From: Zygnema cylindricum
Lineage: Eukaryota; Streptophyta; Zygnematophyceae; Zygnematales; Zygnemataceae
DNA length: 64,000 bases
NCBI GenBank assembly: GCA_037447655.1
Contig: JBBHKE010000228.1
Location: forward strand, 1 to 64,000
Direction: 5' to 3'
Below the pieces are notes generated by a model. It saw only the letters and a program-made list of their open reading frames with translations. It was not told where the DNA came from and did no database searches. Numbering within the stretch: the stretch's first letter is position 1; every line of letters starts with the position of its first letter. Positions 1 through 64,000 of this stretch are shown here, in pieces. The position numbers were made by a program, and so were the translations under genes.

Positions 1-162
1 ACTCACGCGTGTCTATCAGACCGTACATTACACTCCAGAGTTACTAATCTACTGTCACACTATACAAGGTAAGTATTACAACTTCAAAGACCCAAAAAAA
101 TTCTTAGTTATAAACCTCCCCTCACAGTCTTATCTACTAAGGATAAAGCTTTGAAACGAAGA
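1..162 (-). mobile_element. Element A: 3' LTR end (truncated by window edge)
   Basis: This stretch is nearly identical to 3203-3364 and similar to 6430-6593, which are LTRs of the related element D. It is followed on the right by a purine tract read on the minus strand (CTTTAGGGGAG, 163-173), the expected polypurine tract next to a 3' LTR. The rest of the LTR lies outside the window. Confidence 0.75.
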
Positions 163-187
163 CTCCCCTAAAGGTTTAGACTCATCT

Positions 188-1613
188 ATTCACTCAGACC
201 AATAGCTTGTCTATAGAACTGTTATTTAGGTGCAGGCACAGCTTTAGTAATCATGTCTGTAACCGTATTTTTATCAGGCAAATAACATAGTTTTATGACT
301 CTAGCAAACACCTTCTCTCTGACAAAATGAAGTTTGACATCCATGTGCTTACTTTTGAAGTGGTGGCTGGGATTGGAAGCGATTGCAATTGCTGCCTGGT
401 TGTCACACTAGATCACCTGAGGACCTGTTTGCATGTATCCCAATTCCTGCAAAAGTGCCTTCACCCATAGGAGTTCTTTAAGGGCAGCGCTTGGTGCCAT
501 ATATTCTGATTCCATTGTTGACTGAGCTGTGACCTTTTGAAGTTTGCTGCTCCACCATCAAGTTCCATTTCCAATCTGCAAAACAAAACCTGTAGTAGAT
601 TTTCTGCTAGGCATGTCACCATAGCTAGCATCGCTCCAAGTTTGCAGTTTTACTTCTCCTCCACCAAGAACCAGCTTGAGATTTCGAGTTTCTGCCAGGT
701 ATCTCAGAACTCTCTTTGCAGCCTCCCAGTCTGCCTTTTTCGGATTCTGCAGACTTCTACTTAAAGTGCCAATAGCAGCTGCAATGTCAGGCCTCGTGCA
801 GTTAATAAAATATATGAGGCTACCGACTACCAGCCTGTATGGTTTTGATGCCATAAAGTCCTCCTCCCCTAACTCTAGGCTCTCACTGACTAGAACTCCT
901 GAATCAGAGTCACTTCGCTCTAATTTTTCCCGAAATTCCATAGGAGTTACACACCCTTTTACTTCCTTCATTTCAGATTTTTCAAGCATGGAACCTATGG
1001 CTTTCTTTTGAGTTAACATTATCTGTCTCTTATTTCTATCTCTTTGTACTTGTATCCCTAATTTATATTTGGCTTCACCAAGATCCTTCATCTCAAATCT
1101 GGAGTTTAAGGCTCCCTTAATACGATTTATTTTATCCATAGATTTACTGATAAGCAGCAGATAATCTACATATACAGCAATATAGAGTATCCCATCATTT
1201 CTTTGTAGAACATACACAGAATTATCTGAACTTAATCTTTTAAAGCCTAGTCTAGTTATGACCTCAACCAACTTCAAGTTCCATTGTCTAGGGGCTTGTT
1301 TCAGCCCATACAAAGATTTCAACAGTTTACAGACTAGTCTTTCCTATCCTGTCTCTTCATACATTTCTGGTTGCTTCATATAGATAGTTTCTTCAAGCTC
1401 TCCAGGAAGAAAAGTTGTCTTAACATCCATTTGATGAACTTCCATATTTTCAATTGCAGCTAGACTTAACAGAATTCTGACAGTTGGAAACCCTACCACC
1501 GGAGAGAAGGTTTCCTCAAAATCAATTCCCTCCTTCTGATTGTAACCCTTTGCCACAAGTCTGGCTTTGTATCTCTCGATTGTTCCATCCGGATTTAACT
1601 TAACTTTGAACAC
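188..1613 (-). pseudogene. Element A: Copia reverse transcriptase and RNase H remnant
   Basis: Minus-strand Copia pol fragment. Reading order is RT (1613 to about 700) then RNase H (about 540 to 190). The RT shows the Copia signatures [12 protein letters not shown] near its start and SLYGLKQAPRQW at 1320-1280. The catalytic YVDD is YVDY (IAVYVDYLLL, near 1160), so the polymerase site has lost an aspartate. RNase H carries frameshifts and stops near its C-terminus. The match to other copies stops at 1613, just before the usual KWVF motif; integrase and gag are absent. It is a 5'-truncated or deleted copy and cannot encode a working enzyme. Confidence 0.85.
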
Positions 1614-2631
1614 CGATAATGAAGAATTTTAGCTTTTGGACAAGAATTTTCTCTTGTCGGCTGAGCTTCTCTTTTGCTCACTCTCACCGATTGCCCACGT
1701 GTCTTTCTTCTCCTTGCTAGCTAGTTGTAGAGGCTAGATAGAGTAAGACTATTCTCCTTGTTTTTCTACCCTCGTTTTTAATCCACACAGCGTAAGGCCA
1801 CGTCCGGAAGGTTTCCCTCCAAAGTTTGTCTTTTGGTGGAAGTGTGGAATTGGAGATCATGGGGGAGCACATCTAGACCTTGTTGTGCCTTCCTCGGGCA
1901 GCTTACCGGTTTGGTTGTGTGTGTGCCTTGTTTGTGTTTCGGTTGGCTCGAAAGGAGTGTTATTTTGATCGGATTTGGATTTTCCTTTGTTGCGATTAGA
2001 ATATTTCTTGTTTTGCTATCATAACGAGATAACTCTTGTAGGGAATATGATAAAGACCAGAGAGCCTCGTGGCTACCTCTTTGTTTAGGGGGAATTATTG
2101 GGTCCACTTCACTCTAACGGAGTATTCTTCCCCTTCTCTCTTCACTCTAGGGGAGTATTCTTCCCCTATCCTCTTTGGGTCATTTTAACCTTTATTCTTT
2201 CTCATAGTGTATTTATTTTTTGTCTTTTCATATTTATTTTTGTTGGTATATATGTTGGTTAGCATGACTCTGCTAGTTGTGAAGCATGTTTTCTTTCTTG
2301 CTTCTCATGCACGACAGCTGTCATGCCGCATCATGTCTGTTGCCCGCGCGCAGGATATCATGCCTCCACGCGCGATTTTCAGCGTGAGAGCACAATATTG
2401 TTGTTCTATGACTACCGGTACAGGTGGAGCTGCAGTAGTAGTGGTAGAAGTAAACATAACTTACACAGAAGCTAACTAAAAAACCAATCAAACATTGATG
2501 TTTCACTCACTATAAAACCTGATCCACAAGTACAAATTACACGAAATTCAACATAAAATATCACCAGCATACACACTGTCAACTCCCAAAATTACAGCAC
2601 AATTGAACCAGTAAACCATAAGATATGACAT
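1614..2631. other. Unassigned stretch between elements A and D
   Basis: No Copia homology is visible right of 1613. The stretch has a small direct repeat at 2107-2173 (two copies of a CACTCTA..GGAGTATTCTTCCCC unit) next to a plus-strand purine run (TTTAGGGGGAATTATTGGG, 2083-2101) that could be the polypurine tract of another decayed LTR element. ORFs of 60-110 codons exist on both strands, but none resembles a known family. I see no gene here. Confidence 0.4.
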
Positions 2632-3364
2632 GTGCAAGTTTCACAAAAACTACATTCAGATTTGCATTATCTCAAAACTGGTTAACAAAATATTTCTATG
2701 TCCTAAACTTTTATACACCGAGTGTCTATTTACTGATCCTTTTGACCAATCAGATTGTAGTATCTGAATAGTCGTACTGTACTATAGTACGACAGAGTAT
2801 CTAATGTACTTCCAAAAAATCTCGTTTGCCACTTACCTAAATCAAGCAGTGTCACACTAAATTTAAATTCACTAAACTCCAAAAACCGTTTGTTCAGGTT
2901 TTCTTCATTTGGCGCCGTACACACAATGTTGCTGCTTAGTCAGCAGTAGTCAAATAAGTCCAACCGGATGTGGTTAATCTTGTACGAATATTTGGAGTGT
3001 TTACGGAGTACTTCGTCACCTGTGGTCCACACTCAAATCGTAACCGTTAGTTTAGTTCAAATCGACGTTCTGTATTTATTCTTCACACTTGTTTTCCCAG
3101 ATGTCCGGTATTCCTTTTCGTTCGTCCGATGCGCCGGTTTGACTTCGTTCGATGTGTTACATGTGTCAAGATTCATTCCGTGTTTTCTGTATTGTCCCTC
3201 CTACTCACGCGTGTCTATCAGACCGTACTCTACACTCCAGAGTTACTCATCTACTGTCACACTATACAAGGTAAGTATTACAACTTCAAAGACCCAAAAA
3301 AATTCTTAGTTATAAACCTCCCCTCACAGCTTTATCTACTAAGGATAAAGCTTTGAAACGAAGA
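2632..3364 (-). mobile_element. Element D: 3' LTR
   Basis: Positions 2705-3364 align closely with 5937-6593 (the 5' LTR of the same element) and the right part also with 1-162. A TATA box read on the minus strand (GTATAAAAG, about 2710-2718) fits an LTR promoter. A polypurine tract CTTTAGGGGAG (minus, 3365-3375) abuts the right edge. The left edge is uncertain: the 5' LTR copy lost its R-U5 part, so 2632-2704 is assigned only by position. Confidence 0.65.
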
Positions 3365-3387
3365 CTCCCCTAAAGGTTTAGACTCAG

Positions 3388-3702
3388 CTATGCACTAAGA
3401 TTAATAGCTTGTCTAGAGAATTGTAATTTAGGTGCAGGCAAAGCTTTAGTAAGCATGTCTGCAACCATGTTTTCATCAGCCAAATAACACAGTTTTATGA
3501 CACTAACAAGCACCTTCTCTCTGACAAAATGAAGTCTGACATCCATGTGCTTACTCTTCAAATGGTGGCTGGGATTGGAAGCGATTGCAATTGCTGCCTG
3601 GTTGTCACACCACATCACCTGAGGACCAGTTTGCATGTATCCCAATTTTTGCAAAAGTGCCTTCACCCATAGGAGTTCCTTGAGGATAGAGCTTGCTGCC
3701 AT
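3388..3702 (-). pseudogene. Element D: RNase H fragment fused to the integrase-RT linker
   Basis: About 100 codons of Copia RNase H C-terminus (AASSILKELLWVKALLQ, then KHMDVRLHFVREKV). Upstream, at 3703-3765, the reading jumps straight into the pre-RT linker (a degenerate TWELVDLPPDQ-like motif), so the entire RT and the N-terminal half of RNase H are missing. A single internal deletion of roughly 1 kb explains this. The element cannot encode its own polymerase. Confidence 0.85.
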
Positions 3703-3763
3703 ATAACTTTCTGGTCCGGAGGAAGATCAACTAACTCCCATGTTTGAGCCTCCATTATCGATT

Positions 3764-4818
3764 TCATCTCGTAATTTGCTGCTTCAATCTAGTGAGTTCT
3801 TTCGGTTGATAAACAGGCCTTCCGGATGGTCGGAGGTTCTCTTGAAGTTGAAGAATATGCAAAATGGGAACCTGATTGGAGACGGCTGCTAGATCTCCTT
3901 CCCCCCGGAAATTCTGAGGCGGAGACCGATGGCTGTCGTGCGTTCCTTGTCTGTCTTGTAATCTGCCGTGGCTGCTCCTGGAGCCTTCAGCCTGCTCATG
4001 CTGAGGTTGTACATGATCCTGCTGATCAGAAGAAACTTGCTCTGCAATAGGTTGCTGAACCACTAGAAAGTAAGTGGTTTTGAGAGTATCAAAAATGACA
4101 TATTCGTGAGATTTCATTTCATCTTGTTTGTCAGTCATTGTAATTAGATCTGTTGAATCTCCTTCATTTTTTACAATAACATTTCTGGACACCACAATCT
4201 TGTCCTTTTCTAGAACATATAGCGTATACCCTTTTGAATAATCATCATAACCCATGAGGATTTTCGGTAACCCTTTTGACTCCATTTTACACGTAGACTG
4301 AGAAGTATTTAAGATAAAGCATTTACTCCCAAACACTTTAAAATGACCGACCAAGGGTTTTCTACCTGTCCATAGTTCAAAAGGTGTTGTGCTAACCGAT
4401 CTGGACCCAAGTCTATTTTTGATATACACTGCACAATTTAGGGCCTCAACCCAGAATCTCTTATCTATACTTTTATGAGCAAGCATAGATCTAGCACACT
4501 CTGTAACTGTTCTATTTAACCTCTCTGAAACACCATTTTGTTGAGGTGTGTAAGGAAAGTCAGCTGACCACTGATGCCTTCATCCAAAAAAAACTTTTTA
4601 AATTCATTTGACATATACTCGCCTCCATTATCCGATCTGATTTCCAAAATTGAAGTACCATGTAGCTGTTCCGCCCAATCTTTGTAATGTTTGAAGTGTG
4701 AAAAAACCTCACTTTTCTCTTTCATGAAATACATTTTACTATATCTGGAAAAATCATCAGTAAAAGTCACCATGAAGCGGACCCCCCCAGCAGATGGTAT
4801 CTGAGCCGGGTCTAACAC
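3764..4818 (-). pseudogene. Element D: Copia integrase (frameshifted)
   Basis: Two minus-strand ORFs, 4516-4818 and 3764-4486, together cover the integrase core and C-terminal region. Visible are the second catalytic Asp in RSDNGGEY, the third residue in GVSERLNRT (bridging the two frames near 4510), and the Copia C-terminal motifs FELWTGRKP and FKVFGSKCF. A frameshift near 4500 separates them. The downstream linker (QVSSDQQDHVQPQHEQAEG) is low complexity, as usual between integrase and RT. Confidence 0.85.
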
Positions 4819-4884
4819 ATCAGAATGAACGAGCTGTAAGACCTTCGTTGATCTGTGCTCCGATTCTTGTGGAAAAGGCAGCTT

Positions 4885-5936
4885 TTAAATCTTCCCCAAA
4901 GAGCAGCCATCACATGTTTTAACTGGCTGATCTGTTAAAGTAACACCCTCTATTTTGCCAGATTTCACCATTTTGTTCAAGCTGTCATAATTAACATGAC
5001 CTAGCCTTTTAAGCCATAACTCATTCTCAGACATTACACTTGAGTAGAGAACATCATTTTCCTTCGAATCTGCCATATTTATACGATACATTTTGCTTTT
5101 ATCTCTAGTTCCTGTGACTGCTAGTTTTCCTAGCTTGCTTACAACCTGTCTACCCCCCTTAAGGGTTACTTCAAATCCTTTGCTTTCAACTAGAGACGTA
5201 GAAAACAAATTCTTTTTGAAGACTGGAACATACAAGACATTGTGTAAAGTTCTTTTAACCGACTTGCCTCCTATATCTACCAGCAATGAAACATCACCCT
5301 GAGCAGAAGTCTGGACACTCATGTCACAAACATAGTATATATACTTTGCAGGTGTATTCTGGAGAGTTGTAAAAAGGCCTTTGTTCCAACACATGTGAGC
5401 CGAGGCTCCCGTGTCCATGATCCACCCAGCGTCCTTTGACCCTTCTATCGCCGCCGCGATTGCAAATAACTCTGATGTATCCTGCTCATCGAGACCAAAG
5501 GACTCATCTTCCTGATTTACAGATGAAGAAAACAATGAGGCGTTTTGTAAACGATTACCAGAAAAGCCCTGATTAAACTGACTTTGCTGCCACCTTGGCC
5601 TATATAAACCAGTTTCATTTGCCTTTTTAAGCTTATGACAGAACCGATATCCATGACCTTTCTCTGAACAATAAAAGCATGTAGTAATAGACTGCCTATT
5701 TTGCCCTTGATTAAGCTGATTAAACTGTCCTGGATTCTTAGAACCCTGATTTCTGAGTTGATTAAACTGATTCTTTAACTGATTAAACTGTCCTCTACTG
5801 TCAAAATCTGTGTTAAAAGCCTCTACTTGCTTTTCTCCATTTAGCATTTTTGAGGTAGACTCTTCTTCCAAAATAATATTGATAGCTAACTGAAGTGTCC
5901 AGCTAGACTTATCATGCTTTTTAAATGACTGACTTA
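4885..5936 (-). pseudogene. Element D: gag C-terminus, aspartic protease and GAG-pre-integrase
   Basis: The ORF at 4885-5871 (328 codons) holds a CCHC zinc knuckle (CFYCSEKGHGYRFC), then a retroviral-type aspartic protease active site WIMDTGASAHMC, then the integrase zinc region (LKRLGHVNYDSL and CDGCSLGK, the HHCC pattern). Repeats of NQLKNQ/NQLRNQ precede the knuckle. The gag N-terminus and primer-binding site are gone: gag sequence abuts the LTR at 5936/5937. A stop at about 4885 separates it from the integrase core. Confidence 0.85.
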
Positions 5937-6593
5937 ACTTTTATACACTGAGTGTCTATCTACTGATCCTTTTGACCAATCAGATTGTAGTATCTGAATA
6001 GTCGTACTGTACTATAGTACTACAGAGTACCTAATGTCTTCCAAAAAATCTCGTTTGCCACTAACCTAAACCAAGCAGTGTCACACTAAATTTAAATTCA
6101 CTAAACTCCAGAAACCGTTTGTTCAGGTTTTATTCATTTGGCGCCGTACACACAATGTTGCTGCTTAGCCAACAGTAGTCAAATAAGTCCAACCGGCTGT
6201 GGTTAATCTTGTACGAATATTTGGAGTGCTTACGGAGTACTTCGTCACTTGTGGTCCACACTCAAATCGTAACCGTTAGTTCAGTTCAAATCGACATCTT
6301 ATATTTATTCTTCACACTTGTTTTCCTAGATGTCTGGTATTTCTTTTTGTCCGTCCGATGCTCCGGTTTGACTTTGTTCGATGTGTTACATGTGTCAAGA
6401 TTCATTCCGCCTTTTCTATATTGTCCCTCATACTGACGCGTGTCTATCAGACCGTACACTACACTCCAGAGTTACTCATCTACTGTCACACTATACAAGG
6501 TACGTATTACAACTTCAAAGACCCGAAAATATTATAAGGTATAAACCTCCCCTCACAGCCTTATCTACTGAGGATAAAGCTTTAAAACCAACA
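5937..6593 (-). mobile_element. Element D: 5' LTR (R-U5 end deleted)
   Basis: Homologous to 2705-3364 with scattered differences. On the minus strand it begins TGTTGGTTTTAAAG at 6593. Its downstream end stops at the TATA box (GTATAAAAG, about 5940-5948), where it joins internal gag sequence. That junction implies deletion of the R-U5 part, primer-binding site and gag start. Confidence 0.75.
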
Positions 6594-6608
6594 GATATAA
6601 TGCACGCA

Positions 6609-6688
6609 CGTGCGGTATTTTGCCTGCTCGTGCGGTATTTTGCATGCACACGCTGTATTTTGCATGCACGCATGATTTCATGCACGCA
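6609..6688. repeat. 20-bp tandem repeat, four units
   Basis: Four consecutive 20-base units related to CGTGCGGTATTTTGCATGCA; the second and third differ by a few bases and the fourth is more diverged. They sit in the gap between the element D LTR and the truncated element B LTR. The stretch 6594-6837 otherwise has no recognisable content. Confidence 0.7.
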
Positions 6689-6837
6689 CGGTTGGTTCGC
6701 TTCGCGATATATCACCGATTCATTTATTTATGTTGTGTACGCGATTCGCGTGCACGTTTCATTTAATATAACTAATTCCGTGCGATATTTTTCATTTCGT
6801 GCGCAGGTATGCAATTTTTGAAGTATGGACGCGATAT

Positions 6838-7563
6838 TCAAAAGTACAGCTGCCGGTGTACTTTCTGTACGAATATTGTACGACATGGCCTTAATGTCGA
6901 CACATGTCATATCCGGATTCGGTCCCGTAATTCCTAGAGATGTCGCGATCAAACGTAATTGTGCCACGTGTCATCCAATGTGGCGATGACCACAAACTGC
7001 CGAGATTCTCTTTCGCGATCTCGACATTCTTCTGGGCCGTCCGATAGAATGCAGATTTCAATCGTAGCAGTCATAAATACTTGCGCGGTATTTGTTTCGT
7101 TTAAAAAAACAAATGCGCGGTACTCTTTTCTTATCCGTACTGTAATCCGTACTTTATATAACTAGATCTATATATCCCAAAAACAATTGTCGTTAAATGA
7201 ATTATCCTACGTGGTAACATATAAATACCTAACAAATCCTAAATCACGTAACCTTAGTCTTAGACTTAATGGATAAGACTACCGTCTACCAGCGGCTATA
7301 TTAAACGGTAGGTACCATGATCAAATCCTGGATTAGGCATATCGCCTTTTAGTAAATAAACTACCTATCTGTAAGTCAACTAATCTATTTCCCGTAAATC
7401 TCCGGATAGCACAGGCTGCCATGTCCCTAGCTTCCTCTCCAACTTTGAGTGACTACAACAATTGTGGGAGTTGAAGAGAGGAGTTAGAGGCAGATTGCCT
7501 CGGCTTGTTTTCTTCATTATATTTTAGACCTAGAAAATACTAAAAGAACCATCAATTTCTACA
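6838..7563 (-). mobile_element. Element B: 3' LTR (truncated)
   Basis: Aligns to 18457-19183, the matching part of the 5' LTR of element B. On the minus strand it begins TGTAGAAATTGATGG at 7563 and is preceded by the polypurine tract AATAACGGGAG (7564-7574). The R-U5 third of the LTR (equivalent to 18116-18456) is missing, so the left target-site duplication cannot be checked. It contains a tRNA-like module at 7258-7340. Confidence 0.8.
7258..7340 (+). other. tRNA-like module in element B 3' LTR, antisense to the element
   Basis: The sequence reads like a decayed tRNA: a D-arm-like TTAATGGATAAGAC, a middle region, then a T-arm with the Pol III B-box core GATCAAATCC between near-complementary CCA/TGG arms. 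The same module lies at 18877-18960 in the 5' LTR. It is on the strand opposite to the element's coding strand. It is not a functional tRNA: the acceptor stem does not close well. Confidence 0.5.
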
Positions 7564-7600
7564 CTCCCGTTATTTTCTAGTCACTCTTTAATTTTAGACC

Positions 7601-9207
7601 ACACTTCTCCCTGCAAAAAATTAGCTTAAGGGAAGGCACAAGTTTGGTCATCATATCTGCTACCATCTCGCTATCCGGTCGGTACTCTAAACTGATAATT
7701 TTGTTTTCTACTTTCTCTCTAACAAAGTTGAGTCTGATGTCCATGTGTTTGGCTTTAAAATGATGTTTAGGATTGGCAGAAATAGCGATTGCACCTGATT
7801 ATCACAAAAAAAAATTTGCACACCACTCTTAAGGTAACCAAGCTCACCAAGCAAAGACTTGACCCACATCAATTCTTTTACAGCAGAGCAAGAGGCCATA
7901 TAGTCTGCCTCCATGGTGGACTGAGCAATAACCTTTTGCAATTTGCTACTTCAACAACAAGCCCCATCACCCACATATAATTCATATCCAGAAGTACATC
8001 TCCTCATCCGAGCATCACCATAACTGGCATCACTCCAAGTACTGATGTCTGTATTTTCCCCACCCAAACCATAGATCCCTAGTTCCTATCAAATATCTAA
8101 AGTCTCTCTTAGCTGCCTCCCAATCCTTGTTAGTGGGAGCATTTAGACTTCTACTCAGCACTCCTACAGCTGCTGCTAAATCCGGCCGAGTACTATTCAT
8201 AAAGTAGATTAGGCTTCCCAATACTTGCCTGTAAGGAATAGTTTGCATGAACTTCTGTTCTTCAACACTTAACTCCTCGTCTAAGACTATGACTCGTTCA
8301 TCCTCACTCCCCTCACATCGCTTTTTTAACTCTATTGGAGTTGTGCAACTATTAACTTTATCCATCTGAAATTTTTCCGACATGTTCCCTATTGGTTCCT
8401 TTTGAGTCAATCTTATAATCTTTCTTTCTCGGTCCCTTTCTACTTGAATTCCCAAAATATATCTTGCCTCCGCGATATCATTCATTTCAAATCTCCCGTT
8501 AAGATCGGTTTTCAGTTTATTAATTTTTCCATGGATTTACTTAAAACAGGCAAATCATTAACATAAATTGCAATAAATATAACACCATCCTCATAATCAA
8601 AAACATAGATTGAGTGATCTGAGCTGATCCGCAAATATCCCAGATCGGTAAAAAAATCATCAAGCGTGTTATTCCACTATTGAGGCGCCTGTTTTAAACC
8701 ATAAAGAGATTTAATCAGCCGGCATACCTTATTCTCCTCTCCTTCCTCCACAAACCCTTCGGGTTGTCGCATGAAGATCTCCTCTTCCAATTCTCCATGA
8801 AAAAAGGTTGTCTTAATGTCCATCTGGTGCACCTATATATCTACCGCTGCTGCCAGACTGAGAAGTATTTGGACGGATGGAAATCTGATGACCGGGGCAA
8901 AGGTTTCCTCGTAGTCGATTCCTTCTTTCTGTGTATATCCTTTTGCCACTAATCGGGCTTTATAACGCTCAATGGTGTTATCTGGGTTCAGTTTTAATTT
9001 GAAGACCCACTTACAACTAATTGGTTTTCGGTTAGGTGGACAATCCACCAGCTCCCAAGTATCGGCTGCCATAATTGAGGCCATCTCCTCATTGATGGTT
9101 GTCTTCCACCGGTTCCTTTCTAGACAAGTCATCGCCTCTCCATAAGTTTGAGGTTCATCTTGATGAGATAGTTTTGTTACCTTGTTGTTAACCTGTTTTT
9201 CTTGCAA
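7601..9207 (-). pseudogene. Element B: Copia reverse transcriptase and RNase H
   Basis: RT begins about 9060 ([20 protein letters not shown]) and runs to about 8030; RNase H follows to about 7601 (TMEADYMASCSAVKELMWVK). The sequence is broken into ORFs 8833-9207, 8030-8485 and 7708-7941 by frameshifts and stops. The catalytic YVDD is YVND (near 8560), which should abolish polymerase activity. Order and motifs match element C, its closest relative here. Confidence 0.85.
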
Positions 9208-9506
9208 TATTTTGTTACATCTCCTTCCCTCTCAAAATCTGTGGCTGCAATAGATGGTTTTCGTGGGTTCTTTCGAACAATCGCGGCTTCTCCCCTGTCC
9301 CTTGATTCCAAATCAATTTCCACCACGTCTTCGGCTGCGGGTGGAGTTGTCACTAGAGTTTCCGCAGCTGAGTCCTTTTCGGTCTGATTTGTACCTGTAT
9401 GAATGTCATCTTCGCTAAAACCTGGATAGTTAGGAAGCTCAAATTCATCGGAATTTTGTGACTCAAATCTGATTTTTACTGACTTTGTATACTTGAAGGG
9501 ATCCAC
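9177..9506 (-). pseudogene. Element B: integrase-RT linker
   Basis: Acidic, low-complexity ORF (MDPFKYTKSVKIRFES start) equivalent to the region between integrase and RT in elements C and H, where the same DPFKYNK motif occurs. It has no domain of its own; it is the spacer of the Copia polyprotein, cut off from the RT by a frameshift near 9200. Confidence 0.75.
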
Positions 9507-9817
9507 AGACTTTCCTTCATCCAGAACTACGAGATGCTTTACTAAAATTATATCTTCCCTTTCTAGATCATAAACTTTATATCCTTTAATATCCTCATCA
9601 TATCCTAATAAGTATCCCGGTTTTCATTTAGGATCTAGCTTCCTATTAGACCAATCTGTATCTAGACTGAATACGTGACTGTCAAAAACCTTTAAGTGAG
9701 ATATGTCTGGTTTCCGGCCTGTCCTCTCTCATAAGGTGTTTGAACTTTTATAGCTGAAGTATGAACTCTATTCTTGAGATAATTTGCAGAGTTCATTGCT
9801 TCGGCCCAAAACTTCTT

Positions 9818-10753
9818 TCATATCTTCTTATCTGACAGCATACTCGTAATACTATCACTCAGTGTTCTATTTAATCTTTCAGCTACACCATTCTTCTCAG
9901 GATTTTCAAGAGCTGTCTTTTGGTGTTGCACTCCATCTTCTCTAAAAAAATCCTCAAACTGGTTAGAGGTATACTCTCCACCATTATCACTTCTTACTCT
10001 CTTGATTGAGGTTTCATGGAGTTTTTCACTCCATGCTTTATATTGTTTAAAACATTCCTGAGCCTCAGACTTATTTTTCAAAAAATACACCGTGGAATAC
10101 CGAGAACGATCTTCGGTGATAGTCATCATAAATCTCTTCCCCCCAGGTGATTGCACTCTGGCTGGCCCCCAAATATCTGTGTGTACTAAATTTAGAATCT
10201 TTTCTCCCTTATAGGTGGCATTTTTTTGGAAGGGTAACCTGGTTGCTTTACCTTCAGCACATCCACTACAATCACTTAGATTCTCATTCTCACCGAACTG
10301 AATTCCTTCCACTACTCCCATCTTTTTCATCTCTCTTAACTTATCTAGATTCACATGCCCAAGCCTCTTATGCCACAACATTATATCATGAACACCAGAA
10401 TAATAAAGTTTCTTCTTTTCATTGCTGAAAATCAACCTAAACATCCCTTGGCTACCTTTTACAACAGTAAAATAAACATCCTCCTCAAAACTAGCAGTAA
10501 AGACTCCTTCCCTAGTGCTAGTAAAAAAACCCTTATCATCTAATACGGATAGAGAGATGAGGTTTTTGTTCAGCTCGGGAATAAACAATACATCGGAGAA
10601 TGTAATTATGGATGTCTTTCCTTCTACTAACACTTTTAGATATACCGATCCTACAAGAGTAGTAGTGACTATCCTCCCATCCCCGTACTTTATCTCTACG
10701 GTGGGAATCTTTTTTATCTTAGTGAACAGGTGTTTATCCTTACACATGTGCAT
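9818..10753 (-). pseudogene. Element B: protease end and Copia integrase
   Basis: A 311-codon ORF, the longest intact piece of element B. It starts just after the protease active site, which is damaged (DLSAS in place of DSGAS, near 10765). It contains the HHCC zinc region (WHKRLGHVNLDKL and CSGCAEGK), then the integrase core with all three acidic positions recognisable: HTDIWGP, RSDNGGEY and GVAERLNRT. The sequence 9507-9817 continues the integrase C-terminus with stops. Integrase would insert the cDNA; this copy is cut off from gag and RT. Confidence 0.85.
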
Positions 10754-11590
10754 GGATGCACTTAGGTCTACAATCTAGCGTGCTTCACATTTCAATCCAT
10801 CGAAAGCACATTTCTGCTTTCGTGGAATTTCGACCTCGTTTTTGGCTTCTAACTCCTCATCCAATAGGAGTTCATCGTTCTCGTCCTCAGATTCCGCCTC
10901 ATGTACCTGTGTCACAAGGGAAATTTTCTTTCCTCACGGGGGTCCAGCGGTCTGCCCCTCGTTTAACCGCAGCTCGGTTAACTTAGTGCATTCAGCCATA
11001 TAGTGCCCGGGTTTCTTACAAAAATGGCACAAACCCTTGGGAGTCCTATGTCCAAACTCCTCGGTCTGATTTTTCTACCCCTCCCTTCAATAATTTCCAA
11101 CTTGTTTTCTGGAATCATTGTTCCTCGAATCGCTCCTAGCTGCCAAAGCTTGCCCACTCTTTCTTCCCCTTCGGATCTCAATCATATTCTCCCGAACGAG
11201 AATCATCCCTACCACTGAATTCCAAATCCACCTTGAGTCCTCCAATTCCTGCACACGGTTGTTTATATTCTCGAACTCATCGGGTAACTTCATTAGTAAA
11301 CAGTTAACCTTATCCTATCCGCTAAATACTTTTCCAGCACTCTCCAGTTCCATGAAAAGTGTAGCAAGCTCATTGCAAAAATCCAACATCTTCCCCCCTT
11401 TGTATACATACTCCTTAATTTTCTGATTAGCTAACTGTTGTTGTTGAATCGTACCACTTTAGTACATCTCTATGATAGCCACCCAAAGATCAGATGCCCT
11501 CTGTACTTGCAAATGGGGAAATGCAAGCCCTTGAGTAAGATGGCGGAGGATGAACTGCTTAGCCGCCATATTGTTGTAGTCCCAGGTATC
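10754..11590 (-). pseudogene. Element B: gag C-terminal part (left of the element C insertion)
   Basis: Broken minus-strand gag. Recognisable are the Copia Gag segment at 11450-11590 (TWDYNNMAAKQFILRHLTQG), the basic stretch SGQALAARSD, and the remnant of a zinc knuckle near 11010-11040 (CHFCKKPGHYMAEC-like). The N-terminal part of the same gag lies at 17805-18135; element C separates the two. Several stops are present. Confidence 0.8.
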
Positions 11591-11595
11591 GATAT
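11591..11595. repeat. Target-site duplication of element C, left copy (GATAT)
   Basis: GATAT directly precedes the left edge of the element C 3' LTR and recurs at 17800-17804 directly after its 5' LTR. A 5-bp duplication is standard for Copia integration and shows that C entered the gag gene of element B. Confidence 0.85.
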
Positions 11596-12484
11596 TGAAA
11601 TTATCTAGTCTCCATTGACCCACAGAATGAGTAGCCTATGTAAAGCCTCTAAGATAATATTTGCCCCTTCTACTTTCCTGCTCAATAAGCGCCGCCCAGG
11701 CACACAAATATTCTAACCACTCTCAACCCTATGAGGATAAGACTCCCCTGAGTCAAACGCAAAAAGAATCACTGAATTTGCTCACCTGAGCATTAAGTTA
11801 TGGCTGGTCAAAGATGACCTTTATAGTTACAAGCTCTCTTAGAGAGAGAGGTACCTAAATTTTACTAAGTTTTGGTCTGCCTACTCACGACTACCTACTA
11901 CTAAACCCTAGTCCAATAGGAACACTATATAGTACAAGAAGGTACAATGGACGATGTACTTATTGTACGACCATTGTACGACAAGGTCTACAAGGTGACA
12001 CCTGTCAAATCGGAAGCCATGGTTCCTCTTCTCATCTTCTCCGGTATCAAATAATATGGCGCCACGTGGCACCGCGTGACGATATCTCCGTATGCCGCCA
12101 AAAGCTCACTTCGCGTGGCGGCTATAATGCAGGTCGTCCGATCAAAAAACATTTTACACGGTTCAGATTCGCGTACATGTAGGAATTGCTCCTTTTGGTT
12201 AGTCTGCTGTTAATTAGCTGTTGCGTTAATGTTTATATATTTATGAATCCCGTCACGTGTATCATTTCGTAACGCCTTAATGGTTAAGGCGTAAGGCTAT
12301 AGAAAATCTAGAGGTCGCACGTTCAAATCTAAACTTAGGCATCATTTTAGCTAAATACCCTTTACTTCAAAAACTGCCACTTTCTAAATATTGCGGCAGC
12401 CATGGCGGGCCTTTGATCCTCACTCTCTTTCTTTAAAGCAAAAGTAAAATAGAGAAGTGAACTGTTAATTACCTCTTTTCAACA
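11596..12484 (-). mobile_element. Element C: 3' LTR
   Basis: 889 bp, matching 16913-17799. On the minus strand it starts TGTTGAAAAGAGG and ends AATTTCA, so TG..CA termini are present. A TATAAAGG box (minus, about 11818-11825) marks the promoter. The LTR includes an ATGGAGAC sequence near its end, equivalent to the gag start codon in the 5' LTR. Confidence 0.9.
12272..12341 (+). other. tRNA-like module in element C 3' LTR, antisense to the element
   Basis: D-arm-like CCTTAATGGTTAAGGCG, a middle stretch, then the B-box-like GTTCAAATCT followed by ACTTAGGCA. It resembles the D-loop and T-loop of a Ser/Leu-class tRNA. The copy in the 5' LTR (17588-17659) keeps a better T-arm (CGCAGGTTCAAATCT). 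Confidence 0.55.
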
Positions 12485-12497
12485 CTCCCCTTAATTC

Positions 12498-13046
12498 CTA
12501 GTCACTTTTCAATTTTAATCCACAGTTTTCTCTGCAATAAATCAACTTAGGGGAAGGCACTAGTTTTGTCATCATATCTGCAATCATTTCTCTATCAGTT
12601 TTATGAACCAGTTTAATAATTTTATTTTCTACCTTCTCTCTGACAAAGCTTAGTCTAATATCCATATGCTTAGCTTTGAAGTGATGTTTCGGATTAGCTG
12701 CAATAGAGATAGCAGCTTGATTATCACAAAAAACATTTTGAGTTCCAGACTTCATGAACCCAAGTTCTTCAAGAAGAGATTTAACCCACATTAATTCTTT
12801 GGTGGCAGCACATGAAGCCATGTATTCAGCCTCCATAGTGGACTGAGCAACTACTTTTTGTTGCTTGTTACTCCAACAACATGCACCGGATCCAATTTGC
12901 AACACATATCCAGTCGTACACCTCCTTAAAGGCACATCTCTATAACTGGCATCACTCCAAGTGGTGATGTCAGTGTGCTCCCCTCCCAAATGCAACCATA
13001 ATTCCCTTGTCCCCACCAGATACCTCATCACCCTTTTGGCAGCCTC
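12498..13046 (-). pseudogene. Element C: RNase H
   Basis: ORF of 177 codons covering the Copia RNase H: TWSDASYRD (first acidic region), QSTMEAEYMASCAATKELMWV (Glu region), FCDNQAAISIA and KHMDIRLSFVREKV. The protein ends at KSD just before the polypurine tract, the normal C-terminus of a Copia polyprotein. A frame break near 13046 separates it from RT. Confidence 0.88.
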
Positions 13047-13058
13047 CCAGTCTCTCTT

Positions 13059-14510
13059 TCATGGTTCATTTAGATTTCTACTAAGGACACCTACAGCTGC
13101 AGCTATATCCGGACGGGTAGAATTCATAAAATAAATTAAACTGCCTACAATCTGCAGATAAGGAATATTTTCAATAAATTTTCTTTCTATCTCATTCATC
13201 TCATCATTAATGATAAATATTACTCTCTCTTCACTTCCCTCAAACACTTTCTTCAAATCCATAGGAGTAGTAGATCCGTTTGCTTTTTCCATCTGAAATT
13301 TTTCTAGCATATTACCGATTGCTTTTTTTTTAGTGAGTCTTATAATTCTATTCCCTCTATCTCTCTCCATCTGAATTCCCAAAATGTACTTTGTTTCGCC
13401 AAGATATTTCATATCAAAACTGCTTCTAAGATCCCGTTTTAGTTTGTTAATTTTATCTAAGGACTTGTTTAAGACCAACAAATCATCCACATAAATAGCA
13501 ATAAACATCACTCCATTCTCATCCTCAAATAAATATATAGAGTGATCTGAACTAATTCTGATATACCCCAAACCGGTCAGAAATTCGTCGAGCTTTATAT
13601 TCCACTGTCGCGGGGCTTGCTTAAGCCCATAGAGTGATTTTATCAGTTTGCAAACTTTATTTTCTTCCCCACTTTCCACGAATCCTTCCGGTTGCCTCAT
13701 GTAAATTTCTTCTTCCAACTCTCCGTGCAAAAAGGTCGTTTTAATATCCATCTGGTGGATTTCCATATCCTCCGCTGCGGTTATACTTAAAAGGATTCTA
13801 ACAGAAGGAAATCTGACTACAAGTGCAAAGGTTTCTTCGTAGTCTATCCCCTCTTTCTGAGTATAACCTTTTGCAACTAACCTAGCTTTGTACCTCTCAA
13901 TGGTATTATCCGGGTTTAATTTAAGTTTAAACACCCATTTACATCCGATCCGTTTTCGGTCCGGTGGACAATCTACCAACTCCCATGTATTGGCTTCCTT
14001 GATAGAGGTCATTTCTTCATTTATAGCTGTGATCCACCGGCTACTTTCGGGAGTGTTTATGGCCTCTAAGTATGTTTGAGGTTCATCAGGGTGAGACATC
14101 TTTGTGATTTGGTTATTTACTTGTCTTTCTTGAAGTCGTTTACTACTTTTTCTTCCCCCTTCAAAATCGGACGCCTGTATAGAAGGCATCCTTGGGTTTT
14201 GTTTAGGGAGATTTTCAGCTCCCCTATCTTCCAATTCTGGTGTCTCATCAAGTTCCTCATCGGTTTCCACTTCGTATTGTGGCGTTGCCTCGGATGTTGT
14301 CCTTTCCTCCTTCTCCTTTGGTAGATCTGCTGATTTTTCTTTTTCTCCCTCTTCCTTCTCTTCATTTTCAAAATCAAAGTCAGAAAACTGATCTGTTTCA
14401 AATCTGATTTTGACTTCCTTATTATATTTGAATGGATCAATGGACTTCTCTTCATTCATCACCACTATGTGTTTTACTAAAATTATATCTCTCTTTTTCA
14501 AGTCACACAC
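13059..14510 (-). pseudogene. Element C: integrase-RT linker and reverse transcriptase
   Basis: Open for 483 codons. The acidic linker (DPFKYNKEVKIRFE near the start) is followed by [35 protein letters not shown], and an intact catalytic YVDD (AIYVDDLLVLNKS, near 13490). Full-length Copia RT plus linker is about this size. Of the four RT genes in the Copia part of the window this is the only one whose catalytic aspartates are kept. Confidence 0.9.
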
Positions 14511-15376
14511 TCGGTATTTTTTGTGCTCTCATCATATCCTACAAGATATCCTGGCTTCCCTCTCCCCTCTAACTTCCATTTAGTCTTATCGGAATCCAAA
14601 CTGTAGACTTGACTTCCGAACACTCTCAAACTAGACAAATCAGGCTTTCTTCCTGTCCACCTCTCATACGGAGTTTCCTCCTTATTTGCTGAAGTTAGGA
14701 CTCTATTTTTGATGAAATTAGCATAGTTCATAGACTCCGCCCAAAACTGCAACCCTGTCCTCTTATCAGTTAACATACTTCTGGACATATCTCCTAAAGT
14801 TCTATTCACTCTTTTTGTTACTCCATTTTGTTCCGGATTATAGGGAACAGTTTTCTCATGATGAATTCCTTCTTCTTTAGGATATTCTTCAAATTCCCTT
14901 GAGGTGTATTCTTTCCCATTATCACTTCTTATCTCTTTTTTTTAGGTTTCTTGTAGTTTTTCACTCCATACTTTATACTCTTTGAAACATCTTAATACCT
15001 CTGTCTTATGTCTGAGAAAGTATACATTCGTGTATCTACACCAATCATCTGTGATGGTTAACATCCATCTCTCCCCCCCATGTGAAGCATACATAGCAGG
15101 TCCCCAAACATCAGTGTGAACTAGATCTAATGCTTTCTCTCTCCTAAATGTGGTTGCCTTTGGAAATGGAAGTCTATGAATCTTCCCTTGGGCACATCCA
15201 CTACAATCATTAAAGGTCTTTTCATCCTCAAAAGTAATACCCTCCACTATTCCCTTTTTTTTCATTTTCTTTAATCTATCTAGATGCACATGCCCCAACC
15301 TTTTATGCCAAAGCATCATCTCACTTGCACACGCGTAGAGAACACTCTTTTCATTGCAAAGAACAATTCTGAACAT
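14498..15376 (-). pseudogene. Element C: Copia integrase (two frames)
   Basis: The first ORF (14942-15376) carries the HHCC zinc region (LWHKRLGHVHLDRL and CSGCAQGK) and the first catalytic Asp (HTDVWGP). The second (14498-14809) carries the C-terminal part (YERWTGRKP, LRVFGSQVY). Between them RSDNGKEY survives, but the catalytic Glu position is Lys (GVTKRVNRT where relatives have GVAERLNRT, near 14815). Frame breaks lie near 14940 and 14820. Confidence 0.88.
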
Positions 15377-15448
15377 TCCTTGACTGCCCTTCTCAGCTAT
15401 GAAATAAACCTCATTATCAAAGCTTGCTGTGAAGATTCCTTTCCTAGT

Positions 15449-16932
15449 TCATGTTTCAAACTCCTTTTCATCTAGGACAGCTGTTGAGACTAGGTTCTTG
15501 CTAAGTTGTGGAATGTAAAGAACGTCTGAGAGTGTTAGAATTGAGGCCTTTCCATCAACTAGAACCTTCAAGTCAACAGTTCCAACAAGACTTGTGGTTT
15601 CTACTCTACCATCTCCGTACTCTATCTCAACTGTTGGGATCTTTCTCAGTTTAGTGAACCACCGCTTAACTTTGCACATATGCATTGAAGCCCCTGAGTC
15701 TATGATCCACCCATCCTCGGGTGGATCCCTCTTACCTCCGAAAGCACACTTTTGTCTCCGTGGAATGTTGACATGCTTTTCAGTGTTTTTCGGATTGAGA
15801 AGAGGCTCCTCAAGCTCCTCTTCTGGTTCAGTTTTTCCTTCCACTTCCTCATCATGAACTTGAGTCAGGAAAGCCTTTTCTTTCCTCCATCCCTTGAGGT
15901 TCCTTGACCATCTTTCAGTCGAAGATCTGCAAGTTTGATACAATCTGCCATATAGTGTCCCGGTTTCTTGTAGAAGTGACATAATCCTCCTCGAGAAGTT
16001 CCTCTCCCCTGTCTATCAAATCTGCCACCTCCTTGTCCTCTTCCACCAAAGTTTCGATAGGGATCTTTCCCTCTCTCCTCATCACGCTTCCGCCAATCAG
16101 CTCCAGCAGATAATGCTTGAACACTTGGACTCCCTCTCCTAAGCTCTATGGTGCTATCTTTCACTTAAATCATTCCCCCTGTGTCATCCCAATTCCAATT
16201 GCTATCTCCTATGTCTTGCAATCGGTTAATGATATTCTCATACTCTTCAGGTAGTTTCATCATTAATGTGTTCACTCTTTGTCTCTCGGACCATGAGTTA
16301 CCTGCACTCTCTAACTCTCCAAATAATGCTCATAAATCATTACAATAATTATTCATACTTCCTCCTTTATAAGTATAAGCTGCAATCTTATTTTCGGCCA
16401 ACTGTTGTTGCTGCAATGATCCACTCTTATATTTGTTAATTAGTGATATCCAAATCTGAGATGAAGATTTGACATGCATAAGGGGAATGGCAATGCCCTT
16501 TGCTACACTTTTAAGAATTAAGAGCTTAGCAACCTTGTTTTTGTAGTTCCATTTTTCATACTCTGATCTTTCGGTCTGAACCCTTGTCGCCGTTTTTGGT
16601 GGTGCTGTTGCCGGTATCGCCTTCGGCAATGGTGTCATTTGAGTTGCAACTCCTTCCTCTTCTCCTTCTATGACAATCTCCTCTCTTTCCTCATCTTCAT
16701 CCTCGGTGATGGTGACAGCTGTTCTACCAACTGTAGAGGCATAGGTGCCAGAAAAACGTGTCCCTCCAAACCCAGATGGAGGTGGGCATCGAATTTGTCC
16801 AGACAATATGCCCCATAGATGATTCTCAAATATTTCTCCCTCCATCATCATTTCCCAACAAAGAAAGTCTGATCCATCAAATATGGGCACCCTAGAGGGT
16901 GGGCCCATAACCTGAAATTCTGTGGTCTCCAT
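15449..16932 (-). pseudogene. Element C: gag and protease
   Basis: Gag starts at ATG 16932, which lies inside the 5' LTR. It begins METTEFQVMGPPSRVPIF; codons 7-12 span the LTR end and primer-binding site. A helical Gag core follows (WNYKNKVAKLLILKSVAKG), then a stop near 16330, a basic NC region with a degenerate knuckle (CHFYKKPGHYMADC, second Cys lost), then the protease site WIIDSGASMHMC near 15700. The frame changes at about 15985 and 15449. Confidence 0.88.
16898..16912 (-). promoter_or_regulatory. Element C primer-binding site: half initiator-tRNA type
   Basis: GGTTATGGGCCCACC directly follows the LTR 3' end (AATTTCA). It is the exact complement of GGUGGGCCCAUAACC, the anticodon-arm segment of eukaryotic initiator tRNA-Met, not of the tRNA 3' end. 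Drosophila copia, yeast Ty5 and Volvox Osser are known to use such an internal tRNA fragment as primer. The site is also translated as part of Gag. Confidence 0.85.
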
Positions 16933-17799
16933 TGACCCACAGAATGAGCAGCCTATGTAAAGCCTCTAGGATAATATTTTCCCCTTCTACTTTCCCGCTG
17001 AATAAGCGCCGCCCAGGAAAACAAATATTCTGACCACTCTCACCCCTGTGAGGACAAGACTCCCCTGAGTCAACCGCAAAAAGAATCACTGAATTTGCTC
17101 ACCTGAGCATTAAGTTATGGCTGGTCAAAGATGACCTTTATAGTTACAAGATCTCTTAGAGAGAGAGGTACCTAAATTTTACTAAGTCTTGGTCTGCCTA
17201 CTCACGACTACCTACTACTAAACCCTAGTCCAATAGGAACACTATATAGTACAAGAAGGTACAATGGACGATGTACTTATTGTACGACCATTGTACAACA
17301 AGGTCTACAAGGTGACACCTGTCAAATCGGAAGCCATGCTTCCTCCTCTCATCTTCTCCGGTATCAAATAATGTGGCGCCACGTGGCACCGCGTGACGAT
17401 ATCTCCGTATGCCGCCAAAAGCTCACTTCGCGTGGCGGCTATAATGCCGGCCGTCCGATCAAAACATATTTTACACGGTTCAGATTCGCGTACATGCAGG
17501 AATTGCTCCTTTTGGTTAGTCTGCTGTTAATTAGCTGTTGCGTTAATGTTTATATATTTATGAATCCCGTCACGTGTATCGTTTCGTAACGCCTTAATGG
17601 TTAAGGCGTTAGGCTATAGAGAATCTAGAGGTCGCAGGTTCAAATCTAGACTTAGGCATCATTTTAGCAAAATACCCTTTACTTCAAAAACTGCCACTTT
17701 CTAAATATTGCGGCAGCCATGGCGCGCCTTTGATCCTCACTCTCTTTCTTTAAAGCAAAAGTAAAAGGGAAGTGAACTATTAATTACCTCTTTTCAATA
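16913..17799 (-). mobile_element. Element C: 5' LTR
   Basis: 887 bp; the minus strand reads TATTGAAAAGAGG (TG start mutated to TA) to AATTTCA. It carries a TATAAAG box at about 17136-17142 and two small perfect hairpins downstream of it: GACTC-CCCT-GAGTC (17058-17071) and GCTC-ACCT-GAGC (17097-17108). The gag ATG (16930-16932) lies 20 bases before the LTR end. Confidence 0.9.
17588..17659 (+). other. tRNA-like module in element C 5' LTR
   Basis: Matches 12272-12341 and is better preserved: TTAATGGTTAAGGCGTTAGG then CGCAGGTTCAAATCT. It lies about 140-210 bases inside the LTR from its start, on the strand opposite the element. Confidence 0.55.
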
Positions 17800-17804
17800 G
17801 ATAT
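17800..17804. repeat. Target-site duplication of element C, right copy (GATAT)
   Basis: Right partner of 11591-11595; it directly follows the terminal base of the element C 5' LTR. Confidence 0.85.
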
Positions 17805-18135
17805 CATTCTCTCCGGTCCTCAGAATAGGTGACATGAATACCGAACCTGTTGCTATTGGTGTGACCATCTCCTTCTCCTTTCCTTTGTCCACCACCTCCC
17901 TTTCCTTTGTCTCCTCCATTGAAGATGGATCTGCATCTCTAATGAATCTGCCTCCTGTAAACCCTGGAGGTATCCCAAGACTTGATGGACGCCTCACCAA
18001 TCCACTCACTATTCCCCAAAATCGTTTCTCACATAGAGCTCCTGTCATCATACTTTCCCTGTATATGAAGCCAGCTCTATTGAATATGGGCACCCTAGAT
18101 GGTGGGCCTATAACTTGCAACTCTGAGACCTCCAT
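17805..18135 (-). pseudogene. Element B: gag N-terminus (right of the element C insertion)
   Basis: About 110 codons starting MEVSELQVIGPPSRVPIF, then a domain shared with elements C and H (FWGIVSGLVRRP). It stops where element C entered; the same gene resumes at 11590. As in C and H, the ATG lies in the LTR and codons 7-12 overlap the primer-binding site (18101-18115, AGTTATAGGCCCACC, two mismatches to the element C version). Confidence 0.85.
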
Positions 18136-19183
18136 AGGTCCTCATAGTAGAGAGCTCACACGAAGCCTTTAGGATAACCCTGACCTTTTTGTGTTTCAGC
18201 AAGAATAAGTGTCACCGTGGCATACAAAAAGTATGACCAACTTCACTTTTGTGAAGGCAAGACTCTTCTGAGTCGATAGCAAAAAGAATCTTTGAATTTG
18301 CTCTTTTGAGGAATAAGTTATGGAGGGTCAAAGTTGACCTTTTGTACAGAAGCTCTCTAGGAGAGAGGCTCCTATCTACCAATTTTTTTCTAAGTCCTAT
18401 CTCTCTCTAGAACTCTATCTACTGATGTACAGCACCAATCATATCATTCTACTGTACACAAAAGTACAGCTGCCGGTGTACTTTCTGTACGAATATTGTA
18501 CGACATGGCCTAAATGTCGACACATGCCATATCCGGATTAGGTCTCGTAATCCCCGGAGATGCCACGAACAAATGTAATTGTGCCACGCGTCTTCCTATG
18601 TGGCGATGACCACAAACCGCTGAGATTCTCTTCCGCGATCTCGACATTCTTTCCGGCCATCCGATTGAATGCAGATGTCAATCGTAGCCGTCATAAATAC
18701 TTGCGCAATATTTTTTTCGTTTAAAGAAACAAATGCGCGATACTCGTTTCTTATCCGTACTGTAATCCGTACTTTGTATAACTGGATCTATGTATCCCAA
18801 AAAGATTTGTCGTTAAATGAATTATCCAACGTGGTAACATATAAAGACCTAACTAATTTTATATCACATAACCTTAGTCCTAGACTTAATGGATAAGACT
18901 ACCGGCTACCGACGGCTGTATCAAACGGTAGGTACCAAGATCAAATCCTGGATTCGACATATCGCCTTTTAGTAAAAAAACTACCTATCCGTAAATCAAC
19001 TAATCTATTTCCCGTAAATCTCCGGATAGCATAGACAGCCATGGCTCTAGCTTCCTCTCCAACTTTTAGTGACTGCAACAAGTGTGAGAGTTGAAGAGAG
19101 GAGTTAGAGGCAGATTGCCTTGGATTCTTTTCTACATTATATTTTAGACCTAGAAAATACTAAAAGAACCATCAATTTCTACA
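18116..19183 (-). mobile_element. Element B: 5' LTR
   Basis: 1068 bp, from TGTAGAAATTG (minus strand, 19183) to GAGTTGCA at 18116. The part 18457-19183 matches the 3' LTR at 6838-7563. It holds the gag start codon (18133-18135), a TACAAAAG promoter-like box near 18336-18343 and a tRNA-like module at 18877-18960. Confidence 0.88.
18877..18960 (+). other. tRNA-like module in element B 5' LTR
   Basis: Counterpart of 7258-7340. The T-arm is clearer: CCAAGATCAAATCCTGG has a loop with the B-box core ATCAAATCC between CCA and TGG; TTAATGGATAAGACTACCGG resembles a D-arm. It is antisense to element B. Confidence 0.55.
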
Positions 19184-19508
19184 AAATGCATTTAGTGCTG
19201 GTGGTGATTGGCAGAAGCGTGATGAGAGGAACGGCGGTGACGAGCGGAAGCGTGATGAGAGGAAGAAAGACAAAGGTAAACCTTATCGGAATTTTGGTAG
19301 AAAGAGAGGGAGGGTTAAAGAAAAAGACGCTTTGAAAAAAATAGATTGCTTCTTTTGTAGGGAAGCGGGTCATTATATGGAGGAATGCCCTTGTTTGGAA
19401 GAACTTAGAAGTTGGAATGTGGATGAGGAGGAAAAAGGGGAAGAGGAGAAAGAGGATGAAGATATGTTGGAGCTTCTCCACATTGGTAGTATGGGGAAGA
19501 GAGAAAAA
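19184..19508 (+). pseudogene. Plus-strand Copia gag fragment (nucleocapsid)
   Basis: The frame starting at 19186 reads NAFSAGGDWQKRDERN, a basic stretch related to the element C NC region (QALSAGADWRKRDEE), then an intact CCHC zinc knuckle CFFCREAGHYMEEC (about 19351-19392) and an acidic tail ending at GKREK. It is in the opposite orientation to B and C and is cut on both sides by LTRs. A related acidic piece occurs at 36206-36290. Confidence 0.8.
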
Positions 19509-19835
19509 TGTAACTCTGAGACCTCCATAAGTCCTCAGAGTGGACAGCTTCCAAGAAGCCTCTAGGATAATCCTGACCCCTTTGTGTTTAAGCAAAAATA
19601 ACTGCCACCCTGGCAGACAAAAACTCTGACCAACTTCACCCCTGTGAAGGCAAGACTCCCCTGAGTCGATAGCAAAAAGAATCTCTGAATTTGCTCCCCT
19701 GAGCAGTAAGTTATGGAGGGTCAAAGTTGACCTTTTGTACAGAAGCTCTCTGGGAGAGAGGGTCCTATCTTCTAATTTTTCTAAGTCCTATCTCTCTCAC
19801 AAACTCTATCTACTGATGTACGGAACCAATCAGAA
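19509..19835 (-). mobile_element. Element B-like LTR fragment
   Basis: Closely related to 18116-18440, including the gag start (GACCTCCAT complement), the hairpin GACTCCCCTGAGTC and the TACAAAAG box. It starts TGTAACTCTG at 19509 and is broken by the assembly gap. Confidence 0.8.
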
Positions 19836-19845
19836 NNNNNNNNNN
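19836..19845. other. Assembly gap (10 N)
   Basis: Ten undefined bases join a B-like LTR piece to unrelated sequence (19846-19905) and then a C-like LTR piece. The join may be a scaffolding artefact, and the gap length is probably nominal. Confidence 0.95.
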
Positions 19846-19910
19846 TACAAAACTAGCCTGCCGGCCGTAATATCGGCGGTGCGTTTCACTCGAAAATCGC
19901 CGTATGCTTC

Positions 19911-20562
19911 TACTCTTAGAGAGAGGTACCTAAATATTACTAAGTCTTGGTCTGCCTACTCACGACTACCTACTACTAAACCCTAGTCTAATAGGAACAC
20001 TATATAGTACAAGAAGGTACAATGGGCGATGTACTTATTTTACGACCATTGTACGACAAGGTCTACAAGGTGACACTTGTCAAATCGGAAGCCATGGTTC
20101 CTCTTCCCATCTTCTCCGGTATCAAATAATGTGGCGCCACGTGATACCGCGTGACGCTATCTTCGTATGCCGCTAAAAGCTCACTTTGCGTGGCGGCTAT
20201 AATGCCGGCCGTCCGATCAAAACATGTTTTACACGGTTCAGATTCGCGTACATATGCATGAATTGCTCCTTTTGGTTAGTCTGCTGTTAATTAGCTGTTG
20301 CGTTAATGTTTATATATCTTTGAAACCCGTCACGTGTATCGTTTTGATAACGCCTAATTGGTTAAGACGTACGACTATATAGAGGTCTACAGACCGAGGT
20401 TCAAATCTGGACTTAGGCAACATTTTGGTAAAATATACTCTACTTCAAAATCTGCCACTTTCTAAATATGGCGGCAGCAATGGCGTGCCTTTGATCCTCA
20501 CTCTCTTTCTCTAAAGTAACACTAAAATAGAGAAGTGAACTATTAGTTACCTCTTTTCAACA
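19911..20562 (-). mobile_element. Element C-like LTR fragment
   Basis: Related to 17150-17799, starting at the CTCTTAGAGAGAGGTACC block and ending TTTTCAACA at 20562 (LTR start on the minus strand). It contains a diverged tRNA-like module at 20348-20419 with a good B-box (GAGGTTCAAATCTGG). The R-U5 part is missing. Confidence 0.8.
20348..20419 (+). other. tRNA-like module in the C-like LTR
   Basis: CCTAATTGGTTAAGACG and CCGAGGTTCAAATCTGG are D-arm-like and T-arm-like. It differs from the element C copies at many positions, yet the two arm motifs are kept. Confidence 0.5.
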
Positions 20563-20645
20563 CTCTAAAGACGTATAGGGTAAAAAGGGCCCGTAAATCC
20601 TTGGTGAAATACAAGTGTGCCTGAAAAGCACACGAGCTTGACAGC

Positions 20646-20929
20646 TGTCGAGCGTGCTTGAGTAACGTGAGGGAAGGGGCCACAGCCCGAAGTCGTCGAC
20701 ATCGGAGTCTTGCAAATAACCCCCAAATGCGAGTGCTTCCCAGAATGATGATCATGCCCAATGCTGCCCACATCCCTCCCATAGATATGCATGCAAAATA
20801 GGAGAGACGCTCGGACAAGGAATAGGGATGAGTGCAAAGGAAGGCGATAGTTATCCCCTCCCCCTTCGTTCCCACCCTCCTGGCTGGGGAAAGTGATTTG
20901 GGTCTCGGTAATCTGGCTGATATCCCAAT
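20646..20929 (-). mobile_element. Element F: 3' LTR
   Basis: Homologous to 26037-26303. It ends GCACGCTCGACA on the minus strand in both copies and is preceded by an AAGAGGGGGG purine tract. No TG start is visible. At about 280 bp it is short for Gypsy. The 20563-20645 stretch to its left has no recognisable content. Confidence 0.7.
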
Positions 20930-20971
20930 CCCCCCCCCTCTTAGTCAACCGTGACTAAGATATAAAAACAA

Positions 20972-21361
20972 TTACCCACTCCATTCGCAGTTCCCACAAA
21001 ACCAAGTGCTGGAGGGTAGAGGGTGTGGCTCCCTAGAGGAGGGGAGACAGGTTGAATGCCAACACTGACCACACTGATTGTAGACCAATATGTCGTGCAG
21101 CTGGGAGGACTGATTAGAAGTTGAGGAACAAAAAGGAGGATCAACAAAGTAAGTTAAGTGGAAAGTGGGTTTGTCTTCCAATCCCCGAAGATGGCAAGGG
21201 GCCACATTGATCTGATTCTCTTTAATTCTTCGACCATCCTTTCCCTCCAATGTAAGAACCCCTTTGTTGGAAACTTTGACCACTTTCAAAATTACTCTCC
21301 GGGAAGAAATATCAAGCGTGTCCTTCTTCTGTTGCATCCGATATACAAAGTCCCCTGGCAT
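20972..21361 (-). pseudogene. Element F: integrase C-terminus with degenerate PHD finger
   Basis: The SH3-like integrase tail (KKDTLDISSRRVILKVVKVS) is followed by a PHD-type zinc finger: the CGQCWHSTC and WFCGNCEW motifs are kept, but one of the first cysteine pair and the third cysteine are replaced (FCSSTS, VYNQC). The reading ends 15 bases past the last Cys and then meets the polypurine tract. Element G keeps the cysteines lost here. Confidence 0.8.
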
Positions 21362-21652
21362 AAATCATCGCTGTCGTGGCACAAAATTTCTGCTCCGACG
21401 TTGGGAATACCACAACTGATCTTGGTGTTGAGCCGCCTGCAAATTCCCCATGGGGAGAGGCATCTCTCGGTGGAATATCTTAGTTCTGCCGACGATCAGT
21501 TTTTCGACTGTTCCTTGGTCATCTATCTGTGGAAGGACCACCGCTTGGGCCGATGCAGCCCCGGGAAGGATGGGATGCCGTCTAAATAGAATGAAGTAAG
21601 GACTATAAGAGTGGAGAGAAGCTTGCCTCTTGAATCTATAACCCGTAGCAAT

Positions 21653-22411
21653 CTAAGGCACCCTTCTGTGCCACTCCCCCAAATCTTTTTCAACTGCATA
21701 TTTATGTAGTGACCGCTTTACTGTCTGTACGCACCTTTCGGCCAAGCCATCGGCTTGCGGGTGGTCACGGCTTGTCAGCCGATGGTAAACTAAACATTTT
21801 TCCAAGAGGTTGGAAAATTCTCTAGCATATTCGGAGCCTTGGTCTATTAAAACTTCCGCAGGCGCCCCGAATTGGGCTAAAACCCTTTGCAAAAAGGCAT
21901 CTGCAATTGCTTTGGACTCCATCCGTGGCTAAACCACGAACTCGATCCACTTAGAAAAATGTTCTATCATGACCAGCACGAAGCGGTTCCCTCGCCTGCT
22001 GGTAGGAAGAGGTCCCAAAAGATCCAAAGACCATCGATAAAACATTCCTCGGATAGGAAGCCAATGAAGCTTAGTCCCGCCCTTTTTGTCAAAAGCTGCC
22101 TTGACTCGATCACATGAGGAGCAAGTTTGCAAAATTCCGTTGACTTGGGTCCGCAACCCGTGCCACCAATAAGAGCATGTAACGAAGGAAGTTGTCCGTT
22201 TTTGCCCGAAGTGTCCACATTGCTGATGGAGATTGGAAATCAGGGTTTCTCGGTCTGAGAGGGGGGGAACCACTATCCTTGTGTCGTTTGACCATTTCCG
22301 ATGGAGAACACCTCTGTCCGAATTGTACCCCACCATTCGGGTCTGCACTCGAGATAATTGAATTCCAGTCAAGTGGGAAAGAGGTGCCCCTGCTGGATAG
22401 ATTGGAGGCAA
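21653..22411 (-). pseudogene. Element F: Gypsy integrase
   Basis: Two ORFs, 21929-22411 and 21653-21922, split by one stop near 21926 (SKWIEFVV then ESKAIADAF). It contains the HHCC region (NLHQQCGHFGQKR and CSSCDRVK), the first Asp in SLDLLGPLP, the second in IDQGSEYA and the Glu in ADGLAERCVQT. All three catalytic acids survive. Confidence 0.88.
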
Positions 22412-23505
22412 TCGCGATCGTTCCAGATATCCTTATGTTCGGCCCATATGGGCGCTTGCCCCTCCACGTCAGCGGAGAAAGTTGGCAATTCCCCCCTAGA
22501 TTGGGAAAGCCAGATGAAGGCGGAGGATGCACAAACCGATTTCAGGGTCCTCATCATGCGAGCCCCGATTAAATCCATGGTGGAGGGATCAAAATTCCGG
22601 CTGAGTCCGTCGGCATTGCCATGGATTTCCCCTGCCCGGTGAACATTGTCAAAATCATATTCCTGCAGGATAAGAACCCATCTGGCGAGTTTGCTAGTTA
22701 ATTTACTATTTTCCATGATCCATTTCAGGGGTTAGTGATCTGTAATCATGGTGAAATGGACCCCGTACAAATAAGGTTGGAAATGTTGGATTGGCCAAAC
22801 CGCTGCGAGTAGCTCTCCGTGGTAACTACTATAATTTCCCTCTGCTCTGTTGTTTCTCTAACTGGCGTAGGCCACTTCATATTCAGCTCCAACATCATGG
22901 ACTTGAGCCAAAACCGCTCCCAATCTAAACCTGCTCCAATCAGTGTAAAGGAGGAAAGGCCTCTGGTGATCAGGCATCGGGAGCACTGGGTGTTGCTTCA
23001 GAGCATCCTTCAAGAATTGGAAGGCGATCTGTTGTTCTTAGGCCCACTGCCATTCTTAGTCTTTCCGCAACAGCTGGTTGAGGGGCTAAGCGTGACTACT
23101 GAACTCGGGGATAACTCGCCGATAGTAGTTCGCCAGACCCAAAAAGGTGCGAAGGGCCGAGATGTCTTGCGGTTGGGGAAGAGCGTCAAGGGCTGCCACC
23201 TTAACCATTGTGAGACCCACAGTCTCGAGGGTCACCTCATGTCCAAGGTAGATGATCTACTGTACCCCAAAAATACCTTTTCCCGGGTGACATTTCAAGC
23301 CCGTTGCTTGGAGTGCCCGGAGAACAATCTGGACATGCTCCAGGTGTTCCTCAAAAGTCTTTGAGAATATGATTATGTCATCAATATAGCACCAGGCACA
23401 ATCAATTCCTCGGAGCGCTTTGTCCATTGGCCGTTGGAATTTGGCTGGTGCATTTTTGAGCTCGAATGTCATGTAAATCCATTCATAAAGTCTGAACCAA
23501 CTCAA
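22369..23505 (-). pseudogene. Element F: RT thumb and RNase H
   Basis: The ORF at 23257-23505 holds the RT palm end with the intact catalytic YIDD (CYIDDIIIFS) and FELKNAPAKFQR. Past it, frames alternate. RNase H is recognisable at 22369-22716 (ENSKLTSKLARWVLILQEYDF then HGNADGLSRN), the usual Gypsy RNase H end. Stops interrupt 22720-23250. Confidence 0.8.
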
Positions 23506-24174
23506 AATGAGGTTCTCTCCGTGTGCTTCGGTTCCATGGCAATCTGGTGGAAACTGTTCTTCATGTCCAGAGTGGAGTAGATAGTGGCGCCAGCAAGAGA
23601 GTCCAATATCTCTTCCGGGGTGGCAACGGATATCGGTGAGAGATGGTGGCAGTGTTCAGCATGCGATAATCTCCACACATCCGGAAATCTACAGTCTTCT
23701 CGGACGAGTCCTTCTTTGGAGGGAGAACTGTCGGGGAAGCGAACCCATGAAGTCCTCTGCTTTCCTGAACCAATCCGGCTTCCACCAAAGTCTGGACTTT
23801 TGCCGTAATGATTTCCTTCTCCTTGAAGCTGAGATGATATTGCTTCTGCGAAACAGTAGCCGTCTCGTTGATCAAATCGATTCAAAAAAGTGTTCCTTTG
23901 TAAATACTTACATCTGTTTCTAACCATGAGAACACATGTTTGTTTTTGGCCAACAGTTCAGAAAGCCGCGCCTTCCGCTAAGGGTCCAACTGCTCCTCAA
24001 GGTCCAATCCATTTTCCCCGGCTCAACGGCAGCGGAAGCTTTCGGCGGTGTACCATAGAGGTTAATGTTGAATTCCAACCCTATAGGTGGATCTGCCCCT
24101 ACCCTTTTGGTTTGGACACTACTGCTGACAACTTCCGCTAAGCTATTGCCATCTGAGCCGCCACCCCTCCCCAC
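23502..24174 (-). pseudogene. Element F: reverse transcriptase fingers/palm
   Basis: Fragments of the Gypsy RT N-terminal half: FRMCGDYRMLNTATISHRYPLP and YSTLDMKNSFHQIAMEPKHTE, in two overlapping frames (23561-23875 and 23502-23927), with the segment leading in from the methyltransferase at 23920-24174 (VEPGKMDWTL). At least two frameshifts are present. Confidence 0.82.
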
Positions 24175-24212
24175 TGAAAAACCTGCGGTGGTGAAATGTT
24201 AATTTTTCTTCT

Positions 24213-25424
24213 CTATTCTCTCCCCCCCTCAAGCTGCGAAGTTGCCTGCATCGCTAACAATTGAGGAGATTGAAGGTAAACAACCCTTGATTCCGGGGAC
24301 TTGAGACTCGAAAAGGCGAGTGCATGCTTAAGCACCCATGTGATCGAATTCATATCCATACTTTGCCCAATTATGCTGCACCTCTGAAGGTATGAAATAC
24401 CTGTTGCTGCCGTGGTGCCTTTATGAAATCCCATTGCTTCTTCCTGTTTTGGAATCGTCCGTGTTGTCTAGAGTCCCGCCTTACTGTCAAAAATCATTCT
24501 TGTTGCTCCTTTCCGATAAGCGTGACTGTGAGAAAAAGAGACCAAAGTCGGGAGTGCTTTCCGTGGGAATCCCGGTTTGTTGCAATGAAACAAAGGGGAG
24601 CTGTCGGGTTGAGTCACAGGGGTGGGCGCTCTACCTTCCCCAAGTATTTGCTGCACAAAATTTTGCGGGTCAGGGATTTACTTCTCCAAAAGTTGCCGGA
24701 GGACTGGAAGCGGGATCATATTGGTCCAATATGCCCTGACTCTGTGTGCCCGAGATCCCATCTGGGCGGCTTCGAAAACTAAGGAAGCTCCTAAAATTCG
24801 GGTTACATGATTCGAGCTGTCTACAACCTGTTTCCGTTTATCATCTCCCGGGTAGACATTTTCCAGGACGTACCCCACCGGTGTGTCCTGGAGCTGTTGA
24901 AGCCACGAGATTTATTCGATCAACCGGTAAAATGTTCCACTTTTGGGGTCTTGATGCCCTTTTCCTTGTCTTGCTAGGGAGTATCTATGACAAGGCCAGC
25001 CTGCCAACACCAAATCCACTCTTCCCAAACTGGCTAGATGGGTCGCCATGATGTTTTCTACATTTTGGGGAAGACTCTGGTGAGCTTTGGAGAAGGTAGA
25101 CACTGGAAGTTGTTCATGATGTAAGTGGTGAAGTTGGTGGAGGCGGTGTTCGGTGGCAGCCCGTGCGTTGAGGGATATCTCCACGGCTGTGTAGGACTCC
25201 ACCAGCTATCTTGTATTCAAAACAACTTCCAAATCGGAACTAATCCCCGAAAAGAGAGATAAAATATGGAGTCCGGAATAGGGGACTGTTAATGACACCA
25301 CTTGTCGATCGAACCCCACGTTATCAGACTTGGTTTTGGAAACATCAGACAGGGGTGTAGAAACGACTTCCTGTAATGATAAAGCCGAGAAAGTGTATTC
25401 CACTCCCCGCCGGAGTTTCGCCAC
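24213..25424 (-). pseudogene. Element F: C5 DNA methyltransferase domain inside the Gypsy polyprotein
   Basis: Three or four minus-strand pieces line up with cytosine-5 methyltransferase motifs in order: motif I LHILSLFSGISSDLE (about 25255), motif II YTAVEIS, motif IV with the catalytic Cys LVLAGWPCHRYSLA (about 24980-25015), motif VI YVLENVYPGDD, motif VIII GSRAHRVRAYWTN, a variable target-recognition region with TLVSFSHSHAYRKGA, motif IX MGFHKGT and motif X RCSIIGQSMDMNS. The enzyme class transfers a methyl group from SAM to C5 of cytosine. Stops after motifs I and IV kill this copy. It lies between protease and RT. Motif spacing resembles the DNMT3/DRM type more than DNMT1; subtype not certain. 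Confidence 0.88.
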
Positions 25425-25478
25425 CTGTAATAATATATTATTGTATTCCTCTTCCCACCGCTTGGATATGGGGAATTG

Positions 25479-26036
25479 CTAGATTTTTTCCGCTATATCT
25501 GTGGAACTGCCAAACAGTGCCGTTGGAGATGATGTAGTATACACCGGGTAACATCCTGACACCGAGACATTTGTCTTCCCCCGGCTCCATAAATCTAAAG
25601 GAACCACCACTTTGGTTCCTTCGTGATTTCCAGGGTCCCGAACGGTACATTGTTCTTTCCACACACTTAAACTCATATTTAGCCGGGTCCAAGTTGCCAT
25701 CCCTAACAGAATTTCAAATTTAGTCCCTTCAACCACTAAGAAGGGGAGTTCAATTTTCACCCTCTGGCATGCGTCATCTGAGAATTCGAATTCCATGGCT
25801 TTGATGATGCCATGGACAAGTTTGCTACCGCTGCTTACCGTGCTCAGGCGAATGTTACTCGAGCACATTTCTAGCCGGAGTTCTTCAGGCATTTTTTGTA
25901 AGGCGGAAGTGGTAATGAGGTTGGGGAGTGCTCCGATGTCGACCACAACGTCTTGGTATCTTCCGTACCCGTTGAGGTTGAAGTTACCAGTCCGGTTCAG
26001 TATAAGAGCCATTGACAAGGCTTTGTAGTTCCTATC
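25479..26036 (-). pseudogene. Element F: aspartic protease
   Basis: Gypsy-type protease region: LILNRTGNFNLNGYG, then the active-site position VVDIGALPNLI, where DTG has become DIG, then the flap/second half (FEILLGMATWTRLNMSL). The equivalent in element G keeps DTG. The upstream end is lost at the element G LTR. Confidence 0.85.
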
Positions 26037-26303
26037 TGTCGAGCGTGCCGGAAACATCGGAGGAGGGCCCACTGCCTGGGTAATTGGCATTGGAGTCCTG
26101 CAAACAACCTTCCCCAGAATGCGAATGCTCCCCACAACCATGCTTGTGCCCAATGATGCCCGCCTTGTTCTTGTGGGCATGTATGCAAAAGGTGGGGATG
26201 AGTGCTTGGGGAGGGCGAAAAGATATCCCCTCTCCCCTCTCCTTCCCCCTCCTGGACGAGGGAAAGGAGGGAACCCTTAGAGGTGGAGCCGGGTCCTTGA
26301 TTT
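26037..26303 (-). mobile_element. Element G: 3' LTR
   Basis: About 267 bp, similar to 20646-20929 and ending in the same CGCTCGACA. It abuts the protease of element F at 26036. It contains a CT/GA-rich block (26227-26275). Confidence 0.7.
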
Positions 26304-26326
26304 CCCCCCCTCTTAGTCAACTGTGA

Positions 26327-26870
26327 CTAAGACTTTGAATAATTACCCCGCCAATTCGCAGTTCCCGCAGAACCAGAGAGCAGGGGGTTTAGGACGAGGG
26401 TCTTAAGAGGAGGGGAGACAAGATTGATGCCAATACTTGTCGCATCGATCACATACGAGTACAAAATTTTGGGAAGAAGATGAGAGGCATTCGGAGGAAC
26501 ACAAAGGGGGATCAGCAAAATAGGTAAGGTGAAAAGTAGGTTCGTCTTCCAATCCCCAAAGGTGACAGGGATCCACATTGATATGATTTTCCTTGATCCT
26601 CCGTTCATCCTTCCCTTCAAGTGTCAAGACCCCATTATTGGAGACTTCCACTACTTTTAAAATCACCCTCCCCGCTGAAATGTCCAGAGTGTCCTTTTTT
26701 TGTTGCATCTGATACACGAAATCCTCGGGCAGAAATCGTCGTTGCCGCGGTACAAAATTCCCACTTCCGCGTTGCGAATACCAGAGTTGATCTCGGTGCT
26801 GAGCTGCTTGTAAATTCCGCATGGCCAGAGGCATTTCCCGGTGAAATACCTTGGCCTTGTCGGCAATCAA
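26327..26870 (-). pseudogene. Element G: integrase tail and PHD finger
   Basis: The SH3-like tail (KKDTLDISAGRVILKVVEVS) leads into a nearly complete C4-H-C3 zinc finger: CSSEC, then VLVCDRCDKYWHQSC, then WFCGNCELAG. CxxC, WHxxC and WFCxxC spacing is that of a PHD finger, a reader of histone H3 tails. A TAA stop falls in the loop before WFCGNC (near 26402). Gypsy integrases often end in a chromodomain; a PHD finger in that place is unusual. Confidence 0.85.
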
Positions 26871-26873
26871 TTT

Positions 26874-28370
26874 TTAAACCGTTCCCTTGCTGTCCATCGC
26901 CGGAAGGACTACTGCTTGGGTCGAGGCAGCGCCGGGGAGGATGGGATGGCGTCCGAACAAAATGAAATATGGGCTGTAGGAGTGGAAGGATGCTTGCCGG
27001 CTGAATCGGTACCCCATGGCGATCCAAGGCACCCTTCTATCCCACTCTCCTAGATCCTCTTCCACATCATATTTACGCAGTGACCGCTTCACTGTCTGCA
27101 CGCACCTTTCGGCCAAACCGTCGGCTTGTGGGTGGTCTCGGCTGGTAAGCCGGTGGTCTATCAAGCACAATTCCAACAAGTTGGAGAATTCTCCCGCAAA
27201 TTCGGAGCCCTGGTCGGTCAGAACTTCGGCTGGGGCCCCAAATTGGGAAAGCACTCTCTGCAAGAATGCGTCCGCAATCACCTTGGACTCCATCCTGGGT
27301 AAGACCACGAATTCGATCCACTTGGAAAAATGCTCTATCATTACCAATACAAAGCGGTTCCTTCGTCTGCTAGTGGGGAGAGGACCCAACAGATCCAGAG
27401 ACCACCGATAAAACATCCCCCTGATAGGAAGGGAATGAAGTTGAGCACCTCCCTTTTTGTCGAAAGCCGCTTTGACTTGGTCACATGAGGAACACGTCTG
27501 CACAATTCGGTTGACTTGGGTCCGCAACCCGTGCCACCTGTACGATCCTGCGACCAATGAGGTGGTCCGTTTCTGCCCAAAATGGCCACATTGCTGGTGA
27601 AGGTTAAAAATAAGAGTCTCCCTGTCGGCCGGGGGAGGAACCACTTTCCTCGTCCCATCTGCCCACTTCCGGATTAAGATGCCCCTTTCCCACTCGTATG
27701 CCGCCATTCGTGTTTGCACCCGAGATAACTGCAAGCCTGACAAATGCGGAAAAGGGAAACCTTGTTGGATAGATTCGAGTGCATCAGGATCGTTCCAAAT
27801 ATCTTTCCGTCCGACCCCTATTGGCACCTGCCCCTCCACGTCTGTAGAGAAAGTAGACATTCCCCCCCTAGATTGAGGAAGCCAAATAAAGGCAGAGGAA
27901 GCTCGAATGAGTCCCAAACTGATTTCATGATCCTCATCATGGCGGGCCCCGGTGGAATCTCTAGTGGAAGGGTCACGATTTCTGCTAAGTCCGTCCGCAT
28001 TCCCATGAATCTTTCCGGCCCGGTGGATTATGTCGAAGTCATTTTCCTGCAGTTTTAACACCCACCTGGCGAGTTTGCCAGTGAGCTTGCCGTTCTCCAT
28101 AATCCACTTGAGAGGCTGGTGATCCGTGATCAGAGTGAAATGGAATCCGTATAGGTATGGTCTGAAGTGTTGGATGGCCCATACCGCCTCCAGTAATTCC
28201 CCGTGATAGCTCCTGTAATTCCCCTCCGCTCGGTTATTACTCCTATTGGCGTAAACTACCACATATTCGTCACCAGCATCATCCAGTTGGGCTAAAACAA
28301 CTCCCAATCCAAACCGGCTCCAATCAGTGTAAAGGAGGAAGGGTCTTTGGTGATCAGGCATTCGAAGCAC
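26874..28370 (-). pseudogene. Element G: RNase H and integrase
   Basis: An uninterrupted 498-codon reading. RNase H: LLYTDWSRFGLGVVLAQ, AEGNYRSYHGELLEAVWAI and TDHQPLKWI, ending HGNADGLSRN. Integrase: zinc region LHQQCGHFGQKR/CSSCDQVK, SLDLLGPLP, TDQGSEFAGEF and ADGLAERCVQT, so the DDE triad is intact, then the C-terminal part FILFGRHPILPG. This is the best-kept piece of the family. It lacks the RT N-terminal to it through one stop at 28371-28400. Confidence 0.92.
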
Positions 28371-28400
28371 TGGGTGTTGCTTCAGGGAATCCTTGAGGAA

Positions 28401-29394
28401 CTAAAAGGCAATCTGTTGCTCCTCCGTCCACTGCCACTCCTGGTCTTTCCGCAGCAACTGGTTCAGAGGCTGAGCGTGGCTGCTAAATTCAGGGATGAAT
28501 CTTTGATAATGGTTAGCCAGGCCTAAAAATGTGCGGAGTGCAAAGATGTACTGAGGAGGGGGTAGGGCATCAAGGCCTGCATCTTTGACCATATGGGGAC
28601 CCACTGTCCCGGGTGTAACTTCGTGTCCCAAGTAAATGATTTTTTGCACCCCAAAAATTCCCTTACCCGGGTGACAATTCAAGCCCGCTGCTTGGAGAGC
28701 TCGGAGTACAATCTGTATATGCCCTAGGTGTTCCTCGAAGGTATTCGAGAAGATAATAACATCGTCGATACAGCATCGTGCACAGTCAATCCCCCGGAGT
28801 GCCTCGTCCATGGCACGTTGGAATTTGGCTGGCGCATTCTTCAGCCCGAATGGCATGTAGAGCCATTCATACAACCTAGACCCTGCCCAAAAAGCTGTCC
28901 TTTCTCGGTGCTTTGGCTCCATCACGATATGGTGGAACCCATTCTTCATGTCTAGTGTGGAGTAAATGGTGGCCCCGGCCAGCGAGTCAAAAATCTCTTC
29001 CGGGGTAGGCATTGGGTATCGGTCGGGTACAGTTGTCGTGTTAAGCATCCGGTAATCTCCACACATTCGAAAGTTTACCGTTTTCCTAGATGAGTCCTTC
29101 ATGGGTGGGAGAACGGTTGGAGACGCAAATCCATGGAGTCCGCTACTTTCTTGAACCAATCCTGCTTCTACAAGAGTTTGTACCTTTGCCGTGATAAACT
29201 CCTTTTCCTTGAAACTGAGAGGGTAGTGCTTCTGCCAAACAGTAGACGTCTCGTCTATTAAATCGATTCAAAAATGGGTTCCTTTGTAGATGCCTACGTC
29301 GGTATTTGACCAGGAGAACACTTGTTTGTTCTTCTCCAACAGGTCGAAGAGCTAGGCCTTTTGCTGAGGGTCCAACTGCTCCCCTAAGTTCCAA
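28401..29394 (-). pseudogene. Element G: reverse transcriptase
   Basis: The ORF at 28401-29159 covers fingers to thumb: RMCGDYRMLNTTTVPDRYPMP, YSTLDMKNGFHHI, MPFGLKNAPAKFQRAMDEAL, then the active site CIDDVIIFS (near 28755). The first position of Y-I-D-D is Cys here, while element F keeps Tyr. Thumb and connection (FLGLANHYQRFIPEFS) are normal. An upstream piece to 29394 joins the methyltransferase with frameshifts. Confidence 0.9.
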
Positions 29395-29599
29395 TCCATC
29401 TTTCCGGGTTCCACCGCTGCCCAGGCCTCCGGGGGTCTACCACAGCGAGAGATAACGAAATCCATCCCTACCTGCGGGTCTACCTCAGCTCCTCCCGTTA
29501 GAATACTGCTGCTAATAACTTCCGCTAAGTTGTCTCTCTCCGAGCCCCCGCTCCCCTCCACTGAGGAATCCCTTAATTTCGGTAAAATGCTAGGACTGG

Positions 29600-30850
29600 A
29601 AAATTTTGATGATAAAAACTGTTTTCTTGCCTCCCTTCCCCCCTCAAGCTGCAAGTGGGCCTGCACCGCTAACAACTTTGGAGCTTGAAGGTAACGAACC
29701 CCTCAATTGCGGAGACTGTAGGCTAGAGAAGGCCAAAGAATGTTTTATCACCCATGTTATTGCATTTAGATCCATGCTTTGTCCGAGTAGGCTGCACCTC
29801 TGGAGGTCTGATATACCTGGTGCCGCCGTACTGGCTAATTGGAATCCCATGGCTTGTTCTCGTTCTTCCACCGTTGGCGTTGTCCAAACTCCACTTTTGC
29901 TGTCAAATATCATTTCGCCGCTCCCTTTCGATACGCATGGCTATTAGGGAAGGAAACCAATGTTGGCAGTGCACGTGGTGGTGCTCTTGGTTGGTTGCAC
30001 TGGAAGAACGGAGGACGATCAGCCTTCGTTACGGGAGTAGCCATCCGCCCTGTCCCTAAATTTTTTTGCAGGGTAATCTGGGGATCTGTTTTGTGGTTCT
30101 GTAAGAGCTTGTTCAGGACTGACAGAGGTATCAAATTCGTCTAGTACGCCCGAACTCTGTGAGCCCTGGATCCCAGTTGCGCCGCATCGAAAACAAGTGG
30201 AGCTCCTAAAATCTACTTGACTTTATTTCAGCAATTTGCGACTTGTTTTCTCTTATCATCTCCCGGGTGGACATTGTCCTAAACGTAACCCACTGGTTGG
30301 TCTTGGGATTGCTGCAGCTGGGAAAGTAATTTGATCATCTGGAAAAAGGTTCGACTTCTGCTATCTTGATGTCCCTCGCCTTTCCCAGCTAGAGAGTATC
30401 CTTGACATGGCCATCCTGCAATCACCAAATCTTTCCGCTCCAGCATAGCGAGATGTGGCTTAAGGATATTGTCTATATTTTGCGGGACACTTCGGTGAGA
30501 TCTGCAGATGGCTGATACCGAAAGTTGCTGGGGATACTATTGGTGGAGTTGTTGGAGTCGGTATTCACTGACGGCCCGAGCATCCGGTGAAATTTCCACG
30601 GCCACATATGACTCCACTTTATGCCGAACTTTCAAGACAGCTTCGAGGTCCGAGCTAATTCCAGAAAATAATGATAATATCCAGAGTCCAGAATCCGGGA
30701 TAGATAATGACACAACTTGTCGATTGAATTTTTGATTTTCGGGCGGAACTTCCGAAGGTTCCAACCGAGGTTCTTTTTCCTTTACAAAAACAGCTGTCAA
30801 GGATTTGTCCACTTCCCGCCGAAGTTTTGTTATTTGTAATAATCTGTTCT
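29600..30850 (-). pseudogene. Element G: C5 DNA methyltransferase domain
   Basis: Motifs in order on the minus strand: I WILSLFSGISSDLEAVL (about 30640), II YVAVEISPDA, IV with catalytic Cys LVIAGWPCQGYSLAGKG (about 30385-30430), VI as a damaged DNVHPGDD after a stop, VIII GSRAHRVRAY, target-recognition region TLVSFPNSHAYRKGAAK, IX AMGFQLAST, X RCSLLGQSMDLNAITWV. PCQGYS is the canonical motif IV. Several stops lie between motifs II and IV and around VI, so it is inactive. Agreement with element F at the protein level shows the domain belonged to the family ancestor. Confidence 0.88.
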
Positions 30851-30887
30851 GGTATCCTTCTTCCCACCGCTTGGAAATAGGGAATTG

Positions 30888-31460
30888 CTATATTATGTCT
30901 GCGATATCGGTGGCGCTGGCGAGCAATTCCGTGGGTATATGAGTGGCATAGACGGGATAACATCCTGCGACGGGAGCATTATCTTTCCCCCTATTCCATA
31001 GATCCAGGGGAACCACCACCTTGATTCTTTCTAGATCCTCAGGATCCCGAACAGTAAACTGTTCCTTCCATACACTTAATCCCATATTCACCCTTGTCCA
31101 GGTGGCCATTCCCAATAAAATCTCAAACACCTTACCTTCCACCACCGAAAGGGAAGTTAAATTCAGACCTTTTGACCTGCGTCGTCGGCGAACTCTATTA
31201 ACATAGCTTTGATTATTCCGTGTACCGGTTGGCTCCCACTGCTAACAATACTCAGACAGATGTCACTGGGGAAGATTTCCGGTCGGAGTTCTTCAGGCAT
31301 TTGCTGCAGAGCCGATGTGGTGATTAGATTTGGGAGTGCTCCTGTATCGACCACTGCATCTTGATAGCCGCCGTATCCGCTGAGTTTGAAATTCCCCGTC
31401 CGGTTGAGAATTAGAGCCACAGATAACGTTTTGTAGTCCCTATCCATCATAGGGGTCTTT
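30888..31460 (-). pseudogene. Element G: aspartic protease
   Basis: Two ORFs (31163-31450, 30888-31145) broken by one frameshift near 31155. Active site VVDTGALPNLITTSALQ is intact at about 31340, and FEILLGMATWTRVNMGLSVW is the C-terminal half. The protease matures the polyprotein. It sits between gag and the methyltransferase. Confidence 0.87.
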
Positions 31461-33601
31461 GGGTCTGTTGACCAAAAAACGGATCTGGCATGATCGGCCC
31501 GGTGTTTCTCCCCTTCGAATGGATTTCCTCTCCGAGGGCCTGGATGAGAACTTCCTCCGGCAAGTTATGGGAAGAGGCCAGTGTTTTCACGTGAGTGAGA
31601 GCGTAGGGCATTAGATGCCTTACTAACATCACTGCTGGTTTGGAGGAAGGAGGTAGAATTTTTGGAGATGAACTAGAGGAATCTGTTAGTTCCACCGGTT
31701 GATTCTTCTCCCCCCCCTTGCTTCCTCAATTTCTTGGTCGGATTCTGGCGCGGGCGGCGTTTCTAGCGTGTTATCCTCTTATCTTTCCGCCAAATATTTT
31801 TCGAACCAGTCTTGGTTGTCACGCGTCTCTTCCTCCTTTGCTCGTTCCTCCATCTTCCTTGTTTTCGTTGTCCTGTAATTTTCGAATCCCGGAGGCAGTT
31901 TCGTTGCGGCTGGTGGAGGTGGGTTTGTAGATTTTATTCTGAGACCTATGTTGTCGTTCAGGATGACGGCCCTGGGGGTGAAGGACAAAGGTCCAGTAGC
32001 GTTCCTGTTGTGGTCTCGGGGAGCGAGCTTTTGCATGTCCCTTCGCTGCGCCAAGGTTGAGTTGCGGAGCTGCCTGCGATTGTCCCCCACACCGAGATTC
32101 CATGCTCCAAAAAGGAAGGTCTGTGCGTGATGTGCTTTTGGAGGTTCCATGTCCCATCCCATGACCTCATCATCGTCTTCGCCCGCTGCGGTTTCCAGTT
32201 CAAGCTCTGCCAGCTTCTGTAGTAATTCCTGTTTTCTCCGGTGGAGTTTCTGGGCGGCCGTCAGAGCGCACGTCCTGGAGGGCGATCCTAATCCCAGCGC
32301 TGCTAATTCTGCAGCCATGGCTGCCATTTGCTGGCTCCGCTGTTGCATGATGACCTCCGGGGTTAATCAGGCTTGACATGTTGGCTGTCGTTCTGGGTTC
32401 TCCGGGGTGCGGCGTCCCCAAGGGTAAAGAAGCTGCAGCGGGAGAGGATTCACGGCAGTTTCACCTTCTCCGGTAAACTGTGCATATTACATCATCTCTT
32501 TAGGAACTCCATTGTTTCGGAAGCACTGCCCTTCCTTGTGACCCATGAAACCGCAAGCCTCACACTTGGATCCCTCGGTAGTATATTTGCCCCTCAATTC
32601 ATTGGAGATTTGCGCGTCATCAAATTTTGGAAGTTTTATTTGTCGCAACTGGGCTTGCGACATCTTTGCAGTCTCAGATCGTGGCGTCGGCCGGTAATTC
32701 TCTTTGTTCACCAGTGTTTTATCGTCTGACCCTCCTCCTTGCTTCCTTTCTTGCCGCCTCTTTGTCCTTTCAACTCTCTCCTTTTCCCATTCCTTGTGCT
32801 TAAGAGCTAATTCCGGTTTGAGCTTCCGGGGGCATCGCTTCCATCCATGACTGTTTCTTGACAGTTTAAACAGTTATAGAGGAAGACACAGTCATCGGCC
32901 CCCATGGCAGGTTCGGATCCGCTATCCACCACATGTTTCCACTTGAGCTTCCGCAAGGCTAAGAGTTCGGCCGACTCTTCATTTTCGGGAGGCATTTCTC
33001 CGGCAAATCCTGCAAAGTTCCCTCAGGTTTTTCCGGTTACCGCTTTTTCCTAGGCCTCTCGGTGGACAAAGTGATCATAAAGCTTCATTGCGGCCAGAGA
33101 GATTTCTTTGGCGGTTGGATTGACGTCCTGGATGGCCTGTCCCGCAATCCAATTATCGAGGGCGGCCTGCCCCGTCGGTCCGATCGAATTTCGGACGGCG
33201 ATGAAATATTTGGTTGCTATTGCCAGAAGATCAATAGTTGAGAGTTTGGTCTTTTGACAAAGGCTGGACAATCTGTTAAAAAGAGTCTGGAGTGTTTCAC
33301 TCTTTTGGCAACAGAATTCCGTGAATTCCTTGATAGCAGATTCATTCCTCTCGGTGTAAAGGAGTCTCCAGGCATTCAAAAGAGTGGTACAAGGGGTTGG
33401 GTCTGCAACCATCCAAATGGCTGCCCTGGCCTCCTGGATGGCCTGAAGCTGAGCGACATAGGCTCCTCCTTGTGCTTGCAGTTTCATGTCCTCTGTGAAG
33501 AGGGCCGTGACAGGAGCGGCTGCAACAACAGCCAAGTTTGCTTCCGCCTGCAAGACTGCCTCATCAAGGATAGGGTCTGAAATTTTGATGCTAGGAGCCA
33601 T
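31447..33601 (-). pseudogene. Element G: gag
   Basis: The first ORF (33050-33601, 183 codons, MAPSIKISDPILDEAVLQ start) is alpha-helical and has the Gag-type stretch AWRLLYTERNESAIKEFTEF. Downstream lies a CCHC zinc knuckle CEACGFMGHKEGQC (32487-32711), a nucleocapsid hallmark. A Gln/Ala-rich ORF of 189 codons (31779-32348) and an 82-codon piece lead to the protease. Frame breaks at about 33040, 32800, 32480, 32380 and 31770. Confidence 0.75.
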
Positions 33602-33856
33602 CAGAAGAGGTTGTCGTTCCTTTTAATCTGCCAAAGCGCCCCCAACAAGATATTTCACCATCATGGGGAAAAGCGTGGTCTCGAAGTCATCAGGAATGGC
33701 TCTGCCCCTTTATTTGTTGATTTCAGATTGGGTGAACGACTTCCACAGCAATTCGAAATTAGAGAAAGCGATTCTCAAGCTATCTCATGTAAAGATCCTT
33801 GCCTCCCCCATTTCTTTTTCCTCCTCTGCAAGGTTGGTGAACTGAGAAGAGGATGG

Positions 33857-35915
33857 TCAGGTTGGGCTAACAAACTGAACCGGTGAAATTACCCCTGGAT
33901 CTGCGTCGTCTGGCTCGGGCCTTCCTCCTTCTCTGGTAGAAGGAGCTTCCTTGGGAAAAGCTGCCCGAAGTCTTGCTCCAATATGCCCAAGAGAGGCCCG
34001 TTCCTCTCGGCGAACCGTTTCCACCGAGGGAATGTTGAGAAGACGTGTATCTTCCGGGAGTTGGCCCTTGGGAAACGAGGAGCTTATCACCTTGGGAAAA
34101 GCTGCCTGAAGTCCTGCTCCTCTATACCCAGGAGAGGCTTGTTCCTCCCGGCGAACTGTTTCCACCGTGGGAATGTGGAGAATAGGTTTAGTCACCGGTG
34201 GTCCTTGAGGGATTGGTGGAGAAAAGGATGGAGATGACCGAGGACTACAAGGGAAAGGTGTGTGTCTCCGTGTACGCCTTCTAGAGGTTTCTGGTGGAGG
34301 AGTTCCTTCGCTGGAATCTGGAGAACGTCGGTGAGGAGGTGAGTAGGCAGGAACATCGTACTTGTAGGGTATGACAGGTGGTCCCGGTGACCCACGGAGT
34401 GCAGCGGACGGAGAAACAGAAGGCGAAGGAGAGGATGCCGAAGGTGGAGATGGAGGAGGAGTGGAAAGCCCAAGGGAGATGTGTTGTCTTTGGTCGGGTT
34501 GTAATAATACCACGGCCTCCACAGTTGAAGACACAGCCATTGAGACAACAGTAGGACGCTCAGTGGAGGCGGCCGCAACGCTATCCTGTGAATCTGTACC
34601 CATCCCCTGTTTGTTAGGTCCTGTTGTTTCCCCCCCTTCCCGCTGAAAAGGAGACTCCGGTCTAAGTTCCGAAGAAATCCTGTGAGCTGGCATCTCCGTA
34701 GGGGTTGTCTGCACTGTATGTTGTCTCCAAGTCGAGGGACCTGTGTCTCTAAGAGGAGCTACTTGTCCACTAAGGATCCCTCCTGATATTCGTGTAGCCT
34801 CCCTTATGAGGAGCAATTCTTGTTCGAGGGCCCTCTTCCTCTATTCTTTAAGAGCTTCCCAATCGATAGTGACGGGTCCAGCCCCCGCCGTTGCCTGACT
34901 CTGGGATCGTAAGAAGTCAACCAGTTTTTGTGTACTGCTCACCACCCTTGAGAGATCCGCAATCCCCAAACCCGCTACCTCGGGATTGGTGGGTCTCGAA
35001 CGCCACAACCCCTCAAATGGTCGAATCGCCGGAGCAGAAGGAGACTTTGAGCTAGGAGAGGTGGAATCGAAAGGGAAGAACGATTCCGCTTTAGGTCAGG
35101 GAGCGAACCTGCCTTTGGCGTCCCAATGATTGAACCTGTACCCCTTCTTTGGCTCGGGTAACCCTCGCTTGCTGGTCCCTTCCCCGTCCCATGTCCGAAT
35201 GACCGCCCCGCCGTGAGCCGGCCTGCTAGTTGCGGTGTCTTGAGATGGGGTGGGTTGCTGGTAGGAAGTTGATGGTCCTCCCGGTTGCTCCGATACGGAG
35301 GTTGGGGAGCCACTCTCGGATGAACTACTGAGTATCTCCACTACACCTCCCACTGGGCGTACCACTCTGGGTTGATTTGACCTGGCTATCCTCTACACCA
35401 ACTCCTTTCTTAACCTTTAACTCATGGAGATCATGAAGGGCTAAGATTTCTTTGCGACCCGACCGGTTAGGATCGGTCAGGATCTTAGGATCAATGTACA
35501 TTTCTGCTATCGGTGCCTTAGATCGGGTATAGCGACCGACCTCGGGAAAGTGACCAGGGACCGCTTCCTTGTGGGCCAGCCCCTTTCTACGGCTTTTAGG
35601 GGATAGGGGCGGCCTCTCCGCCTTCTCCAAAACCCTAGCTCTGGCTGACTTGGACAACGTTGGGAAATTCTCGAGGGAAAAGACAAGTGGAGGTGGAGGA
35701 GAGGGTCTCCCCTCTGGGTGCGTAGGAGGAGTGTCGACCGCAACCCCCCGGGGCATCTCTCCCTGAAGAAACCGCTCTATGTGTACAGGTGAGCAAAAGG
35801 GGGGTGCTCCCTCGGGCACCTGTGACTCTTCCTCCTGGGCCACCGCTTCCTCCCTCTCCTGCTCGTCCGATCTGACACTCGGAAGATCCTTATCCTGGAC
35901 TTCTCCTCCCCCCAA
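33857..35915 (-). pseudogene. Element G: proline-rich ORF upstream of gag
   Basis: A long minus-strand reading in three pieces (35325-35915, 34975-35365, 33857-34816), with a frameshift near 35340 and a stop near 34843, ending about 250 bases before gag. It is rich in Pro, Ser and Arg, with a helical patch (DLSRVVSSTQKLVDFLRSQ) and two tandem units containing VETVRREE.ASxG and AFPK (33900-34170). I recognise no domain. It could be a 5' extension of Gag, an accessory protein or a captured host piece. Confidence 0.6.
33900..34170 (-). repeat. Two tandem coding units in the upstream ORF of element G
   Basis: Two units of roughly 40 codons, each with IPTVETVRREE or IPSVETVRREE, then ASPGYRGAG or ASLGHIGAR, then AAFPK. 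The DNA of both units is similar (GAAAAGCTGCC..GAAG and TTTCCACCG.GGGAATGT blocks), so the duplication is recent relative to the rest. Confidence 0.75.
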
Positions 35916-36205
35916 AGCTGACTGGAGAAGAAGATCTAAATCCCCTTATAAAAGTACTCCGATCTGAGCACCTATCCTCTTTAACCTAAAGAGACAGGTG
36001 GTTGTTTCACTACTGTGACTATCTGTTGGAAGCCTAACAAAAATCCTCTCAAAATCCGCTAATCTGGTACAAAAGATTCTGGTAATCGACTCCAGAAGAA
36101 ACCCAACCAGAGCCCCAAAAAGGACTACCAAAGAGAGAATCCAAATGCTTCCACTCAAAAAAATGAAAGGATAGAAATAGAAAAATTATGTCGCAGAATT
36201 AACGA
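35916..36205. other. Junction between element G and plus-strand Copia remnant E
   Basis: A TATAAG sequence on the minus strand (about 35946-35951) lies upstream of the element G first ORF and could be a promoter. No LTR matching 26037-26303 is present. Nothing else is recognised. Confidence 0.4.
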
Positions 36206-36951
36206 TAGGAGAAAGAGGATGAATATATTTTGAAGCTTCTCCACATCGGTAGTATAGAAAAGAGTGAAAAGCACACAAAAAATCCACGAAAGGAACAATG
36301 TGCTTTTGGAGGTATAAGGGAAGTAAAGAGAGAGGATGTATTTGAGGATTTCAAGGAGTGTAAAGTGTAAGACTTAGAAATGAAAAATTCAGATCTAGGA
36401 ACTATTTGTGAAAAAGGGAAAAATAAAATTATTGAGGATAGTTTCATTGAAATTTTGGAAAAAGAGAATTGGTCGGAAAGGGAGACTTTAACGAATTCTG
36501 AGGAACGGGAAGAAGTAAAACTAGAGAGGGTTTTGTAGGATAGGGACGAGGAGGAATATTTAATGAAAAGTTTAGGGGAGGAGAAATGTTCTTTGGGGAT
36601 CGAAATAGAAAGTGATAGTGGAAAGAATTCCATAGGAGAGAGTGAGGAAAGTTCAAAAACTGGGATTTGAGATGGGGCTTGCTATTTGAACTACAAGGGG
36701 GAAATCCGATTTTGTGTGGATGGAAAAGAGATGAGATGGATAAAATCTTTGCTCGGATTTATGAAAAGTGGGATGTGTGATCAGAAAGATGGAATGTTTG
36801 ATTTAGCTCATCTAGAAGACCTTTTAAAATATGAGGGTATTGTCTTAAAGTTTTATGAAAAGAAAAGGAAAAAAAAAAAAAGGGGGAGGAAGTGTTTGCT
36901 TATTTGTGTGTGTGGGAGTTGAAAGGAAGATAGACTATAAAATAAAGGGAG
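36206..36951 (+). pseudogene. Element E: internally deleted Copia remnant, plus strand
   Basis: It begins with an acidic gag tail (EKEDEYILKLLHIGSIEK) related to the end of 19184-19508, followed by the CAFGGIRE motif that precedes the protease in element C. After several stops it jumps to an RNase H scrap (KEMRWIKSLLGFMKSG, about 36727-36774). Protease, integrase and RT are deleted. A purine tract AATAAAGGGAG (36941-36951) leads into its 3' LTR. Confidence 0.75.
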
Positions 36952-38170
36952 TGTTAATATTTGAGTATTTTCTAGGTCTGTTTTAGGAAAGAAAATGAGT
37001 TGAGGCAGTCTGACTCAAACTCCCTTCTCTAAGCACCCACACTTGTTGTAGTCAATAAAAGCTGGATAGGGAGCTAGAGCTATGGCCGCATAAGCTCTCC
37101 AGAGAGACAAGAGTAAATAAAGGATATTTTGCTAAAAAGGCATTTGACAGACCCAGAATTTGAACCTGGTACCAACTGTCCGTCAAACAAACTGTAGTAG
37201 TTAGCTCTATCCGTTAAGTCTACGATTAGTGTTAAGGTATATAGGGTTTGAAAAAAATATATACAGTCATACGTAGAAATTTTCATTTAACTAGGTTAAC
37301 GACATTTAGAACATAGAACTAGTTGCGAAATAAATGGTACGGACATTTGTTTCGAGGGCACAGATACAATTTGGAAATGAATCGACGGCCGTGGTGCCAG
37401 CCACGATTATGGAGTGGGCGACGTGGCATTTTTGGGCACTGCCACTCCAGATAACACGTGGCAAGTACTTGAGGGTTGCGCGATCTCCGGAACGCGAGAT
37501 GAAAAGTCCGGATATGACACATGTCACACTATGGCGCTGTCATACGTGGACCGTATAGAAAGTACTCTGACACTTTCATGTACGGTACAGTCATGTTATT
37601 GGTCCGTACTTCAGTTGGTTCCATGTTGACGAGAATTTCACCGGTCAACACGGAACGACAACCGTTGAAATTCAACGGTGAAAAAAGATTAATTCGACAA
37701 GTCAAACTGACACCTGGCATCATCCTATTGGGTACCCGAGAAGAAAGGGACAGTACGTCGACGACGTTTTTTCCACATGGCATATTTAGAGTGGTGCCGA
37801 ATATTTCCGTACATAAAGTACGGCGGCTAGCAAACTTTTTATGTACATTATGTAGTGTGCTACAATTTGATTGGTCTAGAGGGGTTGTGAGTTGGTTTTA
37901 GGACTTAGAATATTGTATGTAGGTAGCCGCCTCTCCCAGAGAGCATCTTGTATAAAAGCCAAACTTTGGCCAGCCATAACTATCGATTTAATTGACCATT
38001 TTCAAGGATTCTTTATGCTACAAACTCAGGGGAGTCGACGCTACAAAAGGGTGTAGTTGGTCCAAGTTTTTGCCTACCCTGGTGGCTGCATTTCTAAGGG
38101 AAAGTCAAAGTGGGGAATAATATCCAAAACTCATATTCTAACTTTGCATTCGGTCATGGAACTGAGCACC
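36952..38170 (+). mobile_element. Element E: 3' LTR
   Basis: Starts TGTTAATATTTGAG right after the polypurine tract. It holds a TATAAAAG box at about 37951, then the R-U5 signature seen in reverse in the other families (ACTCAGGGGAGT hairpin near 38023-38036) and an ATGGAACTG start-like codon at 38156. The right end is uncertain. It contains an antisense tRNA-like module at 37141-37228. Confidence 0.78.
37141..37228 (-). other. tRNA-like module in element E LTR, antisense to the element
   Basis: On the minus strand: a D-arm-like AACGGATAGAGC and a T-arm CCAGGTTCAAATTCTGG, with four or five paired bases around a canonical B-box loop. Because E is plus-strand, the module is again antisense, as in B, C and H. 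It is the most tRNA-like T-arm of the set. Confidence 0.6.
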
Positions 38171-38325
38171 TAGAAAGTCTTATTTCACAACGTGAAGCTC
38201 TAATGGGGTTCTGATTGTAAAGGGGTCAATCAAGTGGGTTTATATAAACTTGGATTCAGCACTATCTAGATTAGCTTCTTTGGATATGCGAATTCTGTGT
38301 GGCAATGGAGCCCATAAAATTTCAC
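38171..38325. other. Unassigned stretch between elements E and H
   Basis: No homology to the neighbouring elements is visible and there is no ORF of note. It may be old flanking sequence. Confidence 0.4.
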
Positions 38326-40158
38326 TTAGTTACCTTGTTGTTCACTTGTCTCTCTTGAAGTCTCTTATTGCTTCTCCTTTCTCCTTCAAACTCCGACGCT
38401 GGTTTGGAGGGTAATCTTAGGTTTCTCTAAACAACTTCATTCTCTCCCCTATCTGTGGAATCCATCTCCGGACGTTCATCATCCATTTTTGGTCTTTCCT
38501 CATTATCTTCCTCGGTTTGAATCGGATGTTGTGACTCCAAGAGAGGGTCACTCTCGATCAGTTTTTCCTCTTTCTTTACAAGGTCAGGCTGAACCGGAGT
38601 TTGATCAGAAGAATCTAAATCTAACTCATTTTCGGATTTAATTCTAATTCTCACCAGTTTATTGTACTTAAAAGGATCTATGGACTTTCCTTCATCCATA
38701 ACTACATAGGGTTTTATTAGGATTATGTCTTCTTTTCCGAGATCATAAACTTTATATCCCTTTACATTTTCATCATACCAAAGTAAGTATCCCGACTTTC
38801 CTCTAGCATCTAGCTTTCAATCAGATTTTTTTGTGTCTAGACTAAGTGTGAAATATTAGGTTTTCTCCCGGTCCATCTTTCATAAGGTGCTTGGTCTTTT
38901 ACAGCCGAGGTAAGGACTCTATTTTTGAGATAGTTTGCACAATTCATAGCTTCTGCCCAAAAAAAAAAAAAGATCTTTTTATTCGATAACATACTACGGG
39001 CATTATCACTTAATGTCCGATTTAGTCTCTCAGCTACACCATTTTATTCTTGGTTTTTTGGAAAGTCTTCTGGCGTTGAACCCCTTCTTCTTTCAAGAAA
39101 TCCTCAAACTCATTAGAAGTGTATTCTCCCCCATTATCACTCCTCACTCTCTTTATAGGTGTCGTATGAAGCTTTTCACTCCATGCTTTATACTCTTAAA
39201 AATAAGCCGAAACCTCAGATTTCATTTTCAAGAAATATACTCTAGAGTATCTAAACCAATCATCAGTGATAGTGAGCATAAATATTTTTCCTCCAATTGA
39301 TGGCACTTTGGCCGGTCCCCATATATCAGTATAAACTAGATTTAAGACCTTTTCACCCTTATATATCGCGGTTTTTGGAAAAGGCAATCTGTGGGCTTTA
39401 CCTTGAGCACATCCACTACAATCATCCAAGGTCTCATTATCTTCAAAATATATTCCCTCAACTACACCCATTTTCTTCATTTCTTTCAATCTATGTAGAT
39501 GCACATGTCCCAATATCTTATGCCAAATCATCAAGTCACATACACCGGCATTGTAAACTCTCGTCTTTACATTACTCAAATTCAACCTAAACATTCATTG
39601 GCTACCCTTTTAGATGTGAAGTACATTTTATTTTCATAGGTAGCAACAAAGACTCCTTTCGTAGTACTAGTCTCTAAACCCTTATCATCAAAGACCGACG
39701 TAGAGATAAGATTCTTGTTCAACTATAGAATAAAAACAACATCAGAGAAAATTGACTATAGATGTCTTTCCATCAACTAAGTCTCTCACATCCACATTTC
39801 CCATTGAGTTAGTAGTTACAATTCTCCCATCCCCATACTCTATCTCTACAGTAAGGATTTTTCTCAGTTTGGTAAACAATGGTTTTTTTTTACACATATG
39901 CATAGAGGCTCCTGAATCAATAATCCATCGTTCTTCAAGAGCATCTCTTACTCCTCCGAAAGCACACATTTGCCTCCTTGGAATCTCCAGCTCGTCTTTC
40001 ACCTCTAGCTCCTCGTTGAGGAGATGTTCTCCATCGTCGTTATCAGATTCCTCTTTCATGACTTGTGTTGCCAGAAATGCCTTCTTTTTCCTTGCGGTTG
40101 GTTTTCCAATCTGTTCCTCGTTCAATCTCAGCTTTGTCAGTTTAGTACACTCTGCCAT
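38326..40158 (-). pseudogene. Element H: protease, integrase and linker (RT lost)
   Basis: Minus-strand Copia: protease WIIDSGASMHMCKKK (about 39890), zinc region WHKILGHVHLHRL and CSGCAQGK (39196-39594), broken integrase core, then the acidic linker (DPFKYNKLVRIRIK, 38427-38699). It ends at 38326 exactly where the RT would begin (homologous to the NNQVT region of B and C). RT, RNase H and 3' LTR are absent. A poly-A run interrupts the integrase near 38965. Confidence 0.85.
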
Positions 40159-41096
40159 TTAGTGTCCCAACTTCTTACAAAAGTTACAAAGCCTTTTCGA
40201 AGGCCTCAATCTAGATCTGTCTGATTGGTTTACTCTTCCTCCTCCACCAAAGTTCCCATATGGTTTCTTGGAATCCTTGCCCCCCTAGTTAATTCGAAAG
40301 CCAATGCTTGAACACTCTTTCCTCCTCTCCGAATATCAATTGTGCTTTCCCGAACCAAAATCATCCCCACAACAGAGTTCCAAATCCATCAATGATCTAG
40401 CAAATCCTGAACCCTATTAACGATATTTTCATAGTCATCTAGGAGTTTTACCAACAAAGTATTCACTTTCTCCTTTTCGGTCTTTCTTTTTCCGAAACTG
40501 TCTAACTCCATAAATAACCCGGCCAAGTCATTACAAAAGTCTAACACCTTTTCTCCTTTGTACACATATGCCTGTACCTTTTGATTTGCCAACTTCTGCT
40601 GTTGAATTGTACCGCTCTTGAAAATGTTTACAAGAGCCTCCCACAACTCGTCAGCCCAGCCCACATGAAGATGAGGTGTAGTTAGTGCTTGAGTGAGACG
40701 CCCGAGATTAAAATGAGTTGCCCCGAATTTGTTGAAATCCCATATTTCAGTATTATTTGCCTCGGTTTTCTGAACATTTGCTGCCGAAACTGATCTAGTA
40801 GCCATCGGTGTGAGTTTCTCCTTCCCTTTCTCCTTCCCCATGTGTGACATGATGCTTTCTTCAACATCTTTTACCACCTCTGCCCCCAAAGATCCTCTTG
40901 TGTATCGAGATCCTCCAAACAATGGTGGAACCCCTATTTTTTGCGGATGGCCGACGCACACGACCACTCACAATGCCCTATAGCCATTTTTCGAACAATG
41001 CACCCCTCATCATGGTTTCCCAATAAATGAACACTGTTCCATTGAAAATAGGCACCCTATAGGGTGGGCCTGTAACCTGTAATTGTGGGACCTCCA
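40159..41096 (-). pseudogene. Element H: gag
   Basis: Starts at ATG 41096 in the LTR with MEVPQLQVTGPPYRVPIF, then a stop in place of Phe/Trp within the FWGIVSG motif (KWL stop GIVSGRVRRP, near 40990). The longest piece is 40389-40967, with GTIQQQKLANQKVQAYVYKG and LLDDYENIVNRVQDLLD, the Copia Gag core. The zinc knuckle near 40170 is degraded. Confidence 0.83.
41063..41077 (-). promoter_or_regulatory. Element H primer-binding site, half initiator-tRNA type
   Basis: GGTTACAGGCCCACC right after the LTR end (CAATTACA). It differs from the element C site at two positions and encodes Val-Thr-Gly-Pro-Pro in the gag frame, where C has Val-Met-Gly-Pro-Pro. Confidence 0.78.
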
Positions 41097-42196
41097 TTTG
41101 TACAAATAATGTCCACCTTATATGAAGCCTCTAAGATAGTATTTGCACTTTTGACTTTGGCAATGAGTAAGTGCCACCCTGGCACGCAAAAAATCAGATC
41201 AACTACACCCATGTGTATCCTGAACTCCTTTGAGTCTGTAGCAAAAAGAATCACTGAAATTTCTCACTTGAGCATTAACTTATGGCTGTTCAAAGACAAG
41301 ATATTTATACATATGGCCTCTAAGAGAGATGGCATTCAAAAAAAAATTGTTTAAGTCCTAAGAACCTACTCATAACTCCTGTAGACCAATCAAAACATCG
41401 TACGCTAAATAACATATATACAAAGCACGCTAGCAGCCGTACTTTGTGTTCGGAAAAATTCGCCACCATTCTTGGTGTGCCAATGGCAAATAAGTCGTCT
41501 TTATTTTGTCCCTTTTTTCTTTGGCATCGTATAAGATGGTGCCACGTGTCATCTTCCTCCACTTTGGGGAAGTGCTCCCAGAAAAACCTTTGTGGCATGT
41601 CGGCACTCACACGTGCCGTTTGTTCGTAATTCGGCGATCAATGTCAGTCGTTTGATCTGACGGCGCGCCGAATATTGTTGACCGTTGAAATTCAACGGTC
41701 ATCTTTCCGCGTTGAAATTAAAATTTTTACGATAGTCATCCCGTTTGACTGTTGAAATTTCGTCCTACTTTGCAAACCATTGATCGCGAAAACGACATTT
41801 GATTTCATTTCGTTCATTTTGTGCGGTATAGTATTTCGTGCGGTACGGTACGTTTCCAAGTTTCATTTCGTTTCGTAAGCCGCTAAATGGAATGTGTCGC
41901 CACGTCACTCTTCAAATAATTATCAAATACAATGAGTGTATCGATTCATGAAGACCTACTGGATAAGGCGGACGGCTATTCCGTAGGTTTGTCATCCGAA
42001 GGTCACAAAATCAAATCCTTTTCTTGGGAGCCTATATTTTGCACGAGCTCTGTCTTCTGCTTGTCTTCTGCTTGTCTTCTGAGGCAGCCATGGTTGCTTG
42101 TCTTTTGAGGCAGCCATGGCTGCGTGCCAGTTCTCAGTGACTATGACAAGTATGAGAACTGTAGAATGCCCATAGACTGTCTACCCTTTTGCAACA
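41078..42196 (-). mobile_element. Element H: 5' LTR
   Basis: 1119 bp, minus strand TGTTGCAAAAGGGTAG to CAATTACA. It has the gag ATG 20 bases before its end, a TATAAATA-like box (about 41299-41306) and a degenerate CTCCTTTGAGT hairpin. The tRNA-like module is at 41951-42030, and a short direct repeat of CTTGTCTTCTG lies at 42061-42085. Confidence 0.82.
41951..42030 (+). other. tRNA-like module in element H LTR
   Basis: CTACTGGATAAGGCGGACGGC is a good D-arm match to Arg/Leu-class tRNAs; the T-arm side is weaker (AAAATCAAATCC). It is antisense to the element, at the same relative position as in the other families. Confidence 0.5.
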
Positions 42197-42201
42197 CAGA
42201 A

Positions 42202-42700
42202 TGTCTAACTTATATGAAGCCTTTAGGATAATAATAGCCGCTTTGATTTTTGACCAAATAAAAGCCACCTCATTTGACAAGAATTCTAACAAACCTCAAC
42301 TTTTTGAGGGCCCGAGTCTCCTAAGTCATAGGCAAAAAAAATTCGTTTTTCTGAATTTGCTCCCTGGGCAGTTTATGGTTGTCCAAAGATGGCCTATAAA
42401 TACAAAAGGTCTCTCCGAGAGAGGTGCCTCAAAAATGCCTAAGTTTTAAATCCCTCTCTGAACCCCCCCTACTATTGTTGTATCTAACGAATCATAAGAC
42501 TATAAAGTACAAAAAGGTACATATTCAACTGTACTTATTGTACGACCATGGTACGACATGGTTGCTCTCCTCGTAATGTACGCCATCCACTCATGTCGTG
42601 CCACGTGTCATCCACCGACATTAGCTCATAAACCGCCAAATGACCACTCCGGTGTATCGGCTTTACTGTAAGTCGTCTGATTTGAAGCGACAATTGATTT
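42202..42700 (-). mobile_element. LTR I: partial Copia LTR
   Basis: Starts TGTCTAACTTATATGAAGCC, with the R-U5 pattern of the other families (GAGTCTCCTAAGTC, a TATAAATAC-like box near 42394-42402, GCCACGTGTCATCC at about 42600). The right end fades out near 42700; no internal region follows. CAGAA separates it from the element H LTR. It is probably a decayed solo or truncated LTR. Confidence 0.6.
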
Positions 42701-44445
42701 CTTATTTTGATTGGATCGTGCTAGTTTTTCAACGTGTTTCACCTATTTTTTACTATTTGATTTCTTTTCCCTGTTGGTATTGAATCCATTCGTTACGGGC
42801 ATTGTGCAACCATTAATTCAATCTTCGGTCATCGACGATTTTTGTACACAACCAAATAAATTCGATTATTGATCATTTGACTCCAAAAAATGTCATTATA
42901 ATATTCATTTGACCTTTATTGTTTTACGCTAACAACGATTTATCGTTTTAAGCTTTAGGTTGTTGTTGTTTTTTGGGTTTTGTAAGTCTTACATCGGGAT
43001 TACATTTGAATCTTCACATAGTAGTATAAATTTAACTTTGGTTTGCTCTTATCATTTTCTCTCTCGTTCAATTTTAGCTAATTTCAATTTTTAGTTAGGA
43101 TTAGGAATAATTTCGATTTATAATTTGTACTTATTGTTTACTTTGAGTTTTATGTTGGGAAGTAGTACAAAAACTATTTTTTCTTACTTTTTTGTTCCAA
43201 TTGTGTCCATCTCGCTTGTGTTTTTTTTTTTGGGTTTTTATTCTATTGTATTTTTTTTTTATGAATCTTTAATGAAATAGTAAACTCCAAGGAAACAAGG
43301 CAAATCAAAAAAGTGGTTAGTATTTTTTAATAGGGTTTTAAACTCGTATAAGTTGTTTACACATTTATTTCTCTCTAGTGTTTTCCAATTAATATAACTA
43401 AATTGGGTTGTGCACAACTAGCTTTCTTACCATGAATCTAATGTTTATTATATAAAAAACGTTGAATCATAAAACGACGTTGTTTTTGTTTGAAACGGTG
43501 GAAAAGTAATATCTCGAGTTGTAAATACGTGTCATAATAAAAAATGTTACAAAATAATAGTTTATAATCTAATTGGAAGGAGGACGGCGGGGGGAGGAGA
43601 GCGGAGGGAGGATAGGAGGAGGAAAAACGGAGGAAAGAGGGACGAAAGAGGGAGGAGGGAGGGGGGGGCCTGAGTAGGGAGGAGGGTGAGGATAGGAGGA
43701 AAGAGGGTGATGGAACGAGGGAGGATGGAGAGGATGGTTGAACGTGGTGAGAGGAAATAGGGAGGATAGAGGAGGGGTAAGTGAAGAGGAAAAGGAAGAA
43801 GTCGGGAAGGAGGAAAATAGTAAAAAAAACTACTATCCATAAGTTTTTTTTTACATATTTTTAACCGTTTTTCCAAATTTACCACTTTGTACATTGTGAT
43901 GGAATTAAATATCACGGCTTTAGGTTGTGGACTTTTTAAAGGCTATGGAATGGATTTAGCCGATTTATACATTTGAAAAAATATTAGAAAGTTATGCATG
44001 AATAGATTTTCCATTACAGTACATCCACATTTTGTTACTTATATATAGAAAGGAAAAACTTAATTCGAGTTAACAATTATTTCTTGTGAAAACGAGATTC
44101 GATGTAGCTGAAACGCAATGTGGAAGCACGACCAATGATACAAATTTGTCAGAACGGCTATGATACTTGCCAGGTGTACATATTTTTGCTCTAGATGAAA
44201 TCCAAACGATTCTGTCAATCTTATGCTCACGTGGCATAATCTACCAAGCTGTCTGGACTCTGGAGTACAAAAAGAATTGTGGCATGATCTGAGAGGCTGT
44301 CAGGATTTCTGATTCGGGACGCTTAGATTCATACCACATCCACTGAAAAGCTCATCGAATCCTGACGCTTTGTCTTTTTGCGATCCATACCTCAGATTTT
44401 CATGCGAATACCGACAATTTTAGTTGTTCGGTAATGAAATCTACA
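42701..44445. other. AT-rich sequence without recognisable genes
   Basis: No convincing ORF. A purine-rich block (GGAGGA-type, 43576-43830) reads as a low-complexity ORF on the minus strand and is not taken as coding. Several T-runs (43220-43260) occur. Confidence 0.5.
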
Positions 44446-44858
44446 CCTCTTGTTAGTGTTGGGTATCGGGTAGTTTCATATCGCGATAATTTCGATATTC
44501 AATATATCGAATATCGATCGAGCAGATTCCTCGATATATCGTACCGGGACCAACATAAATTATCGCGATATATATCGCAAAAATTGCGTGTCCGTACAGT
44601 CAGAGTACGGAAAACCGTACTAAAAGCGTACGGAGAATCGTACGATAAATCGTACGGATAATTTGCCTCCCCCCCACTGAGCGCTTAGTTGGAGTGTTTA
44701 AAAAAAAAAAAAAAAAAATCATTTTCGATATATCGGCGATATATCGCGATAATTTGGTTTTCGATATATCGAAGCGATATATCGATTATCGGGTACCTGA
44801 AATTCGATATATATCAAATATCGGCAAAAGGTCCTCGATACCCAACAGTACCTCTTGT
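44446..44858. mobile_element. hAT-type non-autonomous element (MITE), copy 1, with 8-bp TSD
   Basis: The element proper is 44454-44850 (397 bp), flanked by a perfect 8-bp duplication CCTCTTGT (44446-44453 and 44851-44858). Termini are TAGTGTTGGGTATCG and CGATACCCAACAGTA, inverted repeats of 15 bases with one mismatch. An 8-bp TSD and TAGxGTTGGG-like ends are characteristic of the hAT superfamily. The inside is made of CGATATATCG-type palindromes; no transposase is present. Confidence 0.85.
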
Positions 44859-45097
44859 ACTTTTAAATGGGAGTAGTACAATATATAGCGTAGCTATTAT
44901 ATAGAGTACACGATGGCGAAAATATCTTCCAACTATATTTATCTTAATTAAATCGATTTTTAGTATTTATTTTACTAAATTTTTTTTGCAGGATTTTTTT
45001 TTTCTTGACTATATTGAAAAATATAACTTACGCAAAATACGCAAAATTATACTGCATGCTGCCCGAATTACCGGGACAGGGGTGTACACCGCGAATC

Positions 45098-46926
45098 GTA
45101 ATTAGTAGTGTTGGGTATCGAGAACCAATTGCCGATATTCAATAAGTACCGAATTTTAGGTACCCGATAATTGATATATCGCCTCGATATATCGATTATC
45201 GAAATATTGCGATATTTAGCCGATATATTGTCGATATATCGTATCGTCAATATATCGAGGCATATAAAAAAAAATGAAAATTTTCACAGGTCTCCAAAGT
45301 CACAAGCCTTCGGACAAGATGACCGTAAAATCTTTGCCGAGAAGAAATACGGTTTTTTTATGAAAGTCAGAGTGAAGGAGATCTTTGAGGTACATTGACG
45401 CGGTACACTTGCGAAGTACACGTACGTAATACGCAAGTACGGATTTCCATACCGAAATGGTCGGTTCTCAAATCTTTGATGATTTTAGAGATTTTATCGT
45501 CAACTTCCAAGGACCACTCAAATCAAAACACGTATGTAAAAACCTGTTTACTAGTGTTGGGTATCGAGGACCCATTGCCGATATTCGATATATATCGAAT
45601 TTCATGTACCCGATATTCGATATATCGCTTCGATATATCGAATTTCAAATTATCGCGATATATCGCGGATATATCGTATCGACGATATATCGAAAATGAA
45701 AATTTTACAAATTTTTTCTTTTCTGGAGGAAAATATCCGCACATTTTTCGGATGATTCTCCGTACTCTTTTCGCATCGGTTTTCGTACTCGACCGCACGG
45801 ATATGCAATTTTGCGATATATATCAGCGATAATTTATGTTGGTCCCGTGAATATATCGAGGAATTGCTGCTCGATATTCGATATATCGAATATCAAATTA
45901 TCGCGATATGAAACTACCCGAAACCCAACACTCTGCGTGATACGCTGAGCAACCCGGTACCTCCTCGAATACATTTTTTTATGTCCGTACTATTACAGAT
46001 ACCTCCTCATGTAACCATACCATAGTTCAAAAGTAGGTGAAAGTAGGCCCATACAATATGCTTATTGTACGTAAAACATACAATATGGCCTTAAGACCCA
46101 TATTGTATTGGTCGCAAAATGAAAAATAATAGTAACAGGGTTGAGTTGCACATCGATCGATAGAGAATTAAACGTCATGTCTAAATTTTGAAAAACATTC
46201 GGACAAATTTTTATTTTTTCGTGAGTTTTGAGGTATTTTTTATTTAAACCGTCAGATTCGGACGATCGGACGGTCGCTGATCAAAGTAGCGATCAAAGAA
46301 GATCACATGAAAAGCCCATAACACAACTTACGATAGGACTTACGTCCGCGTTTTTTTTTTTTTCCTGGTTTTTTTTCCGCGGAATGTCATCCTACGCCGT
46401 GTCAGTTCGCTAAAAACTTTCGTCAAATTTCGTCCGGCGGCGTGCGCTGTACTTTAATGATACGTCAGATTCGTACGTTCGTACAGGAGTGTGCACAACG
46501 CACACACATACAGTATGTCTACTTTGCGAGAGTTTTGTGCCAAGTTTTGTGCGCCTACCAAAGGCCTACCATAAAAATGCCTACTTTTTGAACTATGAAC
46601 CATACCCCAAATAAGTAATCATATGAATTACAGAATTTGTACTTTTTTGTCGGTTACATTTTGCGGCGTCTACCTTTAAGTCACGGAACGAGAATCACGT
46701 CGTACGTGGCGTATCAAACAATTTGTTTTTTTCGCTAAAATAACATATTATATTAAAATATTAAATATTAAATTTAAAAAAATACTATACATCGCGATAT
46801 ATATCGCGATGATTTATGTTGGTCTCGGTACGATATATCGAAGAGTCTGCTAGATCGATATTCGATATATCGAATATCGAAATCATCGCGATATGAATTT
46901 ATCCGATACCCAACACTAGTAATTAG
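45098..46926. mobile_element. hAT-type non-autonomous element, large copy 2, with 8-bp TSD
   Basis: The element proper is 45106-46918, flanked by the perfect 8-bp duplication GTAATTAG (45098-45105, 46919-46926). Ends TAGTGTTGGGTATCG and CGATACCCAACACTA are perfect inverted repeats. Terminal parts are CGATATATCG-rich like copy 1, but the middle (45270-46780) is unrelated sequence plus a nested copy 3. No transposase is recognised in the middle, which may be captured DNA or remains of a parental element. Confidence 0.85.
45552..45932. mobile_element. hAT-type element, copy 3, nested in copy 2
   Basis: About 381 bp, from TAGTGTTGGGTATCG to AAACCCAACACT. Its left part resembles the left end of copy 2 and its right part is the reverse complement of the left end of copy 1. 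Flanking octamers (CTGTTTAC and CTGCGTGA) agree at only four positions, so the duplication has decayed or was never exact. Confidence 0.75.
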
Positions 46927-47628
46927 TGTCAAATTTTAAATAGTGTTGAAGAAAATTTACCGTACTTGATGCTAATTAAGAATTTGAAATTTTTCAAAAA
47001 AAAAGGTGTATTCTAATTTCGGCGTTAATGTTAATTTGGGAACAGCAAAAATGGAATATTCTTCGTACAATTATGTACATTAATATATGTATCCGTACAA
47101 AATATTAGATATCGTACGCCGTCGCGAATCTAAAATATCCAGACATGCCATACTAATTTATGTGTCATACTAATCCCGTTTTTTGAGCGCACGTTCCTAT
47201 GCATGCGCGTCTGATTTAATTCAATTTTTGTAAATTTTCACTTGAAAAGGTACATTTATGTACGGTCTGACATCGATTGTACACCACACTATTTAGATTA
47301 CATTGTACTTTCGGGCTTTATGCTATTTTGTACGGTACCTTAATTAACGCCAAGGAAAAATTAAAATCATGTATCCTATTTGAAATATAAAATCAAAATT
47401 TTAAGAACCTGAATTAGAATTATTGACACTAATAACGATTCGCGGTGTAGTAAATTAAAAATTTGTACGGTCGGTGTCTGACACTCTGACACGCAGCATA
47501 AATAGTTCAAATACTAAAGTTCAAACAACTGAAGTACATGTGAAAAGATGCCTAAAATGAAAACGTCATCGGACGGCTGAGATTAAACATTTGAGATTTC
47601 CCCGGCATAACACACCAGATATACGTAC

Positions 47629-47670
47629 AGTACAGTACTGTACTGTACGGCAATGTACTGTACTGTACTA
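47629..47670. repeat. GTAC-rich palindromic cluster
   Basis: Runs of CAGTACAGTACTGTACTGTAC followed after a short spacer by TGTACTGTACTGTAC; capable of forming a hairpin. Not attached to any recognised element. Confidence 0.7.
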
Positions 47671-48373
47671 CAGCGACACCACTATTACAAACGACACCCG
47701 AATGGAGGGCGAACGTAAAATGGCCTAAACGAAAATTATTTATCGAAAAAGTTTGAAAAACCAATATGGGTACAAAGAGGTAAAATCCCCATCAAAAAGA
47801 AACGTCCTAATCCCCCGCGATTACCGCTATAAGGCCGTACGGTACACCCTTCTCGAGATTACTGCAGTGGTTGTTTTTTTTTTGCCACTACACGTCGAAA
47901 TTCTATTAGGTGCACACCTGCCAGATTGTAAATCCGACGGTTACGAATGAAAGGTACGATTCTCACTTTCCGACTGGCGTACTCCAATTAAAAAATAGGA
48001 GAGGGTGTGCACCGAAAAAAAGACGGTAAAAAAAAGTTGCGAAAAAACACCCACACTAATAGAGGTAAAAACGGTGGTTCTTTGTAGTTTCGATTTTTTG
48101 TCGATTCACTGATTTCGTTCCATGGATGATGGATGGAAAGGACCTCTCCACCTTTATTTAATGTGTACTCCAGAAAAAGACAAACGGTATTCTCTTGTCG
48201 TTTCTTTTACAGATGCCTGTACGGACACGTGCTGGGATTGGACCTTTGTCAGGTTATTGAAACGCGTAGAACGTACGGCCCAAGGTCAAGTAGGGCTGTT
48301 TCCGTACATTTTCCAATATGACGGAAAGACAGAGAGGGACCAATTTTGACTATTTTGATAGATTTAGGAAGTC

Positions 48374-48375
<2 letters not shown>

Positions 48376-48443
<68 letters not shown>
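48376..48443. repeat. (CT)n microsatellite
   Basis: About 32 uninterrupted CT units upstream of the NLR-like gene. The preceding 47670-48375 holds one 75-codon plus-strand ORF (48122-48349) without a recognised family; it might be an upstream exon, but nothing supports this beyond an acceptor-like TTTCTTTTACAG at 48201-48212. Confidence 0.9.
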
Positions 48444-48445
<2 letters not shown>

Positions 48446-48680
48446 TTTGGTTTTCAATTTAATTTACTCGGAAATGGAAGCGATAGAATGAAAAATAAGG
48501 GTCACTATGGGGGGTTTAAATTAGTGTGGATGGTTTCTTTAATGAATGTATTTCACTAAAGGAACCCGCTAAACTTTGTTCTGTTTTTCTTGTCTTTTCT
48601 CAGAGAAATTTCTCTGAGAAAAGAGCCTCAATTGAAAGAAAAAACCCTAAAAGCAGCTGTCTCTTTTCCCCTGAACCGAG

Positions 48681-48950
48681 GAGCTCCCTCCCTCCCTCCC
48701 TCCCTCCCTCCCTCCCCTCCTCTTTCCCCCTCCCTCTTTCCCTCTCCCTCTCTCTCCCTCTCTCTCCCTCCCTCCCTCCCTCCCTCCCTCCCTCCCTCCC
48801 TCCCTCCCTCCCTCCCTCCCTCCCTCCCTCCCTCCCTCCCTCCCTCCCTCCCTCCCTCCCTCCCTCCCTCCCTCCCTCCCTCCCTCCCTCCCTCCCCTCC
48901 CCTCCCCTCCCCTCCCCTCCCTCCCATGTCTCTCTCCTCCCCCCCCCCCC
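48681..48950. repeat. (CCCT)n pyrimidine tract
   Basis: Long CCTC/CCCT tract on the plus strand just upstream of the first recognised exon. All the Pro/Ser- or Gly/Arg-rich ORFs across it are translation artefacts of the repeat. Confidence 0.92.
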
Positions 48951-49056
48951 GAGCAGTCCTTCGACTTTACCCCCAACCATGTCTTCTCTTTCCTCCACCA
49001 CTGTCGCGTCCCTCTGTCCAACTTTTTTGTCTGTTTGCGAGAATCTTTTCCCCCAG

Positions 49057-49634
49057 ATTCTCAGCCAATCCCAGACTCCCACGGCATTCTGTCGGATTTG
49101 GAAACGGACGAAACCATCGAAAAGCTCGAGGAAGAAGTCGACGACCAAATGTCGCATCTTTTCGAAGAGGAAGAACAATCGAAGCACGAATCCGGGAAAA
49201 TCCGTGCAAGCGGTACGGAAATCCGTACAATCCGTACGGAAAGTGGCAGATTGCGGGCAGGCGGTGGTGTCGGTGCGAACGGGGCGAATGGGACGAATAG
49301 GACGAGCGGTACGGACGGAGGGGAGAGGGGAGGGGGAGGGGGAAGGGGAGGGGGAAGGGGAGGGGGAGGGAGAGAGGGAGGAGGGGCTATGGGGGGGTGG
49401 GGGATGGAAGAGTTTCTGGAGACCGTGAAAGGAGGTGGTGTTTATTATGAGATGGGGGGAGACGATTGGGACGATGTGGAAGAAAGTACGGACGGTACGG
49501 ACGAGGCAGGTGTGATTCGGAAGATAGTGGAGATAACGGTGGGGGTGTTGGTGAAGGGGGGAGGGGAGGCGTGGAAGAATATGAGGGGAGTGGTGGAGGG
49601 GGCCACGGAGCACGTGGAGGGAAGGATGGACCAG
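49057..49634 (+). CDS. NLR-like gene: first recognised exon (acidic N-terminus)
   Basis: Acceptor CTTTTCCCCCAG precedes it and GTGGGT follows. It reads [20 protein letters not shown], a Glu/Asp-rich helical start, then a Gly/Arg low-complexity insert ([12 protein letters not shown], from a GGGGA repeat), then an amphipathic stretch [20 protein letters not shown]. It ends in phase 0. The alternative frame starting MSSLSSTTVASL at 48979 is Ser/Pro-rich and does not continue into exon 2. It may not be the true first exon. Confidence 0.6.
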
Positions 49635-52600
49635 GTGGGTTTTTTTTTTTTTTTTTTTTAAGGGTTTATTTTTTTTAAAAGGGTTTTATTTTTTTAGAAG
49701 GGTTAATTTTTTTAGAAAGGATCCTTTTTTTGTTGTTTTTTTTTTTTTTTGGTTTTGGGAAGGATTTATAGTCATAAAATGCTAAATTTACAAAAAAACG
49801 AAATACATGAAGAAAAATGGAAAAAGGCAAAGCTATCCTCAACATTAGTTCTGAAACAGAAACACTAAAATGTCCATGCTGACGTGGCACACTCTTTTTA
49901 TGCTGACGTGGCACTCTCCTGTCCCAAGCTCTCTCTCTCTCTCTCCCTCTCCCTCTCCTCTTTCTCACTCTCTCTATCTCTCTCTATGCTGGCGTGGCTC
50001 TCTCTCTCTCACTCTCACTCTCTCTCTATGCTGACGTGTCTCTCGCTCATCTCTCTCTCTATGCTGGCGTGGCACTCTCTCTCACTCTCACTCTCCATCT
50101 CTCTCTCTCTCTCTCTCCCTCTCTCTCTCCCTCTCTCTCTCTTTTTCTCTCTCTCTGCTGACGTGGCACCCTCCCATTGATCCAGGAGTCGGTGATGGCT
50201 CTCAGCGCTGAGCTGGCACGGATGGCTGAGCTGGCGGTGGGAGAATCTCCGGTTTGTCATCTAGTGGGGAGGGTGGCGGGACCCATGGAGCACCTCAGGG
50301 CCTTGTTGGTACAAATGGGCATATTGGAAAATTCGGAATTTAGTGAAAATTTAAGAAATATGGAGATCGAAATCGGGAATATTTTGGCAAAGGTACCAAT
50401 TCTTTGTTCAGATTCTTGTTCCCTCCCTCTCCCTCCTCCCTCCCCCCCCCCCCTTCCCCCCCCCCTTCCCCCCCCCCTTCCCCCCCCCCTTCCCCCCCCC
50501 CCTTCCCCCCCCCCTTCCCCCCCCCCCCCCCCCCCTTTTTTTTTTCAACCATTTTGTTTTCATGTTTTTTTTTTTTCGGTGTATGATTTTATAGGGTTTT
50601 GTTTGTTGATTTGTAATATATATTCTCATTGGGGTTTTCAAAACGTCCCTCTCCCTTTTCCTCCCTCTCATTCCCCCTGCCCCCAGAGTCCCTCTCCCAC
50701 CACCCATTCCCTTACTCTCCCCCCCCCCTTCCCCCCTCCCCCCCCCCCCCCCCCCTTTCTGCCTTCCCTCTCCCCCTCATCCAAAAACCCTATTTTTTTG
50801 TCCTAACCTCTCCCCCCCTCTCCCTCCCCCTCCCTCCCCCCCCCCTAGACCGGCCTCTTCCTCCTTGCCAGCTGTCGCGCCCCCACCCCCTGCCACGTCA
50901 TCACCTCCCCGGCCAATCAGGAGGCTTTGTCGTTTTATGAGGGGGAGATTCTCTGCCAGCTGTACAGAATCTACGCCCTCGGATTCCAAAAATTAGTACC
51001 TCTCAAAAATAATTTTTTTTCGGGAGCTGCCCGGATTTCGCTGCCCGGGGGAGGAAAAAAAGAGGACTGTACGGAAAGGGTGGAGTTTCAGGAGCTGGAG
51101 AGCTTTTTTAAGGGGAGAGGAGGGAATGAGGTAAGTGGGGGGGGGGAGAGGGAGAGGGAGAGGGAGAGGGAAAGGGGGGGGAGGGAGGAGACTATGGAAA
51201 GGATGTAGTTTCAGGAGCTGGAAAAGTTTATTAGAGGGAGAGGGAGGAGTGAGTTAATTGTGGGCAGAGGGAGGGAGCTGAAAAGGGAGGGAGCAGAAAA
51301 GGGGGGGAGGGATGGAGAGAGAAGTCAGGGGAATTGATTTAGGTAAGGGATGTGGCATTGTTTGTGGAGCGGATTGAAGGTTGGGAGGAAATGGGATAGA
51401 GGGAGGGAGAAAGCGGGAGGGGGAGAGAGGGAGAGGGGGAGAGGTAAGGGAAGTATTGTCCCTTCCCTCTTTTCCTTCTACTCCCTTACCACTTCCTTTC
51501 TCTCTCTCCCCCCTTTCTCTCTCTCTCTCTTTCCCTCTTTTTCCCTCTTTCTCCCTCTCTCTCTTTCTCTGATCATCTCTCCCCTCCCTCTCCTCTCCTC
51601 TCCCCCTCCCCCCCCTCCTCTCGCTCCCTCCCCCCCCCTCTCCCTCCCTCTCCCTCCCCCTCCACCCCAGGTGAAGGTCGCCGCCCTGGTGGGCCCCCCT
51701 GGCAGTGGCAAGTGCCACGTGGCACTTGAGTTCGCCCACTGCCACGTGGCAGACTATGAGGCGGCCATGTGGGTGGACTGCCACGTGGCAGCAGACCACA
51801 GCTATGCAAGACTGAGGGAGGTGCTGGGGGTGGAGGTAAGGGATTTCTCTCTCTCTGTCTCTCTGTCTCTGTACCCCTCTCGGTACCCCTCTCTCTCTGT
51901 GTCTGTCTCTACCTCTCTTCCTCTTTCTCTTTCTCTCTCCCTCTGTCTGTGTCTGTGGCTGTTTGTGTCTGTCTGTTTCTCTATCTCTCTCTCTCTCTCG
52001 GTGTGTCTTTCTTTCTTCATCGCTTTCTCTCTCTCTCTCTCTCTCTATCTCTATCTCTATCTCTGTCTGTTTGCCTCTCCCCTCCCCCTCTCCTCTATTC
52101 CTCCTCTTCCCTCTTCTCTTACTCTCCCCTCTTCTCTTACTCTCCCCTCCCCTCCTCTCCCGTCCCCTCCTCTCCTTTTCTCCCCTTCTCTCCTCCTCCC
52201 CTTCTCTTCTCCTCTCCTTCACTCCTGTTCTCCTCTCCTCCTTTCCTCTTCTCCCCTCCTCTCCTTTGCTCTCCTCCTTTCCTCCTCTCCCCTCCTCTCC
52301 TTTGCTCTCCTCTTCCTCTCCTCCACTCCTCTCACCCACACCCTTTTTCCCTGTTTCCCTTCCCACCTCTCCTCTCCCCCCCCCACTCCCATCTCCCTCC
52401 CTCTCCCTCTCCCCTCCCTCCCTCCCTCCCTCCCTCCCTCCCTCCCTCCCTCCCTCCCTCCCTCGTCCACTCTCCCTGCGGTGATTCTGCCTCTCTCCCC
52501 CCTCCCTCTCCCTCTTCCCCCCTCCCCTTTCCCTCTCCCCCTCTCCCTCACCCCCTCCCAGGTGGTGGACTACGACTCCAACATGGTCAAACTGAAGCAC

Positions 52601-52880
52601 ATAAAACGGGCGCTAGAAGACAAAAAAAAATATCTTGTCGTTTTGGCGAATGTGGACGATCCTGAATTTTTGAGAGCGGCCGTGCCACAGGTGACTCTTT
52701 AAAAAACGGTTAAACGGTTTTTTTTGTTTGGGTTAGGGTTTTTTTTTTTTGTTTTTGGGATGGTGTTCTTTTTCTTCTTGGAAGGGCGAGGGTAGTTTTT
52801 GTTTTGGCCTTTTAAAGTATGTTTGCTGTGCTGTTTTTGGGTGTATAGAATAATGTATACTATATGAATGTATGTATATG

Positions 52881-52949
<69 letters not shown>

Positions 52950-53200
52950 TACATATATATTACATATACATACATATATAATACATATACATACAATACA
53001 TATATATATATGCATACATATATACATATATATATACACATATATATACATATATATACATATATATATACATGTATATATATATATATATACATGTATA
53101 TATATATACATGTATATATGTATATATATATATGTATATATGGATGCATATATATATATGTATGTATCTATATATATGTATGTATATATATATATGTATG

Positions 53201-53247
<47 letters not shown>

Positions 53248-56200
53248 GTATATATAATTATATGTATGCATATATATATACATATATATAAATATACAAT
53301 ATACAATATACAATACACAATATACTATACTATGTACTATATAGTACATTATACTGTCGAAAAGAAAAGAGAGAAAGAAATAAATAGACAAAGAAAGAAA
53401 GAAAGAACGAAAGAAAGAGAGAAAGAAAGAAAGAACGAAAGAAAGAGAGAAAGAAAGAAAGAAATAATTAAACAAAGAAACAAAGAAACAAAAAAACAAA
53501 GAAACAAAGAAACAAATAAACAAATAAAGCAAGAAAGGAAGAAAGAAAAGAAAATCAGGGTTTTAAATGTGGAAAGTTAAGGTTTTTGGTGCAGAGCGGT
53601 GGCGCCCACGTGATCGTGACAGCGCAGAGGGAGGTGGCAGGCGTCACAAATATAGACATGGAGCCGCTGCAGGAGGAGGAGGCGTGGGAGGTGTGGGGGG
53701 AAGGGAGGGAGGGAGGGAGGGAGAGGGGGAGGGAGAGAGGGAGGGAGGGAGAGAACATAGCGGTGTAGCTGTTGCGGGAGGAGGCGTAGGAGGGAGGGAG
53801 GTGAGCTGGCGGGCCACATTTCAAGGCGGAGAGCAGGAGAATGGGAGGAAGAGAAAGGAGGGAGAAAGGGAGAGATGGGAAGGGAGAGGGAGAGAGGCGG
53901 AGGCATAGGGATGTGGAGAGGAGGGAGAGGGAGAGAAAGCGTTCGAGTTAGGAGCTTTTTCTCTTTTAATTTTTTGGATCTTTTTTTTTTTTTGGGACAG
54001 CCCTTTTTTTTTTCTTTTCCTTCCCCCCTTTCTTTTTTCCCCTTCCATTTCCGCAGGTAATCATTTTTTTTTTTTTATTATTATTGTTGTTATGTTTTCC
54101 TTTACTCATTTATTCATATTCATTTGCATATTTATTTGTTTGTTTACTTTTATTTTTTCATTCACTTGTCCGAGCATTTGTCCATTCATTTTTTAATAAT
54201 CATATATTCATTTCTCTTTTTTTTTATTCATTAACTCATTTATTTATTCGTTTATTTTTATTTCTTCATTTTTTTCCATTAATTTATTCATTTTTTTTTT
54301 TTTCGTTTATTTATTCATTTATTTATTCATTTTTTTTAATTACTCACATTTTCCGTTTTTTTTTTTTTTTTTTTTTTCAATTTTTTTTTGTCCAGATGAT
54401 TATAAACTCGACGGAACTTTTCGAGAAAGATTTCGAAAATTTGGAAAAAGTTTCGGAAATTTTGGGAGGATATCCATTGGCTCTGAAAGCCGTCACAGCT
54501 GCCCTAAAATCCGGGCAGCCGACCGGAAATATTTTAAAAAAATTGGAAAAAGCTGGAAAATTCGATCCTTATGTGAATTTTCCGACCGGGGACGATTTTT
54601 TTCAAACAAACACTTGGTGGGTGAAAAATAAAAAAAAAGAAAGGAAAACAACTACAAAAAAAAAGCGACTATGTTAAAAAGAAAAAGGAAAAAATAATAG
54701 AGACAAAAAAAAGGAAAAATGAAAAGAGAAAAAAAGGAAAAAAAAAAGATTATATTAAGTAAGTAAATAAGGTATAATGGTTATAATATTTTAAAAAATA
54801 CTGTTTAATAAAATACATGTAGATAAATAAAATTTAAAATGATTATGAGGAATCTTAAGGATATATTAATAATAAAAAGATAAAGTTAGTAATAATAATT
54901 ATAAGGAAAGGACAATTTTTTTTGGCTATAAGGAAACAGTTAAAAAAGGAAAAAAAATAAAAATTGTAAGAAATAATGAAAGAAAGAAAAAAATTTGAAA
55001 GAAATAACAAAAAACCAAATAAAATAAGAGGAAAATCAGAAAAAGAACTACAAATATAAGAAAATAATATTAAAAAATAAAACAAAATATAAGTTATAGT
55101 TAAACATATAAGGAAACGAAATTTAAATATCTAAAATTAATATAAATTAAAAAAAAAGAGAAAAAATATTGATGTCGACCTCGTGGCTGTGGTTTTCCCC
55201 TCTTTATCCTCTCCCTCTTTCTCTCCTCTCTCTCTCCCCTCTCGTTCTCTCCCCTCTTTCTCTCCTCTCTCCATGGCGATGGAGCTGCTCCCCCACCCCG
55301 ATCAATTCTTCAATTTTTAACTCCCTGCTGATTTGATTGTTCCTCCTCCCCCCCCCTTTTCACCACATCACTTCATCATTTTTTCCCTTTTTTCCCTCTC
55401 CGTCTCCTCTCCCTCTCCCTCTCTCCCCCAGGTTACGAGTAACTATGGAGCTGTGGCTCTCCTCTCCCCCCCTCCCTCTCTCCCCCCACGTGAGGGCCGC
55501 CTATGAGGGGTGGGTCAGGCCCTGGTTTGGGAGGGGTCCCTCCCTCCCTCCTTATCACTGCTGCCCGGGAATTTATGTGAGGATTTATACCCATTTAATA
55601 CCCAATTTTTCTACCCTTTTACACCCGTTTATACTTATTTATTCCCATTTTTTGAGGTGGGTTGGGGGGGTGAGGGGGTCCTTCTCTCTCTCCTTATCAC
55701 TGCCTCCCGTGAATTTATGGGAGGATTTATATCCATTTATTTTACCCATTTTTTATTCCCATTTACTATGCTCATTTTTGTGTACCCATTTTTTTTTGTC
55801 AATTATACCTGTTTTTATCCGTTTATACTTACCAATTCCATTTATATTATTTGTTTCCATTTGTTGTTACCCATTTATACCCTTTAATTCGTAGGGGTAT
55901 TGGGGTTTTTTTTAGTTTTTAATGGGGAGGGGAGTCCGCTTTTTTTTGGCTTTTTTTTTGTTTTTTGTTTTTTTTTGAATTTCTTTTTGGGTGTTTATTA
56001 TGTTTTTTTTTTTTTGGTCTGCTTCACTGTTTTTTCTTTTTTGCAATTTTTTTTTTTTTTTTGAAAACCGAATGTTTGGGGGAAAAAAAAACATCTGAAT
56101 AAAATAAAATGGTTTTATACATTTAATCGGAGACTTTTTTGCATTATTATTATTTTTATTATTTACTTTATCAAGTTCAGAAAAGAAGTTTCACTCGAGC

Positions 56201-59200
56201 TCGGTCCCAAAAGTTAAATAATAATTAGTATTTCTAACAGAAATATTGACATTTTAATCGTTTATCCAATAATAAAAGGAAAAAAAAAGGGGGCATTATC
56301 TTTAATCAAAAAAACAAACACACACACATCACACCAAAAAAAGATCCACTTGATCATCTCGCCCATCTCCTCTCCTCTCTTCTCTCTCTCTCTCTTCCTC
56401 TCTTCGTCTTTTTGTCTTTTTGTCTTTTTACGTGTCAATTGTCACAGGGGAAAATCGGCGCACTTTTCCGCGAAAGAGACGAAATGGGCGAAATCTTTCC
56501 TTGTGACACGTGGCATCATCTGGGAGAACCAATCAGGAGGCTTCGTTTTCCACCCGGTTTTCCAAAGTTTCGTGAGGGAAAGAGGAGACACGTTGAAAGC
56601 TTCTCGGGCAGTTTTAAAAGTTTTAGATTCGGTGAGGTGTTTCGACGAAACTCTCCCCCATTTTTTGGCCGTTTGGGACCGTCGAAATTTTTATGAAGCG
56701 AACCGAGACACTTTCGGGCAGGTTTGGAAAATCGGCGCCCGGTTGGTCGAATTTTTGGCTCGAGAAAGCGAACCAATCAGAGCGCTCGAAATTATCGAGG
56801 AAGCTTTGGGAGCCGGTCAAAGAGTGCACCAAAATATTCGACGGGAGTTTATTTTTTACAAAGCTTTCTCTGTCTCTAGGCAAAGTGCGGGGAAAGGACA
56901 AAAAGTGATTTCGCAAGCGAGGGAGATTTTGAAAGATTGCGACGACGAGCCCGGATTGGACGACAACTCCGGAGATGTCGTGGTAACGAATTTTGGGATT
57001 TTAATTTACGTTCACAAACTTTTTTATCAAGTTGAAGGGTCGAAGAGATTAGATGAACTGGAGACAGTCGCGAAAGTCGTCTTCGACGAGTTGAAATCGA
57101 GGGCAAAATTGATAAAACCTCGAAATATTTCGGGTCCTTTGAATCATTTTTTGGCCGAGGAGAGAGAGGCTTCGTGGATCGCTTTCGCTTTACGAGATTT
57201 GGGAATGTTAGTTTTAGGAGGAGGAATCGAATTTGGAGGGAAAAAATGGGTAGATTTGACTGTAGAGGTCCGTTTAGAGAGTCTCAGTTTTGCCGAAAAA
57301 GTTCTCAGTTTTACGGCGTCCCGTGATTTTTCAGAGTACACGGAAACGGCGAGTTTTTTTTTTCGTTTTTACGAAATCGCGATGTCTCAACAACAATTCC
57401 ACGATTCTTTCCGCGGCTTCGCGAATCTTGAGGAGACCAAAAGTACAGTAAGCGGTACGGAAAAAAATGCAAAAAACGGTGCAGGTGCACCGTCGAAATT
57501 GACCATACCGTCAATACCAAACAAAACTGTACCCTCAGTACCAAACAGAATCGTACCGTCAATAAACAACAGATCCGTACCGCCTCGAATGGCCGCTTTC
57601 GATCAAGGACCTCCTCCGGCAGTACCAAACAGAATCGTACCGGGAGTACCAAACAGAATCGTACCGTCAGCAAACAATAGATCCGTACCGTCTCGAATGG
57701 CCGCTTTCGATCAAGGACCTCCTCCGGATATGTCTTTTTCCTCCGATTCTTCGGACGAGGAGGACGAAAATAGTGAGGAAGTGGGGACGGAGTTGATTTC
57801 CCAGGAAAGTTTAGCGAATATGTTTAAAGCGAATCAAATGCATCCGTTAAAAACAAATGCAATCGAGGAACTACAAGCGAAACCGAAGATACCGCTGAAT
57901 ATGAGTTTATCAAGGAAAGAGAGAGAGGAATTAGCGTGGGGATTAGGATGTACTCCCGAATGGCACTCGGCTCTGTCGACTTTTGGAAACGTCCATTTTC
58001 CGGAAAATCGACAAAAACAAGCGAATAAGATTTTTTCGGCGGTCGTCCGGATCGCGAGGAAGGAAAAAAACGGTTTTTTGGAAGTTGTTAATTTGACAAG
58101 ATGGGCTTTGGTGGGAAACAGAGGACGGAAAATTGGTGTGGATACAAGACCGTTTTTGGAATATTGCCTAAAATTACTGGTTTCGGAACTGAAACAGTTG
58201 AAATTACAGGGAAGAGTTTTTCTAACGGAACAACAAACGTTGAAAATGTTAATCTGTTATGTTTTCGCGGAGCTCGCCTCGGTTTGGGACACCGAGGAAA
58301 AAACGAAAGAAGGGAATGTTTGGGAGAAGGAGAAGGAAAAGAGGAAGGAAAATTCGTGGGACAATTTGTGGGAAAATTTGGAAGAAGGGAAGGAGATGGA
58401 GAACCCCAATTTGACCGCGGCCGAAAAAATGATGATTTTTTCGAGAAACTGTTTAAATATCGTGTACACGTCGAAAATTTTAGACGATTTCGTGCCGATT
58501 TTCGCCACTTTTTACGGGCAGGGTCTGATCCGGCTCGGGAAGTTCGGGCAGGCGGAAAAAATTTTGCTCGTGGCCAAAAACGCTCTTTTGCAGTACGGAA
58601 TTTCTGGCAGAATAAAGTTAGCAAGAGTGGAGGGACAGCTGGCTGCCTGTAATTGGTTGGATAAAGACTTTAAGGGAGCGAAACCGAGATTGGAGGAGGC
58701 GAAACGGATTTTGGAGAAGGAGAGAGGGAGAGGAGTGTTCGAGTTGGCGGATATCTTGGACGCTCTGGGGAGGGTGTATATATTGGAGGTAAGAGGAAAA
58801 CACCCTCCTTCACACCGACATCATAGATGTAGACGCTTGATAAAACTAACCATCAACGTCATAAACGAAGGGAAAAAAAAAAAAAAACCATTGTTGCTTA
58901 TCCTCCACATAAGGTCGTCTAACGTAGGTAGTCACAATAGTAAGCAATTTTTTCCTAATGAACTCAAACATCTACATTGAAAGAACAAGACTAAAAAAAA
59001 ATTGAAACACAACGAAACAAAGAACAACAAAGAAACAAAGAAATGACTTTATAACAAGTTTGAAATACATACTATGCCACTCTTATCGCCCGTTGGGCGT
59101 CACCTTCTCAAAATAAGAGCAGCAATACTAGAAGAAATCAGATTCCTCCTCCATATCTATGGTTATCTGAAAAAAAAATGTCTTTACTAAAAGCCCCTCG

Positions 59201-61434
59201 ATACCCACTGTCTTCGCACATTTCCTCGCCCAAAAGAAGAAAAAAATATTGTTCATTTCATCGAAAAAGGGCTTCACAAAAAACCACTTTAAGATTATAT
59301 TTATCTGTTATCCCCAACAAGTGATTAAACAACGTCTGAAAATTTACGAAATGAAACTACCATTACAAAAAACCTCATACACTCGAATAGTTTTATTTCA
59401 GTCAGAAACCAAAAAAAACTTAGGAGTGGGTCGAATGTGATTAAAATCCTTAATTAAAACCATTAGAGTACAAGGAGTCAAAAAAGGCAAAATGAAGGGG
59501 AAAATGAAGGGGAAAATGTAACACGAGATCAACAAATAAATTACTGACAACACTAAGAAAACCAAATTACAATCAAAAGGACAAACTAAAGACGAAACTA
59601 AAACCTCACTTTAAAAACGACATCAAAACATCAAAGCCTAATATGAGTCCCTACACCTAGTAGTTTTATACTCCCTAAAAGAGGCTCACCTTCATTTTCC
59701 CCTCATTCTTAGGACCATTTCTCGATTTGTCATCCTTTTGGGAGGGGCCATACAAAGCTTTCTCGCTTCTTCTCTTCTCCTTTCTTTTTCTCTTCTCTCT
59801 TCTCTTCTCCTTCTCTCTCTTCTCTTCTCGTCTCTTCTACTCTTCTTTGCTCTTCTCACTTCTCTCTTCACTCTTCTCTTCTTCTTCTCTTCTCTTCTCT
59901 CCTTTCTTCACTCTTCTCTTCTTCTCTTCTCTCCTCACTCTCCTCTTCGTCCCTTCTCTTCTCTCTTCACTCTTCTTTCTTCTTCTTCTCTTCGCTTCTC
60001 TTCTCTCTTAACTTCTCTTCTCTCTTCACTCTTCTCCTCTTCTCTTCTCTTCTTTTTTCACGCTTCTCTTCTTCTCTTCTTTTCTCTTTTCTCTCTTCTA
60101 TTCTTCTCTTCTCGTCCCTTCTTCACTTCTCTTCTGTCTTCTCTTCTTCTCTTCTCTTCTCTCTTCACTCTTCTTCTCTTCCTCTCTTTCCTTCTTCTCT
60201 TTTTCTCTTCTCTCTTCACTCTTTTTCATCTTCTCTTCTTTCATTCTATTCTGTTCTCTTCTCTTCTCTCTTCACTCTTCTTTTCGCTGTTATCTTCTCT
60301 TCTCCCTTCACTCTTCTCCTTCTCCTCATTTCTCTTTACTCTTCTCTCCAGCCCTTCTCTTCTCTCTTCTTCTCTTCACTTTTCTTCTCTCGTCACCCTT
60401 ACGTTCTTCTCTTCACTCTTCTCTTCTTTTTCTTCTCATCTCTCGGCTCTTTCTTCTTCTCTTCTCTTCTTCTCTTTTCTCGTCTCTCGTCACTCTTATC
60501 TTCTTCTCTTGTCTTATTCTCTTCTTCTCTTCTCTTCTTTTCTCATCCCTTCGCTTCCCTTTTTTTTCTCTTCCTTTCCCTCTCCCTCTCCTTCTCCCTC
60601 GCCCTCCCCCTCTCCTCTCCCCTCTCCCTGAAAAAACTAACCCCCTCTCTCCCTCCCCCTCTCCCCTCTCCCTCTCCCCCTCTCTCCCTCCCTCTCCCTT
60701 CTCCCTCTCCCTCCCTCTCCCTCCCCCCCCAGGGCTCCCCCGTGGCCGCTGACTCCTCCTGGGAGCGGTCGGTGGCGGTGAGAGGGAGGAGATCTCCCGC
60801 TGCCCCGCCTTCTCATTGGCCGACAGGGCCAAGGCGGCAGGGGTTGCAGGGATACGGAGGGAGGGACGGATGGGGGAGGCGGGAGGGAGAGGGGGAGGGG
60901 GAGGAATGGGGGGAGGGAGAGGGGGGGAGGGAGGGAGGGGGGGAGGGATAGGGAAGCAGTTGGCGGGGATGGCAATGGCGGCGGCGGTAGGGGGGGGGGG
61001 GGGGAGGGGAGGGAGATGACGAGGTTGAGGAGGGAGCTGAAGGAGATGATGGTAAGGATTTGGGGGGGGGGGGGGGGGGGGGGGGGAGGGGAGGGGAGGG
61101 TGGGTAAAGGGAGGGTTTATTTTCATTTTTGATTTTGTTTTTTTTTTTTGTTTTTGAATTTTTGTTTTTTTTCGGGAATTTTGAATTTGTGGGCAGGTGT
61201 GGGGTGGGGAGCGAGAGAGAGAGGGAGAGAGAGAGAGAAGAGGAGGAGAGGAGTGCGTGGAGGGGGGGACAAGTGAGCGAGAATGATAGGCCGTTTTTTT
61301 TTTTTCGTTTGTTGACTGACTCGCCTATTTTTTATTTTTAATTTTTATTTTTATTTATTTATTATTGTTTTTTTTTTTTTTTTGTGGGACAGGGTGCAAC
61401 TCATGCCGCCCATCAAATTTTTTATCCCACGATA
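49057..61434 (+). CDS. STAND/NLR-like NTPase gene, multi-exon (gene-level entry)
   Basis: At least nine exons on the plus strand whose ends follow GT-AG and whose phases agree: 49057-49634, 50186-50392, 50849-51130, 51671-51835, 52562-52690, 53595-53690, 54396-54616, 55432-55509, 56448-58788, with weaker candidates at 60733-60777 and 61394-61434. The joined protein has an acidic helical N-terminus, an NB-ARC-type NTPase (P-loop, Walker [26 protein letters not shown]), a winged-helix-like [12 protein letters not shown] segment and a long helical repeat region. STAND proteins act as signal-sensing switches, often in immunity. The true start, the 3' end and the N-terminal class are not determined. 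The gene is free of stops in its exons, unlike everything to its left. Confidence 0.75.
49635..50185 (+). other. Intron 1: poly-T, then repeated GCTGACGTGGCA/CT-microsatellite units
   Basis: The donor is followed by T-runs (49640-49760). From 49877 the core TGCTGACGTGGCAC or a variant occurs six times (about 49876, 49902, 49987, 50029, 50062, 50157), separated by (CT)n tracts. The last copy ends 15 bases before the acceptor ATTGATCCAG. Confidence 0.75.
50186..50392 (+). CDS. NLR-like gene: exon 2
   Basis: 69 codons, phase 0 at both ends. [19 protein letters not shown] and [14 protein letters not shown] are amphipathic helices, followed by [18 protein letters not shown]. The pattern resembles helical-bundle N-terminal domains of STAND proteins; no specific family is claimed. 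Donor GTACCA. Confidence 0.75.
50393..50848 (+). other. Intron 2: poly-C and CCCTT tracts
   Basis: Dominated by C-runs of up to about 15 (50440-50536 and 50727-50756), a unique AT-rich middle, then CCCTCCCCC to the acceptor CCCTAG. Confidence 0.8.
50849..51130 (+). CDS. NLR-like gene: exon 3
   Basis: 94 codons in phase 0. It reads [20 protein letters not shown], then [20 protein letters not shown], and ends in the acidic [16 protein letters not shown]. Helical with a Leu/Tyr-rich core; still part of the domain before the P-loop. The last 60 bases recur in decayed form inside the following intron. Confidence 0.75.
51131..51670 (+). other. Intron 3: G-rich donor side, C/T-rich acceptor side
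   Basis: It begins GTAAGTGGGGGGGG followed by (GAGGGA)n (51138-51190) and ends in a (CCCTCTC)n tract of about 190 bases before CACCCCAG. The two ends are complementary in composition. A decayed copy of the exon 3 end lies at 51194-51258. Confidence 0.8.
51194..51258 (+). repeat. Decayed duplicate of the exon 3 end and donor site
   Basis: GTTTCAGGAGCTGGAAAAG and the following GAGAGGGAGGAGTGAGTTAAT match exon 3 (AGTTTCAGGAGCTGGAGAG .. GGGAATGAGGTAAGT) at most positions. The donor GGTAAG has become GTTAAT and a stop replaces a codon, so the duplicate would not act as an exon. Confidence 0.7.
51671..51835 (+). CDS. NLR-like gene: P-loop exon with three CHVA/palindrome units
   Basis: 55 codons in phase 0. 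[15 protein letters not shown] is a Walker A motif (GxxGxGK), but the residue after Lys, usually Ser/Thr and a Mg ligand, is Cys. The tetrapeptide CHVA occurs three times: after the P-loop Lys, in [13 protein letters not shown] and in [10 protein letters not shown]. Each is coded by the same palindrome TGCCACGTGGCA. The layout otherwise follows NB-ARC proteins (ALEFAH, AAMWVD). It binds nucleotide if functional. Confidence 0.85.
51836..52561 (+). other. Intron 4: CT-rich throughout
   Basis: From GTAAGGG to CTCCCAG almost the whole intron is (TC)n, (TCTCCTC)n and (CCCT)n pyrimidine sequence; no other content is visible. Confidence 0.85.
52562..52690 (+). CDS. NLR-like gene: Walker B exon
   Basis: 43 codons in phase 0: [42 protein letters not shown] corresponds to the Walker B/kinase-2 motif of NB-ARC proteins (hhhhDDxx). 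It leads directly into the next exon, which starts [10 protein letters not shown] as expected for the RNBS-B strand. Confidence 0.88.
52691..53594 (+). other. Intron 5: (TA)n and (GAAA)n arrays
   Basis: Contains a (TA)n/(TACATA)n block (52880-53330), which gives false Tyr/Ile-rich ORFs, and a GAAA/AAAC-rich purine block (53357-53560) before the acceptor TTGGTGCAG. Confidence 0.88.
53595..53690 (+). CDS. NLR-like gene: RNBS-B exon
   Basis: 32 codons in phase 0: [16 protein letters not shown], then [13 protein letters not shown]. It matches the strand and following helix of NB-ARC domains (GSxVIVTTR, then L..eEAw.Lf). The following donor GTGTGGGG starts a G-rich tract. Confidence 0.87.
53691..54395 (+). 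other. Intron 6: purine-rich start, T-rich end
   Basis: (GGGA)n tracts (53695-53935) switch at about 53955 to T-rich TTCATTTA repeats that continue to the acceptor TTTTTTTGTCCAG. Confidence 0.82.
54396..54616 (+). CDS. NLR-like gene: GxP (GGYPLALKA) exon
   Basis: [19 protein letters not shown] is the NB-ARC GLPLAL motif that contacts nucleotide; around it are helices ([24 protein letters not shown]). It ends in phase 2 at CACTTG before GTGGGTG, which joins in frame with LRVTMELWL. Confidence 0.87.
54617..55431 (+). other. Intron 7: A-rich, then CT-rich
   Basis: A-rich sequence (54630-55170) switches to (CTCTC)n and CCCTCTCC tracts up to the acceptor CTCCCCCAG. No other feature is seen. Confidence 0.8.
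55432..55509 (+). CDS. NLR-like gene: short winged-helix exon
   Basis: 78 bases, phase 2 at both ends: [26 protein letters not shown] (given in two parts: [11 protein letters not shown] and [15 protein letters not shown]). This is the start of the winged-helix part (typically TLRVxxELSL..L..). Placement rests on phase compatibility with both neighbours; no other frame gives continuity. Confidence 0.7.
55510..56447 (+). other. Intron 8: CCATTTAT-type T-rich repeat and poly-T
   Basis: Contains a duplicated stretch (CCTCCTTATCACTGC..GGGAATTTATG at 55548-55576 and a copy at 55688-55722), many CCCATTTAT units, and T-runs near 55900-56060. Acceptor GTCAATTGTCACAG. Confidence 0.75.
56448..58788 (+). 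CDS. NLR-like gene: long C-terminal exon (helical repeats)
   Basis: Open for about 780 codons. Start: [20 protein letters not shown], matching the end of the winged helix (..HPLVQ.FVR). The rest is alpha-helical with TPR-like pairs, for example [20 protein letters not shown] and [15 protein letters not shown] at the end. A linker (residues about 345-440 of the exon) holds tandem [25 protein letters not shown] units and an acidic Ser stretch ([13 protein letters not shown]). It stops at donor GTAAGAGG in phase 0. Such regions sense ligand or fold back on the NTPase. Confidence 0.85.
57505..57728 (+). repeat. In-frame tandem repeat in the long exon
   Basis: Two units ending [16 protein letters not shown] and [16 protein letters not shown], each preceded by short VPNRIVP or IPNKTVP steps. 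Near-identical DNA (ATGGCCGCTTTCGATCAAGG twice) shows a recent duplication of about 100 bases. Confidence 0.85.
58789..60732 (+). other. Intron 9: unique 5' part and a 970-base TTCTC pyrimidine tract
   Basis: 58789-59750 is AT-rich unique sequence with no homology recognised. 59757-60732 is an almost pure (TTCTCTTC)n then (CCCTCT)n tract up to CCCCCCCCAG. Ser/Leu/Phe-rich ORFs here are repeat artefacts. Confidence 0.7.
60733..60777 (+). CDS. NLR-like gene: candidate short exon
   Basis: 15 codons, [15 protein letters not shown], in phase 0 after VYILE; acceptor CCCCCCCCAG and donor [16 protein letters not shown] looks like the second helix of a TPR (..ADSxxERAV). A further candidate exon ending ELKEMM at 61052 lies before GTAAGGATTTGGGG, but its start is unclear. 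Confidence 0.5.
61394..61434 (+). CDS. NLR-like gene: candidate terminal exon
   Basis: Acceptor TTTTTGTGGGACAG, then a frame reading [13 protein letters not shown] and a stop. It is the last pyrimidine-preceded acceptor in the region. The phase with the preceding exon cannot be fixed because that exon is uncertain. Confidence 0.3.
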
Positions 61435-61558
61435 AAAAAAACCAACGAATAGGAGAAATACCGACTTTTACGATTCATTTTACGATATTTGACCCCAAAA
61501 TAAATTATATATTAGTACAAAAATTTGTATTAGTATATTGTCTTTTTTTTTTTTTTTT

Positions 61559-61596
<38 letters not shown>

Positions 61597-61878
61597 TAAA
61601 TGTGTGATATTTTTTGGATTTTTTCATAAACGGTCGAGAAACAGTCGAGCAGTTTTTTTTTCGGTTTTTTCAAGATAAGTTAAAGAAGAAGATTAGAAAC
61701 GAAAAAAAAGAGAAAAAAAATCACAAAAGCTTTTTGATCTCTTTACTGACGCTCACACCAAAAAAGACAAAAAACAACGACGATAAAGGAAAGGAAAAAG
61801 AATAAAAAGGAAACAAGATTTTTTTATTTTGTAGTAAGCATCATCGAAAAAGTTGGTTTATTTCAAATTATCAAAGTA

Positions 61879-61913
<35 letters not shown>

Positions 61914-62563
61914 TAAAAAAAATACATTATTTCAAAAACTAATTTACTGACTTGTGATGTTATGAGTTAACTAAACACTTCCCTCGGTTCTTAAATTCGT
62001 TGATAACAATTTTAGGGGGTTTTAGGGTTTTTAAGGGTTTTTAGGGATTTTGGCAAGTTTATAACAAAAATGGAGAGGAAAATTGAATCAAAAGGAGAGG
62101 AAAAAGGACAGAAAAAAGTAACGAAATAAAAAGGAAAAAACAAAAATTATATTAGTAGATATGAGTGTAAGAGAGGAAAGTAGAGAGACAGGAGGTGAAT
62201 TCACGAGAAACGAAGTACCGGTTGGAAGTAGAAGTGCTTTTGAAATACGAGTGAAAGTATGTCTAAACGAGAAAATAATAATGAAGAGATCTTGTTAGTT
62301 AAACTTTATCCAGTTGGTTGTTATTACTAGTTTGCATTGCAAAAAGCCCGAACCAAAAAAAATTTTAAAAATAATTATTGAGGTTTGGCATATTGTGTCA
62401 AATATCCGGATGTGTACAAATATATGGCGATTTACACCCATTTTTTTCTTGTTTTCTTATATTTAATGTTATTTTTTTGGAATGATGGAATAGTGGTGAT
62501 GAAGTTTTTCTTTGTCTTAATGGAAAGATGGTGAAGTGATTGATTTACTTTTTCAAAAATTGT

Positions 62564-62610
<47 letters not shown>

Positions 62611-62640
62611 ATTTGATTTTGTAATCGCAACCATTGAACC
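61435..62640. other. AT-rich sequence with homopolymer runs
   Basis: Poly-T (61540-61596), poly-A (61876-61911) and poly-T (62565-62606) runs and TTTAGGGTTTTTAAGGG-type steps (62013-62050), the latter resembling degenerate plant-type telomeric units. No gene is recognised. Confidence 0.6.
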
Positions 62641-62669
62641 AATGCTGGAAAGTTAAGATCAGTTATATC

Positions 62670-63388
62670 CTCTCTCTCCCTTTCCCTCTCCCCCTACCTC
62701 TCGCCCTACCTCTCTCCCTACCTCTCCCCCCCCGCCTCCCTCTCCCCCTCCCTCTCCCCCCCCTTCCTCTCCCTCTTCCTCCCCCTCCCCCCTCCGCCTC
62801 CCCCACCCCCCCCCCCTCTCCCTCTCCCTCTCCCTCCCCCCTCCTCTCCCTCTCCCTCTCCCTCTCCCTCTCCCTCTCCCTCTCCCTCTCCCTCTCCCTC
62901 TCCCTCTCCCTCTCCCTCTCCCTTTTCCTCTCCCTCTCCCTCCCCCTCTCCCTCCCCCTCCCCTTTCCCCTCCCTCGCCCTCTCCCGTTACCTCACCCAT
63001 TCCCTCTCCCTCCCCCTCTCCCCCCCTCTCTCCCTCTCTCTCTCCCTCTCTCTCCCCACTTCCCACCCTCTCCACTCTCTCTCCACTTCCCCTTCCTTTC
63101 TCCCTTCCCCTTCTTCTCTCTCTTCTTCCCCTCCCTTTCTCTCTACTTCCGCTCCCTTTCCTTTTAGTTCCCCTCCTTTATCTCCACTTTCCCTCCTTTT
63201 CTCTCTACTCCCCTTCCTCTCCTTCTCTCCCCTCCTTACCTCTCCACTTTCCCTCCCTTTAACTCTTCTTCCCCAGCGTTTCTCCTTTCCCTTTCCCTTC
63301 CTCTCTCCTTCCCCTCCATTTCTCTCTACTTCTCCTCCCCTCCCATCTACTTCCCCTCCCTTCCCCTTTCTCTCTACTCCCCTCCCTT
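62670..63388. repeat. (CCCTCT)n and CTTCCCCTCC pyrimidine tract
   Basis: About 700 bases almost purely of C and T on the plus strand: (TCTCCC)n to 63060, then a looser CTCTCTACTTCCCCTCCC repeat. ORFs across it are artefacts. It may be another intron's 3' part, continuing the pattern of the gene to its left. Confidence 0.9.
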
Positions 63389-64000
63389 GTCGTGCATGTG
63401 ACAAAACAAATGATAAGCATGCATCACAATCAGCTGCAAGGGAAAAGATAAGGAAATAAGCGCAAAAGTCATGAACATATCGGAAAATCTGCGACACAAA
63501 TCTGTACAGGCAGCAAGCAACAAACATATCACAAGAAAAATAAAGGTAGGGTGAGAGAGGAAGCTAGGAGGCTCAGTTTATTATTAAGCCAAAGGATAGC
63601 CACTAGGCTCCTTGGTCAGTTTATATTCCTTACAGGAGTTCGATTAAATAAAGATCTAACCTAAATGTCACAATACATAAATTGAATATACAACAAATCA
63701 CGGGCTGATCTGAGATAACCAGATTTAGCCGCACAAGCAAACTACACGAGCAAACCAAAAACTGTCCAATCACAATCCAAGGTTCACCAACAACCTTAGA
63801 GAGAAGGCTGAGCAGCAATCCCCTTGATAGAACGAGAGAAGGAGTGAAGGAAAACGGGTTAGGCCTCGGCGTGAGCCGTGTAGATTAAATTGCAAGGCAG
63901 ATTTACAGAGAAAGAAAGTAAGAGCTAGGCAGCGGAACGCTTAATGGCAAGAAAAATAGCCACTGGAACTATCTTGACGATTTCACAAGAAAATATTGAA
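63389..64000. other. Unassigned unique sequence at the window end
   Basis: Mixed-composition sequence with no repeat and no ORF above 62 codons. A donor-like GGTAGGG at 63545 and an LTR-like look cannot be substantiated. Confidence 0.4.

Follow-up and report, generated by a model that had tools for sequence, protein, structure and literature searches.

A Dnmt3-like methyltransferase domain and a conserved UAG in a Ty3/gypsy retrotransposon family of Zygnema cylindricum

DNA methylation is a standard weapon against transposons, and transposable elements that themselves carry a methylating enzyme reverse this usual picture. The principle, as the initial annotation of the present DNA stated, is already known: the families described by de Mendoza (2018, PMC5890265) include KnitGypsy-Dnmt3 of Klebsormidium nitens, a Ty3/gypsy element of a streptophyte alga whose Pol ORF contains a Dnmt3-like domain that, as here, is under purifying selection. 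In a yeast test KnitGypsy-Dnmt3 produced no methylation, a result that its authors called inconclusive. The same paper describes SymbioDIRS-Dnmt3 and SymbioLINE-Dnmt, likewise retrotransposon-borne methyltransferases with two domain orders within Pol, and CG methylation was shown for SymbioDIRS. In the cited sections of this literature the streptophyte case is a single family in Klebsormidium, and a passage of a 2019 essay describes methylase-encoding transposons as absent from land plants (PMC6338049).

Two adjacent Ty3/gypsy copies in the window

The window is a stretch of 64,000 nucleotides from Z. cylindricum (contig JBBHKE010000228.1). Two copies, F and G, lie in it on the minus strand, each with protease (PR), C5-cytosine methyltransferase (DNMT), reverse transcriptase (RT), RNase H (RH), integrase (INT) and a PHD-type zinc finger in that order. 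The succession of RT, RNase H and DDE integrase within one Pol is that of Ty3/gypsy elements, and in both copies the DNMT domain is flanked, as initially annotated, by the element's own protease and RT in the same orientation:

31894–35813, minus: gag and 5′ region of G, decayed, with a CCHC zinc knuckle in ORF 32490–32873; identity of 73.6% (3938 bases) with host-genome element C1374 in its gag region
30891–31444, minus: protease region of G; nucleotide homology to the F protease
30888–30890, minus: in-frame UAG with CAAUUC directly after it, where gag-PR and DNMT-Pol of G meet; F and 26 of 30 fetched host-genome loci share both triplet and hexamer
29734–30695, minus: DNMT domain of G; profile 285 + 57 bits, PF00145 E 4.5e-9
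28404–29267, minus: RT of G; PF00078 E 5.4e-25, 92% amino acid identity to host-genome element L033
26877–28400, minus: RNase H and integrase of G, a single open frame; PF17917 E 1e-30, PF17921 E 4.9e-13, PF00665 E 2.3e-11
26346–26873, minus: integrase tail and PHD-type zinc finger of G; PF00628 E 3.1e-4, 21.2 bits, below the cut-off of 24; Cys-His pattern in the translation
25641–26042, minus: protease of F; PF13650 E 0.0084, below the cut-off; local protease profile (which contains this copy) on P0124 residues 79–212
25479–25481, minus: in-frame UAG followed by CAAUUC in F; same triplet and hexamer as in G
24315–25277, minus: DNMT domain of F; profile 334 bits, PF00145 E 2.4e-5
23260–23957, minus: RT of F, frame broken; open pieces, profile E 5.4e-13 on piece 23564–23881
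21656–22731, minus: RNase H and integrase of F, in pieces; RH E 1.8e-21, INT E 8.8e-44 and 1.2e-38
20975–21364, minus: integrase tail and PHD-type zinc finger of F; PF00628 E 1.0e-4, 22.7 bits, below the cut-off of 24
20566–20644, minus: where the 3′ LTR of F probably begins, interrupted by a copia LTR; reads TGTCAAGCTCGTGTGC, and the LTR of C1374 starts TGTCAAGCGCGTGTGC

Gag is present upstream of G, and none was seen for F. The zinc-knuckle ORF of G matched P0127, a gag-PR-DNMT-RT protein, with an E-value of 7.7e-11 in a search of five proteins, to which the remaining gag pieces of G gave weak matches or none. Pfam found no domain in the pieces of the G protease region. No LTR pair was found for F or G themselves, and the window was not among the matches of a BLAST search with the C1374 LTR. 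A G-tract behind the PHD finger was considered as a polypurine tract and rejected, the C1374 copy showing the LTR start. Rfam had no match in the window, a search of viral contigs gave distant matches only (27–48% identity in the best segment), and the nine other matches in genome contigs were prokaryotic records at 22–35%.

F (20645–26036) and G (26036–31444) lie head to tail and are 72.3% identical over 5466 columns. In the DNMT domain pN is 0.205 and pS is 0.716; because synonymous sites are near saturation and non-synonymous sites are not, the two must have diverged as working elements. They had been annotated as independent copies, which holds for their descent and fails for their position. 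That they adjoin exactly and that F has no gag would suit a single dead copy duplicated in tandem, or a host gene inserted by chance, yet the near-saturated synonymous sites rule out the duplication, the same layout recurs in many other copies, and we regard this reading as extremely improbable. F and G both belong, as dead copies, to a large family of Ty3/gypsy LTR retrotransposons that is partly young.

The methyltransferase domain and its family

The six-frame translation of the window was searched with a profile of relatives, composed of rows from outside the window and taken from an alignment that had also included F and G. F matched in one piece (25277–24315, 334 bits) and G in two (30695–29913, 285 bits; 29916–29734, 57 bits), since a frameshift splits G; beyond these three pieces nothing in the window fell below an E-value of 1. 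The reversed window gave no match, which rules out chance motif matches. Read through with X at stops, both copies also score above the 22-bit Pfam cut-off of PF00145 (F, 24.4 bits, E 2.4e-5; G, 36.6 bits, E 4.5e-9). The F domain is damaged by four stops, and that of G by five stops and one frameshift. In both, motifs that we take to be I (LSLFSG), IV (GWPC), VIII (AHRVR), IX (ALPTLV) and X (GQSMD) follow in the expected order, with what is presumably motif VI reading ENV in F and DNV in G. Profile, PF00145 and motifs thus agree with the initial claim of ordered C5-methyltransferase motifs in both copies.

Across 28 aligned DNMT rows, window copies included, the Cys motif is present in 27, the remaining row (P0001) beginning downstream of it. 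Motif VI reads ENV, ENT, ENA, ENS or ENI apart from the DNV of G, and the A(H/Y)RxR pattern is absent only from P0143. By sequence profile the closest solved structures are those of DNMT3, far above DNMT2, and a second look with VIA-align at Foldseek candidates placed only DNMT3 among the top matches to the predicted fold. The motif order in the alignment and in the F and G translations is not permuted, unlike that of DRM. Judged by sequence profile and predicted fold against solved structures, the domain is classed as Dnmt3-like; it reads PCQ, whereas DNMT3A has PCN, which counts against the explanation preferred below.

At least 123 such domains were scored in the host genome (352.8 Mb), where a first look had given 1758 candidates. 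Of the 30 best-scoring loci that were fetched, with 1.5-kb flanks, 25 show the protease-DNMT-RT layout, four show a protease only and one shows neither; together with both window copies, this supports the proposal that the layout belongs to the family. Element C1344 has an open frame of 2395 residues, gag-PR-DNMT-RT-RH-INT-PHD, and LTRs of 931 bp that are simple direct repeats with 0 mismatches; no target-site duplication was recognised there. The LTRs of C1374 are 97.8% identical over 1186 and those of C449 92.9% over 693; for C1407 none were found, and C544 showed only repeats of 70–75%. At least one copy was inserted very recently. Substitutions in the DNMT follow a purifying pattern, and in each of the two host subfamilies observed it is selected much as RNase H and integrase are. 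The enzyme domain is genuine, resembles Dnmt3 in both sequence and predicted fold, is under purifying selection and is carried by intact copies. Lack of a C5-methyltransferase match, or absence of the domain from intact copies, had been named as outcomes against the annotation; instead, relatives match C5-methyltransferases strongly and intact genome copies carry the domain.

In relatives the same enzyme family occupies a second place in Pol, after RNase H and before integrase (layout B), and the window layout (A, protease-DNMT-RT) recurs in three lineages of streptophyte-type elements. The division between A and B is supported in the last integrase tree; an earlier tree did not unite the layout-B rows in a single clade, and the DNMT trees support the split weakly (71/61; 78/59) and place P0136, of layout B, on the A side. 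These two Pol positions suggest that the DNMT module moves as a unit. A sister position of Closterium received 100/100 on the RT+RH+INT tree and was not recovered on integrase alone. L011 falls next to liverwort elements, and the absence from land plants is worth rechecking. The DNMT trees left out P0131, P0148, P0074 and rows shorter than 200 residues (P0002, P0003, P0068, P0116). For the integrase trees, rows with a near-complete integrase were taken from three groups, namely the DNMT-bearing rows, the named rows and the rows up to P0030; the remainder of the 120 listed rows were omitted, including P0068, P0074 and P0116 (DNMT fragments before the integrase), and the last tree also left out P0011, P0142, P0143, P0145 and P0147.

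The annotated association with a PHD finger stands in so far as the finger is present behind the integrase in F and G. It is not tied to the DNMT in particular and occurs generally in this integrase lineage: a loose C4HC3 pattern occurs in 47 of 54 proteins that have a complete integrase and at least 190 residues behind it. Chromoviruses, Ty3/gypsy elements with an integrase chromodomain, are similar in having a histone-reader domain behind the integrase; they carry a chromodomain, whereas the family described here has a PHD-type finger and a DNMT.

The UAG upstream of the methyltransferase

In the window subfamily an in-frame UAG-CAA-UUC parts gag-PR from DNMT-Pol, in 26 of the 30 fetched loci as well as in F and G. 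The stop just upstream of the DNMT in F and G is conserved and not a product of decay, and the downstream hexamer is conserved with it. Among 24 loci located through protein letters, CAA and UUC never vary, though CAG and UUU code alike; L056 and L069 were added by a direct string search for UAG-CAAUUC. A column table of the hexamer drew on loci picked by CAAUU, among them L056 through a wrong-strand match, so that only the selection by protein letters counts as evidence for the hexamer. Of the other fetched loci, L063 has UAA-CAAUUU, and no UAG-CAAUUC was found in L059, L067 or L070. In the loci read, a subset of the 30, gag-PR and DNMT-Pol share a frame across the UAG; L032 has one extra stop, in the protease tail. 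Use of UAG as a sense codon in this host is ruled out by frames of 1520, 1525 and 2395 residues free of in-frame stop triplets.

The element UAG-CAA-UUC resembles the viral leaky stop UAG-CARYYA. Five of the six hexamer positions agree and the last base departs, which leaves the match to CARYYA incomplete; L011, with UAG-CAA-UCA, matches in full. The DNMT is apparently expressed through a leaky stop signal in members of this kind. Read-through cannot be a requirement for every member, since no stop separates protease from RT in the open frames of the C1344 subfamily, P0125 and P0127.

Proposed function and comparison with known elements

The explanation that we consider probable as a whole takes F and G as dead copies of a partly young family that would combine UAG read-through, self-methylation of cDNA by the DNMT and targeting by the PHD finger. 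In the predicted polyprotein, gag-protease-[UAG]-DNMT-RT-RNase H-integrase-PHD finger, most ribosomes would halt at the UAG and yield Gag-protease, while a minority would read through to give a Pol with the methyltransferase as its first domain; because read-through Pol would begin in this way, each packaged RT would travel with a DNMT, which the protease may or may not release. In the particle or after nuclear entry, the enzyme would methylate newly made double-stranded cDNA, so that a new copy would enter the host resembling resident methylated DNA, and the PHD finger on the integrase might steer it to particular histone marks. The negative yeast result for KnitGypsy-Dnmt3, the deviating final base of the hexamer and the members free of a stop weigh against this account. 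CpG ratios (F 0.67, G 0.70, copia stretch 0.59) are uninformative on self-methylation, as those of F and G are not below that of the copia stretch. More tentatively, all of this may be joined into a reading in which a gypsy lineage found throughout the streptophytes has long carried the Dnmt3-like enzyme under selection, as opposed to a one-off capture. Output of the enzyme would be tied to Pol by programmed UAG read-through, with every RT packaged with a DNMT and the cDNA self-methylated before integration; the module would have moved within Pol at least once (protease/RT in one clade, RNase H/integrase in another), and liverwort relatives may carry it too.

The UAG might instead be a plain Gag-protease terminator, with Pol and DNMT arising by re-initiation or from another RNA without read-through. 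The incomplete CARYYA match and the subfamilies that lack the stop speak for this, the frame shared on both sides of the UAG and the hexamer codons kept in 24 loci despite synonymous alternatives speak against it, and we consider it a serious but unlikely alternative. We also find it rather improbable that the DNMT acts mainly in trans, freed from Pol to methylate chromatin of the host, or further elements close to target sites, and to shape the methylome, with self-methylation as a side effect; this would accord with the high copy number (at least 123 scored, 1758 first-look candidates) and with Symbiodinium, where, in the part of the paper concerned, an abundance of DNMT elements goes together with almost complete CG methylation (PMC5890265). 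Yet both of the host subfamilies observed retain the domain in cis, where it is selected much as RNase H and integrase are, and K. nitens has such elements while its methylome is much like that of land plants. DNMT2-type C5 methyltransferases act on tRNA, which lends some weight to methylation of RNA (element RNA or primer tRNA) in place of DNA, as does the RNA role suggested for SymbioLINE DNMTs in a passage of PMC5890265. With DNMT3 far above DNMT2 in the sequence profile and every top fold match a DNMT3, such an activity seems improbable.

This genome holds more than 100 copies of the family; some are intact and in one the two LTRs are identical, which makes expression, particle content and methylation of fresh insertions measurable. 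Self-marking of DNA by such elements is now testable, and the conserved stop provides a testable account of enzyme dosing.

The repeats of KnitGypsy-Dnmt3 are described as DIRS-like (PMC5890265), whereas C1344 has two simple direct LTRs, for which reason the present family is not filed as a KnitGypsy member. The account of KnitGypsy-Dnmt3 in the cited sections mentions no leaky stop, no second Pol site for a Gypsy element and no PHD finger, and its main text never uses the term "PHD". Of the 24 DNMT matches none bore the name of K. nitens, most being nameless and candidates having needed exact shared 5-residue words, although integrase proteins of K. nitens did turn up, P0020 with a PHD domain. 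SymbioDIRS is a DIRS element with a tyrosine recombinase and SymbioLINE a LINE (PMC5890265), whereas here LTR elements carry a DDE integrase: no tyrosine recombinase was matched in the proteins scanned, and the integrase is of the rve type. With the type I leaky stops of TMV and related plant viruses, as outlined in part of PMC2754532, the family shares an in-frame UAG and CAA-UUN ahead of replication enzymes; the viral signal ends in A and that of the window family in C, and read-through here is predicted. Set beside these systems, what is new is the conserved UAG-CAA-UUC, the second Pol site and the recurrence of the layout in three streptophyte-type lineages.

Methyltransferase domains in copies F and G

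A profile whose rows are relatives from outside the window was scanned against the six-frame translation; the C5-cytosine methyltransferase (DNMT) matches it gave in the two Ty3/gypsy copies F and G are listed here with the other features of the two copies.

25277-24315, minus strand: DNMT of F, 334 bits
30695-29913, minus strand: DNMT of G, first piece, 285 bits
29916-29734, minus strand: DNMT of G, second piece, 57 bits
31894-35813, copy G: gag region, aligned at 73.6% with the gag region of a host element
32490-32873, copy G: open frame in gag with a zinc knuckle, matching the DNMT-bearing relative P0127 at 7.7e-11
26036: seam between G and F

Beyond these DNMT pieces, the profile produced no match in the window below E 1, and the reversed window gave zero matches. 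Both copies also exceed the Pfam cut-off for PF00145, the search proposed in the initial annotation, whose reading of both stretches as C5-methyltransferases is thereby borne out. That the family truly carries a DNMT is virtually certain.

Protease, reverse transcriptase (RT), RNase H, rve integrase and a PHD-type finger surround both DNMTs, all running in one direction, as had been claimed for the flanking protease and RT. The Pfam match to the F protease is below cut-off, and Pfam found no protease in G. The PHD matches of both copies are also below cut-off; the finger exceeds it in two relatives, L011 (4.3e-10), a contig from outside the host genome, and P0130 (2.6e-7). No gag was seen in F, which begins at the protease. 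The copies lie head to tail with 72.3% identity over 5466 columns, and at the seam the end of the G internal part is the beginning of the F protease part; the 3′ LTR of G and the 5′ LTR and gag of F were apparently lost there.

Several Ty1/copia elements lie in positions 1-20565, along with LTR-like pairs such as 11596-12482/16913-17797 (95.8%) and 1-503/3203-3705 (92%); RVT_2 is split over three pieces there. Next to what is probably the 3′ LTR of F lies a copia-type repeat (19913-20565), and ten N at 19836-19845 mark an assembly gap. Much simple repeat at 48000-64000 yields long low-complexity open frames, two of which had no Pfam match.

Host copies and selection on the domain

In the 352.8-Mb host assembly, contig C173 begins with the window. 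PF00145 returned 782 first-look candidates in this genome, and all of the best 123, which were scored, passed the cut-off. With the DNMT of relative P0125 as query there were 1758; the best 123 each scored E <=1e-84, mostly span nearly the full domain and, counted from the table, include 30 without internal stops. Both counts are lower bounds: contigs C1344, C1407 and C449 are in the PF00145 list and absent from the other. Thirty P0125-query loci were fetched with 1.5-kb flanks. Using a protease profile that includes copy F, we found protease upstream and RT downstream of the DNMT in 25 of them, protease only in four and neither in one. The protease-DNMT-RT order proposed for the family is thus recurrent.

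Intact members keep the domain as well. The element on C1344 encodes gag (two zinc knuckles), protease, DNMT, RT, RNase H, integrase and PHD in a 2395-aa open frame that lies between 931-bp LTRs with 0 mismatches. LTR identity is 97.8% on C1374 and 92.9% on C449; no LTRs were found on C1407, and C544 has repeats of 70-75% only. An enzyme domain thus resides in intact young copies, and the family is alive now or was until recently. Further direct repeats at 83-92% on either side of the C1344 element (L036:3190-3950, L037:1747-2509) suggest insertion into an older repeat. Elsewhere, on host contig C514 (L027:1501-1749), a PF00145 match inside a 100-aa open frame was not picked up by the retro-DNMT profile and may be an exon of a DNMT gene belonging to the host.

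The DNMT domain is under selection. Between F and G, its pN is 0.205 and pS 0.716 over 250 codons; dN/dS is 0.15 for protease, 0.10 for RNase H, 0.11 and 0.04 for two integrase pieces and 0.04 for the integrase tail with PHD, absolute ratios being rough at such saturation. RT, with saturated synonymous sites, gave no ratio. The six pairwise comparisons of L022, L026, L028 and L032, host copies whose sites are not saturated, gave DNMT ratios of 0.13 to 0.36.

Relatives and their layouts

The protein collection contains 24 further DNMT matches. Six have the DNMT between protease and RT (layout A): P0125, P0126, P0127 and P0131 by domain order, P0129 by a protease match and P0128 by the tree alone. 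In the other 18, including fragments with just one of the two neighbours, it lies between RNase H and integrase (layout B), as in three extra fragments from an integrase search. One layout-B entry, P0132 (EukProt), is named like a transcript; two layout-B polyproteins, P0133 and P0134, have a precomputed G-patch domain (PF01585). Retroelement domains accompany 23 of the 24, and P0128 clusters with these; no stand-alone cellular DNMT was recognisable among these matches, candidates for which need shared exact words and a length range.

In two DNMT trees, layout A together with the row P0001 is a clade (95/93 and 97/93). The last integrase tree places A-type rows at three positions within a 28-row clade (98/99) that also contains Klebsormidium, Closterium, Calypogeia and Riccia elements, all protein fragments, and outside which layout B falls (98/99). 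The window group joins P0125 (100/100), C1344 is near Calypogeia (82/80), and L011 groups with Riccia and Calypogeia (100/99). Judged by these neighbours, the host genome probably belongs to a streptophyte alga or an early land plant.

A conserved UAG and known systems

In the window's subfamily, a conserved in-frame UAG lies ahead of the DNMT, between gag-protease and DNMT-Pol. It reads UAG-CAA-UUG in L035 and UAG-CAA-UUC in F, G, L021, L022, L023, L028, L032 and L026, a locus that coincides with L033. UAG-CAA-UUC also occurs in 26 of the 30 P0125-query loci, some of which coincide with those read individually (24 through protein letters, L056 and L069 through the string). CAA and UUC are invariant while nearby synonymous positions vary, with L063 (UAA-CAA-UUU) as the exception. 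F differs from the host copies L022, L026, L028 and L032 at 0.75-0.79 of synonymous DNMT sites, so recent common ancestry does not account for so uniform a site.

L011 is a circular-looking contig of 9285 bp whose two ends share 127 identical bases. It was binned with the cyanobacterial MAG AVDCRST_MAG81, and its content is an intact eukaryotic DNMT-gypsy element, which points to contamination or possibly a one-LTR circle. Its gag-protease-DNMT frame stops at UAG-CAA-UCA and resumes in frame as RT-RNase H-integrase-PHD. One subfamily therefore has its DNMT immediately after the stop, and another has it immediately ahead. No stop separates protease or DNMT from RT in the open frames of C1344, P0125 and P0127.

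Read-through at the UAG is likely. It would yield a few Gag-Pol chains in which DNMT and RT enter the particle as one; the DNMT could then act on fresh cDNA, and the PHD finger may guide integration. The DNMT substrate is very probably DNA rather than RNA, and the chances that the element's own cDNA is the main target are about even.

KnitGypsy-Dnmt3 established the principle of a retrotransposon-borne DNMT (PMC5890265). In that study, SymbioDIRS Dnmt3 domains produced CG methylation in yeast, and the KnitGypsy domain produced none, a result that its authors call inconclusive. The accessible part of a 2025 survey mentions retrotransposon-embedded DNMT3 just in passing (PMC12344493). The titles and abstract openings searched, a partial coverage of the literature, held no leaky stop, second Pol site or PHD finger in a DNMT-bearing gypsy element. 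For TMV, UAG-CARYYA is described as an essential read-through signal (PMC2754532). The window family agrees with it at 5 of 6 positions, whereas L011 has the full signal, and CARYYA follows 2 of 638 stop triplets in that contig (both strands, all frames), one of them at this site.
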